Shown here one piece after another: positions 1-64,000 of a stretch of DNA of 64,000 nt. Source of the stretch: Nymphaea colorata (Eukaryota > Streptophyta > Magnoliopsida > Nymphaeales > Nymphaeaceae); assembly GCF_008831285.2 (NCBI RefSeq), contig NC_045140.1:12274505-12338504 (forward strand), in the 5' to 3' direction. The notes beneath the pieces were generated by a model, which saw nothing but the letters and a program-made list of their open reading frames with translations, had not been told where the DNA came from and did no database searches. A program made the translations under genes and the position numbers. Position 1 is the stretch's first letter; each line of letters begins with the position of its first letter.

Positions 1-3000
1 ATCTTCGGAATCTTGGGATACATCGGACCTTGTGTGAACAACGGATCGCCTTCAATTCAAAAAATGCCCCCATCTTTATCGGCTTAAGAGAATAACATCC
101 ACCAGAATCAAAGCCGAAACTTGCCATCAACATGCACCCCAAAAGTTAAGGGTTACTTAGATGGTAGAAAATAACATTACGATTTACCTCAACATGATGT
201 CCTCTACCCAAACAACATTATCAAATCTTTTTCCCCAAAATTTCTGTGGCATCTTAAGGGGTGCCACAGGTTATGGACGAGAATGCTTCAGGCGTTATGT
301 CAGACTGGTTCTCCTAACATTTCACACGGCCCTAACAGATAAATTTGAACCACTGTGTTAAATTCCTTGCAAATGTTCACTTGAAATGCATGTTTCCTTT
401 GTTGACTCTGACGTTTTCCAACATGTAGCTTTTAAGAAGGAAAAAAGAACTCGATTCGTCATGGTTCAGATTAAAAGAAAATCTCAATCTTTTAGTTGTG
501 TCTAAAACCAGCTTAAAAATCACAACGAAAATTCCCTCTTTCGTCAAAATGAGAGGTCCTGTCAGTCACCTTTCTCATCCCTGACCTCAAGGATGGACTT
601 GTCCTCATTAAGAACAAGTAGAAGATGAGTTTGGAGAGCTTGAAAAAGGAAGCATAATTTTTGAGAAATAGATACAAAGACATTCTTTTGATTCCATCTT
701 ATCAATACCAATTGTCACAGACCTCTGGAGGGGTTGGCCCGATGGATGGGGCAAAGGCTGTAGGCGGCTAGTATTCATTATGAATTTTTTGGGGTACGAG
801 GGTACCAACTTTTTATAGGGACACTGACATGCAAACTGAAGCATAGTAGAGGCACCTTACCTAAGTTTATTAAAAGCAAGCTTATATTCTGAACGGATGA
901 AGAAAAAAGTGAGGATTGCGGCCCTCTACTTAAGCTATAGACCAAATGTTCCTCCTGCTCCCCTGATAATATTGGTACATAAAGTAGCAAATATTCTTTT
1001 CCTTCCACCTTATCAATTCAGTTTGAGAGTGTCCTGCCAATTAAGTATTGTATCGATACGGGACTGCATGGGTTTATGCTTATATTTTTGGACTTGTTAA
1101 GTCGACATAAATTTTTTTGTTTTGTTTAAATTCATAAAGTAAGAGAAAAAAACAACACAATGCAGGCCTATAGATACCATACGTATCAGAAAGCAAACAA
1201 ATATATATGTAAAATTGCTCTAGAGCTCCTGATACTTATATCTCTCCATCATAACGCAACCTAACCGTTCAACCGTGTCACCATTTCCACCATTCATTGA
1301 ACGGTTCAATTGCACTACCACATGAAACACGAACAAGATTTTGCAATGTATTTAATTTTTGGAAAATGCAGTGGACTTACCTGCCCAGCGATTAACCGTT
1401 GAGCAACCTTTCTCAGAGCGAAAGGGCAGCAGTCGGACACACATATCAGCCAGAATGGCTCCACGTACCAGGAAGCCTTTTGGCTTCGAATTTTGATCGA
1501 TTAAGTCACTGCAATTGCAATCCAGTGCGCAATCTTCTCCTCCTCATGTCCTATTCAATGCATTTGCAACCCTTCATTCCACCCGCTTTTCTGACATAAT
1601 TCAATAATGCAATGATTAAAAAATATTAAAAAAAGCAGAAACAAACAAACAAATGCCTCATTTTACCTATAGCTGACAACCTTCTTCGGTCTTCTGTATT
1701 TTCCCAGAAGATGGCAATAGTCACCTGTCATTATTTGATCATTATTTGATGTGTGTGCGTGTGCGTGTGTTTTAAATACTAAGCGCTTGTTAACTTTTTG
1801 GCTTGTCTAATTCCTCTAGGATTCTAAATAATCGGATTCTTATTTTACTGCAACCACTGTTAATAACTTGTGATAATCATTTACTCAGGAAATTGGTTTC
1901 CTGTAATTTTAACAGTTTTGAATTTCATTCCACTAATTCAGCTACTCATCCAACAAAGAAAAATGCACTCTTCTAAGGGCATTTATATTATCTTGTTCAT
2001 GAATTAAGCCTTAAAAGACTGAATCTCTCAATTGTCTACGCACCACGAGTAAAGCTAAAAGAAACTCATAAAACGATGGCCATCCTCTGCTTAATCACAG
2101 AGTAGGATAAGTAATTATTAGCAGGCATGTCGCCACAGAAACAGCTAATACTAGCACTATTAATCTTGGATTAACTTCGAATCTGGAACGCTGGAACCAG
2201 GAACTTACCAGATTATGCCGTTAGTAACATTTCCTATAACCAATAATTCTGTATCTCCTTACCACTGATTACGACTGGTTGGTGCCACATGATCTACAAT
2301 GCTAGGGCAATCAAAGAGCTCGAGATCCCATCACTGCATACGTAGCCTTCTGCCATCTTCTGAAATCTGAATCAGACAGCAATATAAAAGAAACGATAAG
2401 GACAAGCGAGTATATAAATTAAAAGGCGACGACCAAACTCCAACCACAATTCCTTGCCATCTAAAAAGACAAGAACAAGCGGGTAATCTAGGACACTGTT
2501 TTTCCTCATAAAAAGCCAAGAGGTTTTCCCCACGAGGCCAGCGACCGGATAGGAGAACAAAACAAAAAAACGAAAAAGCAAAACTTGCGAACGATTTTCA
2601 TCTAGTGGTCGGCCTTTTGTCCTAATCCTTAAGAGGTCCCACATCGTTTCTATTTTAAAATTCATTGACGGGCAATGGAAATTCATAAGAAAACATCGCT
2701 TCTAATCGGGTAGATTTTAGAGGGAAACCAATTCAAATCACAGTCAGATTCGACAGTGCCACGTGAATTTTATTGTTTTTTGTTTGAACTTCCTAATCAA
2801 TTTTTACATATTTTTACCATTTATTTATTAAAAAAATCGTTTTGTAATTTTTTCTGATTCACGTAATTGGCAAATTCGCCCACAAATTCGTTTCAAGAAC
2901 CCGCTTCTAAATTACGATTGACACGGTCATATGACTGCACCTGCAACCGAGCCGTGGCTTAATGAGAAAATCTTACCTGGAGGCCAGATGAAACTCCAGA

Positions 3001-5790
3001 CTCGAGCCATCCTTGTAACTTCACTAGACGGAAACAAACCGACCTAGTTAGGTGAGGCTGTGCTAAACCATCAATGGGCACTCCACATACTAACCGCTGC
3101 ACTACATAACCGCATTAAAAGGTGTGTACTGCTGAAGATTGTCACTCAAGTTTTGGAGCTCGAACTCAGGAAGCCGCTTGAACCTGGCTTGTTTAATAAA
3201 CGACGATTTCCTCATACTTGACCAATTTATTTACCAGTCAAACACGAGCCAACCTCGCAGCTAATTTCTGTTGGAGATTGTGCTTCATAGGTTCAAGCAA
3301 CCGACGCACATGTCAGAATCGTAAGCTTCACACACGAATTCCAAGAAGACATCAATCTATAAACTTTTCCTCAGAAACAGTTGCTTCTTGTTCTTTCTGT
3401 TTCTGCATAAGTATACTTTCGATAATATTTTCTTTCTTTGATTCATATCATATCAGGGCTATAAGTTCTGAAAAATACTCCGCATCAAAGTTCGTTCATT
3501 TTGTCTTGTCACTTCAATTTTTCGAATGCATTCTGTAACTGGTGCCTTAGTTAAATAAGGCAGCATGTATACCTTAAATTATTTGCAGTCATGAACTCTT
3601 ATGGTACTTGATGACGATTTTAAGTACATTAAATTATAACAGCAACAATCTTTTATCATGTGGTATACCTCTAAAGTAGTCTTATCTATTGACAATTCAC
3701 CTCCTTCCAAACCATATCAAGGAAGCTCCTGGAAATTGTGCAATTCGTAAGTGCAATTTAAAGGTAAGGATGCACATAAATTGGAGTCAAGTTACATCAA
3801 TCTACATTTCGGAGTTTATTTCATGTGCACTGCTGCATGCAGCTCTCGCTGCGAACCATATATTTTTATTAACTTAAACTGATTTTTTAAGACTTTCGAG
3901 CAAAATCATTTGAGATATAGGCAAGTTCCAAATGAACTCCCATTACGTGTGTCACGCGATACAGCAATATCTCTAAAAGAGTACTAATGATTAACGATTA
4001 ACAAAATAACATACAACAAAATTAATGGGTCACCGTATGTTTTACACTTTCTAGGGAGACAGAGAATAAAATTTGATCCTGAGTCTAGAAGCCTTTATTT
4101 TTTTTTTACAAAAAAAATTATTTTATGGCCAAAACTACCTGAAAATCAAAAGAAGCTTTGAAATGGCTTGTGGGGTGGTTTGTAACTCTAACTTTGAAAA
4201 TCATGCTTTTCCCGCCGCATAGGAACCATGTTTTTGTATGAATTGCAAGCTTCCTGATAAAATATATGAAGATTCTCCACAAAACCCTTAATGGGTGGCC
4301 ATCTGCTCCTAGACCTTCCTAAGAAATAAATCTGAAATGAACCCTGGCCACCTTTTGTCCTATGTTATCTAGTTATCCTCAGACCTCGCCCATGTCCTTA
4401 TGTTTGCATCTTTCTTTTTGTTCTTGCTTTTGGACGACTAACCCTCTTAACAGTAGGATGTTTTAGGCAAGATCTGAGAACAGTTATAGGTAGCAGAAAA
4501 TGCATCTTAAAGTTGGGAAACATCAGCATTACCCAAGAAATGCACCGTAGATGAAGTTGACAATGCAACTCCATCCTAAGGATCATATTTTCAACACTAT
4601 CCTCAATGGACGGTTATCTGCCAAGAATTACTTTTATGTGGGCTCCTTGCTTTCTAACAAGAGAGTAATACATTATACCTTCAACTGATTTTTCTGCTAA
4701 ATGGTATGGTGCCGACGATAGTCTTGTACATGTATGCGACGTTATTTTAATCTACTGTCAGAAATCTGGAATACACAGTTTCAAAAATCCCGTTGCCTGA
4801 TGGGTGATACAGTATTTGCCTTACATATTTCTATTCACATCACGAAGGGTGTCTGCTTAAGGTTTAGATCTACAGACATACAAAACATGCGCTCCAATGT
4901 ATCTAAATTTCATAAAATGCAGAGGAACAAATTCATATTAGTTATACCAGCAAGCACGGATGATAAAGGTGGTTCCTACCATCTGTTTCACTCAGTCTTC
5001 AACAGAAACCCAAGTTGCTTGTCTAATTCACATGGCCAGCCTCGATTTTGACGATCAGACATGACAGAAGCCTTAGGCAGAATCATGCTTCACGTGCCAG
5101 CAAAAGGAAAGGTCCATGAGTTCCACTAGAATATGAGCATGCACGCACAAGAGCATCAGGACATGATAGAACGCAGAAAAAGATTTTTTTTTTTTCTCAC
5201 AAAAAGCAACATCAGTATGACTGCAATTTAGCAGAATATAATCAATGTGTGTCACAACAAAGATTTACGATGGTGATCGAATGCTTTTAAGTACGTTATG
5301 TTGATGCACGAAATTTCATGCATCGTATGGTTAATAATAAAAATGCAGAAACTTTCTTTAGAAGAATAAAAGAAAAAGTCAAAAAAATGAAAAGACAAGA
5401 ACATTTTTTCAGTACCTTAAAAAAAAAATCCTTTCAGCGACCTTTTCCAGACCTTAAAACAAAACGGACGGGTTTTTATAGGTTCTTTTCTTGAAAAACA
5501 AAGCAGTAAAACTGCTTGCGTGTGCTTTGTCAACGGAGGTCGAGATTACATACATCCATGACATCAAATCGTTTAAGAAGTTGACGCTGGTTATATATAC
5601 CATTCTTTTATATGAAATGTGATGCGTTATCTTGATAATGATAAAAAACTGCTCATGATTAATAAAAAATACTCTTTGTAAGAACAAAAAAAAACCAAAA
5701 AAAAAAATAAATTGGAAATTTGATCATAGTAAAAATTGTCGTTTGTATATGTACACTGTTACAATCAAATACCTCTCTAATCAATAAAAA
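1..5790. other. intergenic DNA, no supported gene
   Basis: AT-rich sequence in which every open frame on both strands is short (106 codons or fewer) and none resembles a protein family I know. Small AT runs, a short GT microsatellite near 1750-1770 and homopolymer tracts are the only simple structure. Some minus-strand frames around 4230-4620 are partly open but are broken by stops and have no recognisable motif. It could contain introns or untranslated sequence of a gene lying outside the window, which sequence alone cannot show. Confidence 0.6.
1750..1770. repeat. GT-type microsatellite
   Basis: Short run of GTGTGTGCGTGTGCGTGTGT type, a dinucleotide microsatellite with C interruptions. Confidence 0.85.
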
Positions 5791-5812
5791 ACCGTTTTGT
5801 TTTTTGTCATGC

Positions 5813-6150
5813 TCATAAGGTTATCTCATTGTCTCATAAATATTTTATTAGTTCATAAAAATTATGACATACTTATGTTCAACGTTATCTTTTATATCCA
5901 TCTGTTAGCTCATTATCTCATAAATATTTTATTATTTCATAAACATTATCTCAAACATATATTTATTGTTATCTCATACATTCATTTGTTATCTTATCAT
6001 CTCATAAATATTATTGCATCAGTCTGTTATCTCATATACATTTCTCATACTTGTTTGTTATTTAATGTCTATTTATTGTTTCATACACATTTTCTTATAT
6101 TTATTTGTTATTTCATGTTTATTTGTTATCTTATGCACATAACATCAAAG
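5813..6150. repeat. 84-bp tandem repeat (about 3-4 decayed units)
   Basis: A motif of the form CTCAT-TGTCTCATAAATATT recurs at 5825, 5909 and 5993, spacing 84 bp each time. Further decayed copies built on TTATCTCAT / TTTCATGTTTATTTGTTATC continue to about 6150. Because 84 is a multiple of three, the + strand stays open for 118 codons (5797-6153) and the conceptual peptide repeats every 28 residues, as in LSHCLINILL / LAHYLINILL / LSYHLINII. The very skewed amino-acid content (H, L, I, Y) suggests an open minisatellite and not a gene. Confidence 0.8.
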
Positions 6151-6258
6151 TAAACATGTAAACATGCATGATAATATGGTCCTCATCTAACATCCTATAA
6201 GCATCGCTCACCTAAAAAGTCTCAAATTTTAACTATATAAATGATCCCTTAGGTCTAC

Positions 6259-6987
6259 ATGGATTTTACTGTTCATCGGTTGGAATTTGCCGTTTTGGTA
6301 CGGCTTTCCATAACGATACCAAACACAGGAAATTTTTCCCTGCCGAGAATGCCCAACGATAGTAAATTTATCCTGGAAAAGGTCGGACCTCAGGGGTCCA
6401 ACTTTTTTCCATCGATTTTTTTTTTTTACCCGTTACGGCTTTCTCATTGTTACAATTTGTTTCTCTTGCTTAGAACAGTAAGGCAGGCAGTGGCAGGGCG
6501 ATTGTTCTTCTTCATCATCACAGGTAAGACGCCAAACTATTCTATTCTTCACCATCCCTCTTTCCAATCACCTCTATTCTGTCTCCCATCCGTATGTCGG
6601 CCACACATGCCATCTCTCCCTTCCCCTCTGTATGTCGGCCGCATGTCATGGAGCAGCCATCATCTTTTGTCCATTTTTCATGCTACCTTGGTAACTTGCC
6701 TTCCTATCATCATCCATTTTTTGCTGCGTGCAGGTACATCCAAGAAGGCAACCTGTTCATCAAACCAAAGGATCCAATATTGCTCGGTGCAAGGTAAAAC
6801 CCTAACCATCCGTAGGTTGTCCATTCGCTCGCTAGGGTTAATATCTCTTCTATCGCTTCTTGATCTGGTTTGTTCTCTCCATTCCTTAGCTACTACGCAA
6901 CAAGTTTCCTTTTGTTTCTTACATTCTGCACAGTTGGAGACAAAGGCGTTAATTGGTGGGGCTTCTCTTTTGTTCCAGATTGATTAG
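6259..6987 (+). other. orphan 242-codon open frame, probably non-genic
   Basis: The longest open frame outside recognised genes and transposons. The product would be rich in Ser, Leu, His and Phe, with no domain or motif I recognise. The DNA is C/T-rich, which by itself tends to keep a frame open. An interrupted palindrome (6377-6406) lies inside it, and a very similar palindrome with matching flanks occurs at 47891-47920, so at least its 5' part is repetitive. It could be an untranslated leader plus first exon of a gene, or part of an unclassified repeat. I favour the repeat. Confidence 0.2.
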
Positions 6988-6989
6988 TG

Positions 6990-9050
6990 ATATGAGTTTG
7001 TTTTAGGAAAATGTGGTAGTCATTATGAAATCTTTTTCAAAATTTTTCCGTGTTGTCCTTTTCTTTCCCCATGCTTCTTTATGTTGTGATTACCTCGATA
7101 AAATAATGGCTTCTTCGTGGTAGCTGTGAGTGGCAACAATATTTATGTTATTGTCATATTTTCTTTATGTGTTCTGCACTTGTCATTATTTCACTCTGAA
7201 GTGTAAAATTTTCTATTGTCATCGTTGTTCATTTTAGTTGCTGAATCATGGATTCTGCAATTACAATTTGTGTAATTCTGTTCATTGTATGATAACATGA
7301 AATTTTGTTGTAAACGATGTTGTTGAGGCCTCCAACATATTCTAAAATTTAGCTGGAACATTAATTTTATCTATTCTTCTCTTCACCAATGTTGAATAAA
7401 TTCCTGACACCGTTGAGACTGGAGACCATTATTCTGTCTAATGTAAGTAATTTGCATCACCATGATATTTTTTTACTGTTATCTTTGGTATTCTAATGGG
7501 TAGCCATATCTGTGTGCAAAATTTACTACCAGGCTGAGATTGGAAACCGTAGGGATGTATTAACTTTTGAGAAAATGGCCCGTTGAGCTAGCTAACTCCA
7601 TAAAGGAGACGATATCCACTCAATAGGACTTAACATGAACTCCGTGAAGGCACCTCTGATTGCCTAAATAGCTCGTCTATGAAGATGAGAAGTCTGCATG
7701 TATAAAAGCTATTCAAGCACGACCTTTTCAATTCTGCTCTCCTACCCTTGATTTGCTGCATTCTCAATCCTGGTTGTCTGTGTCTCCCTTTGATGTTCAT
7801 TTCATTTTCCTTAGTAACTTTACTTGAACTGGAATTGGCAAATCCATGCATGCGTGGACTATAATTTCGATTGAAATTAATGTCTCCTTGTGCCAAACCC
7901 CTTTTTTTTTTATAAGCAAGTTGTGGGGACATAAACTGAAGCCAATTCCTCATGTTCAGAAACTTACCCAGTCTGTAGTTCAGCCAAATTTTACTTCATT
8001 TGTAGCCCATCCTGGTCTGCAGTTTAAAAGACTCAACAAGTATTATTTTGGGGAGCAATAGTATTGCTGTTTGATCTTTATCATTCCAATTGTAGTGACC
8101 AGTTCTTATTTTCCCATGCTTTAAGCTTTGACTAGGAGTTTGAAATCATCATAAGAGTTCATGTCCATCCATGGTTGGATGTATAAGGCTACTAACGTGT
8201 AACATGTCCATCACAAGAGCGTAATATGCACAAAGTGTAATGCAACGGTCAAATATTTTATCCACATAAAATTTTCGTGTAAGTTTTTTTCTCAAAAAAA
8301 AAAATTAGGCCATCAAACATGGCATGGATTTGAAAGAAGTGATATTTTTCTTACAGTACACTTTTCATGCATTTTTTTCCTTAAAAAATCTTCACTAAAA
8401 AAAAAAATAGTGCCATCAAACGGGGCTTTAAAGTTAAGGCCCACGGCACCCTGCTGGTGAGCCTTTTTCCCAAAATTCAGAGAAAAATCACTCCTATACG
8501 ATTTTGAGGGCACAGGTTCTTGGTTTCGAAATCAGATATCTCATGTCTTTCCACTCCAACGATCCGCGAGACAGATTCATGAAGGCAAGTCAATCATCAT
8601 GCCAGATCAGCCATCTTTATTGACCACAGTTAATAGACACCAACAAGAACTGACTTAGGGTGGGTGGCCAAAGCATAAAAATAAGCGGCCAACGAACACG
8701 TTGCAAGCATGCATCATTTTGGAATGCGGACCCATCAAATCGCCACCTGGCAGCACAGAAGGAGTGACAACGTAAAACACCCGGCTATGACCATTGAGCT
8801 TCTTCGTTGTCGACCGGGCTTCTTTGTACGTTTTCCTTTTCCATTTTTTACTAAAGGCCAGGAGAATAAACGGTATTGAAGTCCTTTGAAAAGTTCAACC
8901 ATCAAACATCTTGTCCCATCAAAGCAGACCAAATATTTTGGTAATTTAAAAAATGTTTTTTATATTTTTTATTTTCAATTTTTATCTTTATCAAAAGCTT
9001 TCTTTTTAATTAAAAAATATGACCCACATATCCAGCTTCTTCACATGGCC
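6990..9050. other. intergenic DNA with MITE-like ends near 8.3-8.4 kb
   Basis: No coding region is supported. Around 8308-8325 and 8411-8427 there are two direct copies of GCCATCAAAC-type sequence (the second followed by GGGGC). Read on the other strand this gives the GCCCCGTTTGATGGC motif often seen at ends of plant miniature elements. The same motif occurs near 58488. I could not pair the two copies as inverted repeats, so no element is delimited here. Confidence 0.5.
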
Positions 9051-9053
9051 AAT

Positions 9054-9060
9054 TATAAAT
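9054..9060 (+). promoter_or_regulatory. TATA-like box of the P450 gene
   Basis: TATAAAT lies 245 bp upstream of the P450 start codon. A GA-rich stretch (about 9090-9110), typical of plant 5' untranslated leaders, follows. Transcription would be expected to start roughly 30 bp after the box. This is inferred from position and composition only. Confidence 0.45.
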
Positions 9061-9304
9061 TCATGTCAAGGCATGCACGTTAGCTCAGAGCCGAGAGAGA
9101 GAGAGAGAGCGTGACACATCTTCGTCCAAGAAGGAAAACCTGTAGGAGATACATTGGCCACACAGAGGTGATGAAAACCCTCTCCTTTAAGAGAGGAACA
9201 AGATTTCTTCACCAGAAAAAAGGAAGAAACCACGGCCTTCAGATCATCATCAGGAAGAGTCCAAAGAGAGAATACCACCTTTACTAGGTGGAAAAGGTGA
9301 AGAC

Positions 9305-10756
9305 ATGCTGGTCGTGGGGATCATATTGTTCGTACTTCTTCTGCTAGGTTCTGCTCTATTAGGTCCTAAAACATGTGGTTACAAGCCACCATCTCTCCCC
9401 ATTCTTGGCTGCTTGATTTCCTTCTCCAAGAACCGTCAGCGTCTCCTTCAGTGGTATACTGAACTTCTTTCTCAATCACCAACTGGGACGATACTCGTTG
9501 ACCGCCTTGGTTCTAACCTGCTTATAATCACAGTCAACCCTGCCAATGTTGAGCACATGCTCAAGACCCGGTTTTATAACTATCCCAAGGGGAGACCCTT
9601 CACTGATATCCTCGAGGACCTGTTAGGACGAGGGATATTTAACGTTGACGGGGAGCTATGGCGCCGACAGAGGAGAGCACTGAGCCATGTGTTTACGACC
9701 AGGTCGCTGAGAGACCTAGTGCTTAGAACCGTGGAGGTAGAAGCCCATCAACGCTTGCTACCCCTCCTGCAATCTGCCAACATGAACGGGATCATTATCG
9801 ACCTCCAAGACGTGCTGAGCCGTTTCACTTTCGATACCGTCTGTAAGGTCTCTTTCGACATGGACCCTTTGTGCCTTCACTCCACCATGCCTGTAAGTTG
9901 TCTTGTGCATGCATTCGATATCGCAACACAGATCAGTGCTAAAAGGGCAACGGAGCCACTGCCCTTGATATGGAAGGCCAAACGCGCCATGAACATGGGA
10001 TCCGAGCGCAGGCTTAGAGAAGCAATTGATGCAGTGCACGAGTCGGTCATGGAGATGATTCAGAGGAAGAGAAACTCAGGTGGGGATGATCTGCTCTCGA
10101 GAATTTTGACACTCAGCGACAAAGATGAAGAGTTTGCCAGAGATATGGTGATAAGCTTCCTCCTAGCCGGAAGGGACACGGTATCAGCGGCTCTTACTTG
10201 GTTCTTCTGGCTTCTTTGTGACCACCCAGATGTACAACAAAAGGTAGTCGAAGAGATCAGAAGCAGACATGAAGTTCTTGACTTTAAAGGCTTGCAGGAA
10301 CTGAAATTTCTGAAAGCCTGCATCTGCGAAAGCATGAGACTTTATCCACCCGTGCCATGGGATTCAAAACATGCAAAAAATGATGATGTCCTTCCGGATG
10401 GTACTCTTGTTCCAAAAGGAAGTCGGGTGACCTACTTTCCTTATGGGATGGGAAGAATGGAGAATTTGTGGGGAATGGATTGTTTGGAATTCCGCCCCGA
10501 GAGATGGATGTCATCTGAAACTACAAATATAGGAGACGACTTCGTATCAGTGTACAAGTTCCCAGTTTTTCAGGCAGGGCCACGGCAGTGCCTAGGAAAG
10601 GAAATGGCGTTGATGGAGATGAAGTATATTGCTGCGTTTATACTGAGCAGGTTTGAGCTCAGGCCTGTCAATGATCAGAAACCCCAGTTTGTACCATTCT
10701 TAACTGCTCGAATGGAGGGTGGGTTTCACGTTCTGGTTGGAAAAAGTAAATCATAG
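9305..10756 (+). CDS. cytochrome P450, CYP94 family-like (intact, intronless)
   Basis: Haem-thiolate monooxygenase, 483 residues, uninterrupted. In order: hydrophobic membrane anchor (about 1-20), a Pro-rich hinge PPSLPILG (28-35), the C-helix WRRQRR (119-124), the I-helix oxygen-activation motif AGRDT (288-292), the K-helix ExxR (E342 to R345), FRPERW (396-401), and the haem loop FQAGPRQCLG (422-431) with Cys429 as the axial ligand. All essential P450 residues are present, and the length fits CYP86-clan enzymes. The absence of introns, the GIFNVDGELW region and AGPRxCLGKEMA point to CYP94. Known CYP94 enzymes omega-hydroxylate fatty acids or oxidise jasmonoyl-isoleucine at the endoplasmic reticulum. 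Which substrate this one uses cannot be read from sequence. The start was chosen because the anchor begins immediately after it, and an upstream extension has no supporting homology. The residue after the conserved Thr292 is Val instead of the common Thr/Ser. Confidence 0.93.
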   Translation: MLVVGIILFVLLLLGSALLGPKTCGYKPPSLPILGCLISFSKNRQRLLQWYTELLSQSPTGTILVDRLGSNLLIITVNPANVEHMLKTRFYNYPKGRPFTDILEDLLGRGIFNVDGELWRRQRRALSHVFTTRSLRDLVLRTVEVEAHQRLLPLLQSANMNGIIIDLQDVLSRFTFDTVCKVSFDMDPLCLHSTMPVSCLVHAFDIATQISAKRATEPLPLIWKAKRAMNMGSERRLREAIDAVHESVMEMIQRKRNSGGDDLLSRILTLSDKDEEFARDMVISFLLAGRDTVSAALTWFFWLLCDHPDVQQKVVEEIRSRHEVLDFKGLQELKFLKACICESMRLYPPVPWDSKHAKNDDVLPDGTLVPKGSRVTYFPYGMGRMENLWGMDCLEFRPERWMSSETTNIGDDFVSVYKFPVFQAGPRQCLGKEMALMEMKYIAAFILSRFELRPVNDQKPQFVPFLTARMEGGFHVLVGKSKS

Positions 10757-10759
10757 AGC

Positions 10760-11480
10760 ACCACCATGTGCAACTTTACCGCTACTTTGGCTATACTTTT
10801 AAGCAAGGGACTCCTGAAAATGAAGAATAAGACAGGCAATGTTTTTTCACAATAATTACATCTTGCTCATTTCTGAGACTGCGTCGTGTTGTTTGAGTAA
10901 TTATTGTGATGTGGAAGAGACGATGACATCAGAAACAGTTACGTGGTTTGTGGATGAACCTTTTGTCTCTTCTTATTTTCAAGGGATTATCACCATGTTT
11001 TATTTTTGGGATTGGGTTGTATATCCTGTTTTGTAACTTTCTTGATCCTTCTATGTCCGCATGCATGGGTTAATCTCTTGCATCTGCATATGAAATAATC
11101 GGGCTCCTTCACCGCCGAACCACGTTATATCTTCGTGTTTCCGTTTCTTTTTCTTCTCTGTTTTTAATTTTTATGATGCTACGTCATATATGTATAGGTA
11201 CTAAGCGTATGAGTGCAAGGAAGCAAACATGGTACGGTCATTTTAGTTAATGAAGATTATGACAAACAATAGTATATATATATATATATAACAATTTTTA
11301 ATAGTTTCTTTAATAATTACTACATATAATCTCATGAAACCTAAATAAACTGACAAAAATATGATTAAAATATAAAAAAAAATGAAAAGGAAAGGTTGAA
11401 TCAGTTCTAGGAAAAAAATGAAAATAAAAGGTTGAATCAGTTCCAACTTAGAACTCATCCAAACATACCACTATCGTACC
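10760..11480. other. 3' flank of the P450 and intergenic DNA
   Basis: Contains the presumed 3' untranslated region of the P450; AATAAG and AAATAAT strings are possible weak polyadenylation signals. A short TA microsatellite lies at about 11272-11290, and two near-identical AGGTTGAATCAGTTC strings fall near 11394-11445. No gene is supported. Confidence 0.5.
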
Positions 11481-11485
11481 GCCCT

Positions 11486-11664
11486 ACCAGTATCGACATA
11501 CCAGGGTACTGGTACTGGAGCATATCTCACGTACCACCGTATCGGGGAGTAAGTCCGTTTTCTGTGACCAGTATCGGCATACCACGATACTGGTACTGGA
11601 GCATATCCCACGTACCACCGTGACATACCTAACATGGTATCGGGGAGTAACCCCCTTTTCTGTG
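11486..11664. repeat. tandem duplication of an 81/98-bp unit rich in GGTACC-type motifs
   Basis: Unit 1 (11486-11566) and unit 2 (11567-11664) both run from ACCAGTATCG to TTTTCTGTG and share most positions. Unit 2 carries a 17-bp insertion before ATCGGGGAGTAA. Many inverted GGTACT/AGTACC and GTACCACCG elements are present, as expected for the subterminal region of a DNA transposon, but no terminal repeat was found. Confidence 0.75.
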
Positions 11665-11839
11665 CTGTGGCTGTTTCTTGTTTGCTATCTTCATTCGCGT
11701 GGCTGAGATACAAGGACATGAAGAAGACCCAAATAACGTCGAAGAGCACCACATCGTAGCAGAACAATAATGTTCCGAAAAATTACCACCGTGCTCCTCA
11801 ATGACTCAAATTACATCAGTCAGTTAGGCCAAGGCTGCT

Positions 11840-12360
11840 CGCTTGTGTCTTAGTGGGATTTCGAAGCTTGGATACATCAACGGATCTCTTCCACAACCGC
11901 AGTTGTCTGATTCCAAATTTGCGGAATGGCAATAAGAGTACGATCTTGCTATGTCATGGCTCCACAACTCCCTGGAGTAGCCAATTCTTCTATCATGACA
12001 CAACTAACGAGATTTGGGATTCTTTGATGGAGCTTCATTCCAAGCAAAATAATTTTGGCTGGGGTCTGCCAGATCCATTCAACAATACATTGGGCAGCTT
12101 CGAATCCGAAAGTATATCAGCAACCCATGGAGGACAAAATTTTTAAAGTTCTTGCAGAGCTTGAAAATGATTATGAAAGATTCCCAAGTAAAATTCTAAT
12201 GACCCAATTTCAAGATGGTATGTCAGGTCAGTCAAGGAGAGTATTCTCCAAGGAAGGTCATGAACCCCACCAAGAATGAGGGACCTAGTGAAGAAACTCA
12301 GGAAAAGATGGTTTATCAAGTATAGTCAAAGGCTAGTTCCAAGGACCAAAAAAAACTATT
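11840..12360 (+). pseudogene. copia gag relic
   Basis: Broken + strand frames keep the order of a plant copia gag (UBN2-type) domain. First comes a GYINGSLPQP-like stretch, then a W-L-NS region and a TxEIWDSL-like segment (TNEIWDSLMELHSKQ). Downstream is a segment reading DKIFKVLAELENDYERF followed by LMTQF. Several frameshifts and stops separate these pieces. No LTR, primer-binding site or pol domain is attached, so this is an isolated fragment. Confidence 0.6.
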
Positions 12361-12589
12361 CTGATGACAGTTCTCAACCTTCATCCTTTGGTGGTTAGCT
12401 CCACATCCTTCCATTATGATCTATATTGAAGGAACATTTATACGTTTTTGTGAAAAGCTTTTATTAGAAGAGAAAGTAAGAGAAGGTGCAGTACATCAAG
12501 CTCTCTGCCTTACTTTTACATGATGATATGACGAAGGAAATTAATGGGCATCAACAAAAATATCCAGAAATTCATTATCACAAACTAGT

Positions 12590-13320
12590 TGCAGATCCAA
12601 ATTCGAACTTCAAATCCAAAACAGATCCCCGTATTCAAATCTAGTTCCAAATCCCTGATCCATATCCAAAACGGAACCTTGGATCCAAATCCAAACTCCA
12701 AATCTAAAACAGGTTCCTAGATTCAAATCCCAGCTCCATATGCAAAACGGATCCCAAGATCCAGATCTAGAGCTAAATCCAGGTTTTCAAATCCAAACCA
12801 GATACAAAACAGGCTTTGAGATCCAAACATAGACCCAAGACAGAATTTCATACCTGAACCTCGATCCAATCCTAATTTTGTATCCATTTTATCCAAATTT
12901 GAGCCTTCGATCCGATTTAGAACCGATCTAGATCCAAGACCAAAATCTAGACCCGAATCCTTGTCTGAATCCAAACCCTCAGTCCATATCCAAATTCCAT
13001 GTTTTTTTCTCAATTTAGGTCAAAACCCATAGTTCTAGAATCAAATCCAATATTTATATTAAAATGTAATATCTAGATCCAAATTTGATATCCAAATTGA
13101 AATCCTATATTAACAACAAGCATGATATCTAGATGTAAAGCTGAGATCCAGATTCACATATGATATTTATATGTAAATCTAACATTGTAAATCCCTTTTG
13201 AGCTTTTGATCCAGATCCAGCTCCAAAACCAAGACCGTGACCCATTTTTAGATCCAAATCTTTATTTTAAACCCAAATGTATTGCTTGTATTCATTCCTG
13301 ACCTAAAAATTCTAAATTTG
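12590..13320. repeat. degenerate GATCCAAATCC-type repeat tract
   Basis: The + strand is built from many diverged copies of a short phrase such as GATCCAAATCCAAACTCC and CAAAACGGATCCC. There is no fixed period and T/G content is low. The same phrase appears, in one orientation or the other, near 16300-16520, 18760-19080, 36120-36380 and 57460-57620. It behaves as a repetitive component of larger elements and codes for nothing recognisable. Confidence 0.65.
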
Positions 13321-13329
13321 ACATGTCTT

Positions 13330-16300
13330 AATTTTTGGATTTGGTTTCAGATCTAAATCTAAGTCATAGACCCTTAGGCCCAAGTATTAAGGTGTTATGG
13401 TCATTTTCCAAAATACCATTAATTTCTTATTCAAAATTCTGAAAATATCCTTGATTTTTCAAAGATATCGTTTAATTATCCAAAATGCCATTCTTTTTCT
13501 AAATGTCCTTCGTTTTTTCAAAAAGACCCTCGTTTAACAAAAAATTATCAAAATACCTTTTCTCTCTCCATGGAGCCCATTGCTGACATGGCAGGCCGTA
13601 CCTTACACTGCCCAGGGCAGGCCTGCCTACGGCATTCCTTCAGAGCCTGGACAGGCCTAGTTGAACCGGCGGGCCTAGGCTGGGCCTAGTTATACAAAAC
13701 ATAAGAGAGAAAGTTTCGGGCAGTTTGCTCCATGTCACGGTCAAACCCCTAGCCAACTCATTTTTGAATTGATTTGACCTTATTAATATAAATAAAAAAA
13801 TAAGCCACTAATTAATGTTTAACTACACTTTTAAAAAAATGATGATAATGCCCTTGGGCCTCTTCCCTCTATAAATACTCTTCGTTTCTCCTTCTAACAC
13901 ATTAATCCACAGCCTCTTGAGCCCTCTCTTTCCTCATCAAACCTTATTGTTCTTCTCCTTCAATCTCTTTCTCTTTTCCTCTTGCTCTCATTTTTCTGAA
14001 CTTCAAGCCACCATTCCTAGTAAGTGGAGATCTTGGAGGAGTTCGTAGAGGACTTGAAGAGTTCATCCCTAATCCACTCAAGCCACCATCAGTCCCTTCT
14101 GCTTGAAAGAGCCCATGAGCCGTCTCTACACTATATCATCTCTAATTCAAAGGACTTGAAAAGTTTGAAAGCTTGCTTTTACAAAACATGACAAAATGAA
14201 ACCATGTTTTGTAGAACAAGTAATTTAAAAAATACGTTTTCCAATCACGTTCCTCAAATAAGTTGAAAACTTTGATTTTCAAAACTACCTTGAAATACAA
14301 ATTCTCTTGGAAACTTCAGATATAATGACAACATTGGACACCTATAAATACCTCAAATTTGCACAAGTACAAATAACCATTGTACCATTTGCAAGGAGGT
14401 TTAAAATTGGTTTCTAGAAATTAGAGTTCAAAGGTAAGGGTTGTTCATTGAACCGGGTTTGAGTGGATATCATAACATTGAGCTAACCTAGATTAAGATC
14501 ACCTAGTGTGCCACTGCTGTAAAATAACAATTTTATGCCTGAAATCCATTACTCTAATTTTGAAACTCTGACAATTGCATAACATTTGAACAATTAGGTT
14601 AATTCTCAACTTTACACGAGCTCAAAAGTCATTAGAGCCAGCATATTGGGTTTCCTTAGTTCAGAATAAGCTCACTCTAACTTGATCAGATCATTGAGAC
14701 CATCCACATATCATTTCTTTATCAGCAAAATCTTGTTATTCCTTCCACATATAAAATTCTCTGAATCTAGGACATGCCAGCTTAATCCAAGCTGGGATCA
14801 TATTATTCCTTGCTCAATCAAAGTATTTCAGACTTTAGTTTAAGTTCAATCATCTAGATTCAAGTTGGTTTTCCATTTTATAGATGCACTAAAGGTTGTC
14901 CAGTTTTAGACATCTCCTTTCAGTGTAGCTCAATCTTACGAAAACTTGGTTTTGGTGGAAAATTTGAGGGTTGACTCATGACATGACAGAAAAATTAAAG
15001 AACTTGAAAACACTAAAAAAAAGTAGCTACACATTAAATAATGCATGTGTAAAGTCAAGTAGAAATTATGTTTTCTGCAAAAAGTTAGAGAAAATAGATC
15101 CACACAAAACACTCAAGCAACGGGTCAAATCAACATCAAAGTGTATGAAAATTTAGTTGAAGGAACTAAACACGTACAAAAACAACTAGTATTTGTAGAC
15201 TCAATTTGGACCTCTAGATTTATAGACTAAGCCAATTAATCTAGGAAAAGTTTAGGACTTATGTCACAAACCTAAGATAGAAAACTCAGTTTTTGAAATT
15301 TTTGTGACTATGTGGGTCAGATCGTAATGAAAATATACGAAAATTGATAAACACAAGGTAAACACATACACAAAGCTATGCTTTTTGTTGGATTTCAAAA
15401 AGGATTTTTGGTTTGAGAGATATATAGTCATTTGAACTTAGGAAAAATTAGGCTTACGACAGCAAGTCCAATTTTCATCTAACTCAAGATTTAACAACTC
15501 TTAAACCAGATTTCAATGAAAATCCCCAAATGTGATGAAATAAAATGTGAATCAAACAACTAATCATGTTGAACTTTAAAATAAAACTACAAAATGATAA
15601 AATAGTAATTAAATGCATGAATAAAATGAAACAAAATGTGAAAGTTATGCATGAAATCAAAGAACTATGTGCATGAGCATGTGGATGTGATCTACATAAA
15701 AGAAGAAAACTAATGGTGACCAATGAGGTGTGGAAGAATAGGAGGATGCTTACATGAAGTCCATGGGGGAGAGAAAGAGGGAGGAGAGAAAGAAGGAGAG
15801 AGAGGCGTGAAACACCTTAGAAAATAGACTTGCCTTTTCCTTTCTTCTTCTTCCTTCTTTTCTCCTTGCTAGGCCACATGCAAACCTTTTAAAACACCTT
15901 AGAAAAAACCTTGGAATTCATGCCAACAGGGGAAAATATAAGTTAGAAAAACAATAAAAGGAACTCAATAAACAATTGAAAAAGGAGAGATCGTACATTG
16001 GAATTTGAGTCAAAGAGATAGAATAGAGGTTGAACGACCCCAGCCCCTTTTTATAATGATTTTGGCTGAGTTTCAGCTAATTATAACCAATTAGAATTTT
16101 AGAAAATAAAAAACAAGGATTAATGAGGTGTGAGACAAACAAATGGTCATAATCTGCCTAGAGACCTAATGATCTGGTAATTAATTAAAATTTTTAGTAA
16201 AATATAGTGGCTGAAAAGTGGTGGCAGCACTCTAGGTTTTCCTTTCTGAAAATAATGAAAAACCCTTGGCTAGTGTGAGATGGATGGCTAGGATTGATCT

Positions 16301-18030
16301 TATGCAAGATGGATCAATTCTGGATTTAAAATTTGATTCTTGATTTGGATTCTGATATGAAGTTTGAGTATGGATTTAGAGTTTGGATTTAGATCAAAGG
16401 TTTATATCATGCTCTGGATTGAGGAAAATGATTTTGAATATTAGATATGAGATCCATATCTAAAACAATGCAGATTATGGATCCAGATCATAGATTTGGA
16501 GTTTAAATTTAGGATAGGAGATCCATGCTCAGCCTAGCTTCCATGGATTCAAGCTCAAGGCTAAGTTGGAGCACGTCCAGACCAAGCTTAGATCAACTAT
16601 GTTTAGTTTTAGGTCAAATTGAGTTCAATCTTGAGCTGAGCTGAATTCAAGGTGGGTTTAGACGCTGCATGAGCTATATTGGCCAAAAGATGGTTTTTAC
16701 CCTAGCGCAAAAATTATGTTCTGCCTGTCAGGGTGGAGATCAGACCATGCAAGATCATAGAAATGTAAAAATATGTGCTCACATAAAATTTCATAAAAAA
16801 GTGACTTGATTTGCCCTTGAAAAATCAAAATTTTCAAAATGAGCTCTAAATTTTAAATGTCGAGGGCAAAATGAGAAATAGTGACTTTGAATTTGTTTGT
16901 GAAAAATAGATGTACTATTACTCTCTTAGGGTGATGGTAATTCCTTTGGTGTAGTTTGATTTAAAATTAGACTTTTGGATTGATTATAAATTAGCTTTGA
17001 AGCCACAAGTGATGATGCCCGAATTCATACAAGAGAATGCACTCCATGACAGTGATGAATTGTATGATTTGGAGGTACTCTATCTAAACCAAAGCTGATA
17101 ATATTATGTAGAGATGTTTTTGATTACACTGATATGAAGAAATCACCAATTTCATTTCTGGATTGTTAGAATTTCAGCTCACATATATGAGCTATCACTA
17201 AGAGCTAGAGACACGTAGATGAAATAAGTGCAAATAGAAAATGAACCAGATTCTACGTGAAATTAATCCAAATTGAGCTAAAGAGAGTCAGTTCTGATTC
17301 TAAAGAACATGTTTCTAGTTCAGCACAATCTAACTAACCCCAGATTGATAGAATTTTAGCTGAGACAATTAAAATGAAGGAGAGAATGGGACTTTTATGT
17401 TATGGCAACTCTCTTGGAACTAAGAAAACCTTAACGTGAGCTCCATGGGTACTGATAATATGTCAGTGCTAAATTATGTGAATCATTGAGTTAGTGGGCT
17501 CATTTCAGTTGAAATGCATGAAAATTGAAGGTTTATGATGAGAATTTTGCCCTAGAAATTGAGGGTTTCACTAAAAATAGTCTGCTAACAATTAAAAAAA
17601 TCTGAAAATGATGTTGGTTACGGGTGATCTGGTGTGAAGAAATTGCTGAAAAACAACAAAAATGAATCATTTTGAGTTAAATTTGACTGAATCTGAGCTG
17701 AAAAATGAGTTATGGAAGCTCATTGTGATTTGCAGATATGAGAATTTTTATAATTGAAATGGTAAAGCATAATTCTCAAGAGTTCCAAAGCAATTTCATG
17801 AAAATTCAACAAAATTTGGCCAAAATGAAGAGTCTTTAGGGGCGGAATGGTCATTTGTGTAACTAGTGACTGGTTGGGTAGCAAGGGTCCAACTGTCTGG
17901 CATTGGTATTATAAATTCTGCATCCATGTGACCTTTGGACTTTACATTTGAAAATTGTTTAAGAAAATCTACTCATTAGGAGGGGTAAAATAATCATTTT
18001 GGCAATAAAAAAATTAGGGTGGTTATAACA
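13330..18030. mobile_element. non-coding repeat DNA ending in an LTR-like terminus
   Basis: Almost 4.7 kb without a recognisable protein. The right edge reads AGGGTGGTTATAACA and stops exactly where a LINE coding fragment begins (18031). That is how the 3' end of a long LTR would look if it had inserted into the LINE. A purine-rich GAGAGAAAGAGGGAGGAG tract (about 15765-15810) lies inside. No matching left end or target-site duplication could be confirmed, so the element type stays open. Confidence 0.3.
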
Positions 18031-18530
18031 AAGAAACCTTCGCAAGGAAGACCTCATCTCCCCATACCTTTTACGCATTGTGATGAAGGTCCAAGCGACG
18101 ATGTTTAATCAGAGCATCAAAGGCATGACCATCAAGATCCCAAGGACAACAAGAAGATTTAAATGCCTGCCCTACTCTCTTTTGTGAATGATGTTCTAAT
18201 TTTCAAAAAGGTGGAGTTGGCGTCTATCAATTCCATAAAGGTTACCTTAAATGATTTTTTACTCCAAGGCTGGTCTTCATGTCAATAACAATAAATCTAT
18301 CATTATCTCGATTAACTCTAGTGACCATGTTACATGTCATATCTCTCACACCACTAATAGGAGAATTGGTAGCTCGCGATGAAGTACCTTGATCTGGCTC
18401 TTTTTTTTGGTAACTTGTGACGGGACTGGTTCAATAAATTGATCGCCAAGGTGGAAATGATTGTTAGATGGAAGATCCCTATGCTTTCTTGTAAAAACAT
18501 GCAGAATATGCCTACTTACTCATGTCATAA
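18031..18530 (+). pseudogene. LINE-1-type reverse transcriptase relic
   Basis: Frames broken by stops and shifts follow the middle of a plant LINE reverse transcriptase. The first is a (R)KEDLISPYLLRIVMK segment, corresponding to the QGDPLSPYLF region. Then comes NDVLIFKKVE, corresponding to the catalytic ADDxLIF box with Ala-Asp replaced by Val-Asn. It is followed by an AGLHVNNNKS segment, and by FNKLIAKVEM...WKIPMLSC, corresponding to the thumb. The 5' part of the element and the endonuclease are missing. The abrupt start at 18031 next to an LTR-like end suggests truncation by insertion. Confidence 0.7.
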
Positions 18531-18639
18531 GCCAAACTATTATAATTTGGTCGGTGCTTTCAGATTATCAGGAGGCACTATAATTTGGTTTTTTATAGTA
18601 GCGCATGTGAACAAGGAGAAATCAAATTGATATTTATTC

Positions 18640-20138
18640 TTATCCAATTCATCATAGATCCATGCAAAGCAACAACTAAGTCTAGAATGAAGCATGTGAA
18701 CTAGAACAAGTAGACCCGAAGTTCGGTTTCTATTGGGTTTGATGTAAAGGACTTGGACTTCGAGTTGGGGAGATCAAATTCAAATCCAAACAATTGATCT
18801 TGATTCCAAACAACTTACTTTAGTTATTCATGATTCATGTAAAATCTTGATTCTATGTTCAAAGTAAGGATGACTAGAAACATCTGAAATATCTTGATCT
18901 GAAATTGATGGTTAGATTCATAATCTGAAGCTTGAAATCTAAGATCCAATGAGCCTGATTCTTCATCCATGATATGATTATTTTAGATCCAAACTCAATC
19001 ATATTAAACCCAAATATGGTATTTGACTTATTTGATAAGTTCTCGATCCAAAATCCAATACTTAAGATCCAAACTTTGAATGGCTTCAAATTAGGTCGGC
19101 CAAAGGGTTTGACTTGAGACCTAGCCTAACTATACTGGTTCTCATTTACGGCAAATCCTAGCTATAGATGGCTATGTTTTAAATATGTGTTGAAGGCTTC
19201 TATACTTGGTCTTGATAGAGTATAGAAGTAGGCTTGAAATAGTTGCCCAAGAACCTGATTTTAAGGTCTAGGAACATTGGTCAAGTGCTCTAAAACTAGT
19301 CTAAGCTAAGTCTTAGAGGACTTGACATGTGTTAACCTAGGTTTGGACTTTGAGTATGTATGACCTAGGGTTTTGAAAAATAAGTTAAAAGAGCTTTGCT
19401 ATGGAATCTCTTAAAGAAAACTATGTTTTTGAAAGTGTACCTGTACTTGAGATCAAATTTGAGTTTAGAATTTCACACGCCAGGCCTACTACCTTAGGGA
19501 TCCTACTGAGCTAGCTTGGCTTAATCTTCAACAAATAGTGCAAGTGTGTGAGATGTGATTCATATGCACATTTGAACCATTCATGAATTGCATAGTTAAT
19601 TCTTAAATTATAAAACAAATATGTATCCTCAATGCATGTTTTGAAATCAAAAGTTAGAATGAAAGATAAGAATGCAGGAATTAAAAAAGGGACGAAATAT
19701 AGAGGCATTCATGCCTACCATTAAAAGAGGAAATTAAATTATAATTTATAAAAATAAATAAACAAACCTAAAACATATTAAAGAAAATGAAGCAAACCTA
19801 TTGGCTAAAGCAGAAAAAAACTAACCTACGTAGGTAGAAAAAAAAAAACCTAAGCATGCTCCTAAAAATAAACAAGAAAAGATAGCACTAACACGCAAAT
19901 AAAAAAAAGAAAAGAGGAGGAAAAAAAATTACTTGAAGTTGACTGAACCGCTTCCATGACCCGTACATGCATTCATATTAAATCTAAGAATTAACCCTTG
20001 CATTGATCTATGATGATATGTATCATGAACTATGACACTTAATTCAAGCATCTCCAATTTCTGCTCCAATTTCTGAAGATCTACTTAGATTTTTAAAATT
20101 CTCTGATTTTCAAAACTAAGGATTCTTTTTTCATTTAA
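18640..20138. other. intergenic repeat-derived DNA
   Basis: No coding region. 18760-19080 contains another tract of the GATCCAAATC-type phrase. 19740-19930 is very A-rich on the + strand. Nothing else recognisable. Confidence 0.5.
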
Positions 20139-20204
20139 GCACCTAAATATTTTGAGATGTGTCGCACCAGCACCGACACCGGCACCCCGCACCTTGGTGA
20201 CATA
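20139..20204. mobile_element. 66-bp hAT 3'-end fragment
   Basis: Nearly identical to the last 66 bp (24621-24686) of the hAT element to its right, including the GCACC-rich subterminal motifs and the CACCTTGGTGACATA terminus. It is followed by the same GCTCACCAA flank and PPR sequence. It must be a copy of the transposon/host junction made after insertion, by local duplication. Confidence 0.85.
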
Positions 20205-20371
20205 GCTCACCAAGTATCTCTGCAAGAAGCTACTTCGCACCCTCAAGGTGACCCTTTTTACACAATGCATGAACAAGTATGTTGCAAGTTACCTTATTGG
20301 GTCTGATCCCATTCTTAACCATAGAAAACAAGTGAACAATGGCATTGTCAACACCATTAGATCGACAATAA
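20205..20371 (-). pseudogene. PPR protein gene fragment (duplicated part)
   Basis: On the minus strand this reads NGVDNAIVHLFSMVKNGIRP then NKVTCNILVHALCKKGHLEG, one complete PPR repeat (helix A starting NKVTCNILVHALCKKG) plus part of the preceding one. PPR proteins bind RNA in plastids or mitochondria. A near copy lies at 24687-24855. It is joined at 20371/20372, out of normal order, to a piece that should lie downstream of it. No functional protein can come from this arrangement. Confidence 0.8.
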
Positions 20372-20826
20372 CCAGACAAGAGGATTCGGGATAATAAAAT
20401 CATCTATCATCTTGTGGAAGCAAACTTGTGCTAAATTAACATTTCCTTGCAAGCATAGTCTATGAGTAACCAGCTTGTATGAAACGTGATCAGGAGCAAC
20501 CCCCATGATCAGCATATCATTGCCAATATTACAAGCATCAACTAATTTCCCTTCTCTACACAGTCCACAAATGAAACTGTTATACGTTATTACATCAGGG
20601 CAGTAGCCTTTTTTCTACATTTCACCAAAAACTCCAAATGCAAGCCTCGTGTTGCAGCTTGAGAAAAATCCATTAATAAGGACATTGTATGCTACAACAT
20701 CGACAATGGTATCCTCTCTTGTCATTTGTTCCCATATTTCAGATGCCTGGATCAGATCCCCTGTTTTGAAACACCCATTGATAAGTATGGTTGAAGTGAT
20801 CAAATCGAAGGTTTCATGCTCACCAA
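20372..20826 (-). pseudogene. PPR protein gene fragment (3' side of the hAT insertion)
   Basis: One continuous minus-strand frame with a single TAG stop (20615-20617) encodes about four PPR repeats. They include TFDLITSTILINGCFKTGDL, VDVVAYNVLINGFFSS, PDVITYNSFICGLCREGKL and PDHVSYKLVTHRLCLQGNV, ending in DDFIIPNPLVW. The ~35-residue spacing and the xxYNxLIxGxC pattern are characteristic of P-type PPR proteins. The upstream edge abuts the hAT element at its target-site copy, so before insertion this was continuous with the sequence now at 24687-24860. Confidence 0.85.
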
Positions 20827-21079
20827 CTAAGTCACCTGGGTGCGCCATTTCTGGACCCGCACCCGCTCAACGTGATGCAGGTGCGGGTGCAACCCTGATT
20901 CACACCCAAGCTAGTTAAACGCGAGTCAGGTGTGGTCAGCTGCACCCGACTAAAATCGTTTTTTTTTTATGCACACCTTACTCACCTCAAACACGAGTCG
21001 GGTGCGGTCAAACAACACCATGTCCTTTTCCATCCATTTTTTGGGTTTTTTTTTAAATTTTTAACAAATAGGGCATGAA

Positions 21080-21460
21080 CAACGCTTCTCTCTCTCTACT
21101 CTACGACTCTCTCTCTACTCTATGACTCTCTCTCTTTGTGCTGTGATGCTGATCTCTCTCTCTGCGCCATGACCGGCATCCCCTGCTCTCCGACCGGCGA
21201 CCGGTGATCAAAGAACTCTGTCCGGCGACCGGTGATCAAAGAACTCCATTCGGCGGCCGGCATCCACTGCTCTCTCAGTCTTCGATTTTTACCTCCATCC
21301 TCTCTATTCTTTCACATGTTTCCACTTATTTTTCACTCACATCTGCACTGCATTTTAGGAAGGTAAACTCTCTCTCTCTCTTTGCAGCGTATTTTTCTTT
21401 TTATTTTTTGATTCTGATATCATGCTCTTTGCAGCGTATTTTTCTTTCCACTTCTTTTTA
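21080..21460. repeat. short tandem repeats in the hAT leader
   Basis: CT-rich runs (ACTCTCTCTCTACTCTA repeated), then a 28-bp unit containing GGCGACCGGTGATCAAAG repeated directly (about 21190-21245). After that, two copies of CTCTTTGCAGCGTATTTTTC lie about 57 bp apart (21380-21445). They lie between the 5' terminus and the transposase gene. Confidence 0.75.
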
Positions 21461-22437
21461 TTATGGGATTCTGATATTCTCATCTCGTCTAGTGCAGCAG
21501 TGTGTATTTTTCTCCGTGTTAGTGTGTTGTTCTCTATTTTAGTGTGATGTTTAGGTTTCTGGAATAGTTATGCAACCTCATGGTTTGTTTATGTGGTCGG
21601 TCGAGAGAGGTTTTCTTAGAGAGACTTCAGATTATTAGGTGGCTTTCTACTATTCTGTTAGTTGTGATTCTTCTGAAATTTTCTTAAGTTCTATTCTTGC
21701 TGGAGTGGTAAATTGCCATGTTCTTCTCTAGCTTTTTAGATTCTCTGACTGGCTGATACTATAGTAAACTGTGCATACTACATGCCCATATCTTGTATAA
21801 CAAAATCATGGTTGCATGCTGAGTTGTCTAAATCACTAGCCGGACACAAGTCAGTCATGGTCTAAAGCTAGTTGATGATGAATGGTAAACTAACAAAACC
21901 AAATATTTAACAGTAGATAAGCTAGTTCGTAGCTTTACTCTATGTTCTCCCTTGATATGTTGATCTGTTTTTATAGATAGTTTTCCCCTCTTCCATGGCT
22001 TTGCTCAAGAAAAGTAATGAAATGTATGTGCACTAAAATGTTTTCACAGCTTTGAAGTTCTTTTTTTCCTTCTATTGGTAAGGACTGTGTGAGGAGAAAG
22101 TGCTTTACATCTTCATTTTTCTTTATTTTATCGGCATCATCATGGTGGATGAAGGCTTATGATTAGAGTATGCAGACTATCTATTCTTAAAGTTGAACTA
22201 AAATTGTGCAACTAACCCATTAAATTTGTTATATTTGAAATTTTTCATTTTGAAATTTGAAGGTAAAACCATAAAAGATGGCAAACTGAAGAAAAGGAAA
22301 AGAAGTTGTTTCAGATTCTCTTGACTCCTGCAATAGGTTCTTCATCTAGTGTAAATGTGAATGAAGGTGATGTTTCAAAGTTTTCTACACTACTTGGTGA
22401 AGTATATGCATCCGAAGAACAACCACTATGAAAAGAA

Positions 22438-24367
22438 ATGAAAACAGTCACTAAAGATGTAGACAGTGGCAGTGGAAATGTGCATTTTGTATGTCGATAT
22501 TGTGAAGTTACATTTGTAGGATCTTACACAAGAATGAAGACACATTTGTTGAAATTGTCAGGTTTTGGAATTCGAGGATGTAAAAGTGTTTCCACAGAAA
22601 AAGCTCAAGAGTTGAAGAAGTTGGAAGATCGTGCTGATGCAATCCACAACAAGATGAAAACAAGTATTATTATGACAAATCCTAAAAGACAGAAAAAGAA
22701 AGACTATAGAGACATGTTTTGATTCTTACTAAAGAGCAGAAATAGATAAAGCGGCTGTTAAGTTTTTTTATTATAGCTGCATTCCTTTTAATGTAGCTAG
22801 AATTTCATATTGGAAGAAGTATAGTACTATGCTTACAAATAATAAATTATCAGGATATATACCTCCTGGTTTAGAAAAGTTGCGAACATCACTCTTCAGG
22901 ATTAAGCGAGGTTGAGCCAAGTTTACAAAAAAAAAGTTTAAATGGAACATGACTGGGGTATCGATTGCTTCTGATGGGTGGGCAGACATTCAAAGACGTC
23001 CACTAATTAATTTCATTGCCATTGCACGTGATGAACCAATATTTTTGAAGGTAGATTGATGCATCTAGAGAATACAAAGATGTCGAATATTTGAAGCAAT
23101 TATTTGTATAAGCCATCAAGGAGGTTGGTCCTGATAAAGTGGTGCAGCTCATTACAGACAATGTTGTTGTATACAAAAGTGCTAGACTTAGTTTGATGTA
23201 TGATTTTCCACATATTTTTTGGACTCCATGTATTGCACATACTTTGAATTTAGCATTGAAGGATTTTGATTTGAGATTGTTAAAGGTTGCAGAGACACGA
23301 TTTGCTTCAATAATTGTCATGTTGAAAAGAATTCAAAGAGTGTGAGATGCACTTATTCAAATGGTGTTTAGTAGAGAGTGGAGCTTTTATCGTGTCGAAG
23401 ATGAGACTAAAGCCCAAATTATTAAAAACCTTATTGTTGAAGATAAATGGTGGGATGAAATTGCATATTTTTTGGATTTTACAGAGCCAATTTGGTGCAT
23501 GTTGAGAGCTGTTGATAAAGATGAGCCTATGCTTCATAAAGTTTACAAAATGTGGGACGGTATGATTGAACAAATTCAGTGTATAGTTTTTAAGAAAGAA
23601 AAAAGGACATTGTACTTGATAATTCAGAGTTCTTTGATCGCATACATACAATATTAGTTCAAACATGGGATAAGAGAAATACTCCCTTGCATTGCATGGC
23701 TCATTCTTTAAATCCCAAATATTGCACTAAAAAATGTATTGAAGGAGCTCCTGGATGTGTTACTCCAAATCTAGATAATGAGTTAAACACTCAAGGAATG
23801 TCATGTATGGAAAAACCTTTTACAAATTCTTATACTAGAAGACAAGCTATTTGTGAATATAACAAGTTTTCTTTAAGATATTTTAGTTTTAAAGGCACAA
23901 CAGCAGTAAGAGAAGATGATGGCATGAGTCCTTTTGATTGGTGGGTGTCCTATGGATCAGAAATGCCCGTGCTTCAGAAACTTGCTTTGAGGTTACTATC
24001 ACAACTACATCATCATGTTGTGAAAGAAATTGAAGCTTATATGGTCATATACACAACATTAAAATGAACAAGCTCACTAGTCAATGTGTAGAGGACTTGG
24101 TTTATATGCATTCTAATTTCCGTCCTCTTTCAAGGAAAAAAAATACAAATATTTCTTTATTTTATTGTTTTGCTTTGCTCAATTTCTTATGTTGTATTAG
24201 ATTTTTCATATTTTGGTGGTAAATACTTTTTATTGTTTAACTTTCATCTTTAATAAAATGCGGTTTTGATCCTGCTATTCCTTCTGACGAGTTTGATGAT
24301 GATGATATCGTTGAAAGCATTGAAGAAAATCAAGATATTGGTGGAAGTAGAACTGGAACGCAACTCT
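22438..24367 (+). pseudogene. hAT transposase (BED finger / DUF659 / dimerisation), inactivated
   Basis: Cut-and-paste transposase of the hAT superfamily. In order: a BED-type zinc finger (CRYCEVTF...MKTHLL...GC, about 22487-22585), then the DUF659 catalytic region with GVSIASDGWADIQRRPLINF (about 22957-23018) and FPHIFWTPCIAHTLNLALKD. Next come VEDKWWDEIAYFLDFTEPI, a C-terminal hAT dimerisation stretch SPFDWWVSYGSEMPVLQKLA (about 23929-23990), and a terminal acidic exon SDEFDDDDIVESIEENQD (about 24280-24340). The frame is cut by many stops (for example 22720, 23343) and shifts. Family members have introns, so some gaps may be introns, but in-frame stops within conserved blocks show it is dead. 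Confidence 0.88.
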
Positions 24368-24539
24368 GATCGATGATGTAATATGTATTGATGTATGAAC
24401 TATGAAATACGACTGTATGAACTGTGATTCTGTGAACTCGAGTATATTTCTTGTTAAATGTTGAATTGATGATTGATAATGATATCATGATTAGCAAATT
24501 GTAATTTTGACCTTGTTACTTAATAATTTTGTGGTTTCA

Positions 24540-24602
24540 TATATATTATATTATATATTATTATTACTATAATAAATTAATAATAGTAATAATAATAATA
24601 AA
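24540..24602. repeat. AT-rich TAATAATA microsatellite
   Basis: ATATATTATATTATATATTA followed by AATAATAGTAATAATAATAA-type runs inside the 3' part of the hAT element. This stretch is absent from the duplicated end at 20139-20204. Confidence 0.8.
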
Positions 24603-24686
24603 TACTCTCACCACACCGCCGCACCTAAATTTTTTGAAATGTGTCGCACCAGCACCGACCCCGGCACCCCGCACCTTGGTGACATA

Positions 24687-24860
24687 GCTCACCAAGTATC
24701 TCTGTAAGAAGCTACTTTGCACCCTCAAGGAGACCCTTTTTACACAATGCATGAACAAGTATGTTGCAAGTTACCTTATTGGGTCTGATCTCATTCTTAA
24801 CCATAGAAAACAAGAGAACAATGGCATTGTCAACACCATTATATCGACAATAACCATCAT
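24687..24860 (-). pseudogene. PPR protein gene fragment (5' side of the hAT insertion)
   Basis: The minus strand reads GVDNAIVLLFSMVKNEIRPN and KVTCNILVHALCKKGLLEGA, almost the same as 20205-20371. It ends at the hAT target-site copy and, before the insertion, led straight into the repeats now at 20826-20372. On its other side (24856-24895) the minus-strand frame continues as IGKMLQND. The DNA then switches to a + strand PPR copy, marking an inversion breakpoint. Confidence 0.85.
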
Positions 24861-24892
24861 TTTGTAACATTTTTCCTATAAAACAATGGCAA

Positions 24893-25530
24893 GGTAATTT
24901 AGCACAAGTTTGCTTCCACAAGATGATAGATGATTTTATTATCCCGAATCCTCTTGTCTGGAATATCCTGATTTATGGATATGGTAGAAATGGTGAGTTA
25001 GGTCATGCTATAAGGATAGGAGATTGGATGTATGAGTTTGGGTATGCACCAAATGTTTTCACATACAATGCGTTGATCTATGCATACGTAAGGGGACATA
25101 ATTTTCAAGAAGCATTTATGTTGAAGCAGAAAATGTTATTTAAGGGTTGTTTTCTAGATGTTGTGACCTACAACCTATTAATATACTGAGTATGTAGTAT
25201 TGGTCATTTTTGTTTTGCTTTCCAGTAGTATGATGAAATGAGAAGAAGAGGCTGCAAACCTGATATTTATACCTACACTGAAATGATTCGTGGTCTTTGT
25301 GTTCATGGGAAAGTAGAAGAAGCTGAAGAAATTTTTAGGAAGATCCAGAAATATGGTGTAACTACTGACCATGTCCCCTTTCATATCCTCACCAAGAGGT
25401 ATTCAGAATAAAAGAACCAACAAAAGCATATCTTCTATATGAGCAGATGAAAGCAAAAGGACTTGTGAGCCAGTATTCTACCTACTATATACTCATTTCT
25501 GGATGAAGGAAGCATGTGAAGTACTGAAGG
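24893..25530 (+). pseudogene. PPR protein gene, inverted 3' portion
   Basis: The + strand encodes the C-terminal repeats of the same PPR protein: NPLVWNILIYGYGRNGELG, PNVFTYNALIYAYVRGHNF, LDVVTYNLLIY, PDIYTYTEMIRGLCVHGKVE and DHVPFHILTKRYSE. The first ~66 bp (24896-24961) are also present in opposite orientation at 20372-20437. Stops interrupt the frame at 25187-25189 and 25226-25228, and a further stop plus shift follows RYSE near 25409. Later, KAYLLYEQMKAKGLVSQYST can be read in a shifted frame. The pieces fit one original gene that was broken, inverted and abandoned. Confidence 0.85.
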
Positions 25531-25549
25531 TATTAATTTCTAGGTCTGT

Positions 25550-27640
25550 AGAGCAGTAAAGTTAATTGGCTTACTGATGCGTAATGCATTGACGATTTGA
25601 GTCTCAGACATATAACAAACCATCGCTGAAAGAATTAACTGGAAAATTGTTCATATTTTAGCAATTTTCCATGATTGTCAAAGGGCAAAAAGTTCAGCTG
25701 ATTGGGCTTCAATGCCTAGCTTCCCTTCGTGTGGCAGGTTTTGTAGCATGGCAACCTTGGCGACAAAGGGAACACCAAAGGGTATCATTTTGAACAGTTC
25801 ATTTGGGGTTAAAGATTGTCATACAAGAGTGATGATCCCACAACACAAAATTTGGTCATTCCAGCGAACTCCATGTTAGAATGTACAGGAATGCAATTTT
25901 TTGATTCAGTATGGATAAAAGATCCTCCTATGTTATAGAACTCTGTGTCAGAATGAATGTATGTTGCCCACTGTCTTTCTCATATTTTAATTGTATTTGC
26001 TCATTTGCTATTTTTACTGTGTGTGACCTACTTCTCAAGCATGTCCACCTAATGCTGCTTGTTGAATTTCTGACATTGGTTCATGCTCGTCTTAAAAAAC
26101 TACCAAACAGTATGTCAATTCTAACTTCTAAAGGTCTAAGCTGTCTAAGTTGCATGCTTTGTGAAATCTTTGAGATTGCCTAGTTGCTTGTTCACAACTT
26201 TGCTTGCCAAAACTTTTTTTTAGTTCCTTCTTCTAGTGACACCATGTTATTTCGTCTAGTGTATTTGTTAGACACTGACATGAGCATCCACCTTTTTTTA
26301 GGCAGATTGGGGTTAGGCAGATGCCTACCAGATGATGTCAAGAGATGCACCTCAATATTGAATTTTTGACATCTTTAACTTTGAAGATCATAACTCCCTG
26401 CCCTAACTAGGTGGACGGACCTCTTGTTGGCTACAAGGGTTTATTTTTGAGGAGCTTTATTTGTCAAAGGCTCTTCTCTCATACTCTGGTGTTTTTGTGA
26501 CGTGTATAAGCCTCCACTGTAATATGATTGCTTACCTTTTCTTTGCCTTTGTGAATACACAACCCAAATTTATGATATTTTTCCATGCCTGTTTCTTTCT
26601 TCTTTTCCAGTTTTCTTTTCTCTCCTCTTTTTTGCAAACTGTAAGTGTAATAGATGGCCGTGCAAATACTTGCATCAAAAGTTTAGGGTATATGTGATTG
26701 CTTGGAGTGTGCTTGCCTGGTGTATGTTCACACTAGGGTGTGCTTTCACCCTAATATTGGAGGAAAGTCAGAACTTCCCTCTCTGTCTTTCTTTTGTCAG
26801 TTTCAAGTTTGAAACTTTTATGTCTGTGAAGTCAGTCCTCGACTTCCTCACCCATGTGTTTGATTTCCTTGTATATGATGCAAACTTTATATGAACTCAA
26901 GGTTATTAAAGTGATCAAAACCTGGCGTTTTGGTGGAAATGCAAAATATATCCCTCTTGTGGTGGTTTTGAGGTCAATGTAAAGGCAGCAGCGAGAAAAG
27001 GAAGAACCAAAGGTTCTTTCGTTCTCTCTTTGTGGTTTATACATTGTAAGATACTGCGAGCTTTGAGCTTCACCCCAAAAGCATGGACAAGCTGAAGTTC
27101 TGTAATTCTTTTTTCTTCTAAAGTAGAAGAGGAAGCCATGTATTGAATTTTCATCGCATTAAACCGCATGTTTCCCTCCCTATCCCAAGACGTAAAATGA
27201 GGTCATTTGCAACCAGTTTGAGTTAAGCCAGCTATACTTACTGTTGCTTTGTTATCAATGTAAGATTCAAATCTTGACCCCTTAAACCAAAACAATCCTC
27301 ACCCATGAGTGTGGCAGGTATTTGCTTTGTGCAGCCTCAGACCTAAGGGCAAGTTTGATTACCCATATTTCTTTTACTTCGGCCAATGTCTAAAAGGGTG
27401 GACTGCAATGATGTATCTCCTACTGTTACTGTTGAGGTTTCTTACCCTTTTTATGTAATTCTCATTTCCCTATAGAAGGATCATATTTTTTGGGCAAGTT
27501 CTTTCAAGTAAGTGATGAGTTTCTTAATAGAAAAGTGTTATCTTCCTTGCCTAGAAAGTGTGTCTCCCACCAGTTAACCACTCTTCTAGAGCAATTCCCT
27601 TTAACGGTCTTCATTGTAGTGGTGAAAGATTTTGAATGAA
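25550..27640. other. intergenic DNA, no supported gene
   Basis: Short open frames only, none recognisable. 26400-26900 is T-rich on the + strand with several hydrophobic chance frames. Confidence 0.5.
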
Positions 27641-29960
27641 AAACAGCAGTGTGAGATTTTCTCACCATGGATGTAGGTGGTATAGCCGAACCACGTAAGT
27701 TTGGTGTTCTTGTGTGATTGCTTGCTGGATCTCCTTTGTGAAGATAATCTGTGACATGGTATCAAAGCATGGTTACCTCAAGCAAGTGCAAGTTTCATCC
27801 CTTTCCTTTTGTTCATGGTTGAATCTGAAAATCTTCAGTCTATTGCAAACGATGTTACCCTAGAATGAAGGAATGGGAGTGTCGATCAGAATAATTTTCT
27901 ACACATTGCTAGCAAACCTTTTTCAGGGACAGATTATCTCAGTTGGCCAAAATCTGTAAAACTATTCCTATGTGGTCGAGCTAAGTTGGGGTACATCAAT
28001 GGGAAAATTAAAAAACGGGCTACTTCTGATCCTAGTTTTGAAAAGTGAGAATCAGAAGATGATACGGTCATTGGTTGGTTGTTAAGTTCAATGATTTTGG
28101 AGATTACAAGAAGTCTCATGTATACTACGATCACCCAAGAAATATGGGACAATGTAAAAGAAGTGTGTGGTATAACCTAGCTGAGTCTACGAGCTACAAC
28201 AAGAGATTCACAACTTTAAACGTGAAGGACAATCATTCAACTTATATATCGCAACATTGTGTGAAATGTTCTATGAATTGCAGCAATATTGCCCTCTGTC
28301 CGATGGCACTTCCAAGACACACTTTGAAGAAGATGAAGTTTTTAAACTCATCGCTGGTCTTGATCGGATTATGAGCAGTTTATGAGTGAAATTATAATGA
28401 CTTTAGTGCTGCCATCCTTCGATTTTGTGTACTCATTGATCCAACAAGAGCAGCCATGAAGAAAAGTTATGAATTCAATGCCCAGGGTTAAAGATGATCC
28501 ACATAAGCAAATGGCGATGCAAGCTGACATAGAAAAATCAGTTCTTCACACAGACAAATCTAGAGCTAATGAAAGCTCATATCGTGCTAAAGGGCACTTG
28601 AAGTTCAAGTGCATTAAAAGCTGAATCTGCCAATTGTGCTACCAAAGAACCATTAAAAGCGGAATCTGCCAATTCTGTGACCAAAGAGGATTTAGCGTGT
28701 TTTTTTTTTTTTTGAGCAAATGACTATGGCCAGCCTGGGCACTACCAACCTAGCATCAATTCGTCCAATGCCTGAACCATCTACAAGTACAAACAACGTA
28801 AGTGCTCAACCTCTTATGTTTCACATGCACTTGATTTAGATTGGTTTGTCGACTCTTGTGCATCAGATCACATGATGAGTCAAGATCTTGTTTTAGATTG
28901 CTTTAAGCATGCTCAATCTATTTACACTACCAATGGTTCTAGTACGACAGTCAATGGAACAAGTAAATTTCTTTAATTATAATAGTGCTTCAGATGTACT
29001 TGTTATCCTCAAAATTGCTGCTAATCTTCTATCTATTAGTAAGTTCACAAACACTTATGGTTGTTTAGCTATTTTTCTCCTAAAGATGTTCTTTTTAGGT
29101 CATGAACACAAAGAAAGTGATTGGTAGTGGCATTGAATGAGATGGTCTATATATTGTCAAGTAGCTTGGTAAAGCATTTCTAGGATCTAAGTCAAGTTTA
29201 GAATAGTCTTTTGCATTCTTGGTGGGGACAGGCACCACATAGAGTTTTAAAATCTTTAATTCCATACTTGTCTAGTGATGATTTATCTTGTGAAGCGTGT
29301 GAACTTGCAAAGTCTACTAGACTTTCCTTTAAGAGTTCAAATTCTAAATATAAGGGTTTGCTTGATCTTGTTCATTCTGATGTCTGAGGACTTGCCCTAG
29401 TTGACTCAGTGTTTGGTTTTCGATAGTATGTTACTTTTATTGATGATATGTCTTGCATGACTTGGCTATATTTATTAAAGCACAAACATGAAATAGCTTT
29501 AGTTTTTAAATGTTTTTATAATATGATAGTCACTCAGTATGACTTTCAAATTAAGTGTGCTAAGATCAGATAATGCAGGAGAGTACACATAATGAAGAAT
29601 TAATAACCTTTTTGATATTCATGGTATATGGCACAAAATTATCCTTCAAACACTCTTCAACAAATTGGCATAGCCGAGCGCAAGAATAGGCATTTACTCA
29701 ATATTGTCTGTTCTAATTTGTTTCAAATGAATGTTCCTCCTATTTTTTCTAAGCACATGTTGTTTCTGTTGCTTACTATCTTGTTAATCGCTTACCTAGT
29801 TCAAGTTTGGAAAATCAATTTTCTAGGGAAATTTTGCAAAAACAAAAAATTGTCAGTAAGTCATGTCAAGGTTTTTGGGTGCAACTGTTTCTTTGGATGG
29901 TTCTTTTTGAATCTTATAGTCCTGTGATTGTCTGAACTTCATGGTGTGCAGATGATACAC
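27640..29960 (+). mobile_element. Ty1/copia retrotransposon, truncated and decayed
   Basis: An LTR-end-like stretch (about 27650-27750, with GCCGAACCACGTAAG) is followed by TGGTATCAAAGCATGG (27758-27773), the methionine-tRNA primer-binding site typical of plant copia. Downstream frames, broken many times, follow gag (FSGTDYLSWPKSVKLFL; TQEIWDNVKE). Then come an Asp-protease neighbourhood (LDWFVDSCASDHMM near 28836), a GAG-pre-integrase/integrase core (LSCEACELAKSTRLSF, LDLVHSDV, YVTFIDDMSCMTWLYLLKHK) and GIAERKNRHLL. No reverse transcriptase, RNase H or 3' LTR is seen before 29960, so it is 3'-truncated. Confidence 0.85.
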
Positions 29961-30324
29961 AAGATGATGAACATGAAACTAAAGTTAGCCTGCAAAAGGG
30001 ATTGGATCATTTCAAGGCACACAGACACTGTTGATCTCTCTGACTTTCTATTGAACTTTTGAGATATATCAGTTGTAAGAGGATTCCATATATCAGATGC
30101 AGCTCAAAAACATCTTCTTAGCAGTTGCTAATCCTTTAATGTCATTTCTTTTGTTCATTTCAGGTATTAATAGAAAGTAATTCAATTTCAATTGAAAGAA
30201 AGATAGTTTGAAAAGTATATCAGGAGAATAGTCCTGTATTTATTGCCTCTTCCTCAATCATCTAAAATACACAGCAATTGGAGGACTTCGCAATTCTAAA
30301 TCTTCCTCCCATTAATCCTTAAAC

Positions 30325-31028
30325 CAGTGTTGTATGTTTTGTACGATACGGGGCCGTATCGTACGATACATATCGTATCGTTTAAAAAATACGATACGAT
30401 ACACCCCTTGTATCGTAAATAGAGATGTATCGTACCTGTATCGTATGATACATACGATACGGACCGATTTCAAAAAAGGGGGCCTTGATTCCACCATTTT
30501 CGAATTTTCTTTACAGAAATCTGCCCCTTCTTCATTTCTAACATAGAGATTGTGTTGTTGTGGAGGGATCATCGATTTCCATCGTTAAATCATCAATTTT
30601 CAAAGTGAAAACATCGATTAAACCATGGATTTGTGTGTGGGTGGCTGATTCCCATTGGGAGGAACGAGTTTTTTTAAATCGTGAAAATAAGAAGAAGATG
30701 AGAATGAGAATAAATTTGATGACGATTATGAATGAGAGTCGAGAGTGCTTTCATTTTATATGTATTGACATTGCACATTTTCACAATTTCATTATCTTGA
30801 TGAATTTTGATGTTTATGAATGATGAACTACTGTAACTTTGTAGCAATAATAAGTCTATCATTCTGTAAAACATAGTTTTTATGAAGAACATATTATTCT
30901 TGATTTTTTCAATTTTTTTGGAATTTTTTCTGATTTATTAAAAAAAATGATACGATTACGATATTTTACGATACAACATATCTTAAAGCCAGATCGATAC
31001 AGCTTACGATACGCTTTTTATAACATTG
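30325..31028. mobile_element. 704-bp non-autonomous hAT element
   Basis: Flanked by perfect 8-bp copies of CCTTAAAC (30317-30324 and 31029-31036), the hAT target-duplication length. The left end begins CAGTGTTGTATG. The right end, read on the minus strand, begins CAATGTTATAAAAAGCG, an imperfect inverted repeat with the CAxTGTT start common in hAT elements. Both subterminal regions are crowded with CGTATCG/CGATACG motifs in both orientations (30341-30470 and 30948-31014). The interior has no transposase, but one frame ends in an acidic EEDENENKFDDDYE tail (about 30690-30730) like the C-terminus of hAT transposases. This suggests an internal-deletion derivative. Confidence 0.8.
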
Positions 31029-31342
31029 CCTTAAACAACTTGTAATTATCATGCTCAAAATCGATGGTATTCCACCTTGTGGCTGGCACGAATTCCATCT
31101 CTTTTCTTGTTTGCTAGATTCTATATGCAGTTTAGGGCTTACCGCTGAATTGCCAACTCTACAAGTAAAAGTGGATGTTCCAATATATCTCTTGCCATTT
31201 CTCAACTTCAGAGATTACAAGGTTGCCTGAGGTGTGGGACAAAGTTCTCTTCTACCATCGGCAACAAATTTCTCCACTGCATAAGTAGCTGTTTGCTGTA
31301 GGTTTTTCATAATCTTCCTTTTCCTCTCTTCTGTTTCTCTCT

Positions 31343-31345
<3 letters not shown>

Positions 31346-31437
<92 letters not shown>

Positions 31438-31456
31438 TATATGTATATATATATAT
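31346..31456. repeat. compound (CT)n(TA)n microsatellite
   Basis: About 38 bp of CT dinucleotides followed by about 70 bp of TA dinucleotides with few interruptions. Confidence 0.95.
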
Positions 31457-31584
31457 GCGATTTGACCGGCCATTTGCTACCTCTGTCTTTATGGAGGCAT
31501 TTGGAGAAAGAGAGCGGGCGCACTCCTCTTCGACTTTGTAGATGCTATTCCAATAACTTCTTGAATGGTTACATGATTCAGAAT

Positions 31585-31690
31585 TCTTTTGTGCAATATT
31601 AGTATGAATCTTGTGAACCCAAAATTTTCTTGTGCAATATTAGTATGAATCTTGTAAATCAAAAATTTTCTTGTGCAATTTCTCCACTCT
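31585..31690. repeat. 41-bp tandem repeat, about 2.3 copies
   Basis: GTGCAATATTAGTATGAATC starts at 31591 and again at 31632, and a truncated copy GTGCAATT starts at 31673, spacing 41 bp each time. Confidence 0.85.
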
Positions 31691-31739
31691 TTCATACTGT
31701 TACATTCGCAAGTCCATTCAAACTCACTATTCTCAAGCA

Positions 31740-32400
31740 TTCAGAATGAGTAAAGATGCGTTTATTATGGTCTAATGCCCATGAGTTGACCGTACTTGCA
31801 AACTAAATTACTGCTTTTTACCTGAAGAAATTGCAGTCATCGTTTCCTTTTTCCCTTTAGCAATTGGAAGAAACCATGCATGTAGATTATTCAAACTCTA
31901 ATCCCGGCGGAATAAACCATAACAAATCTAGTCTACAATTAGTCTTGGACGTGAGGATTAGTGGATGTAAACAATTGCTGCCCATGTGGTAGAAACATTC
32001 ACCAAACAGCCATCTATTTCGCAAGTTCTTGCAAATTAGGCGTACAAAGTATTCGATAATGTCATCCAAATAATCAAACTTAGGATGACCAACACTTTGA
32101 TATACTTGTCGAAAGCTTCTTCAACATGGGCAGCTGATTCCAACTATCAAGCTTTCTCCTAAAAAGCGAACTTGGCTGGATCTTTAATTGCCCAGACCTT
32201 CCCTCTCTTGCTCTAACCCTTGCTTTAGTAAATATGTTCCCTAAGTACTAAACAGTGGGTTTTCCAGTTCTCAGTAGGCGACTAAGACCGTTTTCCCATT
32301 GATGAAATTAGAAGGAGAAAAACAACAACCATTTTGAAGTTCCTATTTTCACGTTCTTTTTTTAAAACCTTTAACCCGTTTTATTTGAAGAGGTCTATTA
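31740..32400. other. no supported gene
   Basis: Minus-strand frames at 31887-32069 (MDDIIEYFVRLICKNLRNR...) and around 32060-32150 are open for short stretches and look somewhat protein-like. I recognise no family and no consistent exon boundaries. Confidence 0.4.
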
Positions 32401-32620
32401 CACCGACGTCCCAAACAACGCCCCTGTTTTGGATGCTTGTTGTTTTCTTGAAGGAAATCTTAAGCAACAAAATAACGGAATCATAACAAGATATATATGT
32501 TAATTCGTTTTGCTTGATGGGGTCCATTACACCGACGGCCGACGGCCGACGTCCCAACCAACGCCCCTGTTTTGGATGCTTGTTGTCATGAAGAAAATTT
32601 TAAACATCAAAATAACAAAA
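32396..32620. repeat. ~70-bp direct duplication
   Basis: CATTACACCGACGGCC...GACGTCCCAACCAACGCC (about 32523-32568) repeats TATTACACCGACGTCCCAAA (about 32396-32440). In both copies CCCCTGTTTTGGATGCTTGT follows. The second copy has an extra GGCCGACGGCCGAC stretch. Confidence 0.8.
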
Positions 32621-32634
32621 TCATACCCCCCCCT

Positions 32635-32966
32635 CTCTCTCTCTCTCTCGAATATATATATATATATATATATATATAGAAGTTGGTAAATACCATACCA
32701 TTTGGGCAAGGGAGAAAAAATGACCCATTAAATTTAAGTAGAGGAAAGTTGGTAAACACCGGACGAGTTGAGTAAAGGACAAAACAAGACCCAATAAATT
32801 TAATTATTAAAGTATTTTTTGTAGCAATCCAACCATGTAAATATGATCTCAAAAGTGACATGGTGAGACATATATTAAGTTAGTATTTTTTTTTCTTTAC
32901 TTTAGTAATATTTTTTAATTATAAAAATGAAGGGCTAAAATAATTTGAACTAAAACACGGTTTATA

Positions 32967-33035
<69 letters not shown>

Positions 33036-33331
33036 AAAAATGACCCATTAAATTTAAGTGAAGGAAGGTTGGTAAACACCAGACGAGTTGAGTAAAGGAC
33101 AAAAAAAAAACCAATAAATTTAATTATTAAAGTATTTTTTGTAGCAATCCAACCATAGAAATATGATCTCAAGAGTGACATGGTGAGAGATATATTAAGT
33201 TAGTATTTTTTTATTTAGTATTTTTTTATTTACTTTAGTAATATTTTTAATTATAAAAATAAAGGGCAAAAATAATTTGAACTAAAACATGGTTTATATT
33301 ATATTATATATATATATATATATATATTTAT

Positions 33332-33369
<38 letters not shown>

Positions 33370-33665
33370 AGAAGTTGGTAAATACCATACCATTTGGCTA
33401 AGGGACAAAAAATGACCCATTAAATTTAAGTGGAGGAATGTTGGTAAATACCAGACCACTTGAGTAAAGGACCAAAAAAAACCCAATAAATTTAATTATT
33501 AAAGTATTTCTTGTAGCAATCTAACCATATAAATATGATCTCAAGAGTGACATGGTGAGAGATATATTAAGTTAGTATTTTTTTTCTTCACTTTAGTAAT
33601 ATTTTTTAATAATAAAAAATGAAGGGCTAAAATAATTTGAACTAAAACATGGTTTATATTAAATT
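32635..33665. repeat. three direct repeats separated by (TA)n(GA)n microsatellites
   Basis: Three copies of a ~290-bp unit start near 32679, 33034 and 33372. Each carries TGACCCATTAAATTTAAGT (about 32720, 33040, 33413), then GGTAAACACC- or GGTAAATACC-type text. AATAAATTTAATTATTAAAG, GTGACATGGTGAGA and AACTAAAACA(C/T)GGTTTATATT follow. A CT/TA or TA/GA microsatellite (32635-32678, 32970-33034, 33305-33371) precedes each copy. Within the array the microsatellite length varies far more than the unit, consistent with slippage. Confidence 0.88.
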
Positions 33666-33669
33666 AGTT

Positions 33670-35040
33670 TTTATAAACACATTATGAGGTTCAAATTTTG
33701 TTTCAAATAATTTTTAATATAAATTTAATCTTTACCAATTGGTCTATATATTGACAAGCCTTGTACGTGGATGATTTTTCTTTTATGTTCAGAAAACCAA
33801 GAGATTTATGAATGCACTACACGCATATCAGAATTTTCCGAATTTTTTCACATTTTCTGATCAATCCCATATTTTGAGATATAAAAATATAATTCTACTA
33901 ATTATTAGGTCATCAGATGGTGGTGGTGAGTGAGGCAGGTTTGAGAAACCGCACGACTGGTGGACGGGGAGCCCGCATCTTATACATAAGGCACGTCCTT
34001 TTCACAGTAATTTCCAGAAACTGCTTCACAATTTCCGTATGTTTAGTACGACCACTGGTTTTCTTGAAAAAGCAAGTTAGCCCAACCTTTACTGTTATTC
34101 GTCCTTAATTTTAAATAAACTTGATCCAGTAAAAAGGCAGTAACGTTTCTTTCTTGAGACCGAGTTACATATGTTTATCCGTACAAAAAGTTTCTTTACT
34201 TACTAATAATATAATGGGGTTTGTTTGTCTTACTTTAAAATGATACATAAAATTACATGCACAAAGGTGGTGCATATATCCATCTTACTTCTTTGTTCCC
34301 TTATAAAAGTGTATAAAAACTTCAAAGTGGACAACTTATTCTAAGTTTTACAGCATAGCTTATTTAACTGGAAGGGCTCGACACAATAAGAGTGGGACGC
34401 ACAAAGAAGTGTGGTTTGAAAGAGCGACTTATGTTTTATGGTATTATATCTACGACGGTAAAATGTCATAACAAATAACTTTGTATGGTGGATTGGGTCA
34501 AATCAAATGTTTCGACGTCTAAAATGACAAAAATACCATAGAAAACATAAAAAAATTTGAGCCACTCAACAATGATAAAATGACAAAATAAAAGTCATTT
34601 TTCCAGTTTGTCTTAGCAAACATGGTGACCTGGAACGCTCACCACATACTAAGCTTGACTCCGAGCCGAAGCACTCAACGGCTTTAAGGTTGCGGCTGCT
34701 ATGTTCAGAGTCTGATGATGCAAGCTAAGGAAGTCTTTTTGTTAGCTTGCGTATGGTTTTCAAGACTGTTTTCTATACTATAGTATAATAGACGAGGGAG
34801 TGGAATCAGTCCACCCTTTATGTCATTAAGACATAACCAGCTTCCGTGTTTTTGTGGTATGGAAGAGCTGTAAAAAAGAACTTCGTTTCTTATTCAATGG
34901 TAAATATAAAACAAGATTGCCCCATATCTGAGAATTCAGAGACTTTAAGCTCATTTAAGCATGTAACCAAAGCCGAGCTGTCACTGGAAACTTTCTCATA
35001 AAGAAAGCCTATAAGCCCACTTGCGAGAATCAAATTATTC
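33670..35040. other. intergenic DNA upstream of the GST gene
   Basis: No coding region is supported. This must hold the GST promoter. I see no clear cis-element other than the TATA box described next. Confidence 0.5.
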
Positions 35041-35046
35041 GATGTG

Positions 35047-35053
35047 TATAAAA
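35047..35053 (+). promoter_or_regulatory. TATA box of the GST gene
   Basis: TATAAAA lies 49 bp upstream of the GST start codon, the right spacing for a short leader. The GAGAGAGAGATGG context sits at the start codon itself. Confidence 0.55.
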
Positions 35054-35095
35054 TTCATAAATAAGTTACATTGTTCGACCCGGGGAGAGAGAGAG

Positions 35096-36756
35096 ATGGC
35101 GAAAGAGGTGAAGCTTCTTGGCTTCTGGGCAAGCGCTTATGTTGTGAGGGTGCAAATCGCGCTGAACTTCAAGGGGATAGAGTACGATTACGTAGAAGAA
35201 GACCTGAAGAAGAAGAGCGAGCTCCTGCTGCAGAGCAACCCTGTGTACAGGCAGGTGCCCGTCCTCGTCCATGCCGGGAAGCCGATACCGGAGTCGATGG
35301 TGATCCTGGAATACATTGAGGAAGCGTGGCCGGAGAAGCCGCTTCTACCTCAAGATCCCTACCAACGAGCCATGGCTCGCTTCTGGGCCAGATTCGCGGA
35401 AGAGAAGGTACACAAATCAATGCATCGCTTCCTTTCTCAACTTAATATAAATCTATATTATATATATATTCAATTTTTTTTTTTGTTCTCGGATGGTTAT
35501 TTTTTATTTTATATCTCTAAAAATTATAGTTAAATACTTTAAAACCATGGTCAATCAACAAATACACCTTTTACAATAAAAGCCGTTTTTAACAACACTA
35601 CCAAAAGAACCATATAACAAAAAAGTTACAATATATATATATATATATACATCTTGTCTGAATAATCACATACTTCATTTTTGTGATTTTATGCATACAT
35701 ATTTCTTTAATTTCCTAATAATGCGTCAAATGGATGAGAGAGAAAAATCCGATTGATAGGATGAAATTCTCCTGTGTCCACCAAAAAAAAAAAAATTATA
35801 CAAACATTTAATTTTTCCTTTTTGTTTGCATAAGGATAATCGAGAATCGGCCAAAGCAGCTCGATATGACTGACGCTGTTCTGTATTAAAGGCCGACCAA
35901 AACTGATATGACACTGATACCCATATTCTTTATAGCATTGAATTTAAGTAACATGCTATAAAAATCAATTTTCATTTATAAATTAAAAAAAAATAAAAAT
36001 GTTTGTGATCATTTTATTAAACTGTCAGAATGGGTTGAATCAGCTCACAGAAGCCAACATAGCTTTAACGGGCCCATTATGGCTATTCATTACACCACGG
36101 TTATGGTAGGGATGTCGGATCTGGTTTGGAAGCCAGATTCAACTATGAATAAACAAAAGTCTACATCACATCTGAATCTGAACCTCAATTCAAATCTGTT
36201 TTCTAACTTCATAACAACTTTTAAAACGAATCTGGATTGCATTCGGATATATTAAGAGACTTTCAAAATGGATGGACATCTATTAGTAAATTAATTTTGG
36301 ATCAAAATTTGAATCCGAATCCAAATGGATACAAGATTGGATGTCATTTCTCAAATTTGAATTCAATCCAATTTTGCAATTGGATGTTCAATTTTTTTTT
36401 CACATATGAACTTTGAAAGCAATTAACTGAATGGATGTCGATAAAAACGAGACTTATTGACATCCCAGGCTAGGGAGAGGGCTGGGTATTGGGGCTGACC
36501 TGATCCCAGCTATGTGTCTAAAAGTCGGAATACCTAACACAGTTAGAGATTCAATATATACCTGACCCGAATTAATGAGTAGGAAAACTGCAGCACGAGC
36601 GGATATCAAGTACTTATACTTTGTTATTACCATTACTTCTTGACCTTAAGTTAATTTGATAACCTTGACAAACCAAATACCATTTAAGTATCGAAGGCAT
36701 TTGGGCCATTTTTGAGCCAGAAAACGTAGCCCCGTGTTAGGGTCCAAAGATATAAC

Positions 36757-36840
<84 letters not shown>

Positions 36841-38410
36841 TTGTGTGTGTGTGTGTATAAAAGACCAGTTTTCAACCCTAAAAAAGAAAAGTATCAAACA
36901 CCATATAGGCTGCTACGTATCATTGAAGTAATCAGCTAGTGCCGGCACTAAACATACTTGGTGAGGAGCACCCCCTATATATTTAGGGGTACTTGACATA
37001 TAAATATATAAAAATTTGGAGTTCAACAATATGTAAATCAGAGATTTGGTTTTATGCCTATACGGCAGCATGTGCCTCCGCCCGTCTGCGCAGCATCATA
37101 TTGGCGTGCTCACATATACAGCATATTGGCCGACATGTATCATCACTTAGCAACCCGTACCACTCTTTTTTTCTATTTTATCAATTCAAAAATAATTTTA
37201 GAATATTCTGAATTGATTTAAGAAAATTAAGAAATAGTCTTACATGGCCAATATGCGCCCTGATGGAGAATAGTATTAATAGTATGGAGAAAACAGTGGG
37301 TGGTTGCAAGCCAAAATTTGTCAAGAAGTCATTCTGAAGGCACATTATGCATTATGTGCTATATGTGCTAACGGGTGCGGGAGTAAAAGCTTTCCCTTTC
37401 ATATTGACATGCAACAGAAGCGAGCCTGAACATGCAACAGAGGGGGGCCGAAAGTCGGCTCCCTTCTCTTGCTTGTCGATAAAGATTATGGATGTACAAT
37501 GATTTGAGAGCTAACTCAGGTTTGAACTTGCTTGTATAGGCTTGATTCGAACTTGACTCATTCAATAAAAGAGTCATGTCTGAGCTCGAGTTTACACAAG
37601 CACAACTAGTTTAAACTCGACTCAGCTCGTGTGTTCCCCATTTGTGAATATTTAGAGATATGTCAGTAGTTTTTGATGAATTTAATTCTTTTTTCATACT
37701 TTTCATTTGCATCAAACAAAAAAAATGTGTAAACTGATATGAGCTTAAACAAGTTGAGCTTGAACTCGGACTGGGTATACCGAGTTGAGCTCGAGGTCAG
37801 CTCATAAAGCTGAGCTCGAGTCAAGAGTCGATCCGGACATTATCAAAAGTGTACATTATTAGGAATACAAAAAAAGTACCATCCTTTGTTAAAGTAAAAT
37901 ACAAAAAGTAGGTCCGAGTTTCCTTCATCACAAAACAGAGATGCATAGAATTGCCCAATAATCAAGCATGAACTAAGAGAAAAACCAAGAAAAATATGCT
38001 TAATTTGGATGGCCACTTTTAAAAACAAAATTTACGGAAGTCATTCTTCTCCTTTCCAGTGTTTGCCATCAGGTGTCAAATACTTCACCACTAAAGGTGA
38101 AGATCAACTAAAAGCCAAAGAAGAACTTGTTGAGAATCTTAAGATCTTAGAAGGTGCACTGCAAGGTAAGAAATTCTTCGCAGGGGAAACAGCAGGAATG
38201 GTCGACATAGTCGCCGGCTGGCTGCCGTTCTGGATCCGAAGAATGGAAGGGCTCTTTGGTGACAAAGTGGTTGAAGAAGACAATCTCCCACACCTCAATG
38301 CTTGGTTCCAGGACTACCTCAGCCTTCCTTTTGTTAGAGAGAAGCTGCCTCCTCCTGAAAAAGTGTGTGCGCATCTAAGGGGCTTGCTTGCATCACTGGA
38401 ACCTAATTAG
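35096..38410 (+). CDS. tau-class glutathione S-transferase (two exons)
   Basis: Joins 35096-35407 and 38060-38410, phase 0, giving 220 residues, the usual GSTU length with the single intron at the family position (after residue 104). It is a cytosolic dimeric enzyme that conjugates glutathione to electrophiles. The thioredoxin-like N-domain (about 1-80) carries [15 protein letters not shown] with the catalytic Ser13. It also has QVPVL with the cis-Pro55, and [12 protein letters not shown] with Glu66-Ser67 for the glutathione gamma-glutamyl group. The helical C-domain begins in exon 2 ([16 protein letters not shown]), includes [16 protein letters not shown], the hydrophobic-core N-capping region, and ends LLASLEPN. 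The donor is AAG|GTACAC and the acceptor TTTCCAG|TGTTTG. Most relatives have Ser-Pro-Phe at the active site; here it is Ser-Ala-Tyr. Reading through the donor gives a truncated 146-residue product, probably not used. Confidence 0.93.
36757..36857. repeat. compound (CT)n(TA)n(GT)n microsatellite
   Basis: CT run, then TA run, then TATG/GT run, inside the GST intron. Confidence 0.95.
37490..37855. mobile_element. MITE-like element with GAGCTCGA-rich ends
   Basis: The left part (GGATGTACAATGATTTGAGA then repeated GAACTTG / GAGCTCGAG / CTCGACTCAGCTCG) mirrors the right part. On the minus strand the right part starts AATGTACACTTTTGATAATG and carries the same GAGCTCGAGTC-type motifs. The middle is AT-rich and non-coding. 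Termini share ATGTACA. Target-site copies are not clear. Confidence 0.5.
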
Positions 38411-38505
38411 TGGTCATCTTTCCTCGTCACTTGCTAGTTGTTTGTTCTGTATTCAATATGGTATCGTTCCTGTTTTATGTCAAGTCCTGTATGAGTAAAG
38501 AAGAG

Positions 38506-38511
38506 AATAAA
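38506..38511 (+). terminator. polyadenylation signal of the GST gene
   Basis: AATAAA lies 96 bp after the stop codon, preceded by T-rich sequence, fitting a plant near-upstream element. Confidence 0.5.
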
Positions 38512-38756
38512 AGGGATGGTGTCTATTCAACAATATATGTAGTCAAAACATAACTTCCATTTTAGGTTGCAATTGGGTCAGATCTAGTATGATGGTTTTG
38601 ACATTTCTTGTGAAATTTTGAAAATTTTCTTTTTAAACTCTTGATTTTCTTCTTCATTTCTTACATACAATTAATCTGTCCAGGGAAACCTGACAACATG
38701 TACTAATTCTAGTTGGATGGCGAAAAGAGAGTGTGCTAGGATGTCAACCTTAAATG

Positions 38757-39001
38757 GCATTTTGGAGACAAAACATTGTTTTTTATTTAAAATGTGCTTG
38801 AGCAGCGGTCCAAATTGGGTTTTCGGAAAACTCAGTTTTCACGAAATGATATTTTCAAAAGAGGGTGCCCTTCAAGTTCTCCTTCAAAAGGGTCGTTTCG
38901 GATGCATCACCCAAACATACAAACCAGGTTTTGAAAATGGATTCAAAATCAAGTTTTAATAAAACCTAATTTTTTAAAGCAATGTTTTGTCATCTGAATG
39001 C
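38757..39001. mobile_element. 245-bp MITE-like element
   Basis: The left end GCATTTTGGAGACAAAACAT and the right end read on the minus strand, GCATTCAGATGACAAAACAT, match in 15 of 20 positions, and similarity extends into A/T-rich sequence. No open frame. Direct repeats just outside (TAAATG / TATGG) are not convincing, so the superfamily is unassigned. Confidence 0.5.
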
Positions 39002-39199
39002 TATGGAAGAAAGTTTTCCCTTGACTGTGCCATCAAACATAAGTTATGAGTTCTACCATATCCACACAGATCTTTTGAAAGAATAAATTTTGTGCATCCG
39101 ATCATCTTCACTTATTAATTATATTATGGGACAGCTTTTCAATTTTTATGTTTTCCAAGTCGATCCTTCTGTTTTCTTTAACTTGATTAATCCTATCCT

Positions 39200-40430
39200 T
39201 GAAGTAAGAACCGCTAAGCAGCCGTAACCTGCACATCTAACTAAAAAGCTCAATATGCTTTGTGAGTCAGTGATTGACAGAATTTGCAGCGAGATAACTA
39301 GCAGTGATGTTATCACAAAAAATGCGAGGAGAGTAGCATGGGATGCACAATTCCTTAAGAAAATGGAGAAGAGATAAAATTTCAGTGGTAGCACTAGCAA
39401 GAGCCTGATATTCAGCTTCTTCACTTGACCGAGCAACTATTGGTTGCTTTTTAGCTGACCAAGAAATAAGTGATTGACCAAGAAAAATCACATACCCACC
39501 AGTTGACCAACTCTCTATCATCGGGGTTGCAGGCCCAGTTAGCGTCAGTGAAGGCAGTAAGTGAAAATGTCGACGTAGGGCACAAAAATAATCCATAGTC
39601 AGTGGTGGATCAAATATATCTCAATATGCACTTTACTGCAGACCAATGAATGTTAGTCAAAGAGTGCATAAACTGGCAAACTTTGTTGACAGCATAGGCA
39701 ACTTCTGGTCTCGTCATTGTCAAGTACTGCAAGGCTCCTACAATCTGTAAATATGCAGTTGGATTGGGTAATGGTGTACCACTTTTTTTGGAAAGTCTAA
39801 CATCAATGGCTAATGGTGTGGCTATGGATTTAGCATCATTCATGCCATCACGTTGAAGAAGGCTAAGCAAATATTGGTGTTGACTTAGATGAAGCCCATC
39901 AGACGAGTAGTGTACCTCCATATCAAAGAAATAGTGCAAAAGCCCAAGATCTATAAGGGAAAACTCATAGTTGAGGTAAGTAATGACCTCTACAAGTTCA
40001 GTGAGCTTCCGGTATAATAATGTCATCGACATAAATAAGAATAAAAGTCACATTCTTGCCCTGAAATTTCATAAATAATTATGCGTCAATCTTGGCCAAA
40101 GTGAACCCAACCGGAGAGGAAAGTTGTCGAGGCAATGGTACCTTGTCCGTGGAGCTTGTTTAGATCCATACAAAGCCTTGGCTAGCTTGCAGACATAGTG
40201 TGGAAATTTTTCATAAACAAAACCTTGTGGCTGTAGCATATAAACATCCTCAGGTAGTATGCCATTGAAGAACACATTGTGAACGTCAAGCTGACATATA
40301 GACCAATGGCAAGAAATAGCAATGGTGAGAATAGCACAGACAATGGTGGCCTTAACAACCATATCGAAAGTTTCAAATAATCAATTCCTTCTTCTTAGGT
40401 AAAACCACTAGCAATCAGACAAGCTTTGCA
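39200..40430 (-). pseudogene. copia reverse transcriptase and RNase H relic
   Basis: Fingers and palm: SICQLDVHNVFFNGILPEDV and VCKLAKALYGSKQAPR (40069-40362). The catalytic FILIYVDDIII is at about 40060-40020. Then LGLLHYFFDMEV, LLQRDGMNDAKSIATPLAID and VGALQYLTMTRPEVAYAVN follow (39610-39960). RNase H: GYVIFLGQSLISWSAKKQPI, VARSSEEAEYQALASATTEI and IFCDNITASYLAANSV (39267-39560). Frames are broken by stops near 40010, 39605 and 39265. Confidence 0.85.
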
Positions 40431-41187
40431 CCTTTCAATGGATCCATCAAATTTTCTCTTGATCTTAAAGACTCGTTTATTGCTAATGAGATTGTATGTT
40501 GGTGAAGGGGGAACTAGTTTTCATGTACTGTTGCATATTAGAGCTGAAGATTCTTCTTCCATCACTTTGCGACAGTGATCATCTTTGTAAACCATTTTGA
40601 AATTGGTAGAATCAACATCAACAACATGGGATGGAACTTCGGGGTTTTAAAAAGCGTGTTTGGGAACTAGTGAACATATATGATGGGTCCGGCTATGGGT
40701 TTGTGGTGATAATGGAGGTGGTTCAGGTAGGTTTTGGGCAAGTGTAGGTTTAACGTGATGTGTGATAGGCTTGAGGGAGGTGTTGGGCATGGTCATAGGA
40801 GCAGATATACTAGCTTGGGTTAGTGGTTTGGCATTCAGATCTGTGTCAATGTGAATGGTATCACTAGGAAGCGGATCAGCTTCTATAAGGTGTATTATCA
40901 TTATGAGTAAACATGTGTACATGTATAGAGATGATAGGGTTGGATGTAGAAGATGGTTGGGTGGCGGAAGGTTGTGATGGTCGTGGCAGATGAAATGGAA
41001 ATTCGTGCTTTCTGAACTGCACATGACGACTTATGTATACCCATCTAGAGTCAAGATCATAGCAAATGTAGCCTCTATGCTATCCACTGTAGCGCAAGAA
41101 TAAGCATTTCTTACTGTGAAACTGAATTTTGTGAGTATTATATGGTCGCAAATATGGATAGCACATACACTAAAAAACCTTAAGAAA

Positions 41188-41907
41188 CTAATAATGTGGT
41201 TGCTTGCCAAAAGTCAAAGCATATGATGATTGCATTTTTATGACAGCATCCTGTTTAGCCAATAAACAACAGTTAGAAATGCATAATCCCAAAATTTGGA
41301 GACAATTGAGGATGAACAAGTAAGGTGAGGCAGTTTCAACTATATGTCGATGGCATCGTTCTACTTTGTCGGCTTGTTCATGAGTGTGTGGATAAATCAC
41401 CCTATGCTCGATGCCTTGTTCTTTAAGATATGCAGCTAGAGACCTATACTCTCCACCGCAATCGCTTTGCACTGCTTTGATGTGCCATCCTAATTTATTT
41501 TCAATCATTCTTTGAAAATATTTAAACGCAGGCAACACTTCAGACTTATATTTCAAAATATAAATCCATGTAAAACATGAATAACCATCAACGATAGCAA
41601 CACAACAAAAGTGTACATGCAACGATGGGATAGGGGCTGGTCCCCAAACGTCAGAGAAAATTAAATCTAGAGGCCATTTAACAGAATGAGTGTCCTTGTG
41701 AAAGGGTAGAGGATGGGGTTTCCCCATTTGACTGGCCTCACAAAGTTTATTATTCTTCTCCCTGTGGGAAGGCAGGGCCCATTTATTGATAATATACTGC
41801 ACTGTCTTAAACCATGGATGCCCCATTCGCTCATGCCATGTCTGAACGGTAGCTTGTTCTCCAATGAAGGCAGACTGTCTTTCTTCAATCCATTGAGCTG
41901 TAGCCAA
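41188..41907 (-). pseudogene. copia integrase region
   Basis: Open for 239 codons. It contains WHERMGHPWF (the HHCC domain) and LCEASQMGK, where the second metal-binding Cys is Ser, followed by DLIFSDVWGPAP (first catalytic Asp). Next is IKAVQSDCGGEYRSLAAYL (second Asp) and QADKVERCHRHIVE (catalytic Glu). The C-terminal part LTFGKQPHY ends where the frame breaks. Parent polyprotein continuity is lost on both sides. Confidence 0.8.
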
Positions 41908-42809
41908 TACAGGCCATGTTCGCTAGTTCCTTTGAGAAGAACCCTGCTGGTTTGAATGTCCTTTACATAGAAAATGTTAGGATAAGCTCAAAAAACACAT
42001 TATTATCCTTTGAATTTTTTTGCACAGCTAATAGGTTTCGAGTGATAGAAGGAAAACTTAGAAGAATTTGAAAAAAATGTGGAATGTCCAGTACCTTTAA
42101 TGCTCACGCCTGCTCAATTGCCCATTTTTACTTGCCCATTGCTTCTATAGGGATCGTGTATAGTTAAATTATTCATATGTGAGGTAACATGATACGTAGC
42201 ACACTTTATGGATAACTTTTCAAAAGATGCGTAAAGTGATCTGCCCATGAAAGATAATTATCTGTGCCTAACTTGACAGATAAGAGATATTGGAGATTTG
42301 TGGGAGCAGGAAAAGTAGGAAACTGCACACCTGTTTCGGTATTTGCTGCTGAAACTCCATTGGTATTGTCTCCACCGATTGAAGCCACAAGAAAAAATTT
42401 GCTACAAAGAGGAGGAGGTTTTCTGCTACAAGTGAAGCACAAGCTTTGATACCATAAACAAAAAAACAGAGGAAGACTACTCTAGGATTTACGTGGTTCG
42501 ACAAACGTCTAAGTCCACCAGTGTCTTCTCTCAATCTATATATCGCACAGTGAGAGTTTCCGTTGATATTTATTTTTAAGTTTTACAAGCCTCACCGCAT
42601 CCCACCATAGTAGGGATTTTAGCATAACTTTTTTTACTTTGTATATCTTCATATGGATATCTTTTTTGGGTCAAAGAAATTGACATTTTTTTTGTTAAAA
42701 TCAGTTGTATATCTAATAGTGGCAGCGTGACAGGGCATTAAGCTCTTTCATGCATGAGTCTATACCACACACATTTGAAATCCATGTCCTTAAGATTAAA
42801 CTATGTTTG

Positions 42810-45660
42810 CAGAAGAACTCAAAGTAGTCATGATGAAGATGTAGATGATGGTGAAGATAATATGGATGAGTTGATTAGAGAAACATTTGGATTACATCCA
42901 GAGATGTGCCTAATGAAGATATAGATGATGACATGAAAGATCAATCTGCAGATAATGACATAGAAGATCAATGTATACATGACAATGAACATCCAAATTT
43001 GCTAAATAATTTTAAATATGAACTATATCCTAGATGTGAAAAATTCTCAAAGTTGTCTTTCATTATTCGGCTGTTTCACATAAAGTGTCTACATGGATGA
43101 AGTATCATTTGATATCTTGTTGGAGTTATTGTAAGAAGTGTTTCGGGTGGGTTTGCAAATACCAAAATTGTTTTATAAAACAAAGAAAATTGTTAGAGCA
43201 TTAAGTTTGATATGTGAGAAGATAGATGCATGCCTTCAAATTTGTATATTGTTTTGGCAAGAATCCGTTGATAAAGATCAATGTAATGTTTGTGGTGCTT
43301 CTAGATGGAGAGAATATGCAGAACAATAAAATTAAAGCTGAACTAAACAAATTCTAGCCAAAATTGTGCATCACTTTCCATTAATACTAATTCTTTAGAG
43401 ACTGTATCTTTCTTCAAAAACTGCTTCAGAAATGAGATGGCATGATGAAGGACGAATCAAAGAAAGTTTATTAAGACATGTTGCTTATTTTTTAGTGTAG
43501 ATATCTTTTGACGAATTGCATCCGTTTTTTGCATTATATAATTGCAATGTTAGACTTGGTTTGGCAAGTGATGGTTTTCAACCTTTCTCGTACTTTGGGT
43601 GCATTATACAATATCTGGCCGGTTATCATTATTATATATAATCTACCACCATATATGTGTATAAAGTAGTCATTCATGAATTTGTCTTTGTTAGTTTCAG
43701 GGGCAAATTCTTTTGGAGAAAATATTGATGTTTATTTGCAACCACTAATTGATGAATTAAATTTGTTGTGAAATTTTGGTATACAATTTCGTGATGCAAG
43801 TAAAAAACAGTATTTTAAAATGCATGCAGCTTTATGATAGGACAATTTGTTACATCACAACCTAGATATAATGCATATTGAAAAAAAATGTTTGTGACAA
43901 CATAGTTGGTACATTGTTGATGAATAATAGGTGTTGACTCCATATACAATTGTGTAATAGAACTGGTAAGATATCATTGCCAGCATTATGTTCCACTATG
44001 AACCAAACAGAGAAAAACATATTCTACAAAGTATTGAAAAATTGGAAAGTTCCAGATGGTCATGCTTCAAATATTTCATGGCACATGCATTTAGGGAGAC
44101 ACAAAATCTTGAGATTGAAGAGCCATGACTGCCGTATATTGATCCAACAATTCCTTCCAATGGCCTTACTGAGATCATCACCAAAAAGTAAGTGCAACAC
44201 TGATTATGTTTTGCAGTTTTTTCAATGAATTATGTACGAATGTTGAAAAAGAAAATGATTTGAAGCATTTAGAGGATCAAATATACTAACATTATGTCAT
44301 ATGGAAAAGGTATTTCCATTTACATTCCTTGATATCATGATTCACTTTCCTATTAACACAGTTCGTGAACAATATTAGGTGGGTTTGTATAATACTATTG
44401 GATGTATACCATTAAAATGTAAGTGTATGCATTATTTTATAACACTTCTAATATTATTAGTCTGTTTTGAACTTTTTCGACTAACTTTAAATGAAAACTT
44501 TTTATTTAAGGTTCTTGCTGAAGCTTATATCGTATGTGCACAATAAAAGCTACCTAGAAGAATCAATTGCATAAGGTTATTTGTCAAAGAAAGTTTGATA
44601 TTTTGTGTTAGGTATTTATGCACTATAGAAACATATTTAAGTATATTAAAAAGAAATTAAAAAGAAGTTGAGTCAACACAAAGTTCTACGTTATTGAGGA
44701 GAGGATGCTTTTTAGAAGCATATGCATTGTTTACTATGGACAACTTAATGATCCAACAAGTGCACACAATATATTATTCAATCTTATGTCAGTAGCACCT
44801 TATGTTCAGTAAGTTATTAAATTTTTTATTTTGAATTGATCATAAACATTTACTATAATCAGCAGTTGGTGTTTGATTAGGCAATATCTAGACTTATTGA
44901 GAAGACAATATTATCAAATATATCATTAGATTGAGCACTTGCATAAGGTCAAATTTTTAGAATGGTTTCAATATTATATAAGTTATATATTAGCAATTTC
45001 CTTTAATTTGTTTCTAATATGCATCATTTAAAAATGTCATATCATTTGTAACTTATTTGTTGTAGATTCATCACTTACATTAAAGAAGTTTTTACATAAC
45101 AAGTGGATGATGAGCATATGTGGCTATCACAGTATCCTCAAAAAGTAATAAAGAACTATAATGGTTTTGTGAGAAATATATTTCGATTTCATGCACTTGA
45201 AAGAGAAGGAAAGAGGAAAACTAAAAATAGCAGCATTATTGTGGTTGCACAAAATTTGAACTTCTCAAGTATTAAAGATAAAAATACAGTTATTGATGAG
45301 ATTACCTATTATGGAGCCATCACATATATATTTGAAGTGGAGTACCATGGAGATCAAAAGTTTGTTTTATTTAAATGTAAATAGTTTGATGTTTTGAGTT
45401 CACATGCTAAGGCATGAAAAAAGATGAGTGTGGTTTTGTGTTTGTGAATTCAAAATATACATGTATGGAAATTTAACCATTTGTGCTCGGTTCTCAAGTT
45501 GAATAAGTTTTCTATGTTGAAAATCCTGTTGACACAGATTGGCAAGTTATTAAAACGAGACATAAAAACTTATTTAATAGGCAAAAACAACAAATTATGT
45601 GAAATGAAGCGAATAACAATTTCTGTGATAGTGAATCTTATAACATTGAGATATCATAGC
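42810..45660 (+). pseudogene. CACTA transposase (TNP2-like), inactivated
   Basis: Broken frames follow the plant CACTA transposase in order. An acidic start (DDGEDNMDELIRETFGLHPE) leads to LYPRCEKFSKLSFIIRLFHI (about 43021-43080) and KIVRALSLICEKIDACLQIC then CNVCGASRWREYAEQ (43190-43329). MRWHDEGRIKESLLRH and RLGLASDGF...F follow, then NIDVYLQPLIDELNLL, and KNWKVPDGHASNISWHMHLG then LKSHDCRILIQQFLPMALLR (44035-44180). LKHLEDQIY and AEAYIV come next. The C-terminal DUF4216-like part reads IIVVAQNLNFSSIKDKNTVI, DEITYYGAITYIFEVEY and KFVLFKCK (45236-45384). Stops, shifts and probable introns separate the blocks. Confidence 0.85.
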
Positions 45661-46134
45661 TAACTGATTTCGTTTCTTGGGTTCGACTAGATGTGTTCGC
45701 CATGTTTGTTAACACAACTTTAGTAGTTGATTGAACCATTATCAAACAATTTTTTCATTGCAATCAAAGGTTAATTCTCCACAAAGTTGTTGTACTATTT
45801 TGTATACTCTTGTACTATATATTTCATTACTATTTTATATGCAATTATTGCTGAATTTTTTGGTTTATGCATTTTATTGCTGTTGTTTTGGTTCATATTT
45901 TTAATACTAAGAAGCACATATATTGTTATGCACTATGTTCATGCATTATCAAGGACCAATAAGTTAGATTTTAGTCTGTTAAATTGATTCTTGTCAATGA
46001 TTTTGCTTGGAAATTGCATCCTTAATATGCATAATATAATTACTGTCTAACTATTTATCACCATTTCTTTTATCTCTAATGTTTCATATTCATTTTATAT
46101 AATAATGTTTTTTTTACTATTAATTATGGATGCA

Positions 46135-46560
46135 GATGTCTGAAAATGAATTGTTTCATCGTACATCTCATAGTCAACAAGTCCAAACCGGCTAGGCCTC
46201 AAATACAAGATACTTTTAACTATAAATACTTACATCTTCAAGTGTCATTTTAATATTTTGTCCTTTCTTTGTGTACTTAGGTCAACTACCTCAGCAAAAA
46301 AAGACAGGTTGTGTTTCTCGTGCGTTAGATAATGCAATGTTGGTTTCAAAACAAAAATTCAAAGTGGAGGTCAACAAACATGGTCAACCAGTAGAAGAAA
46401 AGGTCCAAAAACTTAGTTCATTCATTTGTACATTGGCACAGAACCCTCAAATTATGCCACTTACCTGCCATACATGGAAAGCTTTACTTCAGATATGCAA
46501 GGATAATGTGTGGAAACGTGTTTTGGTAATTAGATGTTCTTATTTATTCTTAGTTTAAGT
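46135..46560 (+). pseudogene. CACTA second-protein relic (Transposase_24-like)
   Basis: QQKKTGCVSRALDNAMLVSK, KVEVNKHGQPVEEKVQKLSS and LAQNPQIMPLTCHTWKALLQ are placed as in the plant Ptta/En-Spm protein. That family has a GPT-type start, an EFNxxGQPxG block and an FLGxxxR block followed by W-x5-K. It lies downstream of the TNP2-like gene, as in known CACTA elements. The frame ends at a stop shortly after VWKRVL. Confidence 0.7.
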
Positions 46561-47159
46561 TTAATACAATGTATATTAACTATTGAACAATTTCGTATTG
46601 TAGAACAATATGAAAGCCCCAAAGTTAAGGAAAAGTGGGTAATGAAACAATATGCAACATTATGAATGTTATAAACATATAGTTTGAGGAAAATCTACAA
46701 AAAACACAAATCAGTAAAGAATTGTATCAAGAGCTTAGTTCGACGCATTGAAGCTACATGATCTAAGGTGATTGTCTTTAAATTGACTATAATAGATTTT
46801 AATTAGTTTACTTTTGTTGGAAGCTAGGCAAGTTGAATGACTTGGAAGGTTGACATGCTGAAATGATATGTGATCTGGAATCTAATGTCGAGAAAGTGAA
46901 TGAATTACAAGCCAAATCAAGATGTTGATGACAATGTTGAAAAAAAAAGAACTAAGCAGAAAATATTCAATGAAAAATGTTAGTTTTGTTATGTTTGTAA
47001 TTAATTGATATGTTTAGTTTTGTTAAGACTGACATAACTCTTCTCTTGTAGGCCTTTTTATAGGTTTGAAGATGACATAAAATGCCACATGGAACTCGGC
47101 TGAGAATTTTTCTTTTGTGAAAAATAGCTTGCTGTTAATTGATTTGAATTTACATGTTG

Positions 47160-48300
47160 CTGGTAAGTGTCACAGGGCAGGTCGTTGAGGACTAGAAGCA
47201 AAACACCCAATATGGTGGGTAGCTACGACATGGTGGGTGCGTCAATCAGATGGATGTTGGCTCAATTGAAGAAAATGAAGGGGATGGATGTAGAGTTTCT
47301 CTCACTCGGGGCAGGTCACTGAGGATAGCGATGATTTGGTGGTGGGAGAATGTTGCGGACCAACTATGTCTGACCCGGCCAAGTCAGTAGTATGGGATGC
47401 TGCTTGGTCAGCTTGGGTAGTATTCGGGAAGCAAGTGGGATCCAGTCAGACGCTAAGTCTAGCAGAAAGCAATGCACTTGGAATGTGCATTGCGGTAGTG
47501 CAAAAATAAGGCGTATAAGTGCATCATGGTCATCAGTCCCTTGAAACATGCAAGTCCATCATTCGGGAATTGGTAGGGTTCCCCATGCATAGTGTTTGGA
47601 TGCACACAGGGTTGCACATGGGTTACGCGCAACTCCTTTGGTGGATGCATATGCTGCGTCCACAACTGCGTGGAGTCACATGAGTCGAGCAAGTGAATGT
47701 TTGTCGTCGAGTAGGGCGATGGTCAACAGCCTTTCTTAATAACATATAGTCGGCAACTGGCTTCGACTGGGGACTTTCTTTCAAGGGAAGAAGTCTACCC
47801 CCATCCAGATTTTTGGGTTGGACAAAGCCATCAAACGCCGAAAATATTACCTCAAAAAAACTGTACGAGAAGGGAGATTTTAACGTGGAAAAAAGTCAGA
47901 CCTCCAGAGGTCCGACTTTTGTCCATGGATTTTTCTATGAGTCGTTATGGCTCTCGTCGCTTTGCTCCTTCTCACTACTCCTCTCCCTCTATCGAAGGCC
48001 TCTACCTGTGTCGAAGCCCTCTCCCCCTATCGGTGCTCCTCTCCCTCCGTCGAAGACCTTTCCTCTGTCGAAGCCCTCAGAATATTGCTACTTCCATCGG
48101 GGAATCTGTCTCCTTCTTGCTATCTTTTTTCTCTTCCTCCTTCGCACTGTGTGTGGTTGGAACAAGGAGTGTTTGTCCCATTCTGGTGAGTCTCTTTTCC
48201 ATCTTTGCTGCAATCCCTCTTTATTTCCATCTTTGCTGCAATCCCTCTTCACTTTTTCCTCTTTCTAGGATTAGGCTTTGGCTTTTCATCTGGCTCCTTC
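47160..48300 (+). other. non-CACTA sequence inside the CACTA element
   Basis: A long frame without a start (from about 47161) includes DSDDLVVGECCG-like wording and then a GC-richer stretch (47350-47710) that resembles the start of an LTR (TGTTGCGGACC at 47352). After it come a strong palindrome (47891-47920) and a C/T-rich part with a 151-codon open frame (47813-48268) whose product is Ser/Pro/Leu-rich and unrecognised. A 29-bp direct repeat CCATCTTTGCTGCAATCCCT lies at 48199-48250. I infer inserted or captured DNA but could not name it. Confidence 0.35.
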
Positions 48301-49139
48301 TAGGATTTGGTTGAATCGAGGGGCGTCTCTTCAACTGTAACTCCATTGCCCAGTGTGAGTCCAAGAGGGCGGGGCACGAAGAAGAGGAAGGAAGCACAGA
48401 GTCCGCCTTCGTCTCTCTTGAGGGAATTTGATAGTTAAGAAGTTTAGCATCCACCACGGCGTCTTATGGTCTCGCTCCATCTTGGTTGAATGTTTAAGAA
48501 AGTTGGGGAATGGTGGTTGCTTATCGATGGACCTTTCCTAAATCAGAAGAGAAGAGAAGATCTAATCTTACTTTAACTAAACACTTAACCGGGCTTTTGG
48601 TAAATTCATTAAAAGATTGTGTTGCTTTGTCCTGCTAACCTGTTCTTGCTGGACTGCACCTACCTTTGAGACTAACCTGTTCTCGATACACCTGGAATTC
48701 TGATGGTTTGCTTGCTCTTTCTGAGCCAATAAGCTAAAGTTTTAGCTCCACCTGGTACCCTTTTCGAATTGCACTGTGGGCTTCAGATTCGACCAAATCA
48801 AGTCTCAGTTTTCGATGACATTGAAGTTAGATGACATTCTATTAAAGCATTTTTTACTGAAGAAAGACCATTAGTCAAACTGTTAAAGCTTTAATGACGG
48901 TTCATCACGACAGTAAAAGGATAGACATAAAACGTCAAAATCGATTTTCATTGACATTTATTCTTTCGCATTAATAAAAGGTTAATTCTTACTAATGTAG
49001 TGTCAGAACATCAGTAAATATTCCAGCGACGCTACTTTTACTAACATTCATGATAAAACATCAGAAAACCGGTAATGACGTTTTCCTTAATTTTATTGAC
49101 GTTTTTCTCCCATCGGTATTTTTTTTTTTTTTTGTGATC

Positions 49140-50274
49140 AACATAGCCATCTAAGAAGTCATATGAAATAAAAAAGGGTAAAAACTATGGGGCCCATAGA
49201 ACTTAATTTTGTCCTATGTACTTGAGGGAAAAGAAATATTAAAGGAATTTGGAGCAGGAAGAGATGACATAGTTTGAGTCGCACCATTTTTGTTAGTTTA
49301 ACACGCATTTGATGAGAAGTATAGTCGCTGGCATTGGCCATTGCACCTCTGAAACCATAAAAGGACGTTGAGAGATACTGAGAACGATAAATCACACACA
49401 AGAATCACACCAGTTTTAATGTGGTTTGGTATGAAGCATACATACATGATGAAAGTCTTAATGCTTCAACACTCAATATATGGAGCCTCTCTCACTAAAT
49501 TTCATTAAGTAATTTGATTGCAAGAGGGAGGGATGTGCCTTCAAAGATACCTACTGTTTTTGTTGGAATCTCTTTCTTTATTGGATACACATTTCCCATC
49601 TACATTAGATTTCATGATACGGTAGCAATTACTGATTTAAAAATGATTTTCCTTATTGCTTTTATTGTCATTACCACTGGTGGAGTTTATTCTTGTCTTC
49701 TACTTTCCGTTATGGTCATTGATAATGTTCCTCATATTCATCGTTGACAACTCAGCTTGATTACAGGTCTTCACAGACCAAACAAGATTTTTTAAATTTC
49801 ATGTCTCAACATCCGTGGATATGATATTGCTCAACCCCGAATATGAGATTCAAGGCAATCAGATGTCACAGCTAGGGGTCAATCACCTCAAAACGTACCC
49901 ATTGAGACTTGTGTTTAAAGGAAAAACACAACATTGTCAGAATAACATTCAGTTTTGTTCCCTTAACATATGAAATTGACATGTTCAAAATACATCGGCC
50001 CATTTTTGCTATAGGTTCAAAAGGTGAAGTGGCAATTCTAGAGTTTCATTTTCTTGCGGAGTACATATCGTTATTTGGCATATCCGTCAATATAGGAGAG
50101 ACGACCCATGGCGATAATAGACAAAGGAGAGGCGACGGTCTCCCCTCATTGCTGTTTTTTATTTTTATTTTTATTTATATTTTTTTTTAAAGTTGAGCAT
50201 CTGTTGCAGACGTATTGGATGCTGATCATGTAGCATAATCGCAAGACAACACTTGCTACGTAAAAGCTCAGTTA

Positions 50275-50359
<85 letters not shown>

Positions 50360-52137
50360 CTTGAGTGTTGGTGAGGAAGGCGACCCTTGACCAAGGAAGG
50401 AAATATATGCTGGGTGGCTTGTTTGGCATCCAAGTGATTTCATGCTGGCACGCCTCACGTACAATGAAAAACACTCTTTATTGTTTGTTTGCAAGTTGAT
50501 CAACTCATTTTTGTAGAACTTATGTTTTTTCTTGAGGTGTATCACTTGCAGAGAGAGAGAGAGAGAGAAAGAGATTGAAAGAGATAGAGAGAGCAGAAAG
50601 CACGAATTAATATTACCAAAAATAAATCGCTCCCAACAGGATGTGTTGAGAGAGAGAAAAAGATAGAGATACGGTGAGACAGAGATAGTAGGAAGCATTA
50701 ATGAACATTACTAAAAATAAATCACTCCCAATGTTGGAAGGACTAGAACACTCTATCAAACTAATTGGAGTGAAACAAAAACCACCAAACCAAGGAAGAA
50801 CTACAAAGAACAGCAAAACAAACAATAAAGAAACCCTAGATGACCATTCCCCAAAAGGATATTCAACATACACCCAATAAGCGCAAAAAAATACTAAGAG
50901 CTTACCAATCAAAATAAAGAAAAGCCCTGTAGATATGGCCAACCAGTTATTGCCATAGTTTTCTTAGCCTATATGAAGGGTTTTTTTGTTGGTTTTTTTC
51001 TTGTCGGTAATTATTGTCTTAGGCCACTCTTTCCATTGCGTGATCTTTCTCTGATGACTCAGCTTTGGTCTTTGACAATGGGGTCATGGAGTTTTAAAGG
51101 GATGATACATTATTATATTTATCAATGTAACCACTGTCAAATGTAAGGTAGCATCATTGCTACAGGTATTCCTTATTTTGGAGATGGTACCCATGGCATG
51201 TCTATAGTTGTCTCCCCTAGAGGTGGAGTGTTGAGGAGCGAAGTGGAAGTGCTAGAAAGTCTGTTTAGGTACCACAAAGAATACAATGGCCAGATTATCA
51301 TAAACTCCTATTTCAATGTGTTAGTTGGAGGGATGCATCAGCTCCTTGAAAGAAGGACCTGGAATGAACTTAGACTTTTAGTGGCTCTTTGATAGTGAAG
51401 GCAGAGCAAGGAGACCTTACAGTTGAGCTTGGTGTTTTCATCAAGGCTCATCTAAAGGAAAATGGGGATTTTTGTGCAGACAAACAGCTATTCATGGATG
51501 GTGTTTTATTTTTGTATTCTTGGAGGTTCAGTCAAAGGTTTGTTTTTTGTCTGTGTGAAGATGAGCATATATGTTCCTGCTAACCATTTCCTTGTTCAGG
51601 AACTGTGTTTTTACTAAAGGTGGGGAGCCTAACCCCTGCATGCTGTTATTGCGATATGTTCACCATTGATTTTGACGAAATTAATCTCTCTCTCTCTCTC
51701 CCTCCCTCTCAAGAGCTTAATTTCCATTTTACATTTGGCTTTTTGTTCTGGTGATTTGGCATATATATATTCGTTGTACTCAAGAGGCATATATAAAAAA
51801 AGTTCATACCAAAAACTTCCATTTGAATGGCTATACCCGAATAACTTTGTTGAGGTTTGATACAAGGTTTGCAAACAAATAATGCATCTATGTCAGCTGG
51901 CTGGGTGCACGTCACATATGAGAAAAGTTGACCAACTTCTTCAAAAATCAAGTTGTAGGGAACGGCAAAAAAAGAAAGGTATGTAATTGGTAGGCACAAG
52001 CTACTGACCAAAGGGAACATAGGATAGTCACATATATTGTAGAAATAATAAATTCTGTTATGTACTGAGGGAGTGAGGTTTTAGTCCAACATTCAAGACA
52101 AAGAGAATAATAAAGGACCAATGCATACATATATGTA
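49140..52137. other. intergenic DNA with microsatellites
   Basis: No supported gene. 51160-51600 has two consecutive + strand frames (GMSIVVSPRGGVLRSEVEVL and AEQGDLTVELGVFIKAHLKE) that look moderately protein-like but match nothing I know. A (TA)n(GA)n microsatellite lies at 50279-50355 and further GA runs at 50550-50690. Confidence 0.45.
50279..50355. repeat. compound (TA)n(GA)n microsatellite
   Basis: About 50 bp of TA dinucleotides followed by about 26 bp of GA dinucleotides. Confidence 0.95.
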
Positions 52138-52737
52138 GTAGTGCTAAGTCTGATCAACTTAACACACTATTTATTATATAAGTATTTTTTTCAACATGGA
52201 AGCAGCCCAAGTGTCGAGCTGGCTACTTCTTATTATAGCCTCAACCGTTATTATTATAGGAATTTGACTAATGCAGGTTGTGGGCCGGAAAAAAGTAACC
52301 AAAGCTGAAGACTGCTGGCTTTCCATGGCATGCTGCATCTTCCATAATTTGGCTCTTGTAAAACTCTGGATGTTTATGTTCCCCATGCCGAGAAGGATCA
52401 CCCCTCTATTTTCTGCATGTCATCGCTGTGGAGAAATTATTGTGTGCCCCTGGGCACTACAGCTATAGGCTGCTCGTTAAGGCTCTTCCCCCTCACCGCC
52501 ACCATCCAGAGTTTTGCAAGAGCCAAGTTATGGAAGATGCGGCATGCCATGGAAAGCCAGCAGTCCTCAGCTTTGGTTACTTTGTGCCTGCCCATAACCC
52601 GCATTAGTCAAATCCCTATATTAATAACGGTTGAAGCTATCATAAGAAGTAGCCAGCATGACACTTGTGCTGCTTCCATGCTAAAAATAATAATTATATA
52701 ATAAATAGTGTGTTAAGTTGATCAGACTTAGCACTAC
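52138..52737. repeat. 600-bp foldback: 235-bp inverted arms, 130-bp loop
   Basis: The left arm (52138-52372) begins GTAGTGCTAAGTCTGATCAA, and the right arm (52503-52737) ends TTGATCAGACTTAGCACTAC, its exact reverse complement. Similarity persists to CTCTGGATG / CATCCAGAG at the loop, with scattered differences (roughly one in ten positions) and equal arm lengths. The loop (52373-52502) is unique and GC-richer. Outside the arms pairing stops at once. It may be a foldback or MITE-type element, or a locus producing a long hairpin RNA. No clear target-site duplication was seen. Confidence 0.92.
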
Positions 52738-52739
52738 AC

Positions 52740-54067
52740 ATGTACCTGCATTGGTTCTTTATGTTGTTGGGCTTTCTCATTTGCTTCATGACTATGTAAC
52801 AGATTTTATTATTCTATAATATATGTGTCTTTCCTATGTTCCCCTTTGTCTACTTCTTGCTAGGGATGGGCATGGGGGCTGCCTAGCCTGATTCAAAATC
52901 GGCTTTGGTTCAATTGGTCCAAGTTATTAATCATGGTTGCCTGTTTGCATCCTAAAATTGTTGAGGTCCGGTCGTATGAGGTCCGGTCGTTTCCAAAGCC
53001 TTTATTGGGGGTAACCTGACCAACAACCAACCTCTTGCTTTGCATATTCTGATATTTCAAATGTTATCCTAAATCTTATATGTATGTGTGCTCAAGTCTA
53101 AATAAAATTTTAAATATTGAGACAAATTTTAAAATGATTAAAATATAGTTTGGTTTAAAAGTTGTGCCCTTAGGTCTAGAACTATGGTCTTAACGGTTAA
53201 TGAATTAGTGACTTTATAAACTTGTGATTTAATTGTTGGAATAGACAAATAGTATAGAATATAAATTGTTTAAAAGAAATACTTGTAAGATCATGAGAGT
53301 ACTTCAACTATTATCACTATAACTCAAATAAAAGATAACGTATATTTAATGATAGTTTTTGAAAATCGAAGTTTTCAATTTGTTTGAGGAAATATGATTA
53401 GGAACATGCTTATATATTACTTGTTTAGCAAAACATAGCTTTAACTTATCATACTTAGCAAAAACGAGCTTTTCAAGTTTTGTTTGAATGATAAGATATC
53501 AAAATAGATGGACGATGACCATAGTTTTTGTTCACTGTATGGCCAAAGAGAGGAATTTTGTAATACTGTAAAGATTTGAAAATGAAAGTAATATGTTGAA
53601 AAAAAAAATAAAGATATGATATTTGAAATAAGAAAATATTAATAATTTGTAATTCATTCTTCTGAATCTTAAGTAAGTTTCAAGGTGCCTTAATTCAATT
53701 ATAACCTTATTGTGGTTTGATCTTGTCTTGCTTAAGCTTTTTAAATATGTGTGTGTGAGCATTCATGAATTGAAAAAGTGATTGTATATGCATGATTACA
53801 TAAATTCTATATGCTTAAGAATAAAATAAATCATTTCTATCATAACATATATCTAGGGAGCAATGAAAAAGAAACATTTGTTGGTAAATGTAAAATCTCA
53901 TCTAATGAGTCACTCAAAGGTGTAATGAAAATATAGGTAGCAAGGGAAGGCCACAAAGAAATGAATGTTTGGAAAAATGTGAAATATGAATTTATAATCT
54001 AAAAAATGGAAAATGACATGCTCAATGCAAATTAAGATATACATCAAGTGTGTTTAGATGTTTCTGG
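52740..54067. other. intergenic DNA
   Basis: AT-rich, short chance frames only. It contains a short direct repeat GAGGTCCGGTCGT (52970 and 52979 region). Confidence 0.5.
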
Positions 54068-54072
54068 GTTGG

Positions 54073-57000
54073 TGTTCGCACCCCACCCCTTTCTCAAAGG
54101 GGGTCGAAATGCGAATCAGCAAAATTCTTTTAAAATTGAAATTTTAAAGAAAAATTTTCAAGAGAAAAGGATCTGCCCATCGGTACGAGGTCCAACCGTT
54201 CCTGCCACGTTTAAGAGGGGTAATTGGACCAAGGACTAAGGATTACTTTGATCATGTACGAGTTATTGGTGCAAATCCTATATGCTTGTGCATTGAGATT
54301 TTGGATTCAAGAACCAAAATTCATTTTGAATAAGTGATTTGAACTTGTTTTGAAAATAAATTTGAAGATTGGAGAGTTTTCTATTTAATTTAAAAATCAT
54401 TGTTTTGGTGTCATTTGATTTGAAATCTGCAATTCTTGAGGATTTTAAAGATTTGAGATTGAGTTCTTTGTTGTAAACTCAATATGATGAGTTGAAATGA
54501 TGATCAATTTTTGGTAAAGTACCTAAGTTTCCTTAGCAAAGAAAATTGATTTGGAGTTCTTCTTTAGATAGAACATAGGTTCCAAATTGTTAGAAAACAT
54601 ATTGTTTTCTAAACATATTTTGGTCAAGATTCTGAATGCATTGCTTGTGTTTTCTTTTGAAATTAAGTGAAGTTTACAAATTTTTGTTGCAATATGACTT
54701 GGCTAGTTTTTGCAACTCAAAGTTTAATCACTTAACTTCTTGAGAATGTGTACGTGGTGCTATTGATTTTAAGTGAAAGTGAATGCATGAGATGAGAAGG
54801 GAAACTATATGAAACATTCATTCTTCTCTCTCTTATAATCTCTCAAGCTTCATTCATTGCAATCATACGTCATACAATCTATGCATGAAGATTGACTTTT
54901 ATTAAATGTAGGACTTTCTCTAAATGTGCTTATTATATTATTAAGCGCATGAATTAGAGATATAGTCCATAAGCTTGAGTCATGGATGAGAAACTCAAAA
55001 CAATTAAGAATTAGGCAAATGAGGATGAAATCAAACTCTAAAATATGGAGGAAATGTGAATATCATCTTTTTTCTTCAAAATTATCATAAAATCAGATCT
55101 TATTCTGATTTAAATGGATAAAACTTAAAATATTGATTCTAAGAGTGTTCGACTCTTTGGGAAATGATGAAATTCAGTTTTACTCCATATGAACTAAGCA
55201 TCAAGTTGGCAAAAATCATGTGCCACATGTTCTCATTCATATCATGAAGTTCTAAGAACCTTTCTTTCTCCCCAAAATCAAACAAAATTTCATATTCTTG
55301 TCCTAGAAGATCCATTCATTAATTGGACTATGAAAACACTTTTGATCTTGTTCTTTAAGGGATACAAAGACTATGGTCTTTCAAATGTGATCTTACATTA
55401 TTTTTGAGACTCAATCAATCACAAGTAAGTCTGAAAGTTAGTTGAGGAAATCAGAAATTTCTAAAAGGCTTTTAGAGAGGCGATTAGGTCTTTTTATTAT
55501 CCTTCAAAATATAACCACTTTATGGCTGAAAATTGGCATCACAAATATATAAAATTTGACATTCTTAAGCTAATTCCCATAAAGCATTGTCTAATTCCAG
55601 CAACTTGCATACATTTTACGTATGGATTGCTGAAATTAAATAAAAATGGAATGAAAATGATTTCATAGCCTTGCACTATGAAAATCAACAAAATGATTCC
55701 CCTTTTTTAAAAACCAGTTTGAAAACGTGTTCCAACATGATTTTAAAGGAGGAAAATGATTTTTAAGAAGAGATTGCATGTGTATATATATAACAATATA
55801 TATATATATATATAACAATATATATATATCTTACTCTTCAAAATGGAATTTAATCAAGAGACCGCATGACTCATAAATCATGATGATTCATGGCTGGGTT
55901 CTTTTACGTAGGAAGATTGAAAACTTGTTTCTAATCTCCTCTACCACCATTGGTCAATTAAATTGAAAGACATGAATCTGAACGACTTTAAATGAGAAAG
56001 AAAACAACAATACTCAAGCTAATTCATCCCTAATGTTGTCATGCAAGAGTGGATCACATTCATAAGAATGTATCCATCCCTAATAGGCGTTTTCATCACA
56101 TATGTTGTAGCAAAATCACTCTCTCTCACCGTGGGATTCTCTCATGGTGAGGATTTGAAAATAGTTTTAAGCTTATTGTTTTGAAATGGGTGTGGCCTTG
56201 GTGCCCTTTTCAAAATTTGATACATTGGTTAGTCTTTTAGAAAAACCGACGCATGCATGCATTATGCATTAAGATGTACATTTGATCGTATGTTCTCCCC
56301 AGCTGGACATCATTCCCAGCAATAAAATAAATGAAAATAAACTCACCCCCCAAATTGCTTAAATTAAAATGAACCAACACCTCCTTCTTGGGAACTTGCT
56401 GAAGACCTTGGGGACTTGTAAAATGAGTTAAAGAGGGTTTAATGGCTCTAATTTGACAATTCTTAGCCCATTTACACGAGCTAGGTGGGCTGGGCTAGGT
56501 TTGGTCGATATTGGTTCAGACCTAGCTGACTAACTTTGACCAAAATTTTGAACGAAAATGCCCTCACACAGGGTTTTTCTTTATTTTATGCTATTTATTT
56601 TTTTCTTTGTTTGAAATCGAGCTTGTTAGGTTAAAACCTAGTTACTAAGCTCCAAATGTCATTGAATTATGATAATTCAATTCAAATTTGAATAAAATTT
56701 GAAAATTCTATCAAATTTGGTTCGAAAAGGGTATTTTCATCCATAACTTGATCAAAAAATGGATTTCAACTGAATCAAACTTTGGTTTGAAATATTGAAT
56801 TTTAATTTGGTATTTGATTTATGTATTTGACAAATCTAAATGTATATTTGTCTTTTATAAACCAATTTAACCTCTGTAATATCAATTTGATCATAGAAAG
56901 GTAAAATTATCGAGATTAGTTAATTTCGACCAATTGACCAAAGTCAAAGCTCATTTGTGAGTAGTTTGACTTTGTTTAAGGTACTTTAATAAATTTGAGC

Positions 57001-57709
57001 TAAGAAAGCTCTTAATTGAGCTGAATTATACTTCGACGGAGTCTAGTCAAAGTGGGTTCGATTCGGTCAAAGTCTATTTTCATCCACTGATTGGGTTGCG
57101 GGATAGACCCACCCTTTTGACTGTGCTGAGCCCAAGTTGACCGAACGTAGCTGGAATCGGCACCACATTAGCGTGCTCCCGGGTCAAACCTACTTGGATT
57201 AAGTAGGTTAGGTGAGTTTGACCAGTATAGTTATTGCTTTTTGGAAATTGACTCCTCTTTAAAGAGGACCTAGTTAAAGAAGAGAGAGAGACATAAATGT
57301 CTCTCTTTTCCTAGGTATCTCATTCATTTCTCCTTAAAAATGACTTTTCTTCATTTAATTGAGAGACCATATTTTTTTTTTAAATGGGGGGGCATGACCC
57401 CTGGGGGGCCCTTGACCACATGGGCTAGGTGGGGCCCACACGTGGGTCCCATGTAGCTTTCTAGACTGAATTAGATCCAATTCTTGGATTCAAGTCAAAA
57501 TTTGAATTTTGCAATTGGATTTGGATTTCAAATAATGACATTTGCAATTGGATTTGTATTCCTGCATTGGGATTTGTGTCACAGGTTAAATTGAATCTAA
57601 ATTGTTCTTTAGATTCAAAATTAGCTTTGAAATTGTAATTTTTCACAATTTTTTTGTAAAATTTTGATTTCGCTTTAGTTTTGATGTGAAAAAATTTGGG
57701 GTGTTAACA
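54073..57709. mobile_element. probable solo LTR, 3637 bp
   Basis: Begins TGTTCGCACC and ends GGGGTGTTAACA, so the termini form the TGTT...AACA inverted pair usual for LTRs. GTTGG occurs immediately before (54068-54072) and immediately after (57710-57714), a 5-bp duplication as made by retrotransposon integration. The interior has no recognisable protein, but contains short TA runs (55787-55828) and GATCCAAATC-like text in minus orientation (57460-57620). The duplication directly after the right end means no internal domain follows, hence a solo LTR. Its size suits large Ty3-type LTRs, but the family is not proven. Confidence 0.55.
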
Positions 57710-57779
57710 GTTGGACATGTCTCAACTTTAAATGACGAAAATAGAAAAGTAACCAACCCTAAATCCTCACATCATAATA

Positions 57780-58300
57780 CACATCCACAGACAATCAAGC
57801 TACTGAAATAGCGAATTAGATAAAGAAAAGAAAATATAGAGATACGATGAGAGAGTGAGGATAGATAAAAAGAAATTAAAAGAAGGAAAGAGAAAAATAA
57901 AAATAAATATGAGAGAAATAAAGATAAAGAGAGACACAGAGGGTGGGAGAGGGAGATTTGAAAGAGGAAAAATTAAAAGGAGAAAAAAATGAAAAGAAAA
58001 ATAACAAGAAAGAAATAAACAAGAAAAATTAAAATGAGAAACATAAATTAAAATGAAAGAAAAAAATTAAGAATGAAAGAAATAATGTTAAAATGAAGAA
58101 AAGATGAGTAAAAAATGAGATAAAAAGAAGTTAAAATGTAAAAGAGAAAAGTTAAAATGAGAGAAAAACAAGTTTAAAAGGATAAAAGAGTTAAAAGAAA
58201 TGAAAAAACAAGTTAAAGTGATAAAAGATAAGTTAAAAGAGAAATAAAAAATCTTAATCAAAACAAAAAATGAAGAAAACATTTGCCTCGGTCATGCTCC
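57780..58300. repeat. purine-rich tract with extreme strand asymmetry
   Basis: The + strand is almost entirely A and G with T and almost no C for more than 400 bp, built from words such as AAAATTAAAAGGAGAAAAAA and GAGAGAAATAAAG. No frame of interest and no fixed repeat length. Confidence 0.8.
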
Positions 58301-58487
58301 CAGGGCTTCAAAGAGGATACTTCAAGTTGCCTCCAAGGTCTCTTCTTCTGGTAAATGAATACTTCAAGTTGATGATGAAGAGTGGCAAGCAAGAAAAATT
58401 TAGAAAGAAGAAGAGAAAGAAGAGGAGAAGAAAATGAAATCTAAAAGATAAGAGAAGGCTCAAAGGCTTGAAAAGGTGATAGATTAG

Positions 58488-58640
58488 GGCCCGTTTGATG
58501 GCAGGGAAGAATTTAACGTTGTAAATTTACCATGGTGGAAAAATTTACGGCATGAAATTTTTCTCTCTTCCAATCTGAGGCCCAGTTTGATGACAGGGTA
58601 GAATTTAACTTGGTAAAATTAACCCTGTTTGATGTACAAG
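58488..58640. repeat. three direct copies of a CCxGTTTGATGxCAGG-type motif
   Basis: GGGCCCGTTTGATGGCAGGG (about 58488), GGCCCAGTTTGATGACAGGG (about 58579) and CCTGTTTGATGTACAAGG (about 58624) are each followed by (G)TAGAA/AAGAATTTAAC-like text. The first resembles the end motif of plant MITEs and also occurs, reversed, near 8411-8427. Confidence 0.65.
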
Positions 58641-59221
58641 GTAGAAAATTTAAGAGACTTTTTTCAAGACTGTTAGTAGTAGTTTGTTTTTTTTTTCTCC
58701 TCCCCAATTACATAGATAAAATTTACTATGAAAAACAAATGCAGCAAATAATACAACAAATAACAATGCAAGGCATGAAGGGCGAACTATAACAACTTGA
58801 AAACCTCATATATTTACCGCATCTTAGAACTGAGACATCGTACATAGTATATAAAGACTGACAGAAGGATGGTGTTGGTTGTGGCTCTTCTAGTTTTTGC
58901 CCATTTATGACAATCATCAAAGTCATCCTTTAGCTTCAGGCTTTCGGCATTATGGCAATTACATTTGTGCAGCCAGATAGTAGAGTAGAGAGTACATTTG
59001 ATGAACAACTTAGCCAGCCATGAGAAATCAGATAGAAAACATTTTTAAGGTGTAAGCACAAGCGCACATAGCATTAAGACTCCAATGTCTTCTTTCAGAT
59101 GCTTCACATCTTTGACGGAATATGTTGTGCTTTCCTATTTGTTTTAGGTTTCATGATGCATCAGTCAAGATCTACTATATTGATATTTTGCAAAATTATA
59201 AAATCTCACATGTGCATATAA

Positions 59222-59530
59222 CTACTACAAGGAAAAAGATATTTACTAATGCATTGCTTGTGTTAGTGAATGTCCCTTCTAATGCATCTCCTGCATTACA
59301 AACTCTATTTTAAAGGCTTCATTACAAAAGGCTTTTCTTAAGCAATTGCTGTGGGTTAGTATTAATTATTACTAATGCTGATTTATGGTCGTTACTAACA
59401 CATTGTCTGAGTTAGACAAGGCTTTGCTTACGAAATATCATGCGTTAGTATTAACTGTTGCTAACAAAGTTTGTGTTCATTTCTAATGCAATTAATACAT
59501 TACTAATTATTAACTGATTTTTTTTAGCTA
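59222..59530. mobile_element. CACTA-like 5' end with subterminal repeats
   Basis: ACTACAAGGAAAAA (59222-59235) is one substitution and one base away from the CACTACAAGAAAAA terminus of many plant CACTA elements. It is followed for 300 bp by inverted and direct copies of TACTAATGC / GTTAGTAAT / ATGCGTTAGTATTAACTG. No transposase follows, so this would be a fragment or a non-autonomous element. Confidence 0.5.
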
Positions 59531-59837
59531 CCCAAATGGGTGTCTACCTGTTTTTCAATACAACCAGAATATTTGCATCTCATCGTTACTAACTATTAAA
59601 TCTTGTTCCTTCACCACTTCAACCTCCATAAAAATGATTTTTAGTCTTTTGCCAGATATGGCTCCATCTGTCTAGCACGGCACAAAGTTCAAGAACTGAA
59701 GAGGCCCTTAAATGTTGCAGAACCAGGGTGCCATGGCAGCCAATACAATTTGGGAAGAGAAAGCAGTTTAACTATGAGAGGCGAAGCATGCTCTTTCATT
59801 AACTGACCTCATATGTCATGTGCTAGCATCATTTTAC

Positions 59838-60325
59838 CAAGACATCAGAAGCCATAAGATTCTCCATTGATTCATCAAATATGCCATCGGTTCCATGTTT
59901 GATGTTGAAGCCTGCTCCCACCAGCTTGTTTGAGGATACGCTATGCTTGACTTTTGTAGGAAGAATCTGCAGGTATATTCAACTAAGGCACTAAGAATTT
60001 CATAATGTCACAAGATTGTTATTCAAAACTTGGTAAAATGTTTGCACTTTGTTTTTGCAATTCAGTTATGTTTCACATATTTCTTCAAATCCTGCTCTAA
60101 CTCAGGTTCCAAGCTTTTCAGTTCCCTTTGAACCCAATCTCAACCTGCTAATTCACCACCAAAATAATAGCTTTCAAAACAGTCGCAACTAAAATTGACA
60201 ACCTGTCTCAAGGAATGCACCGCTGGGCTGGTGGCCTGTTAAGAGCATGTCATCAGCTCCATACTCGTGGGGTGCTGCCTCCTGTGCCTTATGGAGGTAG
60301 AGCATGACGTCAAATTGAAGGTGCA
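59838..60325 (-). CDS. unrecognised three-exon gene fragment
   Basis: Three minus-strand blocks with GT-AG borders and matching phase. Exon a is 60325-60203, reading VHLQFDVMLYLHKAQEAAPH and then EYGADDMLLTGHQPSGAFLE, donor GACAG|GTTGTC. Exon b is 60138-60077 (WVQRELKSLEPELEQDLKKY, donor ATAT|GTGAAA). Exon c is 59966-59838 (ILPTKVKHSVSSNKLVGAGF, NIKHGTDGIFDESMENLMAS, DVL; acceptor CCTGCAG, donor CTTG|GTAAAA). Introns are only about 60-110 bp and the joined frame has no stop. I do not recognise the family. The start of exon a and any further exons are not found, and exon b needs the weaker acceptor TTGAG because the nearby GCAG acceptor would create a stop. It may be part of a gene, or a captured or decayed copy. 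Confidence 0.45.
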
Positions 60326-60386
60326 CTTACTCTATCCCAGGCACCGATGCAGCCTTGGACCCAATAAGCATGAAAAAAATTTGATT

Positions 60387-60414
60387 GGGGGGGGGGGGTG
60401 CGGGAGGGGGGTAG
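60387..60414 (+). other. G-run, possible G-quadruplex
   Basis: A run of about 12 G, then TGCGGGAGGGGGGTAGG. Four or more G-tracts with short loops could form a G-quadruplex on the + strand. It interrupts the sequence directly upstream (on the minus strand) of the unrecognised exons. Confidence 0.6.
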
Positions 60415-60959
60415 GTTGTCCCTCTTATTTAAAAATAAAATAAAATAAAATTGACAACCAAAAATTTTTAGGAACGTGTTAGTACAAAGATATCTAGAAA
60501 AATAATACCTGGTTACAAAATCCACAACAGCAAAACCATATCTAGACTACAAAAGCATAAAAAATAAACAATAAAAAACTTTTGGCAAGTGAATAAAATT
60601 AAAATTGATAAACAAAATTAAAATTACCTGCACATGTTTCGGTGGAGAATGACGATTTAAGAGAACTTAAAATAGTTCCCAAGGAAAAGTACTTTTGTCA
60701 GGAAGTGTCAAGTATGTTCAATCTATTGCCTGCATGTAAAACTCATTATTTTGATACAAGTGAAACACATAAAGTAACATGAATAATTGAAAGAAACTCA
60801 TTTAAAGGATACTGTTCACCCAACTGACTGGCTTGCAAAAACAAAATATGTGTGTATTCTACTTACAGCCATCTGTTTCTTCCATTTTTTGTTTTTCCTT
60901 AAGTCCTTCATTTGAAGCTAGAAAAAAGTACAAAATCTTTCACTTAGATTATAAAGTTC

Positions 60960-63900
60960 AAATTGGAAGACCGTGGCAAGCCCTTTGGTGTGATGAGCAA
61001 CCAATTAAAAGAGGAAAAATCAAAGCTTGATGAAACTAGTTCATGGAGTGAAAACCTTGAATTATCAAGTTCTAGTCATAGCATAAATTTCAAGGAAGTA
61101 GCACAACCCGCCCAGATCTCTAACAGCAAATCTTTGTTTGAGAGACTCAATAAGCAACTCAAGGAATTTAGTACAATTTTTAGCCACGAAAATATCATCA
61201 ACATAAACTGGGATGACTGTTAAATATATTTTTGTTCCTGAAAATAAAGAGGCAAGTCTGTCATAGAACTTATATGACCAGGATGCAAGAGTGTCATTTT
61301 TGGCTCTTGAATTCATGCCCTTGGAGCCTGTTTTAAGCTATACAAGGCCTTGTTTAGCTTGCACACATAGGTACAGTTTCTCTATTAACACATCCTATTG
61401 GTTGAGACATGTAAACAGTCTTAGAAAGTTATTCATTTAAGAATGCATTGCTCACATCCAATTGTCCATCATTCCAACCACAAGCAGCAGCAAATCCAAG
61501 AATAATTCTAGTAGAGGTTGTTTAACCACATGACTAAACTTTTCACAAAAGTCCATCTCCTTCTTGAAGAAAGCTTTTGGCCACATGTCTGGACATATAT
61601 CTCTCAACTGTGCCATTTGACTTTCTTTTAATCTTGGAGACTGACTTGCATCATACATTTTGAATATTCTGTGGTGGCACGAGAGTCCATGGCTCATTCC
61701 TTTTTAGGGCTTGAATCCTTTTCCATGCCACAAAACAAAAGAGGATTTTTAATGTCCTCAAGGTAGGAAGCGGGTGCAGTTTCAGGTATACTACTCTCCA
61801 ACCATGGTTGTAGACAATGCATACTTGGACGCAAAGACTTTTGGTTTTCTAGGTCTATCAAGGTTCCTAATTATCATGGAATGAGTTTTCAGGTTTGTTG
61901 GGATGCTCTAGGTATAATGGCGGCATTATCAAGAACTGTTTGTTGTGCCAATGGTTCAGACTCATGAGGCATGTTATGACTAGAAGTTGACAATTCAAGG
62001 CTCTTTGGTTCTGGTTTAGAGGTATTTTGATCATTTTTGTATCATTGATCCTTTGTGGGTTTCATCACTACTCAATGGTAGGTTCTACCTATAGATGAGA
62101 ATGGGTCAGCCTTGTTCTCTTGGAGACGTGCCATCTCCTTACTTTTGTCAAAGCAAATTCATGCTTGTTGAAAACCATAACACTTGAAATAATGTCTTCG
62201 TGAGTCTCAACAGTGATGGGTTAATCTATACATCCCAAAAAAATATCTTCTAGACTAGCAGCCTGATTTATGTATTGTAAAGTCTTAAGTCTTTTGAAAA
62301 GAAGACAACCAAAGGTCCTCAAAAGGAGTAGTCAAGCTATTTTCCAAACATGCCTTCATTAGGACTTTGTTGATTTAGAATGGATGCGGTAGCCAATTAG
62401 CAAGACAAATTGCTGTAGAAAAAGGCATATGTCTAATGATGAGTTGGCATCCAGATATAAGCCATAAAAGTTATGGTGGTATCAACAATAGGTTATGCTT
62501 CCTTTCTCAGATCCTGTTTTGCTCTTGTCTGTGTGGGAAAGAATATTTATGGCCTATTTACGGGCTACTTAACCTCTTAATGAAAGATCAACTTTCATCT
62601 CCACCATCTGAGAAGGTATGTAAGTTGTTTTTCTACAAGTTTTTCAACAAACTATTTTAATCTTTTGAATGCATCTGATATGTCAGATTTTTCTTTTAAG
62701 CATGTAGACCCAAGTGAATCTAGAATAGGCTTCAAAAATATAATGCAAAATATATTTCTTCACATTCTGCAAACTAGAGATGGCCCACACATGACTAAAC
62801 ACAAGAGGCCGTAATTTAGAATAATCAACAAGTTTGAATAGAATTTTTTGCATTTTTCCACATTAACAAGCTGGACACATAAGTAAACTTATAATTATTA
62901 TGTGAAAAACCAAAATTTATAACAACCTTGTCAATAATGTTCAAACTAGCATGACAAAGTCTATAACACCAAGTATCAAAACTAGTATTCTCTACTACAA
63001 AGCAAATTTCAAACTTTTATTGAGAGCATTGATTTCTAACTTATAAAGACCATTCTCAGCCTCGCTACTAAAGTACTGCTGCCCTGAATTTTTTGTCATG
63101 TTTCTAATGTTGCTTGCAATCAAATTCAAACATTACTCCATTGCCTTTGGCAAATTTTTCCACAAAAAGAAATCTTTATTGACAGGAGGAACATAGATTT
63201 TATCCAACATAAATTTTGATCTACTACAACTAACAAAAGAGCTCCCAATGTTAGATGCTGACAAACATATCCCATTGCCAACTTTGACTGATAGTTTACC
63301 TTGATATTATGAGTAGGTGAAGAAAACATTTAGATTTGAACTGATAGATAAGACACACCAAAATCTTGGAAGACCATCTGAATCCATGTTTGTCGCAATA
63401 TCGGCACACCACCTAAATCCATGTTTACCATATGTTTGATGATTAAATCAGTCAAGACCTCTTGCTCTAAGTGGACCTCTACCTCCTCTATATCCTCGAT
63501 AGTTTTCATTGCCACTATTGCAAGAGCGAAAGAGAAACAACTTTTTTGACATATGTTCATTCGCAGATTCACAAAAAAAAAACCTTGTGAGGAAAGAAAG
63601 AACCTGCGTAATTTAGACATAAAATATGATTTCCTTGAATTAAAAATGGCACAAGAATGGAATTGTAATTGGAGGACAGGTGCCACAAGATATATATATT
63701 TCTATATGAAGTATAATATCATTAATTGAGAGATGCCTTTTAGCAATACTCAACTATTGCAGTTCATCATAGCAGTCTGCATGTATTCATTGATAGATTT
63801 ACTATGTTCTTTTAAGCTATAAAGTAGTTTTTTTAACTACATCACATGGGCTCTTGAATGAGCAGGATAGAAGTCATAATTTCAAAGCATTCTGCACCTC

Positions 63901-64000
63901 AAGTGATGTTTCCAAACCGGTGACTTGAGTGTGAATAGTGTTAGAAGGTGATGAGATGATCCAACTTAGGAGAAGCTCGTCATGATGTTGCCAAGTAACA
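60960..64000 (-). mobile_element. Ty1/copia retrotransposon, decayed, runs off the window
   Basis: Broken minus-strand frames keep the copia order from right to left. gag (UBN2) is at about 64000-63700. A Gly/Arg-rich linker and zinc-knuckle neighbourhood with ENYRGYRGGRGP-like text is at about 63540-63400. The protease/pre-integrase block near 63320-63000 reads GLYKLEINALN. An integrase N-domain (WCYRLCHASLNIIDKVVIN) is near 62990-62900. Reverse transcriptase spans about 61700-61060. The catalytic IPVYVDDIFVAKN is at about 61215-61177, and DGQLDVSNAFLNE is near 61475-61435. The 5' part lies beyond 64000. No LTR was seen at the left edge near 60960. Confidence 0.8.
61065..61316 (-). pseudogene. 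copia reverse transcriptase core
   Basis: KIYLTVIPVYVDDIFVAKN carries the YVDD catalytic pair, followed by FLELLIESLKQRFAVRDLGG and LCYFLEIYAMTR. This is the palm-to-thumb region of copia reverse transcriptase. Stops and shifts on both sides separate it from the fingers (ALYSLKQAPRA near 61350-61320). Confidence 0.85.

Follow-up and report, generated by a model that had tools for sequence, protein, structure and literature searches.

The Ac/Ds elements of maize are known to yield inversions and inverted duplications by alternative transposition, and the reversed-ends products described for them have their breakpoints at the element termini and carry 8-bp target duplications (PMC8225341). In Drosophila, inverted duplications at inversions have been attributed to staggered breaks, as set out in accounts of the D. 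subobscura inversions O7 and E12 (PMC7584159, PMC4965816). The source on O7 reports a short stretch termed filler DNA at that inversion and describes O7 as no typical staggered-break inversion (PMC7584159). For plants, theta-mediated end joining is described as producing templated fillers, which are copied from the flank or from the opposite break end and involve short microhomology (PMC10923293). Our literature search found no paper on a hAT insertion together with an inversion in a pentatricopeptide (PPR) pseudogene.

Here we describe such a locus in a 64,000-nucleotide stretch of DNA from Nymphaea colorata (the window). We consider it probable that a single break-repair event acted on a fragment bearing a hAT element and rejoined it in inverted orientation, giving a 67-bp inverted duplication, a 236-bp templated filler and a 3-bp microhomology. 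The locus resembles the maize inversions in the association of a hAT element with an inversion, but here, unlike in the products described there, no breakpoint falls on a hAT terminus, and no new 8-bp target duplication is seen where the breaks occurred (PMC8225341). With O7 and E12 it shares duplicated sequence at the breakpoint of the inverted segment, and with O7 also a stretch resembling filler DNA; the inverted duplication that characterizes staggered breaks is present, with 67 of 67 positions in agreement. It departs from O7 and E12, as their sources present them, in the size of the segment, ~4.5 kb, and its location inside a single plant pseudogene, in the 236-bp block copied at the other junction and in the absence of the gene’s 5’ part (PMC7584159, PMC4965816). 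The likeness to the templated fillers described for plants lies in the short microhomology and in a patch whose apparent template is the other end of the broken fragment, whereas the enzyme at work here is one that we infer (PMC10923293). The features of the locus are collected in Table 1.

Table 1 Features of the rearranged PPR pseudogene and its hAT element (positions in the window).
Feature	Coordinates	Strand	Evidence or remarks
Copied block (putative templated filler): 67 bp of hAT right end, CTCACCAA and PPR segment B’	20139-20374	+	227/236 identical to 24621-24856
Junction J1, B’ joined to I1	20372-20374		3-bp overlap CCA; first B/B’ mismatch at 20375, inverted match begins at 20372
I1, left arm of inverted duplication, running on into segment A	20372-20438	-	67/67 complementary to 24895-24961
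PPR pseudogene segment A, includes I1	20375-20818	-	Pfam PPR_2 1e-32 (20372-20818 searched); 35-residue register with B and C
Left target-site duplication, CTCACCAA	20819-20826		
hAT element, decayed	20827-24687	+	3861 bp; 8-bp target duplication, terminal inverted repeats 9/10, DUF659 match
AT-rich imperfect palindrome just inside hAT right end	24549-24604		28-nt arms, 82%
Source copy of the 236-bp block	24621-24856	+	Repeat comparison
Right target-site duplication, CTCACCAA	24688-24695		
PPR pseudogene segment B	24696-24856	-	Pfam PPR_2 3.4e-15 (24688-24900 searched)
Junction zone J2, between B and inverted I1	24857-24894		38 bp
I1, right arm of inverted duplication	24895-24961	+	67/67 with left arm
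PPR pseudogene segment C, 3’ part	24962-25530	+	Pfam PPR_2 1.1e-43 (24860-25560 searched); motif matches to 25369

When the pieces of the host gene are arranged as B, A, I1 and C, they give a single PPR frame, with motifs in 35-residue register, that is broken by stops. No intact open reading frame was found: in-frame stops occur in B, A and C, and the translations of C, which lies on the strand opposite to A and B, also reveal a frame change. The PPR gene, of the plant P type, is therefore a pseudogene, now dead. The first-pass annotation had assigned the 3’ part of the gene to the opposite strand, and this was borne out by a start at ~24895, a PPR_2 match of 1.1e-43 and the common frame and register. 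In segment B, the best PPR_2 stretch begins at residue 15, codon 24858-24856 (Pfam). B and its copy B’ share an in-frame TAG (‘EGAK*LL’), so this stop is older than the copying; it may have arisen either before or after the hAT insertion.

The gene is interrupted by a decayed hAT element, which has both an 8-bp target duplication, matching exactly on the two flanks (CTCACCAA), and short terminal inverted repeats. The termini, placed by boundary and sequence reading, are CTAAGTCACC and, reverse-complemented, CTATGTCACC, and agree at 9 of 10 bases. DUF659 was matched by the element at 3e-20 in one frame and, below the curated cut-off, at 3.2e-7 in a second (Pfam). Dimer_Tnp_hAT was matched over positions 14-45 of its 84-position profile at 6e-4, with 19.9 bits against a cut-off of 21.4, and no BED zinc finger appeared among the Pfam matches of the coding part at E up to 1. 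The coding part consists of short frames, possibly separated by introns, and among the plus-strand frames listed for the matched region, the longest has 157 codons. It had been proposed that target-site copies bracket a 3860-bp hAT element in a minus-strand PPR gene. That arrangement holds, with the length corrected to 3861 bp and the target duplication to 8 bp; a 9-bp duplication was rejected, the ninth base, G, fitting best as part of the hAT right end.

The right end of the element, together with its PPR flank, is present twice as a direct repeat. The two copies differ at 9 positions in 236 bp (Jukes-Cantor distance 0.039; BLAST E 1e-107 within the window, far beyond chance), with 3 of the differences in the 67 bp of hAT sequence and 6 in the remaining 169 bp. 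For the Gly-to-Glu change at least, we take the right copy to be the derived one, by the usual PPR pattern. Read in frame, B’ is recognizable as PPR by eye, and a motif at 20206-20295 was picked up by a PPR model that we derived from eight of the gene’s own motifs. The first-pass annotation had recognized a repeated block of 235 bp containing the hAT end and PPR sequence, which the comparison extends by one base. Since the copied block holds the hAT end, the target site and the PPR flank together, the insertion came before the duplication; this order, also proposed earlier, is well supported.

The inverted repeat likewise stands out from background, with a BLAST E of 1e-28 within the window, far beyond chance, for 67 bp, against the 66 bp (20372-20437) previously noted. 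Gapless extension gave 78 nt at 94%, and the match may reach ~24889 over a 6-bp gap, an extension as good being found in ~1% of random local pairs. The ends of the direct and inverted repeats are no further apart than 3 bp at 20372-20374 and 39 bp at 24856/24895. Under a model of uniform placement, the chances of ends this close are 0.0013 and 0.016, respectively, the thresholds having been chosen after the data were seen. Because the repeats end so near each other, the copying and the inversion are read as a single event; a duplication followed by a separate inversion, the sequence favored in the first-pass annotation, is unlikely, as both repeats meet at one junction with a 3-bp overlap. The CCA microhomology at J1 adds little to the one-event reading, since 3 or more bp are shared at 6.6% of random local junctions. 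No local template above chance was found for the 38 bp of J2 (the best match, of 10 bp, was reached by 132 of 300 shuffles), which counts against that reading. The same is true of the difference in divergence, 0/67 between the inverted arms versus 9/236 between the direct copies (for equal ages, P = 0.074). With the inverted arms identical and the direct copies 3.8% diverged, the inversion could be the younger of the two changes, or an artefact. The PPR match of B begins ~1 residue from the end of B’, and both copies may thus stop at the original broken end.

For the single-event reading, which we prefer, the following course of events is proposed. The PPR gene would have received the hAT insertion and then decayed. 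Two later breaks would have released the fragment B-hAT-A-I1 (now 20372-24856): one close to B on its 5’ side, the other staggered over ~67 bp at the I1/C boundary. Rejoining of this fragment inverted relative to C would have left I1 as an inverted duplication, while the other side would have been sealed with a 236-bp patch templated by the fragment’s own far end, comprising the hAT end, the target site and B, and joined at the 3-bp microhomology. Polymerase-theta-type end joining or replicative template switching would fit such a repair, and a transposase would not be needed. At 236 bp, however, the filler would be a long one for theta-mediated joining, a point against this course.

A distance of 17 bp separates the start of the copied block from the palindrome inside the hAT right end. 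Folding of the DNA at 24530-24620 gave a z of -3.56, and none of 200 shuffles was as good. The palindrome is therefore a plausible stalling point, which may have set where the copy stopped. A broader proposal is that the palindrome was a hot spot for breaks or stalls, that the hAT element thereby rendered its host gene fragile, and that it brought about a multi-switch inversion and templated duplication without transposase acting at the hAT ends; this strikes us as unlikely.

After a simple inversion, the 5’ part of the gene should be found left of 20139. When 16000-20138 was compared with Pfam in all six frames, no family was detected at E up to 1. The proposed course therefore calls for a deletion or a distant join as well, which also counts against it. 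A six-frame Pfam search of 25530-30000 likewise found no PPR, and the eight-motif model found no credible PPR motif elsewhere in the six frames of the whole window. This model is partly circular, its motifs being drawn from the same gene, and those motifs and B’ match it by construction. On the minus strand, it matched 20206-20800, including a 3.8-bit stretch at 20296-20385, and 24688-24855, with the outer part at -1.8 bits; on the plus strand, it matched 24896-25369, and gave one noise match at 19840-19869 (-3.5 bits).

Elsewhere the window has a plant-like content, in keeping with the PPR gene: a cytochrome P450 in a single uninterrupted frame (9191-10756, 8.5e-65), a glutathione S-transferase split into N-terminal and C-terminal pieces (35015-35533 and 37949-38410) and copia remnants. 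The copia-type pieces, which are degraded, occur on the plus strand at ~27.9-29.9 kb, with Retrotran_gag_3 and weak Pol_BBD and SH3_retrovirus matches, and on the minus strand at 39610-41922, where a search of two pieces gave gag_pre-integrs, with rve and RVT_2 scoring below their curated thresholds. A foldback or MITE-like element at 52110-52762 has inverted arms of ~260 bp, 90% alike, around a 130-bp spacer. Tandem repeats comprise three copies, 88-92% alike, of a ~300-bp unit at 32678-33666, inside which lie 66-bp repeats (32680-32803 and 33366-33495) with TA/AG microsatellites between them, and an A/T-rich array at 57959-58250 with periods of ~14-42 bp.

The first-pass annotation had suggested that aberrant hAT transposition using one end of the element could explain the whole pattern. 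The hAT element does lie within the rearranged segment, one of its ends is duplicated, and the inversions and inverted duplications made by Ac/Ds offer a precedent, yet the positions of the breakpoints do not support this explanation. None coincides with a hAT terminus: the start of the copied block is 66 bp inward from the hAT end, J1 is separated by 169 bp from the hAT end of the copy (20205) and by 454 bp from the full element, and J2 lies 170-207 bp outside. Moreover, both copies of the right end keep the original target site and PPR flank, and the target duplication of the full element is intact. We therefore regard an origin of the duplication and inversion by reversed-ends or sister-chromatid transposition as highly improbable. 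A stepwise origin is somewhat easier to entertain, though still unlikely. It would begin with a head-to-tail duplication or circle of B-hAT-A-I1, forming J1, continue with deletion of most of the left copy, and end with an inversion of its own, by which C came to lie on the right. The order of sequences at J1 is that expected for a head-to-tail join of the fragment ends, and the PPR match of the right-hand B stops within ~1 codon of the end of B’, as if from one truncated end; however, three events would have had to reuse nearly the same pair of breakpoints.

The identity of the inverted arms at 67 of 67 positions could also reflect an assembly or library artefact, with the inverted join being a fold-back chimera or a haplotype misjoin. 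The 9 differences in 236 bp between the direct copies are too many for a fresh artefact, although a haplotype switch could still allow them, and assemblers misjoin at long repeats, whereas J1 shares 3 bp only and J2 has 38 unmatched bp; we judge an artefact improbable. PPR genes are often clustered, a habit that would suit a reading of C as part of a neighboring inverted PPR paralogue, a gene separate from A and B. Paralogues would be alike along their whole length, but the DNA homology here is I1 alone, 67 bp, identical and with sharp ends, and both A-I1 and I1-C hold the same frame and 35-residue register. With homology so confined, the paralogue reading was rejected as barely credible.

The rearrangement of this PPR gene is of a known, ordinary kind, here in a dead gene, and its functional weight is small, the gene having already been broken. 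A hAT element within an inversion is, on its own, no evidence of alternative transposition. The locus is a readable fossil, in which the order of events can be recovered from the boundaries of the repeats.
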